Shown in pieces: positions 1-64,000 of a stretch of DNA of 64,000 nucleotides. The notes beneath the pieces were generated by a model. That model saw nothing but the letters and a program-made list of their open reading frames with translations, made no database searches and was not told the origin of the DNA. The stretch covers positions 3,968,001 to 4,032,000 of the forward strand of contig NZ_AP022612.1 of NCBI RefSeq assembly GCF_010729895.1. The letters run 5' to 3'. A program made the translations under genes and the position numbers. Source of the DNA: Mycolicibacterium confluentis (lineage in GTDB: Bacteria; Actinomycetota; Actinomycetes; Mycobacteriales; Mycobacteriaceae). How positions within the stretch are numbered: position 1 is the stretch's first letter; every line of letters begins with the position of its first letter.

Positions 1-2
1 AG

Positions 3-848
3 GGACAGGAACTGACGGCGCTGGAGACGGCCGACCGCGAGGACCAGCTGGGTCAGTGGCTCGAGGACCACGAGATCGAGGCGGCCTGGGACTACGCGCC
101 GACGTTCGTCGAGGCCGGCCTGGACACCGACTGGCTGGAACGGGTCTCGGCCACTGTCGACGGTACCGACGACTCCGCGACGCTGCGCGGCGCCGTCGGC
201 TGGATGAAGTACACGATCGACGCCGAACTGCTGATGAATCAGATCGCCGAGGCCAGCAAGCGCATCTCGGCACTGCTCGCGGGCGCCAAGCAGTACTCCC
301 AGATGGACCGCGCGCCGTACGCGCCGACCGATGTGCACGAACTGCTGCACAGCACGCTGATGATGTTCGGCGACAAGATCGGCAAGGACAAGCCGGTGCA
401 GTTGGTCAAGGAGTACGACAAGTCGCTGCCGCAGCTCCTCTGCTATCCCGGCGATCTCAACCAGGTGTGGACCAACATCATCGACAACGCCATTCAGGCG
501 ATGGACGGCCACGGCACGCTCACGGTGCGCACCGCACGCGAGAGTGAGGACATGGTCCGGATCGAGATCTGCGACGACGGTCCCGGCATCCCCGAGGACG
601 TGCGCGAGCGGATCTTCGAGCCGTTCTTCACCACCAAGCCGTTCGGCGAGGGCACCGGGCTGGGCCTGGACCTGGCCTGGCGCGTCGTCGCCGAAAAGCA
701 CCACGGCAACATCCGAGTCGAGTCCGTCCCGGGTGACACCCGGTTCATCATCCTGCTGCCGCAGCAGGCCCCGGCGCCCGAAGTCGCGCCACCCAGCGAG
801 ATCACTCCGGAACAACCGTCCGGTCCAGTGGGGTTGCAAGCGCCATGA
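3..848 (+). CDS. Sensor histidine kinase, C-terminal part (5' end outside window)
   Basis: The reading frame is open from the window edge, so only the last 281 residues are visible. They hold the end of the dimerisation helices (around DAELLMNQIAEASKRISALL) and a complete HATPase_c domain: N box NIIDNAIQAM, G1 box DDGPGIPE followed by FEPFFTTK, and G2 box GTGLGLDLAW. The phosphoacceptor His is not in the visible part and should lie upstream; in the related family a long insertion separates it from the ATPase domain. The C-terminal ~30 residues are Pro-rich. The stop overlaps the start of the next gene (ATGA), indicating translational coupling to the LLM oxidoreductases. The signal sensed cannot be seen. 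Confidence 0.85.
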   Translation, partial: GQELTALETADREDQLGQWLEDHEIEAAWDYAPTFVEAGLDTDWLERVSATVDGTDDSATLRGAVGWMKYTIDAELLMNQIAEASKRISALLAGAKQYSQMDRAPYAPTDVHELLHSTLMMFGDKIGKDKPVQLVKEYDKSLPQLLCYPGDLNQVWTNIIDNAIQAMDGHGTLTVRTARESEDMVRIEICDDGPGIPEDVRERIFEPFFTTKPFGEGTGLGLDLAWRVVAEKHHGNIRVESVPGDTRFIILLPQQAPAPEVAPPSEITPEQPSGPVGLQAP

Positions 849-1696
849 CCGGTAAACCAGATCTCGGCCGTTACGGCGTCTTCGGCCACTTCACGCAGTT
901 TCAGCAGCTCTCCCCCGACGAGCTGAAGAGCATCGAGGCCCTCGGCTACGGCGCGATCTGGGGCGGTGGGTCCCCGCCGGCCGAGTTGGACTGGGTCGAA
1001 CCACTGCTCGCCGCGACCGAAACCCTCACGGTCGCCACCGGAATCGTCAACATCTGGTCTGCGGCGGCAGGCCCGGTCGCCGAATCCTTCCACCGCATCG
1101 ACACCGCCCACCCCGGCCGCTTCCTGCTGGGCATCGGCGTCGGACACCCCGAGGCACTCGCGGAGTACCGCAAGCCCCTCGACGCTCTGGGCGCCTATCT
1201 CGACGAACTCGACACCCACGGCGTGCCCAAGGATCGCCGCGTGATTGCCGCGCTCGGTCCGCGGGTACTAGAGCTTTCGGCGCAGCGCAGCGCCGGCGCA
1301 CACCCGTACCTGACCACACCCGAACACACCGCATGGGCCCGCGAGATCCTGGGTCCGTCAGCCTTCCTGGCTCCCGAGCACAAGGCCGTGCTGACCACCG
1401 ATGCCGACGTGGCCCGCACCGCGGGCCGCAAGACCCTGGACATCTACTTGAATCTGAAGAACTACGTGAGCAACTGGAAGCGACTGGGCTTCACCGACGC
1501 AGACGTGGCCAAGCCGGGCTCGGACGCGCTGGTCGACGCCGTCGTCGCTTACGGGACGGCCGAACAGATCGCGCAGCGCCTGCAGCAGCATCTGGCCGCC
1601 GGCGCGGATCACGTACCTGTCCAGGTGCTCACCGGCCGTGACACGCTGGTCTCCGCGCTCACCGAACTGGCCGGCCCACTGGGCCTTCGCGCCTGA
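845..1696 (+). CDS. LLM-class F420-dependent oxidoreductase (copy 1)
   Basis: A 283-residue luciferase-like monooxygenase fold protein of the actinobacterial F420-dependent subgroup. Family-typical segments are GYGAIWGGGSPPAEL near the N-terminus, ATGIVNIWSA, and PGRFLLGIGVGHPE, the F420-side phosphate-binding region. It is expected to use reduced coenzyme F420 as hydride donor or acceptor; the substrate is unknown. The ATG overlaps the stop of the upstream kinase. The next gene is a close paralogue, so this is a tandem duplication. The assignment to the F420 rather than the FMN class is inferred from family resemblance. Confidence 0.88.
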   Translation: MTGKPDLGRYGVFGHFTQFQQLSPDELKSIEALGYGAIWGGGSPPAELDWVEPLLAATETLTVATGIVNIWSAAAGPVAESFHRIDTAHPGRFLLGIGVGHPEALAEYRKPLDALGAYLDELDTHGVPKDRRVIAALGPRVLELSAQRSAGAHPYLTTPEHTAWAREILGPSAFLAPEHKAVLTTDADVARTAGRKTLDIYLNLKNYVSNWKRLGFTDADVAKPGSDALVDAVVAYGTAEQIAQRLQQHLAAGADHVPVQVLTGRDTLVSALTELAGPLGLRA

Positions 1697-1715
1697 CGCC
1701 GACGAGAGGACTCCC

Positions 1716-3582
<1,867 letters not shown>

Positions 3583-3583
3583 C

Positions 3584-4174
3584 ATGAGTTATCGCGAACT
3601 GTCGATCCCCGGGGCCTTCGAGATCACCCCGAGGCTGCACACCGATTCCCGTGGTGTGTTCTTCGAGTGGTTCACCGACCCCGAGTTTCAGCAGTTGGCC
3701 GGGCATCGGTTCGACCTGCGCCAGGCCAACTGCTCGGTGTCCTCGGCCGGCGTGCTGCGCGGCCTGCATTTTGCGCAACTGCCGCCCGGACAGGCCAAGT
3801 ACGTCACGTGCGTGCGTGGGTCGGTGTTCGACGTCGTGGTGGACATCCGCATCGGGTCGCCCACCTACGGCCGTTGGGACGCAGTGACTTTGGACGAGCG
3901 GGCGCGCAACTCGGTGTACCTGGCCGAGGGATTGGCGCATGGCTTTCTGGCCCTGCAGGACGATTCGACGGTCATGTACCTGTGCTCGTCCGGCTACGAC
4001 CCGCAGCGCGAGCACACCATCTCCCCCATCGACCCGGCGATCGGCATCGACTGGCCCGACACGGTGTTCGGGTCGGTCTCGACGCTGTCGGAGCGGGACC
4101 GGGCCGCGCCGACGCTGGCCGAGGCCGCCGCCGCGGGACTGCTGCCCACCTGGGAGGAGCCCCAGCGCGGCTAG
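3584..4174 (+). CDS. rmlC: dTDP-4-dehydrorhamnose 3,5-epimerase
   Basis: Third step of dTDP-L-rhamnose synthesis, a cofactor-free cupin epimerase. It has 196 residues, within the family range. The catalytic His is at residue 62 in GVLRGLHF, and Tyr132 (TVMYLCS) is at the position of the catalytic Tyr. The ATG lies one base after the rmlB stop. Its TAG stop overlaps the TAG of the convergent kinase gene in the palindrome CTAG (4171-4174), so the two genes leave no room for a terminator between them. Confidence 0.96.
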   Translation: MSYRELSIPGAFEITPRLHTDSRGVFFEWFTDPEFQQLAGHRFDLRQANCSVSSAGVLRGLHFAQLPPGQAKYVTCVRGSVFDVVVDIRIGSPTYGRWDAVTLDERARNSVYLAEGLAHGFLALQDDSTVMYLCSSGYDPQREHTISPIDPAIGIDWPDTVFGSVSTLSERDRAAPTLAEAAAAGLLPTWEEPQRG

Positions 4175-6198
4175 TGCACCTGCCGCGCCAGGGCCGCCAC
4201 CAGGGCGTCGTCGAGGTGTTCGACCGCGCCGTAGTCCACGGTGTTGATCGCCGCGACGAGGTCGGGGGCGTCGACGATCACGGTGGCGCCGGAGTACAGC
4301 GCGAACGGCCTGGGCAGACCGTTGTAACCGCCGTCGGCCGCCGCCGAGTCGGTGCGCACCACGACCCGCACATCCGTGCGGATGTCGTTGATCGACGCGG
4401 CATCCGGCAGCACACGCACGTCCCCGACGTCGGTGCCCGTGGGCTTAAGCGCAGCGGAGTAGACGAAGCCCAGGCCCTCGAGGTAGGCCGCGATCGGGGC
4501 ATCCGCCAGCACGACCGAGAGCCCCGAATCCGCGACGAGCAGCACCTCGATGTTCTTTCCCGCGAAGGCCGGGTGGGCCGCCCGGATCTCGGCCTGCCGG
4601 TCGTCGGCGGCGGCGATCAACCGCTCCGCCTCGCCCGTGCGCCCCAGCATGCGGCCGATCCACGTGAGCTGATCACGCCACGTCCACGTCTCACCGTTGA
4701 CGGGGCGCGTCACGGTCGGGGCGATGCGGGCGAGTTCGGCGTAGGTGTCGTCGTCGATGCTGCCGGTGTCGATGATGAGGTCGGGTTTGGCCGCGGAGAC
4801 CGTCGCGGTGTCGATCGAAGCCAGCACCGCCGGATCTCCCGTGACCCGCCCGGCGTCCCAGCTCGGCAGGCGACCACCGGGGGCGACGATCGCGACAGGC
4901 TGGACCCCGAGCGCCAGCACGGCGCCGCCGTCACCGGGTCCGAGCGCGGCGACCGCATGCGGTTCGGTGGCGACCTCGGTGCTGCCGTGTTGGTGTTGAA
5001 GGGTCTGCGGCGTGAAGCCGCCCTCCTGGCCGTTCGGCCAGAGAAAGGCGGTGCCCGCGACCACGGCCACCACGAGCGCGGCGGCCACGGCCGCCCACGG
5101 CCAGCGCCGCCGCCGGGGAGGCGACTGTGGCGGCGGAGATTGGGCCGGCTGCGGTGGCGGCGACTGGTGTGGTGGCGGGGGCGCGAAGTGCGGCTGAAGA
5201 TGCGGTTGTGAGTGCGACTGCGGGCGCGCGTCGGTGGGATAGGTGATCGCGCGGTCCGTGAATGTGGGCGCCGGGGTGTTCCACGGGGCGGTGGGCGCGA
5301 CCGGGGGTTGCACGGTCCCCGACACCGGGCCCGCCCCCGACACATAAGGCGGCAGCGGCGCAGACCCGCCCTGCAGCACGGCCGCTGCCGCATCGGTGAA
5401 CTCGCGGGCGGTCTGACAGCGCTCGTCCGGGTTCTTCGCCATGCCGCGGGCGAACACCGCGTCGATCGCGGGCGGCAGATGCGGCACGTGATCGGTCAGC
5501 CTCGGGATGGGCTGGTAGAGGTGGGCGGCCATCACCGCGTGCATGCCCCCGGCCGACGCGTATGGCGTCTTTCCCGTCAGCAGCATGAACAGCGAGCACG
5601 CCAGGGCGTAGATGTCGGCGCGGCCGTCGATGCGACCACCGGAGAGTGATTCAGGCGCGGCGTAGGCGACGGTCGCCATGACCGTCCCGGTCATCGTCAG
5701 ATTCTCGCTGTCGTCGAGTGCCCGCGCGATGCCGAAGTCGGCCAGCAGTGCGCGCTCACCGTCGGGGTCGAGCAGGAAGTTGGCGGGTTTGACGTCGCGG
5801 TGCACCAGATTGCGCCGATGCGCGTAGTCCAGGGCCTTGGCCACGTCGCCGGTGATCTGCAGGGCCCGGTTCACCGTCATGCGGTTCTCCTGCAGTTCCT
5901 TGAGCGCGTCGCTGCCCGCGACGTACTGCATGGCGATCCACAGGTGGCCGTCGTCGCTCTCCCCGCGGGTGTAGACCGTGACGATGTTCGGGTGGTCGAG
6001 CGTGGCGGCCAGATCGGCCTCGCGCTGGAAGCGCGTGCGGAACGCGGGGTCGCTGGACAGCTCGCCGCTGAGCACCTTGAGCGCGTCCTGACGCGGCAGC
6101 ACCGGATTGGCGGCCAGGTAGACCGTGCCCATTCCGCCGGCGCCGAGAACCTTGAGGATGCGGTACCCCGACACCAGGGTGCCTTCGCTGAATGCCAT
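4171..6198 (-). CDS. Ser/Thr protein kinase with extracellular periplasmic-binding-protein-like sensor domain
   Basis: A 675-residue transmembrane Hanks-type kinase. Cytoplasmic kinase domain at about residues 11-275: Gly loop GAGGMGTVYLA, Lys41 (ALKVL), Glu60, HRDVKPAN at 133-140, DFG at 154-156, APE at 181-183; all catalytic residues are present. A Pro/His/Gln-rich juxtamembrane linker (about 280-360) precedes RRRR and one membrane span (about 366-387). The C-terminal ~270 residues lie outside the membrane and read like an Fe-siderophore (FepB/TroA-type) binding lobe: AALGPGDGGAVLALGVQPVAI, then KPDLIIDTGSIDDDTYAELARIAPTV. This suggests, by inference, a kinase that senses an iron chelate or similar ligand. 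Fe-chelate binding proteins with this fold are common; a kinase fusion is unusual. Confidence 0.9.
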   Translation of the reverse strand: MAFSEGTLVSGYRILKVLGAGGMGTVYLAANPVLPRQDALKVLSGELSSDPAFRTRFQREADLAATLDHPNIVTVYTRGESDDGHLWIAMQYVAGSDALKELQENRMTVNRALQITGDVAKALDYAHRRNLVHRDVKPANFLLDPDGERALLADFGIARALDDSENLTMTGTVMATVAYAAPESLSGGRIDGRADIYALACSLFMLLTGKTPYASAGGMHAVMAAHLYQPIPRLTDHVPHLPPAIDAVFARGMAKNPDERCQTAREFTDAAAAVLQGGSAPLPPYVSGAGPVSGTVQPPVAPTAPWNTPAPTFTDRAITYPTDARPQSHSQPHLQPHFAPPPPHQSPPPQPAQSPPPQSPPRRRRWPWAAVAAALVVAVVAGTAFLWPNGQEGGFTPQTLQHQHGSTEVATEPHAVAALGPGDGGAVLALGVQPVAIVAPGGRLPSWDAGRVTGDPAVLASIDTATVSAAKPDLIIDTGSIDDDTYAELARIAPTVTRPVNGETWTWRDQLTWIGRMLGRTGEAERLIAAADDRQAEIRAAHPAFAGKNIEVLLVADSGLSVVLADAPIAAYLEGLGFVYSAALKPTGTDVGDVRVLPDAASINDIRTDVRVVVRTDSAAADGGYNGLPRPFALYSGATVIVDAPDLVAAINTVDYGAVEHLDDALVAALARQVH

Positions 6199-6255
6199 CG
6201 ACGTTCAGCTTATGGGGCCGACGCGCCACTGCACCGGCTTGCCGGAATCGGACTC

Positions 6256-6294
6256 TTGCGTCCGGGCGAGCCAATTTACTAGGATATCCAAGTA
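6256..6294 (+). promoter_or_regulatory. mmsA promoter with overlapping palindromic operator
   Basis: A plausible sigma-A promoter has -35 TTGCGT (6256-6261), an 18-nt spacer and -10 TAGGAT (6280-6285). The -10 lies inside an 18-bp inverted repeat, TACTAGGATATCCAAGTA (6277-6294), symmetric apart from one mismatched pair. That position suits a repressor, probably TetR or GntR type, controlling the valine/isobutyrate operon. The regulator is not identified in this window. Confidence 0.55.
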
Positions 6295-6328
6295 TCTCCC
6301 CCCATCACCGACTTCCCTGGGACTTCTC

Positions 6329-7849
6329 ATGACCACACAGATTCCGCATTTCATCGACGGTCGCCGCAGCACGCTCGCCTCCACGCGCACCGCCGACGTG
6401 TTCAACCCCAGCACCGGTGAGGTGCAGGCCCAGGTGCTGCTGGCATCGGCCGCCGACGTCGACACCGCGGTGGCCTCGGCCGTCGAGGCGCAGAAGGAGT
6501 GGGGCGCATGGAACCCGCAGCGCCGCGCCCGCGTGATGATGAAGTTCGTCGAACTGGTCAACGCCAACGTCGACGAGCTGGCCGAACTGCTCTCGATCGA
6601 GCACGGCAAGACCGTCGCGGACTCCAAGGGCGACATCCAGCGCGGCGTCGAGGTCATCGAGTTCGCGATCGGCATCCCGCACCTGCTCAAGGGTGAGTTC
6701 ACCGAGGGCGCGGGCACCGGCATCGATGTCTACTCGATCCGCCAGCCGCTCGGCGTCGTCGCCGGCATCACGCCGTTCAACTTCCCGGCGATGATCCCGC
6801 TGTGGAAGGCCGGCCCCGCGCTGGCGTGCGGAAACGCCTTCATCCTCAAGCCGTCCGAGCGCGACCCCTCGGTCCCGCTGCGCCTGGCCGAACTGTTCCT
6901 CGAGGCCGGCCTGCCCGCCGGCGTGTTCCAGGTCGTCCAGGGCGACAAGGAGGCCGTCGACGCCATCCTGACGCACCCGGACATCCAGGCCGTCGGCTTC
7001 GTCGGCAGCTCCGACATCGCGCAGTACATCTACTCCACCGCGGCTGCGCACGGGAAGCGTTCGCAGTGCTTCGGTGGCGCCAAGAACCACATGATCATCC
7101 TGCCCGACGCCGACCTCGACCAGGCCGTCGACGCGTTGATCGGCGCCGGCTACGGCAGCGCCGGTGAGCGGTGCATGGCCATCAGCGTCGCCGTCCCGGT
7201 GGGCAAAGAAACTGCGGACCGCCTCCGAAACAAGCTTGTCGAGCGCGTCAAGCAGCTGCGCGTGGGCCACAGCCTGGACCCCAAGGCCGACTACGGCCCA
7301 CTGGTCACCGGCGCCGCACTCGAGCGGGTCCGCGACTACATCAACCAGGGCGTCGAGGCCGGCGCCGAGGTCGTGGTCGACGGACGCGAGCGCGCCACCG
7401 ACGAACTCACCTTCGACGACCAGAGCCTCGAGGGCGGCTACTTCATCGGCCCCACCCTCTTCGACCACGTCACCACCGACATGTCGATCTACACCGACGA
7501 GATCTTCGGTCCGGTGCTGTGCATCGTCCGCGCCGAGGACTACGAAGAGGCGTTGAGCCTGCCCACCAAGCACGAGTACGGCAACGGCGTCGCGATCTTC
7601 ACCCGCGACGGTGACGCCGCCCGCGACTTCGTCTCCCGCGTGCAGGTCGGCATGGTCGGCGTGAACGTGCCGATCCCGGTTCCGGTGGCCTACCACACCT
7701 TCGGCGGCTGGAAGCGGTCCGGCTTCGGCGATCTCAACCAGCACGGCCCGGCGTCGATCCAGTTCTACACCAAGGTCAAGACCGTCACCGAGCGGTGGCC
7801 GTCGGGCATCAAGGATGGCGCGGAATTCGTCATCCCGACAATGAAGTAG
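6329..7849 (+). CDS. mmsA: Methylmalonate-semialdehyde dehydrogenase (CoA-acylating)
   Basis: Converts methylmalonate semialdehyde plus CoA and NAD+ to propionyl-CoA, the end of valine/isobutyrate degradation. It has 506 residues, typical for the family. An aldehyde-dehydrogenase fold is shown by TPFNFP (Asn151), ILKPSERDPS (NAD-binding Lys), VGFVGSS, and catalytic Cys282 in GSAGERCMAISV. GERC with the following hydrophobic run is characteristic of MmsA rather than other ALDHs. The ATG at 6329 starts the protein at MTTQIPHFIDG, aligned with the family; earlier in-frame starts are in the promoter or upstream gene. First gene of mmsA-fadE-mmsB. Confidence 0.95.
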   Translation: MTTQIPHFIDGRRSTLASTRTADVFNPSTGEVQAQVLLASAADVDTAVASAVEAQKEWGAWNPQRRARVMMKFVELVNANVDELAELLSIEHGKTVADSKGDIQRGVEVIEFAIGIPHLLKGEFTEGAGTGIDVYSIRQPLGVVAGITPFNFPAMIPLWKAGPALACGNAFILKPSERDPSVPLRLAELFLEAGLPAGVFQVVQGDKEAVDAILTHPDIQAVGFVGSSDIAQYIYSTAAAHGKRSQCFGGAKNHMIILPDADLDQAVDALIGAGYGSAGERCMAISVAVPVGKETADRLRNKLVERVKQLRVGHSLDPKADYGPLVTGAALERVRDYINQGVEAGAEVVVDGRERATDELTFDDQSLEGGYFIGPTLFDHVTTDMSIYTDEIFGPVLCIVRAEDYEEALSLPTKHEYGNGVAIFTRDGDAARDFVSRVQVGMVGVNVPIPVPVAYHTFGGWKRSGFGDLNQHGPASIQFYTKVKTVTERWPSGIKDGAEFVIPTMK

Positions 7850-7859
7850 GTCGGAGATC

Positions 7860-9020
7860 GTGTTCGAACCAGACGACGACGAGCGCGTCATCGCAGAAAC
7901 CGCTGCTGCGTTCGCCGCCAAACGCCTTGCGCCGCATGCCCTGGACTGGGATGCCGAGAAGCACTTCCCCGTCGACGCCCTGCGCGAGGCCGCGGAACTG
8001 GGTATGGGTGCCATCTACTGTTCCGAAGAGGTCGGAGGAAGCGGGCTGCGTCGCCTTGACGCGGTCCGCATCTTCGAGGAACTCGCGGCGGCCGATCCGG
8101 CCATCGCGTCCTTCATCTCCATCCACAACATGTGCGCATGGATGGTGGACACGTACGGCACCGGAGAACAGCGCAAGACGTGGGTGCCCAAGCTCGCCTC
8201 GATGGAGAGCATCGCCAGCTACTGCCTGACCGAACCCGGTGCCGGATCGGACGCCTCGGCGCTGCGCACCCGCGCCGTCCGCGACGGTGACGGATACGTG
8301 CTCGACGGCGTCAAGCAGTTCATCTCCGGCGCAGGCACCTCCGATCTCTACGTGGTGATGGCCCGCACCGGAGGCGAAGGCCCGCGCGGCATCTCGGCCT
8401 TCGTCGTCGAAAAGGACACCCCGGGACTGAGTTTCGGGCCCAACGAGGCCAAGATGGGCTGGAACGCGCAGCCCACCGCCCAGGTCATCTTCGAGAAGGT
8501 GCGGGTTCCGGCCGACGCCCTGCTCGGCGGCGCCGAAGGTGAGGGCGCGGGCTTCGGCATCGCGATGAACGGGCTCAACGGCGGTCGCATCAACATCGCG
8601 GCCTGCTCGCTCGGCGGTGCCCGCACGGCGTACGAGAAGGCCGCGGCCTACGTGCGGGACCGGGAGGCCTTCGGCGGATCTCTCATCGACGAGCCCACCA
8701 TCAGGTTCACCCTCGCCGATATGGCGACGGCCCTGGAGACGTCCCGGATCATGTTGTGGCGCGCCGCGTCCGCGCTCGACGCCGGGGCGGCCGACAAGGT
8801 CGAACTGTGCGCCATGGCCAAGCGCTACGTCACCGACTCCTGCTACGACGTCGCCGACTCCGCACTGCAGTTGCACGGCGGCTACGGATATCTGAAGGAA
8901 TACGGGCTGGAGAAGATCGTCCGGGATCTGCGGGTGCACCGAATCCTGGAGGGCACCAACGAAATCATGCGTGTGGTCATCGGACGGGCCGCCGCGGCCC
9001 GGGCCCGCGCCAGTGCATAG
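7860..9020 (+). CDS. Acyl-CoA dehydrogenase, probably isobutyryl-CoA dehydrogenase
   Basis: A 386-residue FAD-dependent acyl-CoA dehydrogenase beginning with GTG. FAD and substrate motifs are YCLTEPGAGSDAS and KQFISGAG; the C-terminal catalytic region is RILEGTNEIMRVVIGR. Its position between mmsA and mmsB (10 nt after one, 12 nt before the other) argues for 2-methyl-branched substrates: isobutyryl-CoA to methacrylyl-CoA in valine catabolism. Substrate assignment is from context, not from specificity residues. Confidence 0.9.
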   Translation: MFEPDDDERVIAETAAAFAAKRLAPHALDWDAEKHFPVDALREAAELGMGAIYCSEEVGGSGLRRLDAVRIFEELAAADPAIASFISIHNMCAWMVDTYGTGEQRKTWVPKLASMESIASYCLTEPGAGSDASALRTRAVRDGDGYVLDGVKQFISGAGTSDLYVVMARTGGEGPRGISAFVVEKDTPGLSFGPNEAKMGWNAQPTAQVIFEKVRVPADALLGGAEGEGAGFGIAMNGLNGGRINIAACSLGGARTAYEKAAAYVRDREAFGGSLIDEPTIRFTLADMATALETSRIMLWRAASALDAGAADKVELCAMAKRYVTDSCYDVADSALQLHGGYGYLKEYGLEKIVRDLRVHRILEGTNEIMRVVIGRAAAARARASA

Positions 9021-9032
9021 AAGGGATCCATC

Positions 9033-9908
9033 GTGACCACTGTCGCTTTCCTGGGACTCGGCCATATGGGCGGCCCGATGGCCGCCAACCTGACCGGCGC
9101 CGGCCTGGCCGTGCACGGCTTCGACCCCGTCGCCGCTCTCAAGGATGCGGCCGCCGCCAACGGTGCGTCGGTCTTCGACACCGGTGCGGCGGCGGTGGCC
9201 GACGCCGACGTCGTGATCACGTCACTGCCCAATGGCGCGGTGGTCAAGTCGGTCTACGCCGAGATCCTGCCCGCGGCCAAACCCGGCACGCTGCTCATCG
9301 ACACGTCGACCATCTCGGTGGACGACGCCCGTGAGATCCATCGGCAGGCCACCGACGCGGGCATGGCGCAGATCGATGCGCCTGTCTCGGGTGGCATCAA
9401 GGGCGCGACGGCGGGCACGCTGGCGTTCATGGTCGGCGGCGAGGACGCCGACGTCGAACGGGCCCGGCCGATTCTGGATCCCATGGCGGGCAAGATCATC
9501 CACTGTGGCGCCTCGGGCGCCGGCCAGGCCGCGAAACTGTGCAACAACATGGTGCTCGCGGTGCAGCAGATCGCGGTGGGTGAGGCGTTCGTCCTCGCCG
9601 AGAAACTGGGCCTGCCCGCGCAGTCGCTGTTCGACGTCATCACCGGCGCCACCGGCAACTGCTGGTCCGTGCACACCAACTGCCCCGTCCCCGGCCCCGT
9701 TCCGACGTCACCGGCCAACAACGACTTCAAGCCCGGCTTCGCCACGGCCCTGATGAACAAGGACCTGGGCCTGGCGATGGATGCCGTGAAGTCGAGCGGA
9801 TCGACCGCGCCGCTGGGCACCCACGCCGCCGAGATCTACGCCAAGTTCAACGAGGACCACTCGGACTTGGACTTCAGCGCCGTCATCGAACTGCTCAGGC
9901 AGGGCTAG
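9033..9908 (+). CDS. mmsB: 3-hydroxyisobutyrate dehydrogenase
   Basis: Oxidises 3-hydroxyisobutyrate to methylmalonate semialdehyde, the substrate of MmsA at the start of this operon. It has 291 residues and a GTG start. The beta-hydroxyacid dehydrogenase signature is at the N-terminus (FLGLGHMGGPMAANL), followed by the substrate-binding block DAPVSGGIKGATAGTLAFMV and the catalytic Lys in GQAAKLCNNM. The 3' end overlaps the convergent small membrane-protein gene by 14 nt. Confidence 0.94.
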   Translation: MTTVAFLGLGHMGGPMAANLTGAGLAVHGFDPVAALKDAAAANGASVFDTGAAAVADADVVITSLPNGAVVKSVYAEILPAAKPGTLLIDTSTISVDDAREIHRQATDAGMAQIDAPVSGGIKGATAGTLAFMVGGEDADVERARPILDPMAGKIIHCGASGAGQAAKLCNNMVLAVQQIAVGEAFVLAEKLGLPAQSLFDVITGATGNCWSVHTNCPVPGPVPTSPANNDFKPGFATALMNKDLGLAMDAVKSSGSTAPLGTHAAEIYAKFNEDHSDLDFSAVIELLRQG

Positions 9909-10326
9909 ACCGGATCACCCCGGCGTTCACCCAGTCGGGTCGGCCTTCGCGACGGCCGACCCGATTGGCCGCGGCGGCCACCGGTTCGACCACCGTCGAC
10001 AGCAGCACCACGAGCCCGGCAGCCGCGACGGCAAGGGCCGCGACGCGGCGGTCGGCCACCAGTGCGGCGCACTCCCCCGCGTAGTCGCTCGCGACGAACG
10101 CCGGACCGGCCAGCGCGCGTTGCTGGGCGTTGAGGGCGTCCATCCGCTGCGCGACGGAGGCATCCGCGCCCCACCCGGTACCGCAGCCGATCCGGAACCC
10201 GCCGCGGTCCACCGCGCCGAGTTGCAACGGGAGAAACAGCGCCAGCAGCGCCCCAAGAACCGCAGCCGCCCCGAGCAGTCTCAATCCTGCGAACACCGGC
10301 CTACCCACCCCAATAGCCCCAGACAC
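9895..10326 (-). CDS. Small two-span membrane protein, unknown function
   Basis: A 143-residue protein starting with GTG at 10326. Two hydrophobic segments are clear, about residues 15-35 (LLGAAAVLGALLALFLPLQL) and 94-115 (VAALAVAAAGLVVLLSTVVE). The ~55 residues between them carry two Cys, perhaps a disulfide, and would lie outside the membrane. I recognise no family. The 3' end overlaps mmsB. It could be controlled separately from the marR gene upstream, 201 nt away. Function unknown. Confidence 0.6.
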   Translation of the reverse strand: MSGAIGVGRPVFAGLRLLGAAAVLGALLALFLPLQLGAVDRGGFRIGCGTGWGADASVAQRMDALNAQQRALAGPAFVASDYAGECAALVADRRVAALAVAAAGLVVLLSTVVEPVAAAANRVGRREGRPDWVNAGVIRSSPA

Positions 10327-10527
10327 CAGCGAACCTTTCTACATAGCTCTCCGCAGACTCGCGGTCAGAGCCAGCAACGTGACGTGTCAGGACTTTATGC
10401 AAACCAGCGCGGTTTTACCAGCGAATGGCGAAGAATGTGACCCGCCACTCACCGCGATGTCCACGGGCATCAGAATGTGCTCAGCTACGTGTTTGCGAAA
10501 CGTTGCGCCGGAGTTCACCCGCACGCG

Positions 10528-11043
10528 TCAGAAGTCGCCCGCGTGCCTGCGCAGGGTCTCGATCGAACCCGACAGCGCGGCGGTCTCCTCGGGTGAGATC
10601 CCGATGTCCGCGAAAACCTTCTCGTTCAGCGTCACGGTCGCGTCTTCCACCGTCGACCGACCGAGATCGGTGATCTCCACCAGCGTGGTGCGACCGTCGG
10701 TGGGGTGCGGCACCCGGCGCACCAGCCCACCGGCCTCCAACCGCCGAATGGCATGCGTGACGCTCGTGACGTGCACCTGAAGCCGGTCCGAGGCCTTGGT
10801 GATCGGCAGGGCCCCGTTGCGGCTGAAGGCCAGCAGTCGCAGCAGCTCGAACCGGGAGAAGCTCAGATCGTATGGGCGCAGCGCATTCTCGACCCGGGCC
10901 AGCAGAATCTGGTGGGCCCGCATGACCGACGTGACCGCCACCATGCCGTCGGCGACATCGCCCCAGCCAGCCCGCTCCCAATTGAAGCGGGCCTGGGCGA
11001 TCGGATCGGGCGGCTCGGCGGTCTCGGCCATCCGCACATTCAT
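10528..11043 (-). CDS. MarR-family transcriptional regulator
   Basis: A 171-residue winged-helix regulator: SFSRFELLRLLAFSRNGALPITKASDRLQVHVTSVTHAIRRLEAGGLVRRVPHPTDGRTTLVEIT contains the recognition helix and the wing (DGRTT), described here by its parts at roughly residues 60-125. The start is taken as the ATG at 11043 (MNVRMAETAEPP), 8 nt after the rslA stop; the ATG at 11031 is an alternative. It follows sigL-rslA, as the regulator Rv0737 follows them in M. tuberculosis. Targets and ligand are unknown. Confidence 0.85.
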   Translation of the reverse strand: MNVRMAETAEPPDPIAQARFNWERAGWGDVADGMVAVTSVMRAHQILLARVENALRPYDLSFSRFELLRLLAFSRNGALPITKASDRLQVHVTSVTHAIRRLEAGGLVRRVPHPTDGRTTLVEITDLGRSTVEDATVTLNEKVFADIGISPEETAALSGSIETLRRHAGDF

Positions 11044-11051
11044 ACCCCATG

Positions 11052-11810
11052 TCACAGGGTGCGCTGCAACAACACATCCCCGGTGTCGGCCGAGACGATC
11101 TGCACCGAGGCGATCTGCTCCATCGGCATCGACGTGCTGGCGCTCGGCAGCGCCGTGGCCGCAGGCAGGGCCCGCCACGTCGCCAACCGCGTCTGGCTGC
11201 CGTCGCGCCCCACCGCCACCATCGCCAGGGTGTCGCCGGTGTCCCCGTCGTCGTCGGAATGACCGTTCGAGTCGGCGGCCCAGCTGTGATACGTGCACTC
11301 AAGCTGGATGTGTGTGCCCCAGTCTCGGCTGGACAACGCGACCGTGGCCTCGTACTCCGAGGCCACCACGGGCGTCATCGGCATCGCCTGCACGATGTTG
11401 CCGGCCCCAGAGTCACCGGCGCCGAAGACACCCGAGCGCAGCGTCACGAACACCGCCAGCAGGAGCGCAACGGCCGCGACCGTGGCCACTGCGGCCGTGG
11501 CCAGCCGGATCCGATGCCTGCGGGCCTGCACTCGCGCCAGCAGGTTGTCCAGGAGACGCTCGGGAAGCGGTGGGGCCGCCATGACCGTCCCACAGTCGCC
11601 CGCCGCGGCCACGGCGTCGCGGTCCAGGAGCGCCAACAGGGCCGGCATGCCACTGATGGCCGACACCGCCTCCCGGCAGCCCGCGCAGCCCGCCAGGTGA
11701 CGCTCGTACTCGTGGCGTTGCGCAGTCGACAACGAACCCAGGACATAGGCGGCGTCCCACAGTTCGTAAGGATCGGCACCAGTTCCCTGCGCGCCGACGT
11801 CGGCGGTCAT
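11052..11810 (-). CDS. rslA: Zinc-containing anti-sigma factor RslA
   Basis: Membrane anti-sigma factor that holds SigL inactive and releases it on oxidation. It has 252 residues. The N-terminal anti-sigma domain carries the ZAS motif H38-x3-C42-x2-C45 (HLAGCAGC), preceded by WDAAYVLGSLS, which is nearly the same in M. tuberculosis RslA. One membrane span lies at about 103-124, followed by an extracytoplasmic C-terminal domain. The ATG at 11810 overlaps the sigL stop (ATGA), so sigma and anti-sigma are made in step. Confidence 0.92.
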   Translation of the reverse strand: MTADVGAQGTGADPYELWDAAYVLGSLSTAQRHEYERHLAGCAGCREAVSAISGMPALLALLDRDAVAAAGDCGTVMAAPPLPERLLDNLLARVQARRHRIRLATAAVATVAAVALLLAVFVTLRSGVFGAGDSGAGNIVQAMPMTPVVASEYEATVALSSRDWGTHIQLECTYHSWAADSNGHSDDDGDTGDTLAMVAVGRDGSQTRLATWRALPAATALPSASTSMPMEQIASVQIVSADTGDVLLQRTL

Positions 11811-12331
11811 CGAGTCACCCCCATCTCCTGAAGTGTCAGGCGCAGCGCCCGCACCGCGTAGTGCAGTCGCGATTTCACAGTCCCCTCGGCGATGTCGAGG
11901 TCGGCGGCGATCTGCGCCGTGGTCCAGCCCAGGAAGTATGACCGGCGGATCACCGCGCGGTGATCGTCGGACAACCGCGCCAGCGCATCGCCGACGAGCA
12001 GACGATCCAGCGCCGCGTTCACTTCGGCGGCACCGGGCCCCTCCGGTTCGGGCGCCGACTCCAGCGAGGTGACCTCGCGGCGGAATCGGGCGCTGCGCCG
12101 TTCGTCGATGATCATGTTTCTGGCCACGGTGAACAACCAGGCCCGCGCCGACCTCTCCCCGTCCTGGGTCACCTCGGGATGCTGCCAAGCCCGCAGCAGC
12201 GTCTCCTGGACGACATCTTCGGCCCTGGTCCGGTCGCCGGTCAGGTGCACCGCATAACGCCACAGCGCGGCGGCGTGCTCGTCGTAGAGCACCCGCATGA
12301 GCTCAGGCTCGGGATCATCCTGGTCGTACAC
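11807..12331 (-). CDS. sigL: ECF RNA polymerase sigma factor SigL
   Basis: A 174-residue ECF sigma factor. Region 2 covers about residues 12-80 (LYDEHAAALWRYAVHLTG, VVQETLLRAWQHPEV, ARNMIIDERRSARFR) and region 4 about 110-172 (LSDDHRAVIRRSY, IAEGTVKSRLHYAVRALRLT). The sequence closely follows M. tuberculosis SigL, and the order secY-adk-map-sigL-rslA-marR is the same. The start is GTG at 12331. A SigL-type promoter just upstream indicates autoregulation. Confidence 0.93.
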   Translation of the reverse strand: MYDQDDPEPELMRVLYDEHAAALWRYAVHLTGDRTRAEDVVQETLLRAWQHPEVTQDGERSARAWLFTVARNMIIDERRSARFRREVTSLESAPEPEGPGAAEVNAALDRLLVGDALARLSDDHRAVIRRSYFLGWTTAQIAADLDIAEGTVKSRLHYAVRALRLTLQEMGVTR

Positions 12332-12354
12332 CGTGTCACCAACCTCTCGCCGGT

Positions 12355-12382
12355 GAAACGAGACCGGTGAGCTATCGGTTCA
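12355..12382 (-). promoter_or_regulatory. SigL-type autoregulatory promoter
   Basis: On the minus strand, TGAACC (12377-12382) is followed by a 16-nt spacer and CGTTTC (12355-12360), 24 nt before the sigL start. TGAACC and CGT are the -35 and -10 features described for SigL-dependent promoters in M. tuberculosis, where sigL transcribes its own operon. Confidence 0.7.
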
Positions 12383-12403
12383 AGTGTGCGCCTGCTCAGG
12401 TGA

Positions 12404-13210
12404 TCAACCGAGCGGCAAAGTCAGGATCCTCGGCCCGTCCTCGGTGACGGCCACGGTGTGCTCCCAGTGCGCGGCCCGGGTTCCGTCGGTGGTCACCACG
12501 GTCCAGTCGTCGTCGAGCACCTCGGTGTGGACGGTGCCCAGCGTGAGCATCGGCTCGATGGCCAACACCGAGCCCACCTCGAGGTGCGGCCCGCGACCGG
12601 GGCGGCCCTCGTTGGGCAGGAACGGATCCATGTGCATGCTGCGGCCGATGCCGTGTCCGCCGTAGCCCTCAACGATCCCGTACTTGCGGCCGTACTTCAC
12701 CTCGGCGGCGCGCGTGCCCTGTTCGATGGCGTGCGAGACGTCGGTCAACCGGTTGCCGGGCAGCATGGCCGCGATACCGGCCTCCATCGACTCCCGGGTT
12801 GCCGCCGAGAGCGATTCGTCGGCCGGGATCAGCTCGCCGATCCCGAACGTGACCGCGGAGTCGCCATGCCAGCCGTCGACGATCGCGCCGCAGTCGATCG
12901 ACACCAGGTCACCCACGACGAGCACCTCAGACGCCGACGGGATGCCGTGGACGACACGGTCGTTGACCGACGAGCAGATCGTCGCCGGAAAACCGTGGTA
13001 GCCGAGGAAGGACGGGGTGCCACCGCCGTCGCGGATCACCTGCTCGGCGATCTCGTCGAGGTCCTTGGTGGTCATGCCGGGCGCCGCCGCCTCGCGCACA
13101 GCGTTCAGGGCTGCGGCGACCAGGCCGCCTGCCACGGCCATTGCGTCGAGTTCGGCCGCACTCCGCTGCGGGACGACCTTGCGACCGCGAAGACCCGGCA
13201 GCGAAACCAT
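12404..13210 (-). CDS. map: Methionine aminopeptidase type I
   Basis: Removes the initiator Met from nascent proteins. It has 268 residues with the pita-bread fold. Metal ligands are the Asp of SIDCGA (after VVGDLV), the Asp of WHGDSAVTF, His in GYGGHGIG, and Glu in LAIEPMLT and in the final [11 protein letters not shown]. It corresponds in position to mapA of M. tuberculosis (adk-mapA-sigL). The ATG at 13210 is 9 nt after the adk stop. Confidence 0.95.
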
Positions 13211-13219
13211 GACGAGCCC

Positions 13220-13765
13220 CTAGATGCCGAGCGACGTGAGGGCGCGCGCGAAGACCTCGTCCAGCGCACCCACGGCGTCGACCGTCTTGACGGCGTCGCC
13301 GTAGTGGTCCAGCAGCGGTGCGGTCTCCTCGCGGTAGACCCGCATCCGGTTGCGGATGACGTCCTCGGTGTCGTCGGCGCGACCGCGGCCCTTGAGCCGA
13401 GCCACCAGTTCGTCCTCGGGAACCCGGAACTCCAGCACCGCGTCGAGCGCGAGGCCACGCTTGGCGAGCATCTCTGCCAGCGCCTGGGCCTGCTCCACCG
13501 AACGCGGGTAGCCGTCGAGGATGAACCCGTTGGCCGCGTCCGCCTCGTCGAGACGGTCGTCCACGAGTGCATTGGTCAGCGTCGCGGGCACCAGGTTGCC
13601 GGCGTCGAGGTACTTCTTGGCTTCCAGGCCCAGTTCGGTCTCATTGCTGATGTTGTGCCGGAACAGGTCACCGGTCGAGATCTGCGGGACTCCGAGCTTC
13701 TCGGCCAGCTTGACGGCCTGGGTCCCCTTGCCCGCACCGGGCGGACCGAGCAAAACGATTCTCAC
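13220..13765 (-). CDS. adk: Adenylate kinase
   Basis: Interconverts ATP + AMP and 2 ADP. A 181-residue short-form enzyme (no zinc lid domain), as in other actinobacteria. P-loop GPPGAGKGT is at residues 7-15, followed by [11 protein letters not shown] (AMP site) and [14 protein letters not shown]. It starts with GTG, overlapping the TGA of secY (GTGA), so the pair is translationally coupled. Confidence 0.97.
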
Positions 13766-15087
13766 TTCAAGAACCCTTCATAGTTGCGCTGCATCAGCTG
13801 GCTTTCGATCTGCTTCACGGTGTCGAGGCCGACACCAATCATGATGAGCACCGCGGTGCCGCCGAACGGCAGGTTTTGGACTCCGCCGCCGCTGCCCATC
13901 TCGAGGAACAGGTTGGGCAGGACCGCGATGACACCGAGATAGATCGAACCCGGCAGGGTGATTCGGCTCAGGACGTACCGCAGGTAATCCGCGGTGGGAC
14001 GGCCGGGGCGGATGCCGGGGATGAAGCCGCCGAACTTCTTCATGTTGTCGGACTGCTCGTCGGCGTTGAACGTGATCGACACGTAGAAGTACGTGAAGAA
14101 GATGATCAGGCCGAAGTAGACGGCGATGTAGATCGGATCTGCGGGGTTGGTCAGGTGCTCGGCGATGAACTTGTTCCACCAGCCGTTACTGGCCTCGGTG
14201 CGCCCGCTCTGAATCAGCTGCGTGATCAGGTTGGGGATGTAGATCAGCGAGGACGCGAAGATCACCGGGATGACGCCCGCCTGGTTGACCTTCAGCGGCA
14301 GGTAGGTCGAGGTGCCGCCGTACATGCGCCGGCCGACCATGCGCTTGGCGTACTGCACCGGGATGCGGCGCTGGCCCTGCTCGACGAAGACCACGCCGAC
14401 GATGATGATGAACGCCGCGATGCACACGAGCGTGAAGACCATGCCGCCGCGGCCGTCGAGGATCGACTTGCCCTCGGCGGGGATACGGGCGGCGATGCCG
14501 GCGAAGATCAGCAGCGACATGCCGTTGCCGATGCCGCGCTCGGTGACCAGCTCGCCCATCCACATCACCAGGGCCGCACCCGCGGTCATGACGATGACGA
14601 TGACGACCAGGTTGAAGATGCTCTGGTCAGGGATGATGTCGAGCGTGCAGCCCTGCAGCAGGCCGCCGTTGGCCGCCAGCGCCACGATCGACGTGGCCTG
14701 AAGGATGGCCAGCGCGATCGACAGATAACGCGTGTACTGCGTCATCTTGGCCTGACCGGCCTGCCCCTCCTTGCGAAGCTGCTCGAAGCGCGGGATGACC
14801 ACCGTCAACAGCTGCACGATGATGCTCGCGGTGATGTAAGGCATGACGCCGACCGCGAAGACCGCCAACTGCAGCAGAGCGCCGCCCGAGAAGAGGTTGA
14901 TCAGCGAGTAGATCTGGCCCGACTCACCGCCACTGACCTGCTCGATGCACTGCTGGACATTGCTGTAGTTGACACCGGGTGAGGGCAGCGAGGCACCAGC
15001 GCGATAGAGAATCACGATGCCCAGCGTGAAGAGGATCTTGCGCCTCAGGTCAGGTGTCCGCAGCGACGAGATGAAAGCTGAGAGCAC
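13762..15087 (-). CDS. secY: Protein translocase subunit SecY
   Basis: Channel subunit of the Sec translocon in the cytoplasmic membrane. It has 441 residues with ten predicted membrane spans. Signature segments are [23 protein letters not shown] (in parts) and the plug/TM5 region [29 protein letters not shown] start at 15087 with AGGAGGA just upstream. Unlike most bacteria, secY is not directly after rplO: methyltransferases, sppA and other genes lie between, as in M. tuberculosis. Confidence 0.97.
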
Positions 15088-15364
15088 TCTTCCTCCTGGG
15101 CAGCCGACGGATGCCGACGGCGTGCCGATGGGGCTGGCTTGTATCCGGCTAAGCCAGCGACGGGTTTGACCATTTCAGACGCGCCGAATCCGGCGGCGTC
15201 CAGCAGTCTACGAGAGTAACAGCTGGTGTTGGTACGCCCCGCATCGCGCACGTGTCACCGCGCCACGCGCGTCGGGCTTCACAGCATTCGCTCAGTTCGG
15301 CGGGCGTACGCTCGAAACAGCTCGTTATACAGTCTAATGATCTTCAGTTCGGAGGACTCCCCTC

Positions 15365-16276
15365 ATGCCACGCACTGAGAACGACACCTGGGATCTGGCC
15401 TCGAGCGTGGGAGCCACAGCCACCATGGTGGCCGCGGCCCGGGCGGTGGCCAGCCGCGAAGAACATGCGGTGATCGATGATCCCTTCGCCGAACCACTGG
15501 TTCGCGCCGTGGGCATCGACTTCTTCACGCGCCTGGCCAGCGGCGAACTCCACCCCGCCGACCTCGACACCGAGGAGTCGCCGGCCGGAATGCGCCGATT
15601 CGCCGACGGGATGGCCGCCCGCACCCGTTTCTTCGACGACTTCTTTCTTTCCGCTGGCGAGGCGGGCATTCGCCAGGCCGTGATCCTGGCCTCGGGCCTG
15701 GACGCCCGCGGCTTCCGCCTGGCGTGGCCCGCGGGCACCGTGGTCTTCGAGATCGACCAACCCGAGGTCATCGCGTTCAAGACCGAGACACTGGGCGGAC
15801 TGAACGCAGCGCCCACCGCCGAACTGCGGCCCGTCGCCGTCGACCTGCGCGCCGACTGGCCCGCCGCGCTCCGGGAGGCGGGCTTCGACGCGAGCGCCCC
15901 GACCGCGTGGATCGCCGAAGGACTGCTCGGCTACCTGCCTCCGGACGCCCAGGACCGACTGTTGGATCAGATCACCGCACTGAGCGCCCCGGGGAGTCGC
16001 TTCGCCGCCGAGAGCGTGCCCAGCCACCCCGATGACGATGAGGTCCGGGACCGGATGAAGGCCTCGGCCGATCGCTGGCGCGAGCACGGCTTCGACATCG
16101 ACTTCTCGGAACTGGTGTTCCTCGGTGAGCGCGCCGAGGTCTCCGAGTACCTGCGCGCCCACGGGTGGTCCACCACGTCCACCACGGCCAACGACCTGCT
16201 GACCCGGTACGGGCTGCCCCCACTGGGACCGGACGAATCCTTCGCCGAGATCACCTACGTCAGCGCGGCCCGGTGA
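15365..16276 (+). CDS. SAM-dependent methyltransferase, TIGR00027 family (copy 1 of 4)
   Basis: A 303-residue class I methyltransferase of the mycobacterial leucine-carboxyl-methyltransferase-like family. Diagnostic blocks are [20 protein letters not shown] at the N-terminus, [14 protein letters not shown] (SAM motif I) and [10 protein letters not shown] (acidic residue for SAM ribose). The start is ATG at 15365 with GGAGGA before it; a possible -10 TACAGT is at 15328-15333. The first of four paralogues in a head-to-tail operon; it ends by overlapping the next start (GTGA). The methyl acceptor is unknown for the whole family. Confidence 0.93.
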
Positions 16277-17199
16277 GCACAAGGTCGCGGTCCGACGCCG
16301 ACAGCTGGGACCTGGCGTCGAGTGTGGGCGCCACGGCCACCATGGTCGCGGCGGCGCGCGCGCTTGCGTCCGCGGATCCCGATCCGCTGATCGATGATCC
16401 GTACGCCGCTGCCCTGGTGCGCGCGGTCGGCATCGACTTCTTCACCAGGCTCGTCGACGGCACGCTGGACTCCGGTGACGATCGCAGCGCCACGGCGGTC
16501 CGACTCATGGTCGACGCCATGGCGGTGCGCACCCGATTCTTCGACGACTTCTTCCTCGACGCCGGACGGGCCGGGATCCGGCAGGCCGTCATCCTGGCAG
16601 CCGGACTGGACTCGCGGCCGTACCGGCTGGCCTGGGCGCCCGGCACCGTCGTCTACGAGATCGACCAACCGAAGGTCATGGCGGCCAAGGCGGCCGCCAT
16701 GTCCGAGTTGGGCGCGACACCGGCCACCGCGCATCATGCGGTAGGCGTCGACCTGCGCGATGACTGGCCCAAGGCCCTGTGTGACAGCGGTTTCGACCCG
16801 ACCTCCCCTGCCGCGTTCAGCGCCGAGGGCCTGCTCATGTACCTGCCTCCGGAGGCCCAGGACCGGTTGTTCGACGACATCACCGCGTTGTCGGCCGCCG
16901 GCAGCCGCATCGCCACCGAGTTCCACGGCGGCGACTTCGGTGCGAGCATGGCCGAGCGCACGCAGGGTCTGACCGGGGCGTGGCAGGCCGACGGCTTCGA
17001 CCTCGACCTGGGGACACTGATGTATCACGGGGAACGCAGCAACGTCGTGGACTACCTGCTTGACCGAGGGTGGCAGGTGCACACCCGCGACCGCGCTGAC
17101 GTCTACCGCGACTACGGAAAGCAGTTCCCGAGCGACGAGATGATCGCGCCACTGCGAAATTCGGTGGCAGTGACAGCGATCCGAGACCAGGAGAAGTGA
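16273..17199 (+). CDS. SAM-dependent methyltransferase, TIGR00027 family (copy 2 of 4)
   Basis: A 308-residue paralogue: [23 protein letters not shown] motif [15 protein letters not shown], then [10 protein letters not shown]. It starts at the GTG (16273) that overlaps the TGA of copy 1; a longer in-frame ATG at 16165 lies within copy 1 and is rejected. It differs from the others in the C-terminal third ([17 protein letters not shown]), where substrate specificity is likely to sit. Substrate unknown. Confidence 0.92.
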
Positions 17200-18116
17200 T
17201 GACCCGCACCGACGACGACACCTGGGATCTGGCCTCCAGCGTGGGCGCCACCGCGACCTCGGTCGCCGCCTCCCGAGCCTTCGCCACCCGGCAGGCCGAC
17301 CCGCTGATCACCGACCCCTACGCGCACCTGCTGGTCAAGGCCGTCGGCATTCCGCACTTCAACCGCGTCGCCGACGGCGAGATCGACTTCGACACCGATC
17401 CGCTGTTCGACAGCCAGACCATGTGCGAGCAGATCGCGGTGCGCACCCGGTTCTTCGACGACTTCCTCACCAGTGCGACGCAGGCCGACGACGGACCCGG
17501 CATCCGGCAGGTGGTGATCCTGGCCTCGGGCTTGGACACCCGCGCCTACCGGCTGCAATGGCCCGCGGGCACCGTGGTCTTCGAGATCGACCAGCCGACC
17601 GTCATCGACTTCAAGACCCGCGTTCTCGCCGATGCGGGCGCCACACCGGCCGCCGAGCGCCGCACCGTCGGCGTCGACCTGCGCCACGACTGGCCGCAGG
17701 CGTTGCGCGACGCGGGGTTCGCCCCGGACCGCCCGACGGCCTGGATCGCCGAGGGGCTGCTGATCTATCTGCCGCCGGACGCCCAGGACCGGTTGCTCGA
17801 CGACATCTCGGCACTCTCGGCGCCCGGAAGTCGGCTGGCCACCGAGCACATGGACTCCCGCGCACTCAACGGCGACTGGGCCAAGGCGCTGACCGAACGC
17901 GCCCGCAGGCACGGCAGCGACATCAGGCTCGACGAACTGTTCTACACCGGCGAGCGCACCTCGGCCGCCGACCATCTGACCGCCCACGGCTGGCGCACCA
18001 CCATCGAAACGACCCGCGAGGTCTACCGCGCCAACGGGTTCAACCCGCCTGCCGACGAACTGCTCGGCATGATTGGCGATTCCGGCTATCTCACGGCGAC
18101 ACTGGAGCGCTCATGA
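17199..18116 (+). CDS. SAM-dependent methyltransferase, TIGR00027 family (copy 3 of 4)
   Basis: A 305-residue paralogue: [20 protein letters not shown], motif [26 protein letters not shown] chose the ATG at 17199, which overlaps the preceding TGA (TGATG), because it gives the same MTRT start as copy 4; GTG at 17196 would add one residue. The most diverged of the four near the N-terminus ([18 protein letters not shown] against [11 protein letters not shown] in the others). Confidence 0.92.
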
Positions 18117-19024
18117 CTCGCACGCCCGACGACTCCTGGGACCTGGCCTCCAGCGTCGGGGCCACCGCCACGATGGTGGCCGCGGCGCGCGCGCTGGCCA
18201 GCGCGGCACCCGATGCGCTGATCCACGACCCGTTCGCCGCTCCCCTGGTGCGTGCGGTCGGCATCGAGTTCTTCACGCGCATGCTCGACGGAGACCTGGA
18301 CCTCTCCGCGTTCCCGAATGGATCGCCGGAGCGCGTCCAGGCGCTGATCGACTCCATGGCCGTGCGCACGAGGTTCTTCGACGACTGCTGCACCGCGGCC
18401 GCCGCGGCCGGCGTGCGCCAGTTCGTCATCCTGGCCTCTGGCCTGGACTCGCGGGCCTATCGCCTCGACTGGCCGGACGGCACGGTGGTCTACGAGATCG
18501 ACCAACCCGACGTGGTCGAGTTCAAGTCCCGCGCACTGGCCAACCTCGGTGCGCAACCCACCGCCGACCGCCGCACGGTGGCGATCGACCTGCGCGACGA
18601 CTGGCCGTCGGCGTTGCGGGACGCGGGCTTCGACGCAGGCGTCCCGACGGCGTGGCTGGCCGAGGGCCTGCTGATCTACCTCCCGGCTGAGGCCCAGGAT
18701 CGGCTGTTCGACCAGATCACCGAGCTGTCCGTGCCGGGAAGCGCGGTCGCAACCGAGTACGCGCCGGGCATCATGGACTTCGACGCCGAGAAGGCACGCG
18801 AGATGTCGGAATCACTGCGCACGCAGGGCCTCGACCTCGACATGTCCTCACTGGTCTACGCCGGGCAGCGCAGCCACGTCATGGAATACCTCGGCAGCCT
18901 GCGCTGGCACGTGACGGGAGTCCCGCGCAACGACCTGCTCACCCAGGCCGGCCGGCCGCTGCCCCCAGTCGACGACAACGACGCGCTCGGCGAGATCGTC
19001 TACGTCAGCGCGCAGTTGAGCTAG
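18113..19024 (+). CDS. SAM-dependent methyltransferase, TIGR00027 family (copy 4 of 4)
   Basis: A 303-residue paralogue: [20 protein letters not shown], motif [25 protein letters not shown]. The ATG at 18113 overlaps the TGA of copy 3 (ATGA), so all four reading frames are coupled. The stop TAG is 7 nt from the convergent sppA stop. M. tuberculosis keeps members of the same family here (Rv0725c, Rv0726c, Rv0731c). Substrate unknown. Confidence 0.93.
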
Positions 19025-19030
19025 CCCCGG

Positions 19031-20812
19031 TCAGAATCGGCTGTTCCCCAGCCACACAGCGTTCGCCCCGGTCAGCTGGCGCTGCGCCGAGTCCACGCCC
19101 GCGGCCAGACCACGCACCACCAGCGCCGTGGCCGCCTCCGGCAGCGACGCAGCGCGCTGCGAGGACGGCTTGGGACGCAGCATCTCCCGCATCGACGACC
19201 CCGGGAAGCTGACAACCTTGACCTTGACGTCGGGGTCCAGGCCGGCCAGCACCTTGGCCCGGCGGACCGCGGTGCGCAGTCCGCCCAACTCGTCGACCAG
19301 CCCGTGCTCGTGCGCGTCGGCGCCCGTCCAGACCCGTCCGCGGGCCACCTCGTGCACAGCCTCGACGGTCAGTCCGCGGCCCTCGGCGACCCGTTCGACG
19401 AAGTCGGCGTAGAGCAGATCCGTCTCGGCCTCCACGCGCGCGCGCTGCTGGTCGGTGAACGGCGCGTTGGTCGACCAGGCATCGGCGTTCTCGTTGGTGC
19501 GCACGGCGTCGAAGCCGACGCCCAACCGGCCCTTGAGGTCTCGCGCGATGAGCTTCCCGGTGATCACCCCGATGGACCCGGTGATCGTGCCGGGGTTGGC
19601 GACGATCTCATCGGCGGACATCGAAACGTAGTAGCCCCCTGAGGCGGCGACGGAACCCATCGACGCCACAACGGGCTTGCCGGCCTCGCGGGCCCGGACC
19701 ACCTCACGCCAGATGGTCTCCGAACCGCTCACCGAGCCGCCGGGGCTGTCGACCCGCAGGACGATGGCCGCGACCCGGTCGTCGGCGACGGCCTCGCGCA
19801 GGGCCGCCGCGATCGTGTCGCCGCCGGCGCTGGCGCCGCCGATCGGCAACATCTGGCGGCCTCCGCGACCGCTCACGATCGGTCCGGCCACCGTCACGAC
19901 CGCCACCGAAGCGCGACCTCGGCGCCCCGGCACCGAGACGCTCGGCAACTCAGGCCGACCGGTCCGGGCATAGCGGGCCAGATACAGCCGCGGCGGTGCG
20001 TCCTCGCTGTCCGGCGGAACCCCCTCGACCCCAACCAGTTCGGCGATCCGTCCGTAGGCTTCGTCACGGAAGCCGATCCGGTCGACCAGGCCCCCGGCCA
20101 CGGCGTCGTCGCGCAGCAGCGGAGCGCGGTCGGCCAGCGCATCGACGGCCGCGACGTCGAGGTTCCGCGAGGCCGCGACGCCCTCCCACACCTGGGCGGC
20201 CAGGCTCTCCACCATCCGGGCGTCGGCCTCGCGGTGCGCCTCGGTGTAGCCGTCCTCGGTGAAGATGTTGGCCGCCGACTTGTACTCACCGCGCGCGACG
20301 AACTGCGCCTCGATGCCTGCCTTCTCGAACGCGTCGCGCAGGAAGAGCGGACTGGTCGCGAAGCCGATCAGCCCGACCGTGCCCGAGGGCTGCATCCACA
20401 CCTCGCCGAAAGCCGAAGCCAGGTAGTAGGACAACGTGCCGGGGTAGGTCTCCGCCCATGCCAGCGAGGGCTTCCGGGCGGTGAACTCGATGATCGCGTC
20501 GCGCAACTCCTGGACCGGTCCGGGAGGTGCGGCGGTCATCTGCACGCGGGCGATCAACCCGGCCACGCGATCGTCGTCCGCGGCCCGGTGGATCGCGGCG
20601 ACGGTCTCGCGCAGCGTCAGTGGACGGTCCGCCCCGGTGAGGGCCGAAAGCATCGCCAACGGGTCGAATCCCACGGTCTCCGGCGGCGCGTGCTGCAGGT
20701 CCAGTTCCAGGACGCACTTGTCGGGCACGCCGTGATGACGGGCGGTGTCGACCCGACGCACCAGGGCACGGACGTCGTCGGGGCCGGGAACGCCGGACAG
20801 GAAGGAGAACAT
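19031..20812 (-). CDS. sppA: Signal peptide peptidase SppA, 67K type (protease IV)
   Basis: Membrane-associated serine protease that degrades leftover signal peptides. At 593 residues it is the long, tandem-domain form. The catalytic dyad is Lys178 in the first half (GEYKSAANIF) and Ser391 in the second (SVAASGGYYVSMSADEI). No strong N-terminal membrane anchor is visible, as in its M. tuberculosis orthologue Rv0724 as I recall it. Divergent from the serine-hydrolase gene; 67 nt separate the two starts. Confidence 0.93.
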   Translation of the reverse strand: MFSFLSGVPGPDDVRALVRRVDTARHHGVPDKCVLELDLQHAPPETVGFDPLAMLSALTGADRPLTLRETVAAIHRAADDDRVAGLIARVQMTAAPPGPVQELRDAIIEFTARKPSLAWAETYPGTLSYYLASAFGEVWMQPSGTVGLIGFATSPLFLRDAFEKAGIEAQFVARGEYKSAANIFTEDGYTEAHREADARMVESLAAQVWEGVAASRNLDVAAVDALADRAPLLRDDAVAGGLVDRIGFRDEAYGRIAELVGVEGVPPDSEDAPPRLYLARYARTGRPELPSVSVPGRRGRASVAVVTVAGPIVSGRGGRQMLPIGGASAGGDTIAAALREAVADDRVAAIVLRVDSPGGSVSGSETIWREVVRAREAGKPVVASMGSVAASGGYYVSMSADEIVANPGTITGSIGVITGKLIARDLKGRLGVGFDAVRTNENADAWSTNAPFTDQQRARVEAETDLLYADFVERVAEGRGLTVEAVHEVARGRVWTGADAHEHGLVDELGGLRTAVRRAKVLAGLDPDVKVKVVSFPGSSMREMLRPKPSSQRAASLPEAATALVVRGLAAGVDSAQRQLTGANAVWLGNSRF

Positions 20813-20879
20813 GAATTCGAGCGTACCGACGCTGCGAATCGCCGCCGCGGGACATAATCCCGGCAGTCAGGAGGTGGCC

Positions 20880-22112
20880 ATGGTGTTCACGGTGCAGGTC
20901 TCGTCGGAACTGATCGGCGGGGATGTCGACGAGGGGTACGGCCGGGTGGCCGACGCCTTCCGCGCGAACTTCGCGTCAGGCCGTGAGGTGGGCGCCGCGT
21001 TGACGGTCTACCGCGACGGGGTCAAGGTCGTCGACCTGTGGGGCGGATACCGCGACGGCTTGGCGAGGTCACGGTGGCGCCCGGACACCATGGTGAACAC
21101 CTTCTCGACGACGAAAGGGATTGCGGCGCTGACGATGGCGCACGCGGTCTCACACGGGCTGCTCGAATACGACGCACCCGTGAGCCGGTATTGGCCCGCG
21201 TTCCGCCGCAACGGCAAGGACACCATCACGGTGCGTGAACTGCTGGCGCATCAGGCCGGGTTATGCGCGCTCACACCCGTGCCCACCCTGGCCGACGTCG
21301 CGGATCCCGACCGCCTCGAACCCATCCTGGCGGCGCAGCGCCCGGCGTGGACTCCCGGCACCCGGCACGGGTATCACGCCGTGACGCTGGGATGGTTTGA
21401 GTCCGAACTGATCCGCCGCACCGATCCGCAGGGCCGGACCCTGGGACGCTACTTCGCCGAGGAGATCGCCTCGCCCCTCGGGGTGGATTACCACATCGGC
21501 CTGCCCGCCGAGATGGACCGCGACCGTATCGCCTTCATCCACGGCTGGCCGCGGATCGAAGCGATGCTCAATGCGCGCAGCCTTCCCACGGGCACGGTGC
21601 TCAACTCGATGAACCCCTTCGGGCTCTTCAGCCGCGCCGCAGGCATACCGGCCGGAGTCAACGCGTACCGCAGTGATTACAACCGAGACGACGTCCGCGG
21701 CGTCGAAATCCCGTCGGTCAACGGCACCGGCACCGCACGCGGCGTTGCGCGACTGTACGGCGCCGCGGCCACCGGCGGACATCAGGTCGGCATCAACGCC
21801 GAAACCCTTGCGGCGCTGCAGGAGTCCCCGCGGCCGCCGTCCGGTGGAACACGCGACAAAGTGCTGGGCATCCACCCCGCGTACTCGCTGGGATTCAGCA
21901 GGCCCGATACGGCGTTCGTCTTCGGTTCTTCGGATCGTGTGTTCGGCACCCCGGGACTCGGCGGATCATTCGGGTTCGCCGACCCCGACACCGGAATCGG
22001 CTACGGCTACGTGATGAACCGACTGGGCTTCCACCTCGTCAGCGACCCGCGTGAACTCGCGCTGCGCCAGGCGTTGTTCCGCGACGTGCTCGGTGCCCGC
22101 CCGCAGAGCTGA
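20880..22112 (+). CDS. Serine hydrolase / esterase of the class C beta-lactamase family
   Basis: A 410-residue protein of the EstB/beta-lactamase-like esterase family. The nucleophile motif S-x-x-K is FSTTKG (Ser76, Lys79) and the second Tyr motif is probably HGYHAVTLGW. No signal peptide, so it is probably cytoplasmic. The ATG at 20880 follows AGGAGG at 20869-20874. Members include mycobacterial Lip esterases (LipE/LipL type); this one probably hydrolyses esters rather than beta-lactams, and the natural substrate is unknown. Confidence 0.88.
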   Translation: MVFTVQVSSELIGGDVDEGYGRVADAFRANFASGREVGAALTVYRDGVKVVDLWGGYRDGLARSRWRPDTMVNTFSTTKGIAALTMAHAVSHGLLEYDAPVSRYWPAFRRNGKDTITVRELLAHQAGLCALTPVPTLADVADPDRLEPILAAQRPAWTPGTRHGYHAVTLGWFESELIRRTDPQGRTLGRYFAEEIASPLGVDYHIGLPAEMDRDRIAFIHGWPRIEAMLNARSLPTGTVLNSMNPFGLFSRAAGIPAGVNAYRSDYNRDDVRGVEIPSVNGTGTARGVARLYGAAATGGHQVGINAETLAALQESPRPPSGGTRDKVLGIHPAYSLGFSRPDTAFVFGSSDRVFGTPGLGGSFGFADPDTGIGYGYVMNRLGFHLVSDPRELALRQALFRDVLGARPQS

Positions 22113-22113
22113 T

Positions 22114-22458
22114 TCAGCGGCCGATGACCGACCCGTGCTGCGGGCAGTAGATCACGACCGAGGCGCGCATCAGGCCCACCGCCTGACCACGCTCCATCCC
22201 GCTGTTCCGCAGGGTGGTGACGACCCCGCGCACGGTCGGCACTGGGTTGACGTTGCTGGCCAGACCCTTGTCGAGCATGTCGCAGACGCCGCGCCCGACC
22301 TCGGGCAGGTCCACGTTGGGGCCGAACGGAATGTTCAGTGACTTCACGGCAGCGGCGAACTGCTCGTCCGGGGTGTTGGCCCCGGCAGGCCCGGCGGCCA
22401 CGACCCCGGCGACGAACGCCAGAGCCGTCATCGCGGCTGCGGTACGACGGCGAACCAT
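22114..22458 (-). CDS. Secreted DUF732 protein
   Basis: A 114-residue small exported protein. The signal peptide ends near AGPAGANT (residue ~28); the mature part has the DUF732 pattern DEQFAAAVKSLNIP...GRGVCDMLDKG...YCPQHG with two Cys likely to form a disulfide. Such proteins are numerous in mycobacteria and have no assigned function. The stop is one base from the convergent hydrolase gene. Confidence 0.85.
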   Translation of the reverse strand: MVRRRTAAAMTALAFVAGVVAAGPAGANTPDEQFAAAVKSLNIPFGPNVDLPEVGRGVCDMLDKGLASNVNPVPTVRGVVTTLRNSGMERGQAVGLMRASVVIYCPQHGSVIGR

Positions 22459-22631
22459 GCTCCTCCTCGGACTCTCTCGATAGGCAGTCTAACCACATCC
22501 CACGCCGGACGCCGTGCGAGTGCGGCTCTCGAGGTGTACACCGAATCAGGACCAGAAAGCGTTACATCGCGGCATGTTTCGCTGCGGCGTCGGCTGCGGC
22601 GGCTACCGGCCCTGAGCCCATAACGCAGTCA

Positions 22632-22659
22632 GCCCCCGACACCACAGGGGTGCGGGGGC
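22632..22659 (-). terminator. Hairpin terminator after rplO
   Basis: Inverted repeat GCCCCCG (22632-22638) / CGGGGGC (22653-22659) with a 14-nt loop, 15 nt past the rplO stop. GC-rich with no U tract, the common mycobacterial form. Ends the rplN-rplO transcript. Confidence 0.7.
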
Positions 22660-22673
22660 CGACAGTGCGTGCT

Positions 22674-23123
22674 CTAGGCCAGTTCGGTGGCGCTGCCGCC
22701 GGCGGCCGTGATGGCCTCGCGTGCGCTGGCGCTGAACTTGTGCGCCGACACATCGACCTTGGCGGTCAGCTTGCCATCGCCCAGCACCTTCACCAGGGTG
22801 TTCTTGCGAACCAGGCCCTTGGCGACCAGTTCGTCGACACCAACGGTGCCGCCCTCGGGGAACGCCTTGGCGAGCTCGCCGACGTTGACGACGGCGTACT
22901 CGGTGCGGAACCGGTTGCGGAAGCCCTTGAGCTTCGGCAACCGCATGTGGATGGGCATCTGGCCACCCTCAAAGGTCACCGGCACGTTCTTACGTGCCTT
23001 GGTGCCCTTGGTACCGCGGCCAGCGGTCTTGCCCTTCGAGCCCTCGCCGCGACCCACGCGGGTCTTGGCCTTCTTCGAGCCGGGGGCCGGCTTCAGATCG
23101 TGGAGCTTGATGACTTCGCTCAT
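22674..23123 (-). CDS. rplO: 50S ribosomal protein L15
   Basis: A 149-residue L15 with the conserved N-terminal Gly/Lys-rich segment ([20 protein letters not shown]) that threads into 23S rRNA, followed by [18 protein letters not shown]. The ATG overlaps the rpmD stop (ATGA). Last gene of the spc-side block; secY, which follows L15 in most bacteria, is about 9 kb away here. Confidence 0.98.
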
Positions 23124-23302
23124 TTGACTTCCTCCACCTCGACGAGATGGTGAACCACGCGGATCAGGCCGCGCGTCTGCTCGTTGTCCTCGCGAACCAC
23201 CGACTGGCGGATCTTCCGCAAGCCGAGAGTACGCAGGCTCTCCCGCTGCTTCCAGCGTGCGCCGATGATGCCGCGCACCTGGGTGATCTTCAGTTCAGCC
23301 AT
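23120..23302 (-). CDS. rpmD: 50S ribosomal protein L30
   Basis: A 60-residue L30: [20 protein letters not shown], then [21 protein letters not shown]. Follows rpsE by 2 nt and overlaps rplO at ATGA. Confidence 0.98.
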
Positions 23303-23304
23303 GA

Positions 23305-24003
23305 CTAGTTGCTTCCTTCACGCGCTGCGGCCGCGGCCAGCGCCTCGCTCTCGCGACGCGCACGCAGCATGGAAGCCGGCGCGACGTCCTCGATGGGCAG
23401 GCCACGACGGGCCGCCACCTCTTCGGGCCGCTGCAGCAGCTTGAGCGCGGCAACGGTGGCGTGCACCACGTTGATCGCGTTGTCGCTGCCCAGCGACTTG
23501 GCCAGCACGTCGTGCACGCCGGCGCATTCCAGCACCGCGCGGCAGGCGCCACCGGCGATGACACCGGTACCGGGGCTGGCCGGACGCAGCATGACCACGC
23601 CCGCGGCCGCCTCACCCTGCACCGGGTGGGTCACCGTGCCACCGATCAGCGGGACGCGGAAGAAGTTCTTGCGAGCCTCTTCGACGCCCTTGGCGATCGC
23701 GGCGGGCACCTCTTTGGCCTTGCCATAGCCGACACCGACCATGCCCTTGCCGTCGCCGACGATCACCAGCGCGGTGAAGCTGAACCGGCGACCGCCCTTG
23801 ACCACCTTCGACACGCGGTTGATCGTGACGACGCGCTCGATGTAGTTGTTCTTGTCGCCACGGTCGTCGCGGCCACGGCCACCACGGTCGTCACGACGCC
23901 CACGGCGGTCGTCGCGGCCGGAACCGCGGTTGTCGCGCTCGTCATTACGGCTGCCGGCAGTGGGGGCGCCGGTCTCCGGGGTGCCCGAAGTCTGCTCCGC
24001 CAT
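23305..24003 (-). CDS. rpsE: 30S ribosomal protein S5
   Basis: A 232-residue S5. The core (from about residue 55) has [35 protein letters not shown] and [18 protein letters not shown]. The N-terminal ~50 residues are a low-complexity Arg/Asp/Gly run ([14 protein letters not shown]), an extension shared with other mycobacteria but richer in RDD repeats. Two adjacent ATG codons occur; the second (24003) matches the M. tuberculosis start MAEQ, the first is at 24006. Confidence 0.97.
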
Positions 24004-24037
24004 CATGCGGTCCTTCCGTTGTTGAAAAAGTCAGTCA

Positions 24038-24445
24038 TCAGAACTCGAGCCCTCCCTCACGGGCGGCGTCAGCCAGTGCCGCGATCCGACCGCCGTAGGT
24101 GTACCCACCACGGTCGAACACGATGGCGTCGATGCCGGCGGCCTTGGCGCGCTCGGCGATCAGCTGACCGACCCGGACGCTCTGGGCCTTCTTGTCGCCG
24201 TCGACCGAACGCACGTCGGCCTCGATCGAGGAGGCGGCGGCCAGAGTGGTGCCGGTCAGGTCGTTCACGAGCTGCACGTGGATGTGCCGCGACGACCGGT
24301 TGACCACCAGACGGGGACGCTCGGCGGTGCCGTGCACCTTCTTGCGCAGCCGGGCGTGCCGACGGATTCGCGCGGTGCGCCGCGTGGCAGAGATGTTCTG
24401 CCCGACGGGCTGATGCTTCTTCTCAGTCTGCGTTGCTTGAGCCAT
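24038..24445 (-). CDS. rplR: 50S ribosomal protein L18
   Basis: A 135-residue L18, the 5S rRNA-binding protein: [20 protein letters not shown] near residue 30 and [20 protein letters not shown] at the end. Follows rplF by 2 nt. Confidence 0.98.
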
Positions 24446-24447
24446 AG

Positions 24448-24987
24448 CTACTTACCTGTCTTTCCGACCTTGCGGCGGATCTGCTCACCCTCGTAGCGGA
24501 TGCCCTTGCCCTTGTAGGGGTCGCTCTTCCGCAGGCGGCGAATGTTGGCCGCGATCTGGCCGACCTTCTGCTTGTCGATGCCGGAGATCGAGAACTTCGT
24601 CGGGGTCTCGACCGCGAAGGTCACGCCCTCCGGAGCGGTGATCAGCACCGGGTGGCTGTAGCCCAGGGCGAACTCGAGGTCGCTGCCCTTGGCCACCACG
24701 CGGTAACCGACACCGAAGATCTCCATCTTCGTGGTGTAGCCCTCGGTGACACCGGTGACCAGGTTGGCGATCAGCGTCCGCGAGAGCCCATGCAGGCTGC
24801 GGTTATGCCGGTCGTCATCCGGACGGGTGACCACGATGGCGCCGTCGTCGTCGCGCGAGACCGCAATGGGCTCGGCGACCTGAAGCGACAGCGAGCCCTT
24901 CGGGCCCTTGACGGACAGGTTCTGTCCATCGATTGCGATGTCGACTCCGGAGGGAACCGGAACCGGCTGCTTACCAATACGAGACAT
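24448..24987 (-). CDS. rplF: 50S ribosomal protein L6
   Basis: A 179-residue L6 with the C-terminal signature [14 protein letters not shown] in the form [19 protein letters not shown]. Begins [15 protein letters not shown]. 18 nt after rpsH. Confidence 0.98.
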
Positions 24988-25005
24988 ATTTAAATCCGCC
25001 TTCCG

Positions 25006-25404
25006 CTACCAGACATAAGCGAGGACTTCGCCGCCCACGCCCTGTCGTGCTGCCTGACGGTCGGTGAGCAGGCCCGAGGACGTGGAGATGATCGCCACGC
25101 CCAGGCCGCCGAGCACCCGAGGCAGATTGGTGGATTTCGCGTACACCCGCAGACCGGGCTTGGACACCCGGCGGAGGCCGGCGATGCTGCGCTCGCGGCT
25201 GGGGCCGTACTTGAGTGAGACGACCAGCGACTTGCCCACGCGGGCATCCTCGGTCCGGTAGTCAGTGATGTAACCCTCGCTCTTGAGGATCTCGGCGATG
25301 TTCGCCTTGATCTTCGAGTGCGGCAGGGTCACCTCGTCGTGGTACGCCGAGTTGGCGTTGCGCAGACGTGTCAAGAAGTCTGCGATCGGATCCGTCATTG
25401 TCAT
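25006..25404 (-). CDS. rpsH: 30S ribosomal protein S8
   Basis: A 132-residue S8 beginning [18 protein letters not shown], with the C-terminal rRNA-binding segment [20 protein letters not shown]. In E. coli S8 represses the spc operon; no matching mRNA site was sought here. 96 nt follow rpsN without a gene. Confidence 0.98.
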
Positions 25405-25500
25405 GACAGGTGTGTCACCTTCCTCGCGGCGGTTCCCGGTCCGAGTGAACTCGGCAGGCCTACCGCGCCCTTCTAAAGTTGGTCTGTTCGGCCTGGTCGC

Positions 25501-25686
25501 TTACCAGCTGGACTTCTGGACGCCGGGCAGCTCGCCTGCGTGCGCCATCTCGCGCAGGCAGATGCGGCACAGCCCGAACTTGCGGTAGACCGAGTGGGGC
25601 CGGCCGCACTTATTGCAGCGGGTGTAACCACGCACCGCGAACTTCGGCTTCTTGTTGGCCTTGTTGACCAGAGCTTTCTTTGCCAT
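25501..25686 (-). CDS. rpsZ: 30S ribosomal protein S14, zinc-binding (type Z)
   Basis: A 61-residue short S14. The zinc ribbon is formed by CNKC and CRIC (two CxxC pairs), the C+ form. Mycobacteria also have a zinc-free S14 paralogue elsewhere in the genome, induced on zinc limitation. The ATG at 25686 is 4 nt after the rplE stop; a longer in-frame reading upstream lies within rplE. Confidence 0.97.
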
Positions 25687-25690
25687 CTGC

Positions 25691-26254
25691 TCAGTTCTCC
25701 TTGAACGGGAAGCCGAGGGCCCGCAGCAGCGCGCGACCTTCGTCGTCGTTGGTCGCCGAGGTGACGACGGTGATGTCCATACCGCGCGGGCGGTCGATGG
25801 AGTCCACGTCGATCTCATGGAACACCGACTGCTCGGTGAGCCCGAAGGTGTAGTTGCCGGTGCCGTCGAACTGCTTGGGGCTCAGCCCACGGAAGTCGCG
25901 GATACGGGGCAGCGAGATCGAGATCAGGCGATCGAGGAACTCCCACATCCGGTCGCCGCGCAGCGTGACGCGCGCGCCGATCGGCATGCCCTCGCGAAGC
26001 TTGAACTGCGCGATGGACTTGCGGGCCTTGCGGATCTCCGGCTTCTGGCCCGTGATCAGGGTGAGGTCGTTGACGGCGCCGTTGATCAGCTTGGCGTCGC
26101 GGGCGGCGTCACCGACACCCATGTTGACGACCACCTTCACCACGCCCGGGATCTGCATCACGTTGGCGTAGTTGAACTCGTTGTTGAGCGCGTCCTTGAT
26201 CTCTTCGCGGTAGCGCTGCTTCAGCCGGGGCTGAACCTTCTCTGCAGTGGTCAT
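25691..26254 (-). CDS. rplE: 50S ribosomal protein L5
   Basis: A 187-residue L5, binding 5S r[23 protein letters not shown] and [21 protein letters not shown] in the form [16 protein letters not shown]. Its ATG overlaps the rplX stop (TGATG). Confidence 0.98.
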
Positions 26255-26571
26255 CAGATGTCCTTGCCGTTGGTCTTGGCGATGCGGACGCGCTTGCCGC
26301 TCTCTTCATCGGTGCGGTAGCCGACGCGGGTGGGCTTGCCGTCCGAGTCGACGACCATCACGTTGGAGACGTGGATCGGTGCCTCCTGGGTGACGATGCC
26401 GCCCGACGACGCGCCACGCTCATTCGCCGAGACAGGGGTGTGCTTCTTGATGCGGTTGACGCCCTCGACCAGGACCCGGTTGCGGGTCGGGTAGGCCTGC
26501 AGGACCTTGCCCTTGGCACCCTTGTCCTTGCCGGAGACGACGAGGACGGTGTCGCCCTTGTGGATCTTCAT
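26254..26571 (-). CDS. rplX: 50S ribosomal protein L24
   Basis: A 105-residue L24 with a KOW motif at the N-terminus ([20 protein letters not shown]). Starts at the base next to the rplN stop and overlaps rplE at TGATG. Confidence 0.98.
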
Positions 26572-26940
26572 TTACAAAACCTCCGGAGCCAGCGAGACGA
26601 TCTTCATGAAGCGCTTCTCGCGCAGCTCGCGACCGACCGGCCCGAAGATGCGGGTACCGCGCGGATCGTTGTCGGCCTTGATGATGACGGCCGCGTTCTC
26701 GTCGAACTTGATGTAGCTGCCATCGGCGCGACGACGCTCCTTGACGGTGCGCACGACGACGGCCTTCACGACGTCGCCACGCTTCACGTTGCCGCCGGGG
26801 ATGGCGTCCTTAACGGTGGCCACGATGACATCACCGATGCCGGCGTAGCGCCGCGACGAGCCGCCGAGCACGCGGATGCACAAGATCTCCTTGGCGCCCG
26901 TGTTGTCGGCGACCTTCAGCCGCGATTCCTGCTGAATCAC
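26572..26940 (-). CDS. rplN: 50S ribosomal protein L14
   Basis: A 122-residue L14: [18 protein letters not shown], and the C-terminal [24 protein letters not shown] start at 26940 with GAGGAGAT upstream. First gene of the spc-side block. The 247-nt gap before it (26941-27187) must hold the promoter for this block, because the gene upstream is the unrelated formylglycine-generating enzyme. I cannot fix a -10 or -35 with confidence. Confidence 0.98.
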
Positions 26941-27187
26941 TCGATCTCCTCAGACCTGAATTGTTCGTGTGCACGACAGAGGACCTTTCCTGTCCGATAA
27001 TCGATACTCGGGCAGGCGAAATAACCTGACATGCGCGGTCTTTGTCACCGAAAGGCACGCGGGGCCAACAGACATACAGACATCCGTCAGCCGAGGTCTG
27101 CCCACGGCAACCCCTAGAGTCTAGGTGACGAGCCGGTCAGCGCCAAATCGCCGCAGTTCGAGGCCGTACACCCGCCGTCTGGCGGGA

Positions 27188-28096
27188 TCACACGACGCAG
27201 CGGAAGCCGATGTGCGTCGTGGCGCTGTCCTGAGACTGCGGCGAACGCGCGGCGGGTCGATAACGGTGGCAGTACTCAGGTGCGCACAGATGCGAACCGC
27301 CCTTGAGTGCCTGGTTGACGGCCGGATCGGCGCGCTGTTGCGCCTTGGCGGACGGGGTGCAGCAGCCCTTCTCCCCCACGTTGTTGTCTCTCCCACCCTC
27401 CCCCACCCTGTGGTGTCTCGAGTACACAGTGGTGGTCCATTCCCACACGTTGCCGATCATGTCCACCAGGCCGAACGCATTGGCCGGGAAGGTGCCGACC
27501 GGGGACGTGCCGACCCAGCCCAGCGTGCCGTCGTTGCGGTACGGGAACCGGCCCTGCCAGGTGTTGGCCATCAGGGTCCCGTCGGGCGCCGCATCGTCGC
27601 CCCAGGCATAGGTGCGCGTCGATCCGGCCCGCGCGGCGTACTCCCATTCGGCCTCGGTGGGCAGGCGCCGGCCGGCCCAGGCCGCGTAGGCGCACGCGTC
27701 CGGGTAGGCGATCTGCACCACCGGGTGGTCGTCGCGGCCGTCGAGGGAGCTCTGCGGACCGAACGGGTGCCGCCAGCTAGCACCGGGCACCCAACGCCAC
27801 CACTGCCGCCAGTCCCGCAGGTCGACGGGGCCCTGGGTCGGGGTGAACACCAGCGCGCCGGGAGCAGGGTCGGCCTCGGCCACTCCCGGATAGTCGGCGG
27901 GGTCGAGGGGACGCTCGGCAATCGTGAGGTGCCCGGTGTCGGCGACGAACTCGGCGAACTGCGCGTTGGTCACGGGATGCCGTTCGACGGCCAAGGGGCC
28001 CACGGTCACGGTGTGGATCGGCGCCTCGTCCGGATAGAAGCTCGTCGACCCCATGCGGAAGGTGGCGCCGGGCAGTTGGACCAACTCAGAGAGCAT
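27188..28096 (-). CDS. Formylglycine-generating enzyme
   Basis: Oxidises the Cys of a CxPxR motif in type I sulfatases to C-alpha-formylglycine, the catalytic residue. It has 302 residues of FGE-sulfatase fold: FRMGSTSFYPDEAPIHTVTV, ERHPVTNAQFAEFV, RRLPTEAEWEYAARAG, DMIGNVWEWTT and the catalytic Cys pair Cys271/Cys276 in GGSHLCAPEYCHRYRPA. The start is ATG at 28096 (MLSELVQLPG), as in M. tuberculosis Rv0712. It lies two genes downstream of atsA, whose CSPTR motif is its expected substrate. A His/Gly-rich loop near residue 240 looks longer than in Rv0712. Confidence 0.94.
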   Translation of the reverse strand: MLSELVQLPGATFRMGSTSFYPDEAPIHTVTVGPLAVERHPVTNAQFAEFVADTGHLTIAERPLDPADYPGVAEADPAPGALVFTPTQGPVDLRDWRQWWRWVPGASWRHPFGPQSSLDGRDDHPVVQIAYPDACAYAAWAGRRLPTEAEWEYAARAGSTRTYAWGDDAAPDGTLMANTWQGRFPYRNDGTLGWVGTSPVGTFPANAFGLVDMIGNVWEWTTTVYSRHHRVGEGGRDNNVGEKGCCTPSAKAQQRADPAVNQALKGGSHLCAPEYCHRYRPAARSPQSQDSATTHIGFRCVV

Positions 28097-28101
28097 CGAG
28101 T

Positions 28102-28815
28102 TCAGGGTATGACGATCGGGAAGTCGGCCAGCAGCGTGTCTTTCGCCGCGGCCAGATCGGCCGAGGTGTTGGGCCCCTGCAGGTGGATCGTGACCAGGTA
28201 GTTGCCGGTGTTGGTCCAGATGTGCGTGATCCGGTTCGCGAAGTCGATGCCCTCGCCCGGTGCGTCGGCCCACGTCCCGAACAGCCGTTGCCCACTGAAG
28301 CCGCAGAACTCCGCGGGCAGCGTGTTGACCACCGAGAAGTCCGAGCGGGCGAACAGTTCGTCGTTGTACTGCGTGAACGCCTCGGCCGGTTCGAGGTCCG
28401 TCTTGACGATCGTCACCTCACCCGAGGTGCCCTCGGGACCGGTGAGTGTCAGAGCGGTGCTCCCCTGCCCCGGCGTCGACGACCATCCTTCGGGCACGGT
28501 GATGGTGATCCGGGGCGCCGCGGGATCTGAGACCGAGGCCCGAGTGGCCTCCCCCGTGCCGGCCGGTGTCGGCATGCAGATCAACGCGTTGGGTGGGATC
28601 CGATCCGGCGACGTGGGCACCACTCCGGGAACCTCTGATGACGCCGACGCCGACTCCGATGTCGGCGCGGACGTGGCCGCGTCGGTGGTCGAGGTCGCCG
28701 CGTTCGGCGCAACGCCGCTGCTGGTGGCCACCGCGATGCCGTCGGACGGCTGCGAGCATGCCGAGACCGCGAGCACGACGGACACCGCGACGGCGATGCA
28801 TCTCCCCCTCGACAA
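28102..28815 (-). CDS. Lipoprotein, possibly LpqN/LpqT family
   Basis: A 237-residue exported lipoprotein: signal sequence with lipobox LAVSAC, Cys20 as the lipidated residue, then a Thr/Ser/Ala-rich linker to about residue 65. The folded part (ITVPEGWSSTPGQGSTALTL, NDELFARSDFSVVN, RITHIWTNTGNYLVTIHLQG) resembles mycobacterial LpqN/LpqT-like lipoproteins; this family call is tentative. The only usable start is TTG at 28815, with AAGGA 8 nt before it inside the end of atsA; the atsA stop is 3 nt away. Sits between the sulfatase and its activating enzyme. Confidence 0.8.
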   Translation of the reverse strand: MSRGRCIAVAVSVVLAVSACSQPSDGIAVATSSGVAPNAATSTTDAATSAPTSESASASSEVPGVVPTSPDRIPPNALICMPTPAGTGEATRASVSDPAAPRITITVPEGWSSTPGQGSTALTLTGPEGTSGEVTIVKTDLEPAEAFTQYNDELFARSDFSVVNTLPAEFCGFSGQRLFGTWADAPGEGIDFANRITHIWTNTGNYLVTIHLQGPNTSADLAAAKDTLLADFPIVIP

Positions 28816-28818
28816 CGT

Positions 28819-31170
28819 TCAGTCCTTCGCGAACGCCGCGGCGAGTTCTCGTTCGACGTCGACATACGGCGTGCCCGAGATGTCCACGACGGCCTTGGCG
28901 ATGCTGCCGCCGGTGAAGGCGAAGGGCGCCTGATAGCGGGGCGACACCGACTGCCCGGCGTTGCGGCCGACCGAGACACCCGCGCCCGCAAGACCGAAGC
29001 TCGCGGGATGCGTGCGCACGCCCTCGAGGGTGGCCACCACCGCGTCGTCGACGTGCAGCGTCACGGTGCCCAGTGGCGTGTGGCTGCCCTCGACCGTGCC
29101 GGTCCGCTCCCACCGCACACCGAAGATGTGCGCGCCGACGGTCACCGCGTTCTCGGCGGCGACGGCCTGCTCGTCCTCACCCATGAAGTTGTAGATGTAG
29201 TGCAGCGCGCCGTCGGCGACATAGAGGACGTGCCCACCGTGCCCGCCGCCGTGCTTGTAGAGCACACCGCTGGCGTTCTCATCGGTCACCGTGGTCTCCA
29301 CCAGCACCGAGAAGGACTGGCCCCGAAGTTCGACGGCCGCGCCGAGGCCGACGGGGGCCGAGTGGGGGTAATAGGTGAAACTCGTGCGCGCCCCGGTCAG
29401 GTACGGCCGCTCCCGGGAGTACACCTCGAACATGTTGAGGTCAGCCAACGGCAGTCCGTTGTACTTGTGGGCCTCGCTGAACCACAGCGCCTTGAGCTCC
29501 TCGACTCGCTCGGGGTACTGCTCGGCCAGATCGTGGCACTGGCTGCGGTCGGATTCGATGTGGAACAGCTCCCAGCGGTCCTCGTCGAAATGACCCCAGC
29601 CCGACGGTGTCGCGGCGTGCAGCGTGTTGGCGAACCAGCCCCGGTGCCAGATGCCCCGAGTGCCGAGCATCGCGTAGAACTGCGTCTCCTTGCCCGTCGG
29701 CAGGTCCGGATTCCTCAGTGCCGCAGCAAAACTCGTGCCATCGAGGGGTTTCTGCGGCACCCCGCGAACGGTTGCGGGCGGCGTGATGTCCAGCAGTTCG
29801 AAGACGGTGGGCGTGACGTCGGCGACGTTGATGTAGTTGTCACGCACCTCACCGTGCGCCGCGATTCCGGACGGCCACGAGATGATCGCGGGGTCGGCGA
29901 TGCCGCCCTCGTGGGACGCGTAGCGCTTGAACAGTTTGTAGGGCGTGTTGAACGCCATCGCCCAACCGGTCGGATAGTGGTTGTAGGTCTGCGGGCTGCC
30001 GAGTTGGTCCTTGAGGTGCAGGCTCTCCTCGATCGTGTCGACGTAGCCGTTGAAGAACTTGACCTCGTTGACCGACCCGTTGGGTCCACCCTCGCCGGAT
30101 GCCCCGTTGTCAGAGATCACCACGATCAGGGTGTTGTCCAACTGACCGGACTCCTCGAGGTAGTCGAGGACGCGCCCGATCTGGGCGTCGGTGTAGCTGA
30201 GGAACCCGGCGAACACCTCGGCCATCCGGCAGAACAGGCCCTTCTCCTGCTCGTCGAGCGAGTCCCACGGACGCACGGTGTCCTGCAGCGGCCATGGCTC
30301 GCCGTTGGGTCCCGTCAGGTCGGCGTAGGGGTTGATCGGCGACAGTTCGGTGTCGGGCGGGACGATGCCCAGCCTCTTCTGGTTCTCCAGGACGATCTCG
30401 CGGTATCGCTCGTAGCCCATGTCGAAGCGGCCCGCGTATTTGTCGGCCCATTCGGCGGCCACGTGATGCGGAGCGTGCCCGGCACCCGGACACACATAGC
30501 TGAACCACGGCTTGTCGGGGGCGATGACCTTGGCGTCGCGGATGAACTCGATCGTGCGGTCCGCGAGGTCCTTCGAGAGGTGGTAACCCTCTTCGGGCGT
30601 CGCCGGCGGTTCCACCGGATGGTTGTCGTGGACGAGGTCCGGATACCACTGGTCGGTCTCCCCGCCCAGGAATCCGTAGAACCGTTCGAACCCGCGGTTC
30701 AGTGGCCAATGTCGTTTCGTGGCGGCAAGATTCGCCTCCTCGAGCGGAGTCAGGTGCCACTTGCCGACGCAGTAGGTGTTCCAGCCGCGCTCGGCGAGCA
30801 CCTCCGGCAGCAGGGCCGTCTCGAACGGGATCCGACCGCTGCTGTTCGGGAAGCCGTCGGTGAACTCCTCGATGGTCGCCATCCCGACCGTGGTCGCGTT
30901 GCGTCCCGTCAGCAACGACGCCCGAGTCGGCGAGCACAGCGCCGTGGTGTGGAACTGCGACAACCGGACGCCGCGATCAGCGATGCGGCTCATGTTGGGC
31001 ATGTCGACCAGGCCGCCGAAGCAGTCCCAAGTCGCGATTCCGATGTCGTCCCACACCAGATACAGCACGTTCGGCGCGTTCTCGGGTGCGGTCGGCGCCG
31101 CGAACGGCCCCCAGTCCGGCTCGGAGTCGCGGATGTCGAGCTCGATCCGCCCCTTGAATTCGGTGGCCAT
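28819..31170 (-). CDS. atsA: Arylsulfatase AtsA
   Basis: Type I sulfatase hydrolysing aryl or other sulfate esters, 783 residues. Metal-binding Asp41-Asp42 (WDDIGIATWD) and the activation motif Cys79-Ser-Pro-Thr-Arg (LCSPTRASLLTGRN) show a formylglycine-dependent enzyme. GKWHLTP and SDNGASGEGG are further active-site segments. No signal peptide. The sequence follows M. tuberculosis AtsA (Rv0711) over its length, including an extra C-terminal jelly-roll-like region from about residue 590. Start taken as ATG 31170 (MATEFKGRIELDIRD) by that alignment; the Shine-Dalgarno is weak. 80 nt separate it from the GT-C gene upstream. Confidence 0.94.
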   Translation of the reverse strand: MATEFKGRIELDIRDSEPDWGPFAAPTAPENAPNVLYLVWDDIGIATWDCFGGLVDMPNMSRIADRGVRLSQFHTTALCSPTRASLLTGRNATTVGMATIEEFTDGFPNSSGRIPFETALLPEVLAERGWNTYCVGKWHLTPLEEANLAATKRHWPLNRGFERFYGFLGGETDQWYPDLVHDNHPVEPPATPEEGYHLSKDLADRTIEFIRDAKVIAPDKPWFSYVCPGAGHAPHHVAAEWADKYAGRFDMGYERYREIVLENQKRLGIVPPDTELSPINPYADLTGPNGEPWPLQDTVRPWDSLDEQEKGLFCRMAEVFAGFLSYTDAQIGRVLDYLEESGQLDNTLIVVISDNGASGEGGPNGSVNEVKFFNGYVDTIEESLHLKDQLGSPQTYNHYPTGWAMAFNTPYKLFKRYASHEGGIADPAIISWPSGIAAHGEVRDNYINVADVTPTVFELLDITPPATVRGVPQKPLDGTSFAAALRNPDLPTGKETQFYAMLGTRGIWHRGWFANTLHAATPSGWGHFDEDRWELFHIESDRSQCHDLAEQYPERVEELKALWFSEAHKYNGLPLADLNMFEVYSRERPYLTGARTSFTYYPHSAPVGLGAAVELRGQSFSVLVETTVTDENASGVLYKHGGGHGGHVLYVADGALHYIYNFMGEDEQAVAAENAVTVGAHIFGVRWERTGTVEGSHTPLGTVTLHVDDAVVATLEGVRTHPASFGLAGAGVSVGRNAGQSVSPRYQAPFAFTGGSIAKAVVDISGTPYVDVERELAAAFAKD

Positions 31171-31250
31171 GGTGAAATCCGATCTGTTGGTCACATCCGC
31201 GGCGACACTACACCGAGAAATGGCTGCTGAACGGCTGATTTGAGCCCGTG

Positions 31251-32936
31251 TCACGCACCCTTTGCGGACGGTTCGGTGACCCGGTAGAGCCGCCAGTCCG
31301 GCTGGCTGTCGCCGTCGTTGGGGATCTCGAGTTCCAAGGTCGCGATGTCCGCCCCGGTGTCATACAGCGTGGGGTACCGCTGGTTCAGCGCATCCGAGAC
31401 GCCGCGGCCCGTCGGCGGCACCGCCAGCAGGTACTTGATGCCACCCTCCGAGGGGTTGTTGAGCAGAGCGGTGAAGTCCGGATCAGACGGCACCACAAAG
31501 GTCTTCGGCCGCTCCGATGCGGCCACCACCGCAAAGCCGTACACGGTGTCCGTGATCACCGAACTCTCCGGCAGATCCAATGCGTCCAAGTACTCGGCGA
31601 CCCGGCGTTCGGTCGAGAACGTCGCCGCGATGCGACGTTCCACGGCCTTGCGGGGGCTCGTGTCGTCTGGGTCCGGATTGAGCACGGTGCTCAGCGCGTA
31701 CTCCTGGGGCGCGTACGCAGGCAGGGTCATCCCCTTCACTGTCACCGGAATGCCGGCCGCCAGCACCAGCGCGACCGCCGCGTAAGAGATCCGCGTGGGC
31801 CGGGTGCTGGCTGTGTCGGAGGGGGCGGGCGCGTGGCGGCCGGGCCTCTTGGGCTTCGCGAACTGCCCGTCCGGCACGGCCAACAGAGCCATGGTCGCCG
31901 CGAATGGGATGGCGACGATATAGAACCGCAGGAACCCGAACGTCGCGCCGCTGGCGTAGGTGTAGGCCTGGAACGCCAGCACCGCGCCGTACATCAGCAG
32001 CGGCACCACGAGCATCGCCGCATGCGGCCTGCGCCAGCGCAGGAAACCGGCCCATGCCGCGATCGGCAGCAGTGTCGGCGCCAGCAGTGTGATGCACACC
32101 GCCGCGAAGGACAGGCCCGCCCCGAAGCTGGCCACCGGCTCACCGCCGGACTGCTCCAGGATCGCCTTGTTCCCGTACTGCGAACTGAACTGCGCGAAGG
32201 CGTCGCCCGTGATCAGCCAACTGGCCGCGGCCCACCCGAGGAACGCCATGAATCCGGGCAGGCTGACCAGAAGGACATCGAGGATCGCGCGGCGTAACCG
32301 AGGCGCCCGACGGGCCCTCATGAATGTCGTGACGCCGACGATCAGACCCGCCGCCGCGACGGTGCCGACCGCGTCGTAACGGGTCAGGTATGCCAGCCCC
32401 ATCGCGACCCCGCCCGCAGCCACCAGGTGATGCACGTCGTCGTCGACGACCCACAGGATCAGCCGCCGCACCGACCACACCAGGAAGAAGAGGAACGGCG
32501 CCTCGCTCATGCCGTTGGAGCCGTAGAACACGATCATCGGGTTGAGCGCGAACAGCGCGGTGATCGCGCACGAGTAACCGCGGGGCAGACCGCGATCACT
32601 GCCGGTCGAGAAGATCTGGATGACCGTCCCCGCCATGAACAGTGCCGACATGACCGAGCCGGCGAGCGCGTAGGCGGTGAGCTCGGGCCAGACCGGGGCC
32701 AGCACGATCACCGGCAACTGCACCAGCGCCGTCAGCGGGGTGAAGATGAACCCGATGGCGGCCAGGTGCGGATCGCGGCTGTAGAGCACACTTTCGGCGG
32801 ACTGCACACGCGAGAGCGCATCGCCGATGATGAAGCCCTGCTTCACCTGCAGCCACCAGCCGACGCCCAGATAGAGCAGAAGCGTCGCGACGAAAATGAT
32901 CTGTTTGCAGCGCCGGTCGCTCACTGCTCCCGTCAC
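31251..32936 (-). CDS. Multi-spanning GT-C-type glycosyltransferase
   Basis: A 561-residue integral membrane protein with about ten hydrophobic segments in the first 400 residues. Asp39 in the first outer loop (FIIGDALSRVQSAE) is where GT-C enzymes keep a catalytic Asp; NPMIVFYGSNGMSEAPFLFFLVW and YLTRYDAVGTVAA also recall polyprenyl-phosphate-sugar-dependent transferases (ArnT/PMT type). The last ~150 residues are a soluble outer domain. It starts at the GTG overlapping the GT2 stop (GTGA). Fourth gene of the surface operon; it could add sugars to the polymer or to an anchor. Family call from architecture, moderate certainty. Confidence 0.78.
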   Translation of the reverse strand: MTGAVSDRRCKQIIFVATLLLYLGVGWWLQVKQGFIIGDALSRVQSAESVLYSRDPHLAAIGFIFTPLTALVQLPVIVLAPVWPELTAYALAGSVMSALFMAGTVIQIFSTGSDRGLPRGYSCAITALFALNPMIVFYGSNGMSEAPFLFFLVWSVRRLILWVVDDDVHHLVAAGGVAMGLAYLTRYDAVGTVAAAGLIVGVTTFMRARRAPRLRRAILDVLLVSLPGFMAFLGWAAASWLITGDAFAQFSSQYGNKAILEQSGGEPVASFGAGLSFAAVCITLLAPTLLPIAAWAGFLRWRRPHAAMLVVPLLMYGAVLAFQAYTYASGATFGFLRFYIVAIPFAATMALLAVPDGQFAKPKRPGRHAPAPSDTASTRPTRISYAAVALVLAAGIPVTVKGMTLPAYAPQEYALSTVLNPDPDDTSPRKAVERRIAATFSTERRVAEYLDALDLPESSVITDTVYGFAVVAASERPKTFVVPSDPDFTALLNNPSEGGIKYLLAVPPTGRGVSDALNQRYPTLYDTGADIATLELEIPNDGDSQPDWRLYRVTEPSAKGA

Positions 32937-34429
32937 GTGGTCGGCTCCGCATCGGAGTCGGCCTCGTCGGGCCGGGCCGACAGACCGTGGAACGTCTTCT
33001 CCCAGTACGACGGGTTGCGGATGAGCTGATAGCACCCCTTGGCGGCCGCGACGCTCATCATCAACCAGAACGCGGGGACTGTGAGAACGGGGATCAGCAG
33101 GTCCGACCGATCGTCCTCGCGCAGCGCGATCATGTTCATGAACAGCGTGGCCGCGTTGCCAAGCACCAGCGCGATCAGCGCGGGAAAGTAGATGTACCAG
33201 GGGAACACCGCCCCGACCAGCGCCGGCTGCCCAAGGAACCACAGCACGGTGATGAGCCAGAACAGCAGGTTCAGCACCGCGATGATGGGAGTGCCCGCCA
33301 GCACGAGGGTGAAGCGCAGGAAGCTGCGCGGACCCAGGATGCGGAACAGCTTCACCGGTTGTCGTACATGCACGAGCCAGGTCTGCAGATACCCCTTGTA
33401 CCACCGCGACCGCTGCCGAACCCAGTTGATGGGATCGCTGTTGGCCTCCTCGAGCGTCGCCGAGTCGATGACCGCGGTGTGGTAGCCGGACGCGTCGATG
33501 CGCAGGCCCAGATCGGCATCCTCGGTCACGTTGAACGGATCCCAGGCACCGATCTCGTCGAGGATGTCGCGTCGCAGGTGGTTCGACGTGCCGCCCAGGG
33601 GAATCGGCGAGGTGCTGCGCATCATGCCGGGCAGCAGGTATCCGAACCACAGCCCGTACTCGGCCGTGAACCAACCGGTCAGCAGGTTCTGGTTGCCGTT
33701 GTGGTACTCGAGTTTGGCCTGGACACAGGCGATCTTGTCGGGCAGTCCGCGGAAGGCCGCCGCCACCCGGCGCAGCTGCAACGGTTCGGGCAGATCCTCG
33801 GCGTCGTAGATCGTGACGATGTCGCCGGTGGCGAAGTGCAGGCCGTAGTTGCACGCCTTGGGTTTGGTCCTGGGCTCGGCCGGCGGCACCAGCACGATCG
33901 TGATGACATCGGACTCACCGCATCTGCGGGCCGCGGCGATCGTGACGTCGTCGTCGGCCTCCAGCAGGAGCAGCACCTGGAGCTTGTCGCGGGGGTACTC
34001 CAGCTGGGACATCGCGCCGATGAGGTCCCCGACCACCTCGGGTTCGCCGTAGGCGGGCACCAGGATCGTGTAACGCGGCAGTTCGCCGTCGGGAATCGCG
34101 CGGGCCTGCTCGTCGGAGATCGTGATCGGCCGCGACGCCAGGCCCGTCTTGAAGATCAGCACGCGGTCCACCATCGTCAGCACGTAGCCGAAGGTGCACA
34201 GGCCGATCAGCGCCACGGCCGTACCCATCGGCTGCCAGACCGCGAACGCGACGACGATCACCAGCAGCGTGATCAGGACGGGCTTCTGCCAGCCGTACAC
34301 CGCCTGTGATGCGGACTGCAGCGGATGCTCCTCGCGCAGACCGTTGATCGCCCGGTCGAGCGCGTACTGCTTCTCCTCGTCGGTCGCGGTCTCCACAATC
34401 CGCGGCCAGTCCCGCGCGGTCGTGGTCAC
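32933..34429 (-). CDS. Processive family 2 glycosyltransferase, cellulose-synthase-like
   Basis: A 498-residue membrane glycosyltransferase. Two N-terminal spans (about 45-85), a cytosolic GT2 domain, and about four C-terminal spans. The BcsA-type catalytic set is visible: EADDD after LQVLLLL, the second acidic motif YDAEDLPEP, TEDADLGLRI (general base Asp), and Q-R-S-R-W (NWVRQRSRWYKGYLQTW), the QxxRW motif of processive synthases. There is no PilZ domain, so no c-di-GMP control is evident. Starts at the GTG overlapping the upstream stop (GTGA). With the BcsB-like gene in the same operon, it probably makes and exports a polysaccharide. Sugar unknown. Confidence 0.88.
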   Translation of the reverse strand: MTTTARDWPRIVETATDEEKQYALDRAINGLREEHPLQSASQAVYGWQKPVLITLLVIVVAFAVWQPMGTAVALIGLCTFGYVLTMVDRVLIFKTGLASRPITISDEQARAIPDGELPRYTILVPAYGEPEVVGDLIGAMSQLEYPRDKLQVLLLLEADDDVTIAAARRCGESDVITIVLVPPAEPRTKPKACNYGLHFATGDIVTIYDAEDLPEPLQLRRVAAAFRGLPDKIACVQAKLEYHNGNQNLLTGWFTAEYGLWFGYLLPGMMRSTSPIPLGGTSNHLRRDILDEIGAWDPFNVTEDADLGLRIDASGYHTAVIDSATLEEANSDPINWVRQRSRWYKGYLQTWLVHVRQPVKLFRILGPRSFLRFTLVLAGTPIIAVLNLLFWLITVLWFLGQPALVGAVFPWYIYFPALIALVLGNAATLFMNMIALREDDRSDLLIPVLTVPAFWLMMSVAAAKGCYQLIRNPSYWEKTFHGLSARPDEADSDAEPTT

Positions 34430-35940
34430 GGGTTGACCCCCAGCGGCTCGAGCTGGGCCCGCACGAGCGCGTTCGCGAACTCGATCAGCAGCCGTTCGTC
34501 CTTGAACTCGGGAGCGGAGTCGAGCAGCGCCGCGTTGCCGCGGAACAGCACCGTGAACATCGAGTTGAGGGTGGCCGTGAGGTCCCCGGTGGGTTCGGGG
34601 AAGTGTGCGGTGTCCTCGTGGTTGTCCACCGCGATGATCAGGATGCGTTGCGAGGTACTGCCATTGGTCCAGGTCCACTGGATGCGATCCCAGGTCACCA
34701 GCAGGCTGTCGTCAACGACGGTGAACATGCCGGCCTGCACGCCGAACGACAGGCTGACCGGCTTGATCTCACTGGTCCGGGCGCCCTCGAGGTGATAGAG
34801 CATGCGGGCCGGGTAGATGCTCAGGGAGTATGGACGATTCGTCGTCACCGTGTCGACCATGAGGGTTCGGGGACGGGCGAATTTGTCGAACCGGGGGTCC
34901 CCGGAGTCTGCGACGACCTTCTGCCTGACCAGGGTCGCGTCACCGCCGTACAACCGGTTCACCCAGTCGTAGGTCTCGATGTCCGCGACATGCCAGCCGC
35001 TCGGCATGGTCAACGGGGCGTCGAAGCGCAGGTTGTCCACATGCAGTGGGGGCGCAAATCCCACCTGGGGCAGGCGCACCAGCGAAAGCCCGACCGCGAT
35101 CACGAGCACGAGCGGGACCGCCGACCAGATCTGTTTGGCGGCAACCGGTTCGACCTTGCGGTCGAGCAGCCGTTTGGGCTCGCCGCGGCGGGAGAACAAG
35201 AACATGCCCGTGCCCACCACGCAGATCGCCACGAGCGGCGGCACGTACTGATAGACCACGAGCGGTGCGTTCGGCGTGAAGACCGCCATACCGCCGAGGA
35301 TCGTGAGACCCAGCGCCCAACCCCCGAGCGAGCCGTACACCCCGCGGGTGAAGTCCCGCCCGACCGCGATGCCGATCGCCACACCGGCGATGATCATGGT
35401 TCCCACGCCCCCGGCGATCTTGTTGCCGCCCAGGAGGAACACCATGATGTAGTACGGCAGCGGGAAGATCATGAACAGCAGGCACCACACCCAGGCGAAC
35501 CGGATCATCGGCCGCAGGCCGAACAGCGCGACGCTGGCGCTGGCGACGAACATCCACAGGGCCACCAGGTCCAGCCTGAGCAGGTTGTAGTACAGCGAGT
35601 AACGCTGCAGCAGCACGGCATGAATCAGAAGCGAGAACACCAACCCCATGACCCCGACGATCACGTCGGTCTGCCGATCATGGATCGGCAGTTCGGTGCG
35701 GTGGCGCCGCGCCAGCCCGATCGCGGCCAGGACGCCGGCCACCGGGACCAGGAAGACGTAACCACCCATGCCGCCGCCGGTCACGGTCTGCACCGAACGA
35801 ATCAGGGTGTCGTGGAACGCGAAGACGGTCAGGATCGCGATGTAGGCCCACCGCAGGATCAACCGGTACACCGGGTGCAGGCGCTCTTGCCACGGTGGCC
35901 GTCGCACCTGCGGCGGCGGTGTGCTCGCAGGGGCCGTCAC
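34426..35940 (-). CDS. Exosortase/EpsI-like multi-spanning membrane protein
   Basis: A 504-residue protein: about nine membrane spans (residues ~28-290) then an outer domain of ~210 residues. The first spans recall the exosortase family (GGYVFLVPVAGVLAAIGLARRH, FGLRPMIRFAWVWCLLFMIFPLP), and the outer domain recalls EpsI (MPSGWHVADIETYDWVNRLYGGD). However the CSGxR catalytic motif of exosortases is missing: Cys153 and Cys240 are in other contexts. So this is either a catalytically dead or remodelled exosortase relative, or a separate family. In exopolysaccharide loci EpsI/exosortase pairs occur beside polymer synthases, which fits its neighbours. GTG start one base after the BcsB-like stop. 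Confidence 0.65.
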   Translation of the reverse strand: MTAPASTPPPQVRRPPWQERLHPVYRLILRWAYIAILTVFAFHDTLIRSVQTVTGGGMGGYVFLVPVAGVLAAIGLARRHRTELPIHDRQTDVIVGVMGLVFSLLIHAVLLQRYSLYYNLLRLDLVALWMFVASASVALFGLRPMIRFAWVWCLLFMIFPLPYYIMVFLLGGNKIAGGVGTMIIAGVAIGIAVGRDFTRGVYGSLGGWALGLTILGGMAVFTPNAPLVVYQYVPPLVAICVVGTGMFLFSRRGEPKRLLDRKVEPVAAKQIWSAVPLVLVIAVGLSLVRLPQVGFAPPLHVDNLRFDAPLTMPSGWHVADIETYDWVNRLYGGDATLVRQKVVADSGDPRFDKFARPRTLMVDTVTTNRPYSLSIYPARMLYHLEGARTSEIKPVSLSFGVQAGMFTVVDDSLLVTWDRIQWTWTNGSTSQRILIIAVDNHEDTAHFPEPTGDLTATLNSMFTVLFRGNAALLDSAPEFKDERLLIEFANALVRAQLEPLGVNP

Positions 35941-35941
35941 G

Positions 35942-37873
35942 TCACTCGCTCGAAGGCCTGCGCCGCACCAACCAGACCAGGCCGACGACCGCCGCACCGG
36001 CAGCGAGACCGCCCGCGGCCAACCAGGGCAACCGCGACGACGACGTGGCTGTCGCATCCGTGTCGGGCTCCAGCCCGCCGGGCACCGTCACGGGCGCGCG
36101 GCCAGGCACCGACACCAGACCGACCCCATTGAGCGCCGACCAACGCCGCGCATCGGCGTCGAGCCACGTGAGCAGGTTGTCGAGTTCGTCGACCGCACCG
36201 CCGTTGGAAGTCGCCACCAGAATCGAGCGGCCATCGTGCACGACGGTCTGCAGGGACCCGAACCGCACCTTGGGATCGAGCGTGAGGGTGGTCGGCTCAC
36301 CCTCGTCGTCGAGCACGTCGAGGGTCATCGGGACCGTGTCGGGCGCCTTGATCGCAAGCTGGATCTGCGGGTGGCTCCACCCTTCGGCGTCGATGAGCAC
36401 GGCGGGGTGCGGCGACGAGACCGCCTCCTCGATCGGCGTCACCTCGATGCCGAAGGGCAGCGCGGACACCCGCTGCAGCCCCGTCAGGATCTTCACCGCG
36501 CGGATCAGGTCGGCCAGTGGATCACGGTCCATGTCGAGGCCGACCTGCAGTCGCGGCATCATCGCCTGCGGCAGCGACTGAAACCCTTTGACCACCGGCG
36601 GGTGCGCCGCCTTGCTCGTCACCACGGTCGAGCCGTCGATGGTCAGCGTGACCGGCTGGAACTCACCGCATCGTCCGGTGTCTCCGGAGATGTTCACCTG
36701 CACCGCCAGCGTGGTGTTGCGCTGCAGCAGACGGTCCGGGACCTCCACCCAGCGGTCGATCGTGCCGCTGGGCGCGACGGGCCACCGCGCGACGATCTCG
36801 CCACCCACCGACGCCACGACCTGTCCGCCGATCGTGGTGGGCAGCGGCGTATAGGAACCGATCAGATGGACCCGAACCCCCTTGACCGAGCGGCCCATCC
36901 GGGTCTGGTCGAGATTGACACCCACCTGAGGGTTCAGCGCGATGGCGTTGACACCGGGCTGTCCCAGGTCACGGATGGTGGTCTCGTCCCTTGCCAGTTG
37001 GGGCACCGACTTCAGCGGCCCCGCGACGGCCTTGGAGCTCAAGGCGAATCGGCCGACCCCACTGGTCAGCAGGCGGGTCTGGTTGGTCAACTCCGAAGGC
37101 GGGCCCGAGATCAACAGCGCGGGAAGGGGTTCGGGACCGACCAGTGAGAGGCCGGCGTCGGGCCCCTCGGACACCACGATGTGGCGCTCCAGCGGCGCCG
37201 CCCCCTCACCGGGGACGGGCGCCGGGCCAGCCAGCGACTCGACCACCACTTGCGGGTGCTGAGCCCCGTAGTGCGCCGTGACGGCCGTCGCCAGCCTCAC
37301 CACCGCATCCGCTTCGGCCCGCGACGGTGATTCGCCGACTTGGATGACCAGCCGCCGCAACACGGGCGGCAGGAAGTCAGCAACCGTCGTCGGCGAGGCT
37401 TCGGCGCCGACGAACGTGATAGCTGAATTCGCAAGGCGCAGCGGATTGGACGGATCCAGGCAGTAACCCTCGACCGGCAGGAGGTAGCTGCGCACCAGCA
37501 CGCTGGCCGAATTGTCCTGCACTTCAACGCCGTTGAGCGGGATGGCCAGCGGGCCGCCCTCGGGTGGAAGTTCGACGCTGGTCAGCAGTCGATTGTCCTG
37601 GCTGACCGTGACACTAGCGCTGCGCACGTTCACCGGCAGCTGCACGGTGACGTTCAGCGACTCCGGTGTCATCCCTTGGGGCACAGGGATGTTCAGCATC
37701 ACGGTGCCGTTCTGACCGTAGAACAGCAGATCCGGTTCGGAGCCCAGCTCAGGCAACGGCAGCGTCGGCGAACCGAACAGCAGCGGATCGGCCGAGGCGG
37801 TCGGTGCCAGGGGAAGCGCCAGAAGGCCGAGTGCCACAAGAAGTCTGACAAGGGAGTTGCGGCAGCGGTTCAT
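35942..37873 (-). CDS. BcsB-like exported polysaccharide-synthase subunit
   Basis: A 643-residue protein with a signal peptide (about residues 1-28, ending TASADP), a large beta-rich extracytoplasmic region and one C-terminal membrane span (about 612-636) followed by RRR. The pattern resembles BcsB, the cellulose synthase subunit that guides the nascent chain: VMLNIPVPQGMTPESLNVTV, SVELPPEGGPLAIPL, YCLDPSNPLRLANSAITFVG. First gene of the operon, with a palindromic promoter just upstream. The BcsB assignment is from architecture and context, since sequence similarity is faint. Confidence 0.72.
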   Translation of the reverse strand: MNRCRNSLVRLLVALGLLALPLAPTASADPLLFGSPTLPLPELGSEPDLLFYGQNGTVMLNIPVPQGMTPESLNVTVQLPVNVRSASVTVSQDNRLLTSVELPPEGGPLAIPLNGVEVQDNSASVLVRSYLLPVEGYCLDPSNPLRLANSAITFVGAEASPTTVADFLPPVLRRLVIQVGESPSRAEADAVVRLATAVTAHYGAQHPQVVVESLAGPAPVPGEGAAPLERHIVVSEGPDAGLSLVGPEPLPALLISGPPSELTNQTRLLTSGVGRFALSSKAVAGPLKSVPQLARDETTIRDLGQPGVNAIALNPQVGVNLDQTRMGRSVKGVRVHLIGSYTPLPTTIGGQVVASVGGEIVARWPVAPSGTIDRWVEVPDRLLQRNTTLAVQVNISGDTGRCGEFQPVTLTIDGSTVVTSKAAHPPVVKGFQSLPQAMMPRLQVGLDMDRDPLADLIRAVKILTGLQRVSALPFGIEVTPIEEAVSSPHPAVLIDAEGWSHPQIQLAIKAPDTVPMTLDVLDDEGEPTTLTLDPKVRFGSLQTVVHDGRSILVATSNGGAVDELDNLLTWLDADARRWSALNGVGLVSVPGRAPVTVPGGLEPDTDATATSSSRLPWLAAGGLAAGAAVVGLVWLVRRRPSSE

Positions 37874-37895
37874 CGGACAACAGCCTAGATCATCC

Positions 37896-37913
37896 CGGCA
37901 AATCTATTTGCCG
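37896..37913 (-). promoter_or_regulatory. 18-bp perfect palindrome over the -10 of the surface-polysaccharide operon
   Basis: CGGCAAATCTATTTGCCG is a perfect inverted repeat (8-bp arms, 2-nt centre), 22 nt before the BcsB-like start. On the minus strand it contains TAGATT, a good TANNNT -10 element, so a bound repressor would block initiation. The regulator is not known. Confidence 0.65.
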
Positions 37914-37944
37914 AAGACGACAAACACATTTCCGCCCGACAGCA

Positions 37945-37980
37945 AAGAGCCCCCGACCTCAGTGAGGTTCAGGGGCTCTT
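37945..37980 (-). terminator. Hairpin terminator after rpsQ
   Basis: AAGAGCCCC (37945-37953) pairs with GGGGCTCTT (37972-37980); inside it CCTC and GAGG pair with a small bulge. It lies 26 nt past the rpsQ stop and ends the rpsJ-rpsQ transcript, so the surface operon downstream is transcriptionally separate. Confidence 0.85.
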
Positions 37981-38006
37981 CGATGAAGCGTAAGCGGCGA
38001 GGCCGA

Positions 38007-38303
38007 TTACTTGGCCTTCTCCAGGATCTCGACCAGGCGCCAACGCTTGGTCGCCGACAGGGGGCGGGTCTCCATGAGCGACACGCGGTCGCCGATGCCG
38101 GCTTCCCCGTTCTCGTCGTGGGCCTTGACCTTCTTGGTGGTCCGGATGATCTTGCCGTACAGCGGATGCATCTTGCGGTCTTCGAGCTCGACCACGATGG
38201 TCTTCTGCATCTTGTCGCTCACGACGTAGCCGATAGCGGTCTTACGACGGCCACGAGGCTGCTCGGTGGGCGCGGTGTACTTCGGCCCCTTGGTATCTGC
38301 CAT
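38007..38303 (-). CDS. rpsQ: 30S ribosomal protein S17
   Basis: A 98-residue S17: [40 protein letters not shown]. Its ATG shares a base with the rpmC stop (TAATG). Last gene of the S10-side block. Confidence 0.98.
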
Positions 38304-38536
38304 TACGAATCCTCACCATCGGGTCCGGCGGCCAGACCCAGTTCACGTTCGCGCAGCACCGTGTAGACGCGCGCAATTTCCTGACGCACCGTGCGCAGCC
38401 GACGGTTGTTGTCGAGCTGGCCGGTCGCCATCTGGAAGCGCAGGTTGAACAGCTCTTCCTTCGACTCACGCAGGCGGTCGGTCAGCTCTTCGTCGGTGAG
38501 CTCGCGCAGTTCGCCAGCGGAGATTCCCACTGCCAT
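38303..38536 (-). CDS. rpmC: 50S ribosomal protein L29
   Basis: A 77-residue L29: [38 protein letters not shown]. Begins at an ATG that overlaps the rplP stop (TGATG). Confidence 0.98.
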
Positions 38537-38952
38537 CAGAACTGCTCCTCTCGGGTAACGATGCGTGCCTTGATCGGCAACTTGTGGATCGCGCGAGTGA
38601 GTGCCTCACGCGCTGTCTTCTCATCGGGGTAGCTCAGCTCGAACAGAACGCGTCCGGGCTTGACGTTGGCCACCCACCATTCCGGCGAACCCTTACCGGA
38701 ACCCATGCGGGTCTCGGCGGGCTTCTTGGTCAGAGGCCGGTCCGGGAAGATGTTGATCCAGACCTTGCCACCACGCTTGATGTGCCGGTTGATCGCGATA
38801 CGAGCGGACTCGATCTGCCGGTTGGTGAGGTAGGTGTGCTCCAGGGCCTGGATGCCGTAATCACCGAAGCTGACCGAGGTGCCGCCGCTGGCGATGCCCC
38901 GCTGCTTGGGGTGATGCTGCTTGCGGTGCTTGACCTTACGAGGAATCAGCAT
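38536..38952 (-). CDS. rplP: 50S ribosomal protein L16
   Basis: A 138-residue L16: [59 protein letters not shown]. 3 nt after rpsC. Confidence 0.98.
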
Positions 38953-38955
38953 TTG

Positions 38956-40273
<1,318 letters not shown>

Positions 40274-40274
<1 letters not shown>

Positions 40275-40555
40275 CAGCGGCGCTTACTCTTCCGGTCGTC
40301 CTTGATGTGACCCTTGAAAGTCCGCGTCGGGGCGAACTCGCCCAGCTTGTGTCCCACCATCGCCTCGGTGACGAACACCGGGACATGCTTGCGACCGTCG
40401 TGGACGGCGAAGGTGTGACCGATGAAGTCGGGGATGATGGTCGACCGACGGGACCAGGTCTTGATGACCTGCTTGGTGTTCTTCTCGTTCTGGACGTCGA
40501 CCTTCTTGAGCAGATGGTCGTCGACGAACGGGCCCTTCTTGAGGCTGCGTGGCAT
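40274..40555 (-). CDS. rpsS: 30S ribosomal protein S19
   Basis: A 93-residue S19: [40 protein letters not shown]. 18 nt after rplB. Confidence 0.98.
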
Positions 40556-40573
40556 CGTTTATTCCTTCCCGGC

Positions 40574-41410
40574 CTAGCGCTTCTTGCCGGTGCGCCGGCG
40601 GCGGACGATGAGCTTGTCGCTCGGCTTGTTCGGCTTGCGGGTGCGGCCCTCAGGCTTGCCCCACGGGCTGACCGGATGGCGACCGCCGGAGGTCTTACCC
40701 TCACCACCACCGTGCGGGTGGTCGACCGGGTTCATCACGACACCACGAACGGTGGGTCGCTTGCCCTTCCAGCGCATACGGCCGGCCTTGCCCCAGTTGA
40801 TGTTCGCCTGCTCGGCGTTGCCGACCTCGCCGACAGTGGCGCGGCAGCGGACGTCGACGCGGCGGATCTCACCGGACGGCATACGCAGCGAGGCGTAGGT
40901 GCCCTCCTTGCCGAGCAGCTGGATGCTGACGCCGGCCGAGCGGGCCAGCTTGGCTCCACCACCGGGGCGCAGTTCCACAGCGTGGATCACGGTGCCCGCG
41001 GGGATGTTGCGCAGCGGCAGGTTGTTGCCCGGCTTGATGTCGGCGTTCGGCCCCTGCTCGATCACGTCGCCCTGCTTCAGGCCCTGGGGCGCGATGATGT
41101 AGCGCTTCTCGCCGTCCAGGTAGTGCAGCAGCGCGATGTTCGCGGTGCGGTTGGGGTCGTACTCGATGTGAGCGACCTTGGCGTTGACGCCGTCCTTGTC
41201 GTGGCGACGGAAGTCGATCACGCGGTAGGCGCGCTTGTGGCCACCACCCTTGTGGCGAGTGGTGATGCGGCCGTGGGCGTTACGTCCACCCTTGCCGTGC
41301 AGCGGGCGAACCAGCGACTTCTCCGGATGGTCGCGAGTGATCTCGGCGAAATCGGAGACGCTGGCACCGCGGCGACCGGGGGTCGTCGGCTTGTACTTGC
41401 GAATTCCCAT
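40574..41410 (-). CDS. rplB: 50S ribosomal protein L2
   Basis: A 278-residue L2, needed for subunit association and peptidyl-transfer centre assembly: [20 protein letters not shown] holds the conserved His near residue 230. 24 nt after rplW. Confidence 0.98.
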
Positions 41411-41434
41411 GTCAGTTAATCCCTTACCCGGCGG

Positions 41435-41737
41435 TTACGCCGGCGCTCCGAAGAGGTCGATCGGCTTGCTGCCCTCGGCCAGCTTGACGATGGCACGCTT
41501 GGTGGCCTTGCGCTGTCCGTACCCGGTGCGGGTGCGCTTGCGCTTGCCCTGGCGATTGGCGGTGTTCACGGAGTCGACCTTGACGCTGAAGATCTTCTCG
41601 ATGGCGATCTTGATCTGCGTCTTGTTCGAATCCGGGTGCACCACAAACGTGTACACGTTGTTCTCGATCAATCCATAGGACTTCTCGGAGATGACCGGAG
41701 CCAGGATGATGTCGCGGGGGTCAGTCACGGTTGCCAT
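41435..41737 (-). CDS. rplW: 50S ribosomal protein L23
   Basis: A 100-residue L23, near the exit tunnel: [43 protein letters not shown] overlaps the rplD stop. Confidence 0.98.
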
Positions 41738-42393
41738 CAGGCCGAAACCTCCTCGGTGGCAGTGTTGGCGGTGTTGGCCTCGATGTAGGCCGTCAGCGCC
41801 TCCACCGAGAACACCACGTCGTCGGCGTTGAGCACGTCGTAGGTGTTCAGCTGGTCGGGCGCGATCACGTGAACGCCCGGCAGGTTGTTCACGCTCTTGG
41901 CGCTGACCACATCGGAACGGCCGATGACGACGAGCACCTTCTTGCGGTCGGTCAGCGACTCCAGGAACGTCCGTGCACCCTTGGTCGACGGGGTCTGGCC
42001 GCTGACCAGTTCCGTGACCGCGTGGATGCGCGCGTTGCGAGCCCGGTCCGAGAGCGCCCCGCGCAGGGCGGCGGCGATCATCTTCTTGGGGGTGCGCTGG
42101 CTGTAGTCGCGCGGCTTCGGGCCGTGCACCACGCCACCACCGGTGTACTGCGGTGCGCGGGTCGAACCCTGACGCGCGCGGCCGGTGCCCTTCTGGCGGT
42201 ACGGCTTACGGCCGCCGCCGGAGACCTCACCGCGGGTCTTGGTCGAGTGCGTGCCCTGGCGGGCGGCTGCGAGCTGAGCGATGACCACCTGGTGCATCAG
42301 CGCGATGTTGGGCTCGACATCGAACAGGCTGGCGGGCAGCTCGACCGTGCCGTCCTTCTTGCCTGCCGGCGTCAAAACGTCAATTTTTGCCAT
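41737..42393 (-). CDS. rplD: 50S ribosomal protein L4
   Basis: A 218-residue L4 (bacterial L4/L1e): tunnel-loop segment [20 protein letters not shown], then [20 protein letters not shown]. In E. coli L4 also represses its operon; whether it does here is not known. 2 nt after rplC. Confidence 0.98.
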
Positions 42394-42395
42394 GA

Positions 42396-43049
42396 CTACT
42401 TCTCACCTCGTTTGATCGCGGTGCGAACCATGACGAGTCCGCCGTTGCGGCCCGGGATAGCGCCCTTGATCAACAGCACGCCGTTCTCTGCGTCGACCTT
42501 GTGCACCTTCAGGTTCTGCGTGGTGACCTTGTCGCTGCCCATGCGGCCCGACATGCGGGTGCCCTTGAAGACACGACCCGGGGTGGCGCAGCCACCGATC
42601 GAGCCGGGCCGACGGTGCACTGCCTGCGCGCCGTGGCTTGCGCCCTGGCCACGGAAGCCGTGGCGCTTCATGGTGCCTGCGAAGCCCTTGCCCTTGCTGG
42701 TGCCGGTCACGTCGACGTACGCGCCGTCGGCGAAGATCTCGGCGGTCAGCTCCTGGCCGACCTCGTACTCAGCGGCGGCGGCTTCGTCGTCAAGACGCAG
42801 CTCGGCGAGATGCCGGCGCGGGTTGACTCCTGCAGCGTTGAACTGACCGGTGACCGGCTTGTTCACCTTGCGCGGGCTGATCTCGCCGTAGGCGAGCTGC
42901 ACTGCGCTGTATCCGTCGCGCTCCGTGGTGCGGATGCGCGTCACGACGTTGGGCCCGGCCTTGATGACCGTCACGGGAACGACCTTGTTGTTCTCATCGA
43001 ACACCTGTGTCATGCCCAGCTTGGTGCCCAGAATGCCTTTACGTGCCAT
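42396..43049 (-). CDS. rplC: 50S ribosomal protein L3
   Basis: A 217-residue L3: [60 protein letters not shown]. 13 nt after rpsJ. Confidence 0.98.
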
Positions 43050-43062
43050 TTTCCTAGGACTC

Positions 43063-43368
43063 CTACTGGATGTTCACGTCGACGCTGGCCGGCAGATCGA
43101 TGCGCATCAGAGCGTCAACGGTCTTGGGCGTCGGGTCGAGGATGTCGATCAACCGCTTGTGCGTCCGCATCTCGAAGTGCTCCCGCGAGTCCTTGTACTT
43201 ATGCGGAGACCGAATGACGCAGTACACGTTCTTTTCGGTCGGCAGCGGCACCGGTCCGACCACACTGGCGCCCGTCCGGGTGACCGTCTCGACGATCTTG
43301 CGCGCCGAGGCGTCAATCGCCTCGTGGTCGTAGGCCTTGAGCCTGATGCGGATCTTCTGTCCCGCCAC
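43063..43368 (-). CDS. rpsJ: 30S ribosomal protein S10
   Basis: A 101-residue S10 (also NusE, the transcription antitermination partner of NusB): [43 protein letters not shown] start with GGTAGGAG upstream. First gene of the S10-side block, which runs rpsJ-rplC-rplD-rplW-rplB-rpsS-rplV-rpsC-rplP-rpmC-rpsQ. Confidence 0.98.
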
Positions 43369-43737
43369 GCTTCTCCTACCTCACTGTCAGTGACTGGATC
43401 CCATGTCAGGACCCAGTCGGGTTCAACCGTCGCACCCTGGCGCAGACTTCGCGCTCGCGTGCCGCCGCTCTTTACCTGTCTCTGGTTCACCGGCCCCCGC
43501 GGTCGGGCGTGTCGCCTTACGCTTTCCCGCCCGCGACAATGAATTCACTGATCGCGATCGAGAATGGGGCCGGACGCGTCCGTGCGGACGCAGGCCGTAT
43601 GCCTCGCGCCGGTGGGCCACAGAGGGCACCAATCCGGCTCAAGGCAACCCGAACAGTATGCCCTAGATCCCAGCCTGTTCCAAATCCCTGCCCGAACCCG
43701 GCACCCAGCCGACCTTACTCCCCAGTAAGATACTGCC
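43369..43737. other. Gene-free S10 leader and divergent promoter region (369 bp)
   Basis: No convincing gene. On the rpsJ side it holds a 13-bp palindrome TCACTGTCAGTGA (43381-43393), a larger stem GACTGG/CCAGTC (43392-43418), and a weak promoter match TTGAAC-17-TGGGAT on the minus strand. On the other side are the operator and -10 of the DUF4442 gene. The long leader is the natural place for control of ribosomal protein transcription. Confidence 0.6.
43714..43731 (+). promoter_or_regulatory. Palindrome overlapping -10 of a leaderless promoter
   Basis: CTTACTCCCCAGTAAG (43714-43729, 6-bp arms, 4-nt centre) overlaps TAAGAT (43726-43731), a TANNNT -10. Position +1, seven nucleotides past the -10, falls on the A of the ATG at 43738, so the transcript is probably leaderless; no Shine-Dalgarno is present. 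The palindrome looks like a repressor operator. Confidence 0.6.
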
Positions 43738-44211
43738 ATGACGAGTCCCACCAGCACCTACCGGATGTGGCAGCGTCTGTCACCGCGGCCCGCGGGCAGG
43801 CTCCTGTTCTCCGCCGCGGCCATGGCTCGGGTCCCCTATTTCGCCTCGGTGCTGCCACGCATCGACCGCATGGAGCCGGGATGCGCGCAGGTGTCCGTGC
43901 CGAAGTGGTTCTTCGTCCACAACCACCTGCACACTGTGCACGCGATCGCCTCGTGCAACGCCGCCGAGATCGCGATGGGCATGCTCATGGAGGCCACGGT
44001 GCCCACGACCCATCGGTGGATCCCCAAGGGCATGACGGTCGCCTACCTCGCCAAGGCCACCACCTCACTGCGGGCGACCGCGCGACTGGATCCGCCGGAC
44101 TTCGACGCCATCACCGAGGGCGTCGAGGTGGTGGTACCGGTGAGCATCGCCGATCGCAGTGGCCAGGAGGTCGTGCGCGCCGAGATCACGACCTGGGTCA
44201 CGCCGCGCTGA
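43738..44211 (+). CDS. DUF4442 hotdog-fold protein, possible acyl-CoA thioesterase
   Basis: A 157-residue protein of the DUF4442 type: VPYFASVLPRIDRMEPGCAQ, FVHNHLHTVHAIASCNAAEIAMGM (in parts), YLAKATTSLRATARLD. The HNHLHTVHA...NAAE pattern corresponds to the central helix and active-site area of PaaI-like hotdog thioesterases. No enzyme activity is established for the family. Probably leaderless mRNA, divergent from rpsJ. Confidence 0.82.
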   Translation: MTSPTSTYRMWQRLSPRPAGRLLFSAAAMARVPYFASVLPRIDRMEPGCAQVSVPKWFFVHNHLHTVHAIASCNAAEIAMGMLMEATVPTTHRWIPKGMTVAYLAKATTSLRATARLDPPDFDAITEGVEVVVPVSIADRSGQEVVRAEITTWVTPR

Positions 44212-44219
44212 CTCGTCGT

Positions 44220-45824
44220 CTAATTCTGGGCCCAGAAGTCGCACTGATGCTCGTCGCGAAATGAGGTGAAAGCCTCGCTTCCGCCAAGCTTCAGCGACAT
44301 CCACGCCGGGTCGGTGCCAAAGGCCTGCCAATCGCCGCCGGGCTCACCCGTGCGGACGAACTCGGTCCAGAACGCGATCATCTCGTCGGACAGGCGCTGT
44401 TGCTCGGCGTTGAGCGCGGGCGCGCCACCGACGTCGAACAGGTAGCGCAGTTCGAGCGAGTGGCTCGCTCCGACCGGGAACGGCACCTCGCGAAGTGGTG
44501 GCGGCGTCGGCGCGGTCCGGTCGTTGAATTCGTAGGCGTAGACCGGGGAATGGGGTGCGATCGCCGCGCCCATCCGGTCCGCCGGACACGCGAAGACGCC
44601 GTCGGTGACCGCGGCCGAATACGCCAGTTCGACGCTCCCGCCGTACCGCTCGAGCGGGTAATGCTGCGCGACGCTGACCGCGTCCGCGCCGAAGGTCTCG
44701 GACAGTTCCTCCGGGTACTCGGCGGCGGTCGGCGCATGGCCGGACCGCAGGAACTTCAGTGCGGCGAACAGGGTGAACTCGTCGCGCGTGGTCCCGATCA
44801 GGATCGGCACGCGCGACGCCGACGTCGCGTCGAGGACGGCGGCCGGATCGGTGGGCAGTTCCGGCGTGCCCGTCACGGGCCCGCTGAGGCCGTCGTCCCC
44901 GATGGAGAAGAAGGAGGGCGAGCGCTCCAGCGCGGTGGCCGGAAGACCGCGCAGACAGGCCGCGGCTGTGGCCGGGTCGCCACAGCCCACCTCACGCGCA
45001 TAGCGCAGACTCACCTCGCGCGCCTCGGACAGGTTGGCCTGGGCCTGACACGGCCCGCTCTGCAGGATCGCGGCCCGGAACAGGCCGGCGGACTCGCGCG
45101 CGACCAGGTGGTCGCACACCGACATCGCGCCCGCGCTCTGCCCCGCGATGGTCACCTTCGCCGGATCGCCGCCGAACCGCGAGATGTTGTCGCGCACCCA
45201 ATGCAGGGCGGCCTGCTGGTCGAGCAGGCCGTAGTTGCCGTGCCCGAGCGACGGATGTGCGAGGAACCCGAGTGCGCCGAGTCGGTAGTTGATGGTCACG
45301 ACGACGATGTCGCCCTTCTCCACCAGCCATGACGCGTCGTACATGTCGCCGCTGCCGTTGGCGAAGCCGCCGCCGTGGATCCACACCATGACGGGGCGGC
45401 CCTGCGCTCCGCGGGGGCTCCACACGTTCACCGACAGACAGTCCTCGGAGTCCCGTCTGCCCGTGCCCGGGTCCAGGGCGGTGTCTTGGATGCAGCGCGG
45501 GCCGGGGTCGCTGGCATCGCGCAACTCGGTCCACGGCGCTGCCGGTTGCGGCGGCGCCCACCGCAGGTTCCCGACAGGCGGGGCGGCGTACGGGATGCCG
45601 CGGAACAGCAGGTGCCCCGGCGCCACGAGTCCCCGCACGGGCCCTGACGCGGTGTGCACGAGCCCGGAGTCCAGACCGGGATCGGCCCCCTGCCGCTCGG
45701 CCCTGGTGCTGGTGCTGGTGCCGCAGCCGGCCATCACGACGACGGCCATCAGGGCCGCGGCGAGCACGGCCACCACGTGGGCGAACGGTCGCCTGGGCAC
45801 AGCTGCCGAGCTTACCGACGTCAA
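44220..45824 (-). CDS. Secreted carboxylesterase type B lipoprotein
   Basis: A 534-residue alpha/beta hydrolase. The signal peptide ends in lipobox VVMAGC (Cys34), so it is probably anchored outside the membrane. The oxyanion hole is HGGGF, the nucleophile Ser lies in GQSAGAMS, and the catalytic His is probably in VGASHSLELRYLF. Four Cys form likely disulfides (RCIQDT, EDCLSV). Related to LipT-type mycobacterial esterases. I chose TTG at 45824, preceded by GAGGAAGG and 7-9 nt spacing; ATG at 45860 adds 12 residues but starts inside the divergent P450 promoter and lacks a good Shine-Dalgarno. Confidence 0.87.
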   Translation of the reverse strand: MTSVSSAAVPRRPFAHVVAVLAAALMAVVVMAGCGTSTSTRAERQGADPGLDSGLVHTASGPVRGLVAPGHLLFRGIPYAAPPVGNLRWAPPQPAAPWTELRDASDPGPRCIQDTALDPGTGRRDSEDCLSVNVWSPRGAQGRPVMVWIHGGGFANGSGDMYDASWLVEKGDIVVVTINYRLGALGFLAHPSLGHGNYGLLDQQAALHWVRDNISRFGGDPAKVTIAGQSAGAMSVCDHLVARESAGLFRAAILQSGPCQAQANLSEAREVSLRYAREVGCGDPATAAACLRGLPATALERSPSFFSIGDDGLSGPVTGTPELPTDPAAVLDATSASRVPILIGTTRDEFTLFAALKFLRSGHAPTAAEYPEELSETFGADAVSVAQHYPLERYGGSVELAYSAAVTDGVFACPADRMGAAIAPHSPVYAYEFNDRTAPTPPPLREVPFPVGASHSLELRYLFDVGGAPALNAEQQRLSDEMIAFWTEFVRTGEPGGDWQAFGTDPAWMSLKLGGSEAFTSFRDEHQCDFWAQN

Positions 45825-45864
45825 GCCGGGGCCACCTTCCTCACACGCTCGCGGGACCATCCCC

Positions 45865-45889
45865 TACAGTGCTCTTGACACCCGTCAAG
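45865..45889 (+). promoter_or_regulatory. P450-1 promoter -10 with downstream palindromic operator
   Basis: TACAGT (45865-45870) is a good -10; it is followed at once by CTTGACACCCGTCAAG (45874-45889), a perfect inverted repeat with 6-bp arms and a 4-nt centre. The operator thus covers the start of transcription. The same 16 bp recur before the second P450 gene. Confidence 0.65.
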
Positions 45890-45914
45890 TTTCATTCCAA
45901 GTGAGGTTCCCAAC

Positions 45915-47168
45915 ATGAGCACCCAGGTCACCCATGACGCCGCCAAGGTGCTGGCCGAGCCGAGAGCCTATGCCGACGAGCAGCGGCTGTACGCCGCTCT
46001 GGCCCAGCTGCGCAAGGAGACGCCGGTGGCCTACGTCGACGTGCCCGGCTACTACCCCTTCTGGGCGATCACCAAGCACGCCGACGTCATGGCGATCGAG
46101 CGCGACAACGAGCTCTTCATCAACGCTCCGCGGCCGATGCTGATCACCAAGGAGAAGGATGATGTCGCCAAGGCCAACCTGGCCGCCGGCGGTGGCATCC
46201 GCACCCTGATCCACATGGACGACCCGCTGCACCGCGACATCCGCAAGATCGGTGCCGACTGGTTCCGCCCGAAGGCGATGCGTGCGCTCAAGGAGCGCGT
46301 CGACGAGCTGGCCAAGGTTTACGTGGACAAGCTGGTCGAGAAGGGTCCGGAGTGCGACTTCGTTCAGGAGGTCGCGGTCAACTACCCGCTGTACGTGATC
46401 CTGTCGCTGCTGGGCCTGCCGGAGTCGGACTTCGACCGGATGCTCAAGCTGACGCAGGAGATGTTCGGCAACGACGACGAGGAGTTGGGCCGAGGCGGGA
46501 AGTCCGCGGAGGAGCTCAGCGCGGTCATCCTCGACTTCTTCAACTACTTCACCCAGCTGACCGCCGACCGTCGGGCGAACCCCACTGATGACTTGGCGTC
46601 GGCCATCGCCAACGCGAAGCTCGACGGCGAGTACCTCAATGACGTCGACTGCCTGTCGTACTACGTGATCGTCGCCAGCGCCGGCCACGACACCACCAGC
46701 GCCGCGATCTCGGGCGGCCTGATGGCTCTGGCCGAGAACCCGGATCAGCTGGCGCGCCTCAAGGCCGACATGAGCCTGATGCCGCTGGCCACCGAGGAGA
46801 TCATCCGCTGGTCCGCTCCGGTCAAGGAGTTCATGCGCACCGCCACGGCCGACACCGAGGTGCGCGGCGTGCCGATCAAGGAGGGCGAGTCGGTTCTGCT
46901 GTCCTACGTCTCGGCCAACCGCGACGAGGACATCTTCGAGAATCCGCACAGGTTCGACGTCGGCCGCGACCCGAACAAGCACCTGTCGTTCGGCTACGGC
47001 GTGCACTTCTGCCTGGGCGCCGCCCTGGCGCGGATGGAGATCAACAGCTTCTTCACCGAGCTGATCCCGCGCCTGGACTCGATCGAGCTGGCCGGGGATC
47101 CGCGGTTCATGGCGACGACGTTCGTCGGCGGACTCAAGCACCTCCCGATCCGCTACTCGGTGCGCTGA
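45915..47168 (+). CDS. Cytochrome P450 (tandem copy 1)
   Basis: A 417-residue soluble bacterial P450. I-helix oxygen-activation motif AGHDTTS, K-helix ExxR in EEIIRW, and heme-binding loop FGYGVHFCLG with Cys366 as axial ligand. All essential residues are present. First of three close paralogues in a row. No ferredoxin or reductase gene is adjacent, but a ferredoxin-reductase-type flavoprotein lies at 62530-63711. Substrate unknown. ATG at 45915, weak GAGGT Shine-Dalgarno. Confidence 0.93.
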   Translation: MSTQVTHDAAKVLAEPRAYADEQRLYAALAQLRKETPVAYVDVPGYYPFWAITKHADVMAIERDNELFINAPRPMLITKEKDDVAKANLAAGGGIRTLIHMDDPLHRDIRKIGADWFRPKAMRALKERVDELAKVYVDKLVEKGPECDFVQEVAVNYPLYVILSLLGLPESDFDRMLKLTQEMFGNDDEELGRGGKSAEELSAVILDFFNYFTQLTADRRANPTDDLASAIANAKLDGEYLNDVDCLSYYVIVASAGHDTTSAAISGGLMALAENPDQLARLKADMSLMPLATEEIIRWSAPVKEFMRTATADTEVRGVPIKEGESVLLSYVSANRDEDIFENPHRFDVGRDPNKHLSFGYGVHFCLGAALARMEINSFFTELIPRLDSIELAGDPRFMATTFVGGLKHLPIRYSVR

Positions 47169-47220
47169 GCGACGGTGTGACGCGGGTCGGCCCCGCAGCC
47201 TCTCCGTAACCCCGATCACA

Positions 47221-47253
47221 TACACTGCGCTTGACACCCGTCAAGCGCAGTGT
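47221..47253 (+). promoter_or_regulatory. P450-2 promoter with 14-bp-arm perfect palindrome
   Basis: -10 TACACT (47221-47226) runs into an inverted repeat with 14-bp arms: ACACTGCGCTTGAC (47222-47235) and GTCAAGCGCAGTGT (47240-47253), centre ACCC. Its core CTTGACACCCGTCAAG is identical to the P450-1 site. It could also fold as an RNA hairpin that ends the P450-1 transcript; the conserved core argues for a protein-binding operator. Confidence 0.7.
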
Positions 47254-47278
47254 CTGTTTGAGGAGCGTGAGGAGTCCC

Positions 47279-48541
47279 GTGGGCACACCGACCATGAACC
47301 AGGAATCGCAGGACGCCGCCAAGGCCCTCGCGGATCCGACGGCCTACGCTGATGACGACCGCCTGCACAGTGCGCTCGCCCATCTGCGGGCGAACGATCC
47401 GGTCGCCTTGGTGGATCAGTGGCCGTACCGCCCGTTCTGGGCGATCACCAAGCACGCCGACATCATGGCCATCGAGCGCGCCAACGACCTGTTTCTGTCC
47501 GAACCGCGCCCACTTCTGGTCACCGCCGACGCCGACGATCTCGCCAAGGCCCAACTCGAGGCCGGCATCGGCCTGCGCACGCTGATCCACATGGACGATC
47601 CGCACCATCGCGACATCCGCAAGATCGGCGCCGACTGGTTCCGCCCGAAAGCCATGCGCGACCTGAAGATTCGCGTTGACGAACTTGCCAAGCGCTACGT
47701 CGACCGGATGCGCGACATCGGCCCGGAATGCGACTTCGTCACCGAGATCGCGGTGAACTTCCCGCTGTACGTGATTCTGTCGCTGCTCGGCCTGCCCGAA
47801 GACGACTTCGGCCGCATGCACATGCTGACGCAGGAGATGTTCGGCGGCGATGACGACGAGTACAAGCGCGGCACCACGCCCGAGGAACAGTTGGCCGTCC
47901 TGACCGACTTCTTCAACTACTTCGCGGCGCTGACCGCGTCGCGGCGGGCGAACCCGACCGAGGATCTGGCGTCGGCGATTGCCAACGGCCTGATCGACGG
48001 CGCACCGATGTCGGACATGGACACGTTGTCCTACTACGTCATCGTCGCCAGCGCCGGCCACGACACCACCAAGGACGCGATCTCCGGCGGACTTCACGCT
48101 CTCATCACCAATCCCGCTGAATTGGCCCGCCTGCAGGGCGATCTGGACCTGATGCCGACCGCGGTCGAGGAGATGATCCGCTGGTCCACCCCGGTCAAGG
48201 AGTTCATGCGCACGGCGGCCGAGGACACAGTCGTCCGCGGTGTGCCGATCGCCAAGGGCGAGTCGGTCTACCTCGCCTACGTCTCGGGCAACCGCGACGA
48301 GGAGGTCTTCGAGGATCCCTTCCGATTCGACGTCGGTCGAGATCCCAACAAACACTTGTCCTTCGGTTACGGCGTGCACTTCTGTCTGGGGGCGGCACTG
48401 GCTCGGATGGAGATCAACAGTCTGTTCACCGAACTGCTGCCCCGGCTGGAGTCGATCGAACTGGCGGGGCGCCCGGAACTGTCGGCTACGACGTTCGTCG
48501 GCGGCCTCAAGCATCTGCCGATCCGCTATTCACTGCGGTAA
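47279..48541 (+). CDS. Cytochrome P450 (tandem copy 2)
   Basis: A 420-residue paralogue: AGHDTTKDAISGG (I helix), EEMIRW (ExxR), FGYGVHFCLG with Cys369. Start taken as GTG at 47279 with GTGAGGAG just before it; an ATG five codons later (47294) is possible, but its spacing to the Shine-Dalgarno is too long. It closely resembles copies 1 and 3 throughout; the differences fall mainly near residues 5-60 and 185-200, the B-C and F-G regions that shape the substrate pocket. Confidence 0.93.
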   Translation: MGTPTMNQESQDAAKALADPTAYADDDRLHSALAHLRANDPVALVDQWPYRPFWAITKHADIMAIERANDLFLSEPRPLLVTADADDLAKAQLEAGIGLRTLIHMDDPHHRDIRKIGADWFRPKAMRDLKIRVDELAKRYVDRMRDIGPECDFVTEIAVNFPLYVILSLLGLPEDDFGRMHMLTQEMFGGDDDEYKRGTTPEEQLAVLTDFFNYFAALTASRRANPTEDLASAIANGLIDGAPMSDMDTLSYYVIVASAGHDTTKDAISGGLHALITNPAELARLQGDLDLMPTAVEEMIRWSTPVKEFMRTAAEDTVVRGVPIAKGESVYLAYVSGNRDEEVFEDPFRFDVGRDPNKHLSFGYGVHFCLGAALARMEINSLFTELLPRLESIELAGRPELSATTFVGGLKHLPIRYSLR

Positions 48542-48630
48542 TTCCGATCCACGGACCTTCATCCGCGGGGACGAAAGTCCTCTCTTTCGCAAAAGCCTTC
48601 CCCGGCCGACAGCCATGGCCGAGACTATTA

Positions 48631-48644
48631 CTGACACCTGTCAG
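48631..48644 (+). promoter_or_regulatory. P450-3 palindromic operator
   Basis: CTGACACCTGTCAG (6-bp arms, 2-nt centre) shares the core TGACACC(C/T)GTCA with the two upstream sites. A second overlapping repeat, GTCAG-ATTT-CTGAC (48640-48653), follows. A near -10, TATTAC, lies at 48626-48631. Confidence 0.6.
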
Positions 48645-48678
48645 ATTTCTGACGGGACGGATCGCGAGGAGTTCGACC

Positions 48679-49944
48679 TTGAGCACGCCGACGACAGCCC
48701 GCCAAGCCAGTGAACAGGGACGGGCACTGGCGGACCCCACCGCCTACGCCGACAACGACCGCCTGCACGCCGCGTTGACCTGGCTTCGCGCCAACGAGCC
48801 GGTCACCTGGGTGGACAACCCGCCATACCGCCCGTTCTGGGGTGTCACCAAGCACACCGACATCATGGACATCGAGCGCGACAACGAACTCTGGATCAGC
48901 GAACCGCGCCCGCTTCTGCTGCCGGCCGAAGCCGAGGACGTGATCAAGCGGGATCAGGAGGCCGGCATCGGCCTGCGCACGCTGATCCACATGGATGACC
49001 CGCACCATCGCGACATCCGCAAGATCGGCGCCGACTGGTTCCGCCCCAAGGCGATGCGCGACCTCAAAGTCCGCGTCGATGAGTTGGCCAAGCGCTACGT
49101 CGACCGGATGGCCGAGATCGGACCCGAGTGCGACTTCGTCACCGAGATCGCGATCAACTTCCCGCTGTATGTGATCCTGTCGCTGCTCGGTCTGCCCGAG
49201 GAGGACTTCCCGCGCATGCTCAAGCTGACGCAGGAGATGTTCGGCGGCGAGGACGCCGAACATAAGCGGGGTGAGGGCACCACCGAAGACCTGATGGCGG
49301 TGCTGCTGGACTTCTTCAACTACTTCTCGGCCCTGACCGCATCACGGCGCGCGAACCCGACCGACGACCTGGCGTCGGCCATCGCCAACGGCACCATCAA
49401 CGGCGAACTGATGTCCGACATGGACACCTTGTCCTATTACGTCATCGTCGCAAGCGCCGGCCACGACACCACCAAGGACGCCATCTCGGGCGGGATGTGC
49501 GCGCTCGTCGAGAACCAGGATCAGCTCGCCCGCCTCAAGAACGATATGAGCCTGATGCCGCTGGCGGTCGAGGAGATGATCCGCTGGTCGACGCCGGTCA
49601 AGGAGTTCATGCGAACCGCGACGGCCGACACCGAGGTCCGCGGCGTGCCGATCGCCAAGGGTGAGGCCGTGTACCTCTCCTACGTCTCGGCCAACCGCGA
49701 CGAGGAGATCTTCGAGAATCCGTTCGCGTTCGACGTCGGGCGCGATCCCAACAAGCACCTGTCCTTCGGCTACGGCGTGCACTTCTGCCTGGGCGCGGCC
49801 CTGGCCCGCATGGAGATGAACAGCCTGTTCACCGAACTCGTGCCGCGACTGGAGTCCATCGAACTCACGGGTGAGCCCGAGTACTCCCAGACGATCTTCG
49901 TCGGTGGGCTCAAACACCTTCCGATTCGGTACTCGCTGCGCTGA
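48679..49944 (+). CDS. Cytochrome P450 (tandem copy 3)
   Basis: A 421-residue paralogue: AGHDTTKDAISGG, EEMIRW, FGYGVHFCLG with Cys370. Starts with TTG at 48679, with CGAGGAG 7-8 nt upstream; the deduced N-terminus MSTPTTARQASEQG matches the length of the others. Closest to copy 2 in the central region. Its 3' end overlaps the convergent TetR gene by 35 nt. Confidence 0.93.
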   Translation: MSTPTTARQASEQGRALADPTAYADNDRLHAALTWLRANEPVTWVDNPPYRPFWGVTKHTDIMDIERDNELWISEPRPLLLPAEAEDVIKRDQEAGIGLRTLIHMDDPHHRDIRKIGADWFRPKAMRDLKVRVDELAKRYVDRMAEIGPECDFVTEIAINFPLYVILSLLGLPEEDFPRMLKLTQEMFGGEDAEHKRGEGTTEDLMAVLLDFFNYFSALTASRRANPTDDLASAIANGTINGELMSDMDTLSYYVIVASAGHDTTKDAISGGMCALVENQDQLARLKNDMSLMPLAVEEMIRWSTPVKEFMRTATADTEVRGVPIAKGEAVYLSYVSANRDEEIFENPFAFDVGRDPNKHLSFGYGVHFCLGAALARMEMNSLFTELVPRLESIELTGEPEYSQTIFVGGLKHLPIRYSLR

Positions 49945-50560
49945 TCTCGGCGGAGGGCTTTTTGCCGTACACGTGCAGGAAACCCTCAACCGAAGCCCGC
50001 ACGGTCTCCCGGTAGTCGGCATCGACCAGGGTGCTCAGCTTCGCGGTCACCAGCGGTCCGAGCAGCAGCATCATGGCCGTCGCACGGTCGAACTCGACAA
50101 GTTCGGCAGCCGCCTGCGGGCTGTCGAAGATCGCATCAAACGGGGCGGCGTACTGCTGGGCGATCCGTTCGCGCAGCGTGCGCACCTCGGGACTGTCGCC
50201 GGCCTCGGGCATCTGATCCAGGTCACGCCCGAGCGCCAGCCAGTTCATCGCCGTCAGCAGTGCGGGCGCCTCGGCGATGTGCTCGGCCCATGCCTCCATC
50301 AGGCCGATCAGCCGATCCCGCAACGTGCCGTCCTCGGGAGGCATCGGCGCGGGCGGAATCAGGCTCTGGAAGGCCGCGGCCAACAGGTCGGTACCGCTGG
50401 GGAAATGCCGGTACAGCGTCGCCCTGGCCACATTGGCCCCGCGCAGCACCGCGTCGACGGTGACCGCGTTGGGGCCGCCCGTCCGCAGCAGCGTCGTAGC
50501 CGCCTCGAGGAGGCGCGCGCGCGAACGCGCGGGCCGCGGGTCGGTGCGCCCTTCAGTCAT
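49910..50560 (-). CDS. TetR-family transcriptional regulator
   Basis: A 216-residue TetR: N-terminal helix-turn-helix (LLEAATTLLRTGGPNAVTVD, VLRGANVARATLYRHFPSG), all-helical C-terminal ligand domain. Start ATG at 50560 with GGGAGGGGAG upstream. Divergent from an MFS exporter across the palindrome at 50601, which is probably its operator. It is also the closest regulator to the P450 genes, whose palindromes differ from that one; whether it acts on them is open. Confidence 0.92.
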   Translation of the reverse strand: MTEGRTDPRPARSRARLLEAATTLLRTGGPNAVTVDAVLRGANVARATLYRHFPSGTDLLAAAFQSLIPPAPMPPEDGTLRDRLIGLMEAWAEHIAEAPALLTAMNWLALGRDLDQMPEAGDSPEVRTLRERIAQQYAAPFDAIFDSPQAAAELVEFDRATAMMLLLGPLVTAKLSTLVDADYRETVRASVEGFLHVYGKKPSAEISAASTESEGV

Positions 50561-50600
50561 GACTCCCCTCCCTGACCCCATCGGGGACGACTGCCGCGCA

Positions 50601-50617
50601 CGAGACTGTTAGTCTCG
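50601..50617. promoter_or_regulatory. TetR operator between tetR and MFS gene
   Basis: CGAGACTGTTAGTCTCG is a perfect inverted repeat (7-bp arms, 3-nt centre), placed between the two divergent starts (50560 and 50651). This is the usual position of a TetR site that controls both its own gene and an efflux pump. Confidence 0.7.
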
Positions 50618-50650
50618 AAAGTATCCAGCATGCCGAGGGAAGGCGTTGCC

Positions 50651-52246
50651 ATGGGAGTGGTCACCTCCACTCAGCCCGATCAGGATACCGAGGCGCGGCC
50701 GGCAGCCATGTCCACGCGGGCCCGGGTGTGGACGGTGATTCTGGCCTGCTTCGGATTGTCGCTGGTGATGTCGTCCATGGTGGCGCTCAACACCGCCCTC
50801 GGCGACATCGCCGTCGAGACGGGCGCCAGCCAGACCCAGCTGACGTGGATCGTCGACAGTTACACCCTGGTGCTGGCCTGTCTGCTTCTGCCCGCCGGAG
50901 CCCTCGGCGACCGGTTCGGCCGCCGCGGGGCGCTGATCGTGGGTCTCGTGGTCTTCTCGCTCGCGTCGGTGGCCCCACTGATCTGGATGACGGCAGACAC
51001 CCTGATCATGGCGCGGGCCGCCGCCGGCGTCGGCGCGGCCTTCGTCATGCCCGCCACGCTGTCGCTCATCACGACCGCCTATCCGCGCGACGAACGGGCG
51101 AAAGCGGTGGGGATCTGGGCGGGCGTCTCCGGCGCGGGCGGCATGATCGGCATGCTCGGTTCGGGAGTGCTGCTGCGCTACTGGGAGTGGCCGTCGATCT
51201 TCTGGGCCTTCGCACTCTGCGCGGCTGCCCTCGTGCCCCTCACGCTCACGATGCCGAACTCCCGCGACGACGATCCGAAACCGCTGGACTGGATCGGTTC
51301 GATGTTGATCGGTGCGGCCGTGGCCGCATTCGTCCTCGGCATCCTCGAGGCGCCGATCCGCGGATGGAGTGATCCGGTGGTGTATGGCTGCCTCGTGGCG
51401 GGCGCGCTGCTGGCCGGCCTCTTCGCCCTCGTCGAACTGCGCCGGCGCCATCCCCTCCTCGATGTCCGACTGTTCGCCGACACTCAGTTCGCGACGGGCG
51501 CGGCCTCGGTGACCGTGTTGTTCCTGGCGCTGTTCGGGTTCTTCTTCGTGATCATCCAGCACGTCCAGCTCATCATGGGATACAGCGCCCTGATGACGGC
51601 CTTTGCGATCTCGCCGCTCTCCGTACCGATGCTGGCGCTGTCCGCGACGTCGTTCTGGTTCGTGCCGAAGCTGGGGCTGCGCCTCGTCGTCTTCCTCGGG
51701 CTGATGCTCATCTCAGTGGGCTACCTGATGCTGCGCATCCTCGAAACCGACTCCCCCTATTGGCATCTGGCCGTACCGATGCTCGTGCTCAGCTGCGGCA
51801 TCGGCCTGTGCGTGGCGCCGACCACGTCGGCCATCATGACCTCGGTGCCCGACGCAAAGCAGGGCGTTGCCTCGGCGGTCAACGATGCGACCCGCGAGAT
51901 CGGCGCGGCCCTGGGCATCGCACTGGCCGGTTCCATGCTCGCGTCGCAGTACACCAGATCCGTTGCGCCGGAGTTGAACACCTTCCCTGAACAGATTCAG
52001 GAGGCAGCAGGACGGTCCCTGGGCGAGGCGATGGGCGCCGCCGAGCGCCTCGGACCGCAGGGCCAGGTGCTGCTGGATCTGAGCCGGGCGGCGTTCGTCG
52101 ACGGCGTCCACGCGTCACTGACGGCACTGGCGATCCTCATCGCGGTGACCGCCGTGCTCATCGGACTGTGGGCACCGGGACGCGACGGGCGGCAGTTGGC
52201 GTTCGTTCGAAGGTTCCGGGCGCGCAGGCTCACGCGCCAGGACTGA
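50651..52246 (+). CDS. MFS drug exporter, DHA2 (EmrB/QacA) family, 14 spans
   Basis: A 531-residue proton-driven exporter. Family motifs: LTWIVDSYTLVLACLLLPAG (TM2), GDRFGRRGALIVGL (motif A) and GVSGAGGMIGMLGSG (motif C, antiporter). The start is ATG at 50651 after GAGGGAAGG; an ATG seven codons upstream (50630) lacks this. Divergent from a TetR gene, its likely repressor. Its 3' end overlaps the convergent mftG by 17 nt. Substrate unknown; the position next to P450 and mycofactocin genes does not decide it. Confidence 0.93.
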   Translation: MGVVTSTQPDQDTEARPAAMSTRARVWTVILACFGLSLVMSSMVALNTALGDIAVETGASQTQLTWIVDSYTLVLACLLLPAGALGDRFGRRGALIVGLVVFSLASVAPLIWMTADTLIMARAAAGVGAAFVMPATLSLITTAYPRDERAKAVGIWAGVSGAGGMIGMLGSGVLLRYWEWPSIFWAFALCAAALVPLTLTMPNSRDDDPKPLDWIGSMLIGAAVAAFVLGILEAPIRGWSDPVVYGCLVAGALLAGLFALVELRRRHPLLDVRLFADTQFATGAASVTVLFLALFGFFFVIIQHVQLIMGYSALMTAFAISPLSVPMLALSATSFWFVPKLGLRLVVFLGLMLISVGYLMLRILETDSPYWHLAVPMLVLSCGIGLCVAPTTSAIMTSVPDAKQGVASAVNDATREIGAALGIALAGSMLASQYTRSVAPELNTFPEQIQEAAGRSLGEAMGAAERLGPQGQVLLDLSRAAFVDGVHASLTALAILIAVTAVLIGLWAPGRDGRQLAFVRRFRARRLTRQD

Positions 52247-53702
52247 CAAACCCTGCCGCCCGGTGGGCCAGCATCACCGTGGTGGCGTGCGGGCCGCGAC
52301 TGAGCGCCGACGGCAGGACGGAACCGTCGATCACCCACAACCCCTCGACTCCGCGCACCCGACACTGCTCGTCGAGCACGGCGCGCGGATCGTCGGCGCG
52401 ACCCATCGGCGCACTGCCACCCAGGTGCTGCGAGGTGGACCAGGAATGCTCACCGACTTCGGCTGCCGTGCCGATGATTTCGCGGACCACCTCGGTGCCG
52501 TATTCGAGCCGCTTGATGTCGTCCGCGACCCGGTCGTAGCGGTGTTCGATCTCAGGTGGCGTCGTGGGGTCCGCGGACACCAGGGCCACGCTCGCATACG
52601 ACTGGGGCTTCATCAGCGCCACGCCGAGATGCGGCCAGTCCGGGTGGTCGGCCCCGACGCCACCGACCATCGCCACGAAACCACCTGTGTAGGGCCGGAT
52701 CTCGAGATCATCGGCGATGCTGAGGACCACCTCTAGCACTGGGCGGCCGGGTTCCACCGACCAGTTCGTGGGCAGCACCCACTCGGGGTGGTCGACGCAG
52801 TGCATCCCGACCGGAAGCGGTTGCACCACGGGCACCCCCGCACGGCGCAGCGCCGGCTCCGGTCCGATGCCCGAGAGCATCAGCAGATGCGCGGTACCGA
52901 TGGCGCCACTGCTCAACACAATCCGGTCGGCCGTCAGCGTCGTCACGCCGTCGGGGCCCTCTGGGCCGTGGGGCCTGGTGACGTCCACGCCCACCGCGCG
53001 TCCCCGGTGGAACCGGATCCGCAGAACACGGGCGCGGGTGAGCACCGACAGGTTCGGCCGCCTCATCGCGGGCACCAGGAATGCCGCACCCGGACCCATT
53101 CGCCTGCCCTCGACGATGTTCAGGGGTACGCGTCCCACCCCTGAGGGCAGTGCTCCGCTCTCGACGCCGTTGAGGTCCGGCAGCCACGCGACCCCGGCAC
53201 GCTCGCAGGCTTCGAGGAAAAGTGCTGTGGCCCCGACGTATTCGGAGGTCCGCTGGACGTGGATGGGCCCGCTGTCGCCGTGCAGTGGTCCGTCGAAGTC
53301 CAGATCGGTCTCGACGGCGCGGTAGTGCGCGAGCACCGTGGGCCAGTCCCACCCGGGCAGGTCCCACGCGGCGATGTCGGCGGGCACCGCGCGGCAGAAG
53401 TAGCCGCCGTTCACGGCCCCCGACCCACCGACGGTGCGACCGCGCACCAAGTGGGCGGTCCGGGGCGGATCCTGCGTCAGCACCGACGCGTAGCGGGTCA
53501 CCAGTTCGCTGTCCGAACCGATGGGCAGCAGCGTGCCGCTGTCGGTGAGCGCCTGCACTCCAGGTTCGGCGGGTCCGGGGCCGGTCTCCACCACGGTCAC
53601 GGAGCACTGTGGATCTGACGAAAGTCGCTCCGCGAGCACCGATCCGGCGCTTCCCGCACCGACGATCAGAACATCGCTGTGTGCGGAGGCTATGGCCTTC
53701 AC
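52230..53702 (-). CDS. mftG: Mycofactocin dehydrogenase MftG (GMC family flavoprotein)
   Basis: A 490-residue GMC oxidoreductase. FAD-binding [14 protein letters not shown] is at about residues 14-27, GMC segments are [14 protein letters not shown] and [18 protein letters not shown], and active-site histidines lie in [13 protein letters not shown] and GPHATT. Published work on M. smegmatis MftG links it to reoxidation of mycofactocinol and electron transfer to the respiratory chain during ethanol use. Starts at the GTG overlapping the mftF stop (GTGA). Last of the mft genes. Confidence 0.93.
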
Positions 53703-55111
53703 GCCTTGATCTGCGGCTTGAGCGGTGTCACGGTGCGCTCCTGCACCGCACCACACCACAGTCCCGCGCCATAGGCCAGGTCGTCGAGTCGCTTCATCAG
53801 CACATACGACACCAGGCCCAGGGGCCTGGTGTCGTCGCTGACGTGCTGGCGCCGGTTCAGCCAGTCGACGGCACCGTCGATGATCGCGGCGGCCAGCACG
53901 GCCCGACGGCACCGCTGCGACACCACCGCGAGGACCAGCGACACCGGCCAGTAGTGCCTGCAGACCGCCGCGGCCAACTGCATGGCTGCGGCCCCCAGTC
54001 CACTGGCCGCCACGTAGGCCACGTCGCGGGGGTTGGTCTCGGGTCCGCGCAGCCCGCGAGAGATGCGGCGACCCGTGACCGCCGCGGCGCCCAGCGAGGC
54101 CAGCACACCCACGCGCGATCCCAGCCCGAGCAGCACCCAGGCCAGCAGCATCCACCCCGAGATCACCATCGGGGCGGTCTTGTCCGGGTGCCTGCTGGAC
54201 AGCGGGGCAGCGGAACCTCCGTAGAATGCCTTGCGCACCAACCAATCTCGGACGTCGGTGCGGTGATCGTGGGCGACTTGGGCGATGGGTTCGTAGCGCA
54301 GTCTGGCCCCCGACTCCACCAGGCGCCAGCACAGGTCGACATCCTCGCCCGACAGCAGGGCCTCGTCGAAGCCGCCGAGATCGAGCACCGCGGCGCGCCG
54401 GCAGATGATCGCGGCACTGGGGACATAGGACACCGTCCCGTACGGCAGCACGGGCGCCTCCCGGTGCCCGAGGTCCAGTGACGACCGGACCGCCTCGTAG
54501 CGGGCCACCAGGTTCTCCTCGGCGTTCAGGCCGACGATGCGCGGCGCCACCAACGCCACGGTCGGGTCGCAGAAATGGCCGAGCAGTGCTTCGAGCCACC
54601 CCCGCCGGGGGACCACATCGGAGTCCAGGAACGCCACGAAGTCCGTCGAGCAGGCCAGCAGCCCCGTGTTGCGGGCCGCCGCGGGTCCGCGGTTTGCGGG
54701 GTGCCGAAGCACCGAGACGTCGCAGTGCGCGCCCGCGACGTCGGCCGTGCTGATCGGTGTCGCCGAGCCGTCGTCGACCACGACGACCCGCAGCCCGCGC
54801 AGCGCCCCGAGCAGCCGGGTGAGTCCGGTTATGTTGTCCCGCACCGGAATGACGACCGTCACGTCGCGGTGCGAGGGACCGGTGGCCGGGCGGGGATGGG
54901 CCACGGTCGCGTCGAGCAGGGTCCGGGCCAACTGGGCGCTGACGGCGTCCCGCACCTCGAGGCGGCCGCCGTCGAGCATGTCCTGCGCCGCGGGCGCCAG
55001 CCTCAGCAGTCGGGTCGGCGTGCCGCCGAGCAGGGCCGAGCCCTCCCCGAGCACCCGCACCCGGCGGTCGACCTGCACCGCGAATCCGTTGGGCAGTCGG
55101 GGCGGGGTCAT
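53699..55111 (-). CDS. mftF: Mycofactocin glycosyltransferase MftF
   Basis: A 470-residue family 2 glycosyltransferase that attaches beta-1,4-linked glucose units to premycofactocin. The GT2 core is at about residues 80-300: [33 protein letters not shown] (in parts; DSD is the metal-binding DxD), [13 protein letters not shown]. The C-terminal ~150 residues have hydrophobic segments. ATG at 55111 overlaps the mftE stop (ATGA). Confidence 0.95.
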
Positions 55112-55881
55112 ATCAGCATCCCGTCGTCCCGCGGGGTCCACCGGCGCAGCCGCTGCGCACAGTCGGCGACCATCTCGGCGAAGAGTCGCCTGCCCTCTTC
55201 CGCGGTTGCTGTGGTCGGGTCCCCCAAGATTCCCACCTCACTCACTGCGGCCACTCCCCCACGGCGCATGCTGGGCATCAGGTCTACCAGCGGTGCGCAG
55301 TTGCCCGGGCGGGAATGCTCGAATCTCACCTCGGACGGCGAAATATGTAGTAATACAGACGTTTCTGTGTGCCCCGCGTGCGCGTCGCCACCGCGGACCG
55401 TGCATGACGACCAGGCGGCGTCGCGACCCTCTGACCTGAGCAGACGCACCGCAGCACGCAGCGCCTCGACATTGCCGCCGTGCCCGTTGACGAACACCAG
55501 CCGGCCAGCCCAGTGCGTGGCGGACCGGCCGAACTCGACCAGAACGTGACGCAGCGCCTCGGTGCCGATCGAGACGGTGCCTGCGAAGCCCTCATGTTCG
55601 CCACTGGCGCCGTAGGGCACGGCGGGCGCCAGAAGGTACCGGGGGCCCGCGTCGGCGTCGTCCAGGCCGTCCTGAGCCGCCGTCTCTGCCACCACCCGGG
55701 TGGCCGCGGTCGCCACGGCCGTGGCGATGCGGGTGTCGGTGTCCAGCGGCAGGTGCGGTCCGTGCTGCTCGGTCGAGCCCACCGGAATCACCACGACTGG
55801 TGAGGCAGCGATGAGGTCCCTCGACGTCGAGGGCCCCAGCTCCGAAGGCGAGACCACTCGCCGATGGTAGGCCCAATTCAT
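55108..55881 (-). CDS. mftE: Mycofactocin precursor peptidase MftE (creatininase family)
   Basis: Cleaves the MftC-modified MftA to release the Val-Tyr-derived core (AHDP). It has 257 residues. Creatininase-type metal ligands: [17 protein letters not shown] (Glu, His, Asp), VFVNGHGGN and [13 protein letters not shown] at 55881 gives MNWAYHRRV, as in other MftE. The 113-nt gap after mftD (55882-55994) is the only sizeable gap in the cluster and could hold an internal promoter. Confidence 0.95.
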
Positions 55882-55994
55882 CTGCCGTGCCCCAATTGTT
55901 CGCCGTCGAGGACGATCAGCTCACAATCTCGCGAACGACACGCCCGGGCAGGGTTCACCTCCGCCACGTCTGCCACGTCAGTAACAGGGCGGCG

Positions 55995-57179
55995 TCAGGC
56001 GCGGGGAACTCCCAGCGCCCGGGTGAACCCCTCGGGGATCAGGATGTCGTCGGGGGTCAGGTCATGGATCGACGAGCGACCCAGTCCCATGAGCGCCGAG
56101 TCGATGCCGCCGTGCAGGATGTCCAGGACGTTCTCGACGCCGGCCTGACCCTCGGCGGCCAGGCCCCACAGGTAGGCGCGGCCGATCATGACCGCACGCG
56201 CACCGAGTGCGACGGCCTTGACCACGTCGCTGCCCCGGCGGATGCCGCCGTCGAGCAGGACCTCGACCTGATCGCCTACGGCCTCGGCCACGGCGGGCAG
56301 GCAACGGATCGCCGCGGGGGTGCCGTCGAGGTTGTTGCCACCGTGATTGGAGACCGAGATGGCCGAAACACCGGCGTCCACAGCACGTTTGGCGTCGTCG
56401 ACGCGCACGATGCCCTTGAGCATGAACGGTCCACCCCACTGCTCGCGCAGCCAGGCGATGTCCTCCCAGGTCGGCGGCGGGGTACCCATCCACTCGCCGT
56501 AGGCCTGGAAGAACGGCGGCCCGGGTTCACCCTTGGCGGCCTGGTTCGGCACCCGCAGGTTGGGCGGGGCCAGATGTTTGCCGAACGCCCACAGCCAGCG
56601 CGGCTTGGTGATGGCCTCGGGCGACATCTTGATCATCGTCTTGAGGTTCATCGCCTCGGGGATCTTGGGGCTGCCCCAGTCGCGCCCGTGCGAGAAGCTC
56701 CAGTCGGTGGTGACGATCAGGCCGACGGCCCCGGCCTCCTTGGCGCGCTGTGCCCGGGCCAGGATGGCGTCGCGGCTGCCGAGCCAGTAGATCTGGAAGA
56801 AGATCTTGCCGTTGACGGCGACGACGTCCTCGATCGGCTTGCTGGCGAAGGAGGAGAGCCCCATCGCCGTGCCGCGCGCCGCGGCGGCCCGCGCGACGGC
56901 GACCTCACCGTCGGGGTCGACGGCCTGCACGCCGGTCGGCGAGATGATGACGGGCAGTGAAATCTCCTGCCCCATCACGGTTGTCGCCATATCGCGCTTC
57001 TCGGGCGCGCCCACCACGTGCGGTGCGAATCCGAGTTCACCGAAGGACTCGACGTTGTCGGTGACCGTCAGGCCCTTCTCGCTGGCGGAGATCAGCGAGG
57101 AGTAGACGGACTTGGGCAGCCGTTTCTTCGCCCGTTGCTGGGCGATGGCGACGGTTTCGAACCAGGTATCGCGTGCCAT
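55995..57179 (-). CDS. mftD: Premycofactocin synthase MftD (FMN alpha-hydroxyacid oxidase family)
   Basis: Oxidatively deaminates AHDP to premycofactocin, giving the redox-active alpha-keto amide. It has 394 residues. FMN-binding and catalytic segments are LPVIISPTGVQAVDPDGEVA (in part), VSNHGGNNLDGTPAA (catalytic His) and LLDGGIRRGSDVVKAVALGA. Begins 4 nt after the mftC stop. Confidence 0.96.
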   Translation of the reverse strand: MARDTWFETVAIAQQRAKKRLPKSVYSSLISASEKGLTVTDNVESFGELGFAPHVVGAPEKRDMATTVMGQEISLPVIISPTGVQAVDPDGEVAVARAAAARGTAMGLSSFASKPIEDVVAVNGKIFFQIYWLGSRDAILARAQRAKEAGAVGLIVTTDWSFSHGRDWGSPKIPEAMNLKTMIKMSPEAITKPRWLWAFGKHLAPPNLRVPNQAAKGEPGPPFFQAYGEWMGTPPPTWEDIAWLREQWGGPFMLKGIVRVDDAKRAVDAGVSAISVSNHGGNNLDGTPAAIRCLPAVAEAVGDQVEVLLDGGIRRGSDVVKAVALGARAVMIGRAYLWGLAAEGQAGVENVLDILHGGIDSALMGLGRSSIHDLTPDDILIPEGFTRALGVPRA

Positions 57180-57183
57180 GAGA

Positions 57184-58374
57184 TCAGAGGGGACTTTCGT
57201 TGCAGAATTTCTTGGGCGGGACAGTGAGCAGGGTCAGCGGGATGGGACCCGCCGGCGTCTTCCGGTTCCCGGTGCGGGAATGGTCGACGCTGGATTTGGG
57301 CACGGTGCGGTCGGCCGACAGCGCCGATTCGCCGTAACCCTGGACGCATTCCGGATCAGGTCCGTCCATGGGCAGGCCCGTGAAGAACTTGGCGGCCATG
57401 CAGCCGCCGCGGCATGCGTCGAAGTGGCCGCAGCTTGAGCAGGCTCCCGCCGACTGCGGTTCGCGCAGTTCGCGGAACAGCGGCGCATGCTTCCAGACGG
57501 TGTCAAAACCTCCGTCGGACACCACATTTCCGGCCAGGAACCGGTCGTGGATGGCGAACGGGCACGCGTAGACGTCGCCCACCGGGTCGATCAGGCACAC
57601 CACTCGGCCCGCACCGCACAGGTTCAGGCCCGCCAGGGCGCCGGGCTCACCGAGGCCGGACAGGTGGAAGAACGAGTCGCCGGTCAGGACGCGATCGCCG
57701 CGCGCGACCAGCCAGTCGTAGAGCTGCACCTGCTGCGCGGGGGTGGGGTGCAGTTCATCCCAGACGTCGGCGCCGCGGCCCGAGGGGCGCAGGCGAGTGA
57801 TACGCAGCGTGGCGCCGTACCGGTCGGCGAGCGCCTTGAAGTCGTCGAGCTGGTCGACGTTGTGGCGGGTGACCACGACGGAGATCTTGGCGTCGGAAAA
57901 GCCTGCCGCGGAGAGGTTCTCGAGCGCGCGGACGGCCATCGCGAACGAGCCGGGGCCGCGAACCGCGTCGTTGACCTCGGCGTTGGCGCCGTCGAGGGAG
58001 ATCTGGACGTCGACGTAGTCGCTGGCTGCGAGCTTGGCCGCCACCTCGGGCGTGATGCGCACGCCGTTGGTGGAGAACTTGACCCCGACGTGGTGCTCGG
58101 TGGCGTAGTCGACGAGTTCCCAGAAGTCCGACCGGACCGTGGGCTCACCGCCGCCGATGTTGACGTAGAACACCTGCATGCGTTCGAGCTCGTCGATGAT
58201 GTCCTTGCACTGTTGCGTGGACAGCTCGCGGGGGTCTCGCTTGCCCGACGAGGACAGGCAGTGCACACAGGCGAGGTTGCAGGCGTAGGTCAACTCCCAC
58301 GTCAAGCAGATCGGTGCATCCAGACCGCGTTCGAACTGGTCGACGAGTCTGGGCACGGGCGCGACTGACGTCAC
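57184..58374 (-). CDS. mftC: Mycofactocin radical SAM maturase MftC
   Basis: Oxidatively decarboxylates the C-terminal Tyr of MftA and then forms the C-C bond to Val. It has 396 residues. Radical SAM cluster motif CNLACVHC (CxxxCxxC) near residue 32; the C-terminal SPASM-type region holds auxiliary cluster cysteines (LCGAGRVVC, VYACPF, CSSCGHFDACRGGC, PECVQG). GTG start overlapping the mftB stop (GTGA). Confidence 0.97.
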   Translation of the reverse strand: MTSVAPVPRLVDQFERGLDAPICLTWELTYACNLACVHCLSSSGKRDPRELSTQQCKDIIDELERMQVFYVNIGGGEPTVRSDFWELVDYATEHHVGVKFSTNGVRITPEVAAKLAASDYVDVQISLDGANAEVNDAVRGPGSFAMAVRALENLSAAGFSDAKISVVVTRHNVDQLDDFKALADRYGATLRITRLRPSGRGADVWDELHPTPAQQVQLYDWLVARGDRVLTGDSFFHLSGLGEPGALAGLNLCGAGRVVCLIDPVGDVYACPFAIHDRFLAGNVVSDGGFDTVWKHAPLFRELREPQSAGACSSCGHFDACRGGCMAAKFFTGLPMDGPDPECVQGYGESALSADRTVPKSSVDHSRTGNRKTPAGPIPLTLLTVPPKKFCNESPL

Positions 58375-58703
58375 CGGTCCTCCGAAGTCTTGGGTTGGGG
58401 TTCAAGCATTTTCGATTCGGCCAGTACCGCAAGGGCGTGCAGGTACGGCTGTTGGGCCGAGTCGTCGATGCCGACGGCGCGGCAGGCGCTGCGCACGTCG
58501 GGATGAGTGTCCAGGGACTGGACCAGTTCGAGCACCGTGCGGTTCTTCAGGAACGACAGCTTGCGGGTGCCGAAGTGGTAGAGCAGCGCGCCGAAGGGTT
58601 CCGGGCGCACCGCGACCTGGGGATGAAGCCGCCAGCCGCGATCAGCATCGAACCGACTGGCGCGGTCGATGCCGTCAGCGATCGCGGCCGGCGAGTTCGT
58701 CAT
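58371..58703 (-). CDS. mftB: Mycofactocin RiPP chaperone MftB
   Basis: A 110-residue peptide chaperone with a winged-helix RRE fold that binds the MftA leader and delivers it to MftC. Segments: HPQVAVRPEPFGALLYHFGT, RKLSFLKNRTVLELVQSLD. Starts one base after the mftA stop and overlaps mftC. Confidence 0.95.
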   Translation of the reverse strand: MTNSPAAIADGIDRASRFDADRGWRLHPQVAVRPEPFGALLYHFGTRKLSFLKNRTVLELVQSLDTHPDVRSACRAVGIDDSAQQPYLHALAVLAESKMLEPQPKTSEDR

Positions 58704-58704
58704 G

Positions 58705-58800
58705 TCAGTAGACGCCGCACATGCCGTCGATGGAGACCTCTTCGACCAGGCTCTCCGTGACGAGGGCCTCGCCGGCGACGACCTGCTGATCCTGTTCCAT
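58705..58800 (-). CDS. mftA: Mycofactocin precursor peptide MftA
   Basis: A 31-residue peptide ending in IDGMCGVY; the terminal Val-Tyr is the part that becomes mycofactocin. The start is the ATG at 58800 with AAAGGTG upstream, giving the usual length; longer in-frame readings (to 58932) would cross the operator. The leader (VVAGEALVTESLVEEVS) is typical. Confidence 0.96.
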   Translation of the reverse strand: MEQDQQVVAGEALVTESLVEEVSIDGMCGVY

Positions 58801-58822
58801 GGTGTTCACCTTTCGTTGTGTG

Positions 58823-58857
58823 AGACTCGACACCTCGGGTCTGTGCGGAACACAATA
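58823..58857 (-). promoter_or_regulatory. mftA promoter -10 and candidate MftR operator
   Basis: On the minus strand TATTGT (58852-58857) is a TANNNT -10. Just downstream lies AGACTCGACACCTCGGGTCT (58823-58842), a 20-bp inverted repeat with one mismatched pair and centre CACC. It lies between mftA and the divergent mftR, so it is a candidate site for MftR repression. No clear -35. Confidence 0.5.
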
Positions 58858-58904
58858 TGGCATCGGGTGCCTAAACGCTAGAGATGGGTCGAAGGAGGGT
58901 GGAC

Positions 58905-59498
58905 ATGCGCGACGATCAACCCGACGCGCCACGCGTCGGACGGCGGCGTTCCACCACCCGCGATCACATCGCGGAGGTCGCGATCGAGCTGTTCAGCGCG
59001 CACGGCTTCGACGCCGTCAGCGTCGACGACGTCGCGCAGGCCGCGGGCATCGCCCGACGCACCCTGTTCCGCTACTACGCGTCCAAGAGCGCGATCCTGT
59101 GGGGGGATTTCGACACCCACCTGCGGCAGTTCCGCGATCTGCTCGCCGACATCGACGACTCGGAACCCCTGGGGGCGGCGCTGCGCTCGGCACTGTTGGC
59201 GTTCAACACCTTCGACGCGGCTGAGGAGGTGCACCACCGCGAGCGGATGCGCGTGATCCTGGAAACCGATGAGCTGCAGGCATATTCGATGACCATGTAC
59301 GCGGGCTGGCGGGAGGTCATCGCCGACTTCGTGGCGGCCCGCACTGACGCCAAGACCACCGATCTGGTGCCTGAGACCGTGGCCTGGACCATGCTCGGGG
59401 TCGCGCTGTCGGCCTATGGGCAGTGGCTGGCCGACGAATCGGTCTCCCTGCTCGACGCACTCGGTGCGGCCTTCGACGTGGTGGCCACCGGGATCTGA
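58905..59498 (+). CDS. mftR: Mycofactocin system TetR-family regulator MftR
   Basis: A 197-residue TetR-type repressor divergent from mftA; in M. smegmatis MftR responds to long-chain acyl-CoAs. [43 protein letters not shown]. Start ATG at 58905 with AAGGAGG at 58892-58898; ATG at 58884 is upstream of that Shine-Dalgarno and is less likely. Confidence 0.93.
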
Positions 59499-59509
59499 GA
59501 GCCCTTCCC

Positions 59510-59571
59510 CGCGAGCGTGCATGTCTGCGCCCGACACGCCGCGTCAGCACCGTGTTCTGCGCACGCTCACG
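59510..59571 (-). repeat. 62-bp interspersed repeat, copy A
   Basis: Starts CGCGAGCGTGC and ends GCACGCTCACG (terminal inverted repeat, one mismatch). Taking copies B and C as forward, this copy is inverted. It lies between the convergent mftR and DUF559 genes; the TCA within its right arm (59567-59569) is the stop codon of the DUF559 gene. As an RNA hairpin it could terminate both genes. Confidence 0.85.
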
Positions 59572-60451
59572 CCGCCGCAGCCGCCAATGCGGCGGCGATG
59601 CGGTGCACCATCACGTCCGGGGTCCGCCGCACATCGACGTCGACGACGGACAACAGCGTCCACTTCATCTCCTCCAGCGCGGCCCGTTTGCGGCGATCAC
59701 GGCGGAACGCCTCGGGGTTGCTGTGCCACGCGAAACCGTCGTACTCAACCGCCACCTTCTGCTCGGGCCAGGCGAAGTCCAGGCGCCACAGGTTCCCGTG
59801 AAGGTCGACGACCTCGTACTGGAGAACGGGGGCGGGCAGCCCTCTGTCATGCATGACGAGGCGGGATTCGCTCTCCATGGCGGACTCGGCCAGGGGTGAG
59901 GCCAGCTCCAACAGTTTGCGCACTCTGACGATCCGACGCCGGCCCGCCTGCAGTTTCGCGGCACGCAACAGATCGGCACGGCCGCATGTGCTGCTGCGCA
60001 GCGCAGCGTCCAGTGTGGCCAGCGCCCGCGGACGGCGCAGTGATCGCGCGACCTCGATCGCTGTCCATGCCGGCGCGGTGGCGGGTCTGCCGTCGACCGT
60101 CGCCAGCGGCGCCCCCTCACGCCGATGCACCACGAGCCCGTCGCTGGAGCGCAGCTGATGGCCCCGCGGGGTGAGCACGTGCAGATCCCGATTGTCCTCG
60201 GTGTCGAAACCGTATGCGGCAGCGGCGGTCCCGAGACAGATCGCGACGGGTTCACCTGCGCGCAGATCCAGGCCGGCCAGCCGAAGGTGGTTGTCGATCT
60301 CGCCGCGCGCATACACTCCCGTCCACACCGGCACGAACAGTCCGGAGGCCACACCCGACTCGAACCGGGCTCTGCCGACCACAGCCCTCAGCTGACCTGT
60401 GTGGGCGACACCACCCTGCGATGCGAACAGTCGATCAAGCGCCTCATCCAT
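59567..60451 (-). CDS. AbiEi/DUF559-type protein with restriction-endonuclease-like C-terminus
   Basis: A 294-residue protein. The N-terminal ~60 residues look like a winged-helix AbiEi antitoxin-like domain (RLFASQGGVAHTGQLRAVVG, FVPVWTGVYARG). The C-terminus is a Vsr/DUF559 PD-(D/E)xK-type nuclease fold: ESESRLVM, WRLDFAWPEQKVAVEYDGFA (Asp and Glu with the spaced Lys), WHSNPEAFRRDRRKRAALEE. Mycobacteria hold many such genes, function unknown. Copies A and B of the 62-bp repeat flank it in opposite orientation, and its stop codon lies in copy A. Confidence 0.82.
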   Translation of the reverse strand: MDEALDRLFASQGGVAHTGQLRAVVGRARFESGVASGLFVPVWTGVYARGEIDNHLRLAGLDLRAGEPVAICLGTAAAAYGFDTEDNRDLHVLTPRGHQLRSSDGLVVHRREGAPLATVDGRPATAPAWTAIEVARSLRRPRALATLDAALRSSTCGRADLLRAAKLQAGRRRIVRVRKLLELASPLAESAMESESRLVMHDRGLPAPVLQYEVVDLHGNLWRLDFAWPEQKVAVEYDGFAWHSNPEAFRRDRRKRAALEEMKWTLLSVVDVDVRRTPDVMVHRIAAALAAAAA

Positions 60452-60514
60452 GCCAGGAGAGTGCGGGCGCGACGTCGATCGTCGTATTCACCCGGATCCG
60501 GCCTGTGGACAACT

Positions 60515-60576
60515 CCGCGAGCGTGCGCAGAACACGGCCCGAGCGCGGCGTGTCCGGCGGAGACATGCACGCTCGC
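60515..60576 (+). repeat. 62-bp interspersed repeat, copy B
   Basis: Perfect 11-bp terminal inverted repeats CGCGAGCGTGC / GCACGCTCGCG. Inverted relative to copy A. Lies in the 183-nt gap between the divergent DUF559 and sigma factor genes, 64 nt from one start and 58 from the other, so it may affect one or both promoters. Confidence 0.88.
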
Positions 60577-60634
60577 GAAGAAAAAGTCCGAGAAAGGGCG
60601 TCGGAGTTTCGGTCCCCGCGGCGACGATGAGGGT

Positions 60635-61165
60635 GTGAGCGCCGAATCGGATCGACCGGACGCTCCGCACGCACTGTTGGCGCTGTACGACGAGGCCCTG
60701 CCGGTGATCTACGGCTACTTCGTCCGGCGCTGCGGTGACCGCGGAACGTGCGAAGACCTGACGTCGGAGACCTTCCTGGCGGCGATGGACGCCGCCCGCA
60801 GGAAGGATCCGCCGCCGATCGGCCTGCCGTGGCTGCTCGGTGTGGCGCGACACAAGTTGGCCGACCACTACCGGCGCGGGATGGACCGGTTCACCACCCC
60901 GGTGGCCGAACCGCCCGAACCACCGGGTGACGACCACTGGGACGCCGAACTGGACCGCATCGTCGCCGAGAGCGTGCTGGCCCGGTTGTCCGAGCCGCAC
61001 CGCGCCGTCCTGGCCCTGCGATATCTGGACGACCGCTCGGTGCCCGAGTGCGCCGATGCGCTCGGACGCACCGTGCACGCCACCGAAGCCCTGCTGGTCC
61101 GCGCGAGGCGGGCCTTCAGAGCCCAATACCCGGAAGCCCAATACCCGGAAGGAGGAACGTCATGA
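60635..61165 (+). CDS. ECF-type RNA polymerase sigma factor
   Basis: A 176-residue ECF sigma. Region 2: LPVIYGYFVRRCGDRGTCED, LTSETFLAAMDAARR, WLLGVARHKLADHYRRG. Region 4: LSEPHRAVLALRYLDDRSVP, ECADALGRTVHATEALLVRA. The start is GTG at 60635; no well-spaced Shine-Dalgarno. The stop overlaps the start of the VOC protein gene (ATGA). The partner N-terminus resembles a sigma-associated peptide, so the two probably work together. The C-terminus holds a direct repeat (QYPEAQYPEGG). Confidence 0.88.
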   Translation: MSAESDRPDAPHALLALYDEALPVIYGYFVRRCGDRGTCEDLTSETFLAAMDAARRKDPPPIGLPWLLGVARHKLADHYRRGMDRFTTPVAEPPEPPGDDHWDAELDRIVAESVLARLSEPHRAVLALRYLDDRSVPECADALGRTVHATEALLVRARRAFRAQYPEAQYPEGGTS

Positions 61166-62451
61166 GCCCGTTCGACCACGACCCATTGAGCGTGCTGCAC
61201 GGCGGCGACCTTCCGGTGTCCCCCGACCCGGAGTTCGCCGCGCGCCTGCGCCGGCGACTCGAGTCGGCCCTGTCACTGCCCACTGGAACGGAAGGAGTCA
61301 TCATGAGCGGCACCACATCTGCGCTCGAGGACCTCACCACCGGAACCACCGCAACCACCGGCGAGCGCCCGCGACCCGCGGCCCTGCCCTACCTGACGGT
61401 CGGCGACGCGCGCGCGGCCCTGCGCTGGTATGTCGACGCCCTGGGCGCCCGCGTCACCGGCGACCCCGTGGTGATGGCCGACGGCCGCATCGGGCATGCC
61501 GAACTGGCCCTGGCCGGCGGCGTGCTCTACCTGGCCGACGAGTACCCCGAGATCGGCCTGCGCGCACCAACCCCGGGTGCGGTGTCGGTGAGCCTGATGC
61601 TCGACGTCGACGACACCGACGCCGCACTGGCGCGCGCCCGCGAGCACGGTGCGCACGTCGAACGAGAGCCGTACGAGAACTACGGTTCGCGCAGCGCCAG
61701 CATCGTGGACCCGTTCGGTCATCGCTGGATGCTGACCGGCCCGTTGACCGGCGCCGCCACACCCATCCAGCACGGCGACGTCGGCTATGTGTCGGTGTGG
61801 ACGCCGGACGCGGCGCGCGCCGCGGCGTTCTACGGTCACGTGCTCGGCTGGACCTATGACCCGACCACCCGTCAGGTCACCAACACCGAAGCACCGATCG
61901 GGATCTTCGAGGTGGACGGACCCAGCACGCTGTTCTGCTGCTACGCCGTCACCGATCTCGACGGCGCCCGCGAGTCGATCAGGGCGGGGGGCGGCACACC
62001 GGGCACGGTGCGGGAGTACGACTTCGGCACGGTGCTCGACGCCACCGACCCGCAGGGCACCCCGTTCGCGGTGTTCACCCCCACCCGCGGTACACCGCGC
62101 CCGGCGCTGAACGGCACTGGGCCCGGCGAGCTTTCGTACATCACCTACGAGGTCGCCGATTCAGCGGCGTTCCGATCGTTCTACTCCCGGGTGCTGTTCT
62201 GGTCGTACCAACCAGGCCGCATCGACGACGGCTGGCAGATCGACGGCACCCAGCCCATGGCCGGTGTCGCGGGCGGCAGCGCGCAGGTCACGACGGTGCC
62301 CATGTGGACCGTCGCCGACATCGACGACGCCGTCACGAGAGTGCGGGAGGCCGGGGGCTCAATTCTGCAGGAGCCGACGCCGCAGCCCTACGGTCGGATG
62401 GCCGAGTGCACCGACGACCAGGGCGCACGGTTTTACCTCGGCGAGTTCTGA
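61162..62451 (+). CDS. Three-domain VOC (glyoxalase-like) protein with sigma-partner N-terminus
   Basis: A 429-residue protein. Residues 1-47 are a short segment (PDPEFAARLRRRLESALSLP) like the N-terminus found in partners of ECF sigma factors. Three VOC domains follow at about 75-190, 205-310 and 320-429; each starts with the typical pattern (ALRWYVDALGA, AAFYGHVLGW, RSFYSRVLFW). Metal-site residues are only partly evident. ATG 61162 overlaps the sigma stop; an in-frame ATG at 61303 (residue 48), with AAGGAG 5 nt before it, would give a 382-residue VOC-only form. Either or both could be made. Substrate unknown; antibiotic binding and signalling are options. Confidence 0.82.
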   Translation: MSPFDHDPLSVLHGGDLPVSPDPEFAARLRRRLESALSLPTGTEGVIMSGTTSALEDLTTGTTATTGERPRPAALPYLTVGDARAALRWYVDALGARVTGDPVVMADGRIGHAELALAGGVLYLADEYPEIGLRAPTPGAVSVSLMLDVDDTDAALARAREHGAHVEREPYENYGSRSASIVDPFGHRWMLTGPLTGAATPIQHGDVGYVSVWTPDAARAAAFYGHVLGWTYDPTTRQVTNTEAPIGIFEVDGPSTLFCCYAVTDLDGARESIRAGGGTPGTVREYDFGTVLDATDPQGTPFAVFTPTRGTPRPALNGTGPGELSYITYEVADSAAFRSFYSRVLFWSYQPGRIDDGWQIDGTQPMAGVAGGSAQVTTVPMWTVADIDDAVTRVREAGGSILQEPTPQPYGRMAECTDDQGARFYLGEF

Positions 62452-62462
62452 AAGAACTTGCC

Positions 62463-62524
62463 CGCGAGCGTGCGCAGATCACGGGCTGAGCACGGCGTGT
62501 CGGCCGGCGACATGCACGCTCGCG
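62463..62524 (+). repeat. 62-bp interspersed repeat, copy C
   Basis: Perfect 11-bp terminal inverted repeats, same orientation as copy B and most of the internal sequence shared (GCGCAGATCACGG in place of GCGCAGAACACGG). Sits between the convergent VOC and flavoprotein genes, 11 nt and 5 nt from their stops, a terminator-like position. Confidence 0.88.
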
Positions 62525-62529
62525 GCGGG

Positions 62530-63711
62530 TCAGCCCAGGACGTCGGAGATCGGTGCGCCCGCGGCGATCTTGGCCCGCACCTTCATGACCTTGCCGGGCA
62601 TGCCGCCGCCGACCACGCCGGCCACCACGCCGTCGCGCTCGTAGTAGGCGAGGAACTTTCGGCCGTCATCCTCAACAATGTGCACGATGTCGTCGGCCTC
62701 GGGTTCGCCCAGGCACTGGATCTTGACGTCGTACTGATCGCTCCAGAAGTAGGGCACGACGACGGCCTCGGGCGGTTCCTTGCCCAGCAGCACGGGCACC
62801 AGAACGCGGGCCTGCTCGGCGACATTGCTCCAATGCTCCACGCGGGCTTGGTGTCCCGTGGCGTCCTTCCAGGAGGCCACGTCACCGAGTGCCCACACGT
62901 GCGGCGTGCTGGTACGTCCGACGTTGTCGCACACGATGCCGTTGTCGATCTCGATGCCGCTGCCGTCCAGCCAGTCGGTGGCGGGCCGCGAGCCGATGCC
63001 GACCACCACGAGGTCGGCCTCGACCTCGGTGCCGTCCGACAGCGTCACCTGCTGCACCGCGTTCTCGCCGGCCACGCCGGAGACGCCGACGCCGGTGCGC
63101 ACGTCCACGCCCTCGGCGCGGTGCAGGCGGGTCACCAGCGCACCGATCTGGGTGCCGAGCACCGAAGCCAGCGGTTCGGGCTGGGGCTCGACCAGCACGA
63201 CCTCGACGCCCCGCTTGCGCAGGCTGGCCGCGACCTCGCAGCCGATGAAGCCAGCGCCGATGATCACCGCGCGGCGGGCCGTCGCGGCCTGGGTGCGCAG
63301 CTTCTGGCTCTCGTCGTAGTTGCGCAGGACGTGAATACCCTCGAGATCCGGGAACGACGGGATCCGCTTGGGCACCAGACCCGTGGTCACGATGAGCTCG
63401 TCGTACTCGACGGTGCTGCCGTCGGCCAGCGTCACGGTCTTGGCGGCGGTGTCGACGCCCGTGGCCGCCGAGCCCAGTCGCAGCGTGATGTTGTTCTCGT
63501 CGTAGAACTCGCGCGGCTTGAGCGTGACCTCGGCGAGGTCGTGATCGTCTTTGTGCAGCACATCCTTGGACAGCGGCGGGCGGTCATAGGGCAGATGAAC
63601 CTCGTCACTGACGATGACGATGTCCCCTGCGAACTCCGCGCGACGCAACTGCTCTGCCGTCCGGGATGCGGCCAAACCGCCGCCGACGATAACGATCTTC
63701 TCGGTGCTCAC
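62530..63711 (-). CDS. FAD-dependent NAD(P)H oxidoreductase, ferredoxin reductase type
   Basis: A 393-residue flavoprotein of the BphA4/putidaredoxin-reductase group: FAD motif IVIVGGGLAASRTAEQLR, NAD motif AVIIGAGFIGCEVAASLRKR, and the second FAD motif VWALGDVAS. Start is GTG at 63711 (VSTEKIVIVGGG); no Shine-Dalgarno. In M. tuberculosis its counterpart Rv0688 also lies near the mft genes. It could feed electrons to a ferredoxin for the P450s, but that is only context. Confidence 0.92.
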   Translation of the reverse strand: MSTEKIVIVGGGLAASRTAEQLRRAEFAGDIVIVSDEVHLPYDRPPLSKDVLHKDDHDLAEVTLKPREFYDENNITLRLGSAATGVDTAAKTVTLADGSTVEYDELIVTTGLVPKRIPSFPDLEGIHVLRNYDESQKLRTQAATARRAVIIGAGFIGCEVAASLRKRGVEVVLVEPQPEPLASVLGTQIGALVTRLHRAEGVDVRTGVGVSGVAGENAVQQVTLSDGTEVEADLVVVGIGSRPATDWLDGSGIEIDNGIVCDNVGRTSTPHVWALGDVASWKDATGHQARVEHWSNVAEQARVLVPVLLGKEPPEAVVVPYFWSDQYDVKIQCLGEPEADDIVHIVEDDGRKFLAYYERDGVVAGVVGGGMPGKVMKVRAKIAAGAPISDVLG

Positions 63712-63763
63712 GAGGACTGTTCTTACACGATTGTCTTGATCTTGGGACTGCCACCCCGGGCTG

Positions 63764-64000
63764 TCACTGTGACCAGCGGGCCCTGTCGATGATGTTCGAC
63801 AGCACCACGATGCTCTCGCTGCGTTCGATGTCGGCGCTGGAGCGGATGCGTTCCAGCGCGGTCTCCAGGTGGCGCATATCGCGCGCCAGCACATGCAGGA
63901 TCGCATCCGAGGTCCCGGTCACGGTCGCGGCGCTGACCACCTCCGGGATGTCGACCCAGGCGCGGCGCAACTCGTCGGGCGCGATGGTGCCGTGGCAGTA
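63764..64000 (-). CDS. Lrp/AsnC-family regulator, C-terminal part (cut by window end)
   Basis: The visible 78 residues are the end of a RAM/AsnC ligand-binding domain: PEVVSAATVTGTSDAILHVL, ARDMRHLETALERIRSSADI, SESIVVLSNIIDRA. The frame stays open to the window edge (upstream residues YCHGTIAPDELRRAW), so the HTH domain and start lie outside. The 52 nt between it and the flavoprotein gene hold no gene; target and ligand unknown. Confidence 0.88.
   Translation of the reverse strand, partial: YCHGTIAPDELRRAWVDIPEVVSAATVTGTSDAILHVLARDMRHLETALERIRSSADIERSESIVVLSNIIDRARWSQ

Follow-up and report, generated by a model that had tools for sequence, protein, structure and literature searches.

In the window, by which we mean the 64,000-nucleotide stretch of the Mycolicibacterium confluentis genome analysed here, the interval between rpsQ and an atsA-like gene holds four minus-strand genes in the order A-B-C-D: BcsB-like, exosortase/EpsI-like, BcsA-like GT2 and PMT-type GT-C. 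The landmarks are rpsQ upstream (38007..38303, minus strand, placed from its open reading frame and by comparison of loci) and the atsA-like gene downstream (28819..31173, minus strand, with an approximate start and a name taken over from the original prediction). A gap of 1 nt separates A from B, the B/C and C/D pairs share 4 nt each, and these coordinates bear out the prediction of four overlapping or nearly overlapping minus-strand genes at this place.

The prediction also set the block behind a terminator and gave it a palindromic promoter of its own, and part of each claim stands. A terminator-like hairpin with a short T run does lie 3' of rpsQ (37940..37985, minus strand); it folds strongly (-32.9 kcal/mol, z -6.0) and a comparable GC hairpin is found in at least 7 of the 9 other rpsQ-cassette spacers, whose sequences were inspected by eye, but a terminator scan of the window did not report it. 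Upstream of A we find a perfect palindrome, CGGCAAAT-AG-ATTTGCCG (37896..37913). It is absent from the nine other rpsQ-cassette spacers compared, and a promoter scan found no sigma-70-like site at it; its role as a promoter is therefore unproven.

Genes A, C and D

Gene C (32933..34429, minus strand, 498 aa) encodes, by its motifs and profiles, a processive-type membrane GT2 that is BcsA-like and in which Pfam finds no PilZ domain. Its DAED (DxD-like; 33794..33805), TED (33518..33526) and QRSRW (QxxRW; 33401..33415) motifs, all on the minus strand, are invariant in 22/22 homologs, and the best structure matches of its profile are to BcsA (2.9e-16), which agrees with the predicted BcsA-like GT2 bearing QxxRW. 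Searched as a single sequence, C finds a short GT2 (6yv7) as its top solved structure, with BcsA behind it. The top score in an NCBIfam scan went to the cellulose synthase CelA, at 67.5 bits against a cut-off of 699.1, and on the exosortase-linked GT models C reached 26 bits against cut-offs of 364 and 520 (TIGR03111 for XrtG and NF053846 for XrtP).

A Pfam scan gave no family match for A, B or D of the window, and the family names of these three rest on homolog sets. Gene A (35942..37873, minus strand, 643 aa), delimited as an open reading frame, encodes a putative BcsB-like secreted protein with, by hydropathy, a hydrophobic N-terminus (signal) and a single C-terminal membrane segment (anchor); its homologs share one invariant Cys per half (C138 and C402). 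The BcsB family (PF03170) has no match in window A or anywhere else in its own genome. It does appear at E<=1 in 6/22 members of the A family, and above its cut-off in two of the ten A proteins scanned, so that the BcsB-like assignment gains support once homologs are used. An internal repeat, as expected of BcsB with its two sandwich plus flavodoxin-like units, gave a weak signal only (17% probability) and was dropped as a supporting feature; a search of solved structures with the A profile found nothing. Homologs were also what supported the assignment of gene D (31251..32936, minus strand, 561 aa) as a GT-C (PMT_2-like) membrane glycosyltransferase, since PMT_2 (PF13231) is found at E<=1 in 15 of 22 D homologs, with a best value of 6.7e-10, and not in window D itself. 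A GT-C would be expected to carry an acidic residue in its first outer loop; hydropathy and alignment place an invariant Asp39 (32820..32822, minus strand) between hydrophobic segments 1 and 2 of D. The D profile has a single doubtful match among solved structures (E 0.025).

Gene B and the missing exosortase core

Gene B (34426..35940, minus strand, 504 aa) encodes, to judge from its homologs, profiles and hydropathy, an exosortase/EpsI-like membrane protein that lacks the Cys/Arg/His core. Eight hydrophobic segments, in line with the roughly eight membrane helices expected of an exosortase, are followed by an EpsI-like C-terminal domain whose approximate bounds (34429..35043, minus strand) come from profile comparison. 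Between segments 2 and 3, alignment and hydropathy place the motif ELPIHDRQTD (35665..35694, minus strand), the most conserved motif region of the N-terminal part, which is common to B and core-bearing exosortases and would probably be cytoplasmic if the N-terminus of B is inside. In alignment A5 of B, D88 and D92 are invariant.

By profile comparison, B is shown to be homologous to exosortase-EpsI fusions over both halves. Its profile matches that of five core-bearing fusions at 99.9% (E 2.5e-33, 462 columns), and a single fusion query matches window B at 1.8e-10 in the N-terminal part and 7.1e-6 in the C-terminal part. Also, a Rhodococcus homolog (L093) scores above the PF09721 cut-off, in a match confined to profile positions 2-142 of 254 (the N-half). 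With these homologs and profiles the exosortase/EpsI-like assignment holds, even if the NCBIfam scan of window B gives only XrtD at E 0.32 and a solved-structure search with the B profile found nothing.

Cys, Arg and His, which we take to be the catalytic residues of exosortases, are present in 6/6 active rows of the alignment versus 0/14 type I/II rows, the alignment being uncertain across the missing core; nor does the aligned C-terminal domain of B show the CYxFHGY-type signature that active relatives have. Lacking this core, B cannot therefore work as a Cys exosortase. In a test based on tail model A6 alone, with up to 150 candidates scored per genome, no VPE-type sorting signal was matched in any of the 11 Mycobacteriaceae tested, M. 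confluentis included. Both results argue against the suggestion that the exosortase-like protein may anchor or release something by exosortase chemistry.

Core-bearing relatives do exist. Only two loci (L072 and L124), in two genomes of a single genus from another family, have relatives of C and D placed behind an exosortase-EpsI fusion with Cys, Arg and His, and these genomes encode many VPE-type C-terminal sorting signals. Other relatives are degenerate: types I and II miss the whole catalytic core; L074, where a PpgS-like polyprenyl-sugar synthase comes after B-C-D, keeps the core region with Cys changed to Leu and His to Gly; and in L127 only the N-half of B is left, fused to a DPM1-GtrA protein (a DPM1-like polyprenyl-sugar synthase). 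That these lesions differ suggests that catalysis was lost more than once. The order of loss is not fixed by the GT2 tree, because the branch to the CelA-like outgroups measured 9.3 changes per column, and rooting with them was dropped.

Linkage and age of the cassette

Among 21 loci picked for carrying B, in 15 genera (Mycobacterium and 14 others), A, B, C and D are adjacent in all 21, and chance linkage is therefore not credible. The M. confluentis genome also contains a diverged second copy of the cassette, in the order B-C-A-D. Mycolicibacterium phlei and M. fluoranthenivorans are among the named species that encode B.

The original prediction stated that in M. tuberculosis rpsQ is followed directly by atsA, the four-gene block being presumably absent there, and took the block for an insertion or a loss elsewhere; loss is the part that found support. 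Within the genus, presence is patchy (a B match in 51/198 genomes), and atsA comes directly after rpsQ in 7 of 30 loci. Of the type I loci examined, 20/21 lie near rpsQ (within about 5 kb), and three genomes have A alone beside rpsQ, without B, C or D. These two observations favour an old resident with later losses over a recent insertion into the ribosomal cluster, and the rpsQ site looks like an old residence of the cassette. The A-only sites, together with one genome (G029) in which no D was found anywhere, also indicate that A does not need B, C and D, which counts against the joint machine proposed below. A plasmid origin was considered and dropped: on the single plasmid record found, B stands by itself, and none of the other three genes is next to it.

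A putative envelope glycan machine

We propose, with a probability of about 60%, that this conserved four-gene cassette makes and moves an envelope glycan, with B acting as a core-less scaffold of the exosortase fold. Judging from sequence, the product is most likely a polysaccharide and B is probably the scaffold of its synthase. The envelope-polysaccharide role, already part of the prediction, gains support from orphan relatives of A. One of them (in L166), itself without a BcsB match in Pfam, adjoins WbaP-type transferase, Wzx, GT4, Wzz and Wzy genes identified with Pfam, and others sit in polysaccharide clusters that look similar by eye. In the mechanism suggested by motifs, homology and gene company, C would build the chain in the cytoplasm and pass it through the membrane, where D would use a polyprenyl-phosphate-sugar donor to add sugars at the outer face and the membrane-tethered, BcsB-like A would guide the chain. 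B, as a scaffold, would link the cytoplasmic synthesis step with A and with its own EpsI-like domain on the outer side.

It is conceivable that no polymer is made. A GT2 of the kind of C may produce a short glycolipid instead, and the cassette would then serve a glycolipid or glycoprotein modification in which a polyprenyl or lipid carrier is loaded by C and the product completed by D, with A and B offering it to acceptor proteins. Indeed, a GT2 beside an exosortase is a named theme, with C matching the XrtG- and XrtP-associated models weakly; D resembles PMT_2; core-bearing relatives occur with sorting-signal proteins; and 6yv7 came before BcsA for C as a single sequence. We nevertheless consider this rather unlikely, given the BcsB homology of A, the clustering of its orphan copy with Wzy and Wzz, and the fact that C scores highest on cellulose synthase both as a profile and in the NCBIfam scan. 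It is less likely still that B is a working enzyme that releases or attaches something through another active site, such as D88/D92 or polar residues of its C-terminal domain. B has many invariant polar residues, which a pure scaffold need not keep, and no invariant Cys; yet its top N-terminal motif also occurs in core-bearing exosortases, whose nucleophile is presumed to be a Cys, this motif is probably cytoplasmic, and tail model A6 found no sorting signals. We find it very improbable that the genes have no present function and are the decaying remains of an exosortase system since lost, as patchy presence, A-only sites and a stop inside the match in 7 of the 114 genomes with a match (an automated count; the L024 frame itself is open) might suggest, because the motifs of C are invariant across 15 genera and both the four-gene linkage and a paralogous second cassette have been kept.

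The core-bearing form of one other genus may be the older one, and glycan and protein may be coupled in it. To our knowledge, no compound that receives exosortase-attached proteins has been identified. A tentative idea, less likely than not, is that exosortases of this group link the proteins they cleave to the glycan of C and D, and that Mycobacteriaceae dropped the protease centre but retained both the glycan-making apparatus and the exosortase fold, the latter in a second role as a synthase subunit. A passage of a 2020 paper describes exosortases as attaching proteins to an unidentified compound (PMC7468200). Not every exosortase has to be part of glycan synthesis: disruption of EpsH in Methylobacillus is reported to have left its exopolysaccharide unaffected (PMC1569441), a point against the proposed glycan machine.

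The titles and abstracts listed by searches of open PMC papers hold no description of the cassette, which would add an undescribed surface glycan to bacteria noted for their envelopes. The gene set hints at a common machine for protein anchoring and sugar building and, with related glycosyltransferases beside core-bearing and core-less exosortases, the sugar part could be studied alone.

Four known systems invite comparison. Mycobacterial Wzx/Wzy exopolysaccharide clusters contain orphan relatives of A, and no homolog of B, C or D in the stretches examined. With the BcsA-BcsB cellulose synthase, the cassette shares the DxD-like, TED and QxxRW motifs and BcsA matches of C and a weak BcsB homology of A; it differs in the 498 aa of C, its lack of a PilZ match and its distance from the CelA cut-off, as well as in the extra B and D. 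Exosortase/EpsH-EpsI proteins (PF09721, TIGR04178; fusions such as XrtD) are homologous to B over both halves, and true members occur in the related operons of one other genus, whereas B lacks Cys/Arg/His and the CYxFHGY-type signature and lies in a genome where no sorting signals were found. Finally, the exosortase-associated glycosyltransferases (TIGR03111/XrtG, NF053846/XrtP) likewise pair a GT2 gene with an exosortase-type gene; C falls far under their cut-offs, and to this pairing the cassette adds a BcsB-like A, a GT-C D and a core-less relative of the exosortases.

The cassette beside rpsQ and its relatives

The four minus-strand genes that the original prediction placed between rpsQ and the landmark gene it called atsA were found where expected. 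Gene A (BcsB-like; 37873-35942) encodes a protein with an N-terminal hydrophobic segment and a single C-terminal membrane segment. B (exosortase/EpsI-like) starts one base past A and encodes eight hydrophobic segments with a C-terminal stretch of about 215 residues behind them, and C (BcsA-like GT2) and D (PMT-type GT-C) each overlap the gene before them by 4 nt. Where a terminator was expected ahead of the block, a terminator-like hairpin lies 3' of rpsQ (-32.9 kcal/mol, z -6.0) and probably insulates the block from ribosomal transcription. A perfect palindrome upstream of A (37896-37913) was confirmed as real and is a possible regulator site; it is absent from all nine other spacers compared.

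The synteny comparison that had been proposed placed A, B, C and D adjacent in 21 of 21 loci, all chosen for carrying B. In 19 of them the order is A-B-C-D on one strand, the exceptions being L034 (a Mycobacterium locus; B-A-B'-C-D) and L042 (another genus; C-B divergent from A-D). In L034, L132 and L134, A is flanked by two diverged B genes within one cassette, which suggests that B pairs or specialises. Of 301 genomes of the family, 114, in 21 of 31 genera, hold relatives of P0002. Named B carriers among the matches listed include Mycolicibacterium phlei, fluoranthenivorans, cosmeticum, rutilum, fallax, wolinskyi, mageritense, tusciae, porcinum and pulveris. Across the order B matched 19 of 298 genomes, six of them outside the family; one of these six, G509 (locus L073), holds a full A-B-C-D block whose B lacks the exosortase core (Cys, Arg, His). 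The window's own genome also carries a diverged, paralogous cassette (type II, the rpsQ-type being type I) in the order B-C-A-D (L068 9437-16009), which by eye adjoins pta- and ackA-like genes. This order recurs in all seven type II loci read, including L069, L070, L071, L077, L172 and L175.

We placed 21 type I loci of the genus (the window, L031, L032-L036 and L129-L142; L128 repeats L031), with the orders A-B-C-D (13), B-A-C-D (4), B-A-B'-C-D (3) and A-A'-B-C-D (1). All are found no more than about 5 kb from rpsQ except L139, at about 55 kb, and 14 of the 20 near loci have atsA on the far side (>70% identity, same strand). In three genomes (L144, L145, L146) A alone adjoins rpsQ and is followed by atsA, with about 7.8 kb of other genes in between in L145; these lone A genes are probably cassette remnants. 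A survey of 30 rpsQ loci of the genus, 1.5 kb on each side (30 of the 59 genomes with a match), found the gene next to rpsQ to be A, B or D in 10 cases, atsA in 7 and something else in 13; in two of these 13 (L140, L141) the cassette lies a few kb farther away. No rpsQ was seen in the stretches of 15 loci from other genera. From the rpsQ-near and lone-A loci we conclude that the genus has probably long had the cassette at this site and that some genomes have lost it; a single early arrival at the rpsQ site followed by losses is equally possible. By profile A5, made from B, at least 51 of 198 genomes of the genus carry the gene, a lower bound since the type II B of G807 and G224 escaped it. A split by E-value gives 37 genomes that have type I and 14 that have type II alone. 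In a draw of 198 made under identical settings, profile A2, made from A, matched 119 genomes, and these include all 51 with B.

Protein families and the exosortase core

The window's A, B and D gave no Pfam match above chance, and C matched PF13641 at 1.1e-29. Six of 22 A homologs matched BcsB (PF03170) at E<=1, the best at 2.7e-6, and among ten A proteins scanned three did so at E<=0.01 and two scored above the curated cut-off. The C profile has cellulose synthase as its best structure matches (2.9e-16), the single-sequence search put a short GT2 (6yv7) on top, and the DAED, TED and QRSRW motifs are invariant in all 22 homologs. For D, 15 of 22 homologs matched PMT_2 at E<=1 (best 6.7e-10).

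B homologs match exosortase models weakly: 6 of 27 matched XrtD (best 0.0092), and one of 27 PF09721 (0.0045). The B of L093, from Rhodococcus pyridinivorans, scores 28.9 bits against PF09721 (cut-off 25.7), covering only profile positions 2-142 of 254. It is a lone B gene (L093 8980-10449) on plasmid pA, annotated as an archaeosortase/exosortase family protein. Two genomes (L072, L124), both of one genus from a different family in the order, carry a B relative followed by C and D relatives. This B relative is an exosortase-EpsI fusion; that of L072 exceeds the cut-offs of TIGR04178 and PF09721, as do the fusions of L075, from a second genus, and of L125, which adjoins a different GT. The stretches of L075 and L126 stop at the fusion gene or close to it and do not reach far enough to show C and D, and the D relatives of these genomes lie on other contigs. 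All six fusions (L072, L075, L124, L125, L126, L053) contain Cys (AC/SC-x-G), Arg (N..R) and His, which we take from the exosortase literature to be the catalytic residues.

Profile A5 matches that of five core-bearing fusions (A7) with 99.9% probability (E 2.5e-33, 462 columns), and the L072 fusion alone matches the window's B in its N-terminal (1.8e-10) and C-terminal (7.1e-6) parts. In a 22-row alignment, whose middle is uncertain owing to the missing core, all 6 active rows have Cys, Arg and His, and all 14 type I or II rows (13 Mycobacteriaceae and L073) lack the three; independently of that uncertain middle, the B family has no invariant Cys. The two further rows are intermediate, and neither reaches E<=0.01 against PF09721. 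In L074 the core and its Arg are retained, with Leu replacing Cys and Gly replacing His, and the EpsI-like domain is absent. L127 (9308-11155), adjoining C and D, has only the N-half, fused behind a DPM1-like glycosyltransferase and a GtrA domain, and lacks both Cys and Arg, while the His that falls in the column looks fortuitous; its exosortase part was recognised by a match to the L072 fusion (E 1.4e-7). In a GT2 tree, whose root is unreliable, the rows fall into three groups, Mycobacteriaceae type I, type II, and active plus intermediate; L073 sits between the first group and the other two.

Sorting-signal tails

A 42-column model (A6) of VPE-type tails, made from nine tails of L072, L075, L124, L125 and L053, was run on 19 chosen genomes, 150 candidates being scored in 16 of the 19 and a match being taken at E<=0.01. 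Among the candidates scored, matches number 21 in G484, 18 in G579, 2 in G449 and one each in G569 and G383, all five genomes with a core-bearing exosortase; one in G509 (E 0.006); and none in the other 13 (11 Mycobacteriaceae and two with an intermediate B). Because training tails make up 4, 2, 1, 1 and 1 of the matches in the first five, the independent signal comes mainly from G484 and G579, of one genus. In L072, VPE-tailed secreted proteins (65-2050 and 9531-14780) lie around the core-bearing exosortase operon, one being a CocE/NonD-type hydrolase.

A possible glycan machine and the wider life of A

No description of the cassette was found in the titles and abstracts of the open PMC literature searched. 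What the analysis shows is that the genes stay linked, which families they belong to, that the GT2 motifs of C are intact and that B has no exosortase core; beyond this, we propose that C would extrude a glycan, A would guide it, D would decorate it from a polyprenyl-phosphate sugar and B would couple the two sides. Two synthases point to the use of such a sugar by D: a PpgS-like one that follows B-C-D in L074 (score below its cut-off) and the DPM1-like one fused to B in L127. A GH5 cellulase-like gene near B-C-D in L074 (PF00150, 1.5e-8) is a faint hint at a beta-glycan. The ELPIHDRQTD motif of B, between hydrophobic segments 2 and 3, would face the cytosol given an inside N-terminus. In the alignment, the core-bearing L072, L124, L075 and L126, as well as L074 and L127, have most of the motif in common with B; L125 and L053 show a degenerate version, and the type II B copies, which lie beside C and D, keep its two Asp alone. 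Contact of the motif with C would fit, though the pattern is not clean. Several observations count against the mechanism: disruption of EpsH left exopolysaccharide unaffected in Methylobacillus (PMC1569441); the core-bearing form lies beside C and D in one genus here; and A occurs without the rest.

Around matches of profile A2, 15 stretches were fetched from genomes that lack type I B or carry additional copies of A. Two are full type II cassettes, and in the other 13 A is present but B, C and D are not. In L166, A, itself without a Pfam match, belongs to a Wzx/Wzy-type polysaccharide cluster (653-11673) with, by Pfam, a dTDP-sugar epimerase, a WbaP-type transferase, a Wzx-type flippase, a GT4, and Wzz-type and Wzy-type proteins; by eye, L165, L170 and L174 of Mycobacterium resemble it. 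A WbaP-type transferase lies near A in L163, and a polysaccharide deacetylase in L168. These polysaccharide-type neighbours are the strongest argument for a part of A in polysaccharide formation, and they also show that A can serve in the absence of the other three genes. In L163, L164, L167 and L168, A stands by eye beside metG-, tatD-, rpfB- and ksgA-like genes (not all four everywhere), a setting that would correspond to the Rv1006-Rv1010 neighbourhood of M. tuberculosis. Rv1006 itself is reported among putative outer membrane proteins (PMC8006519).
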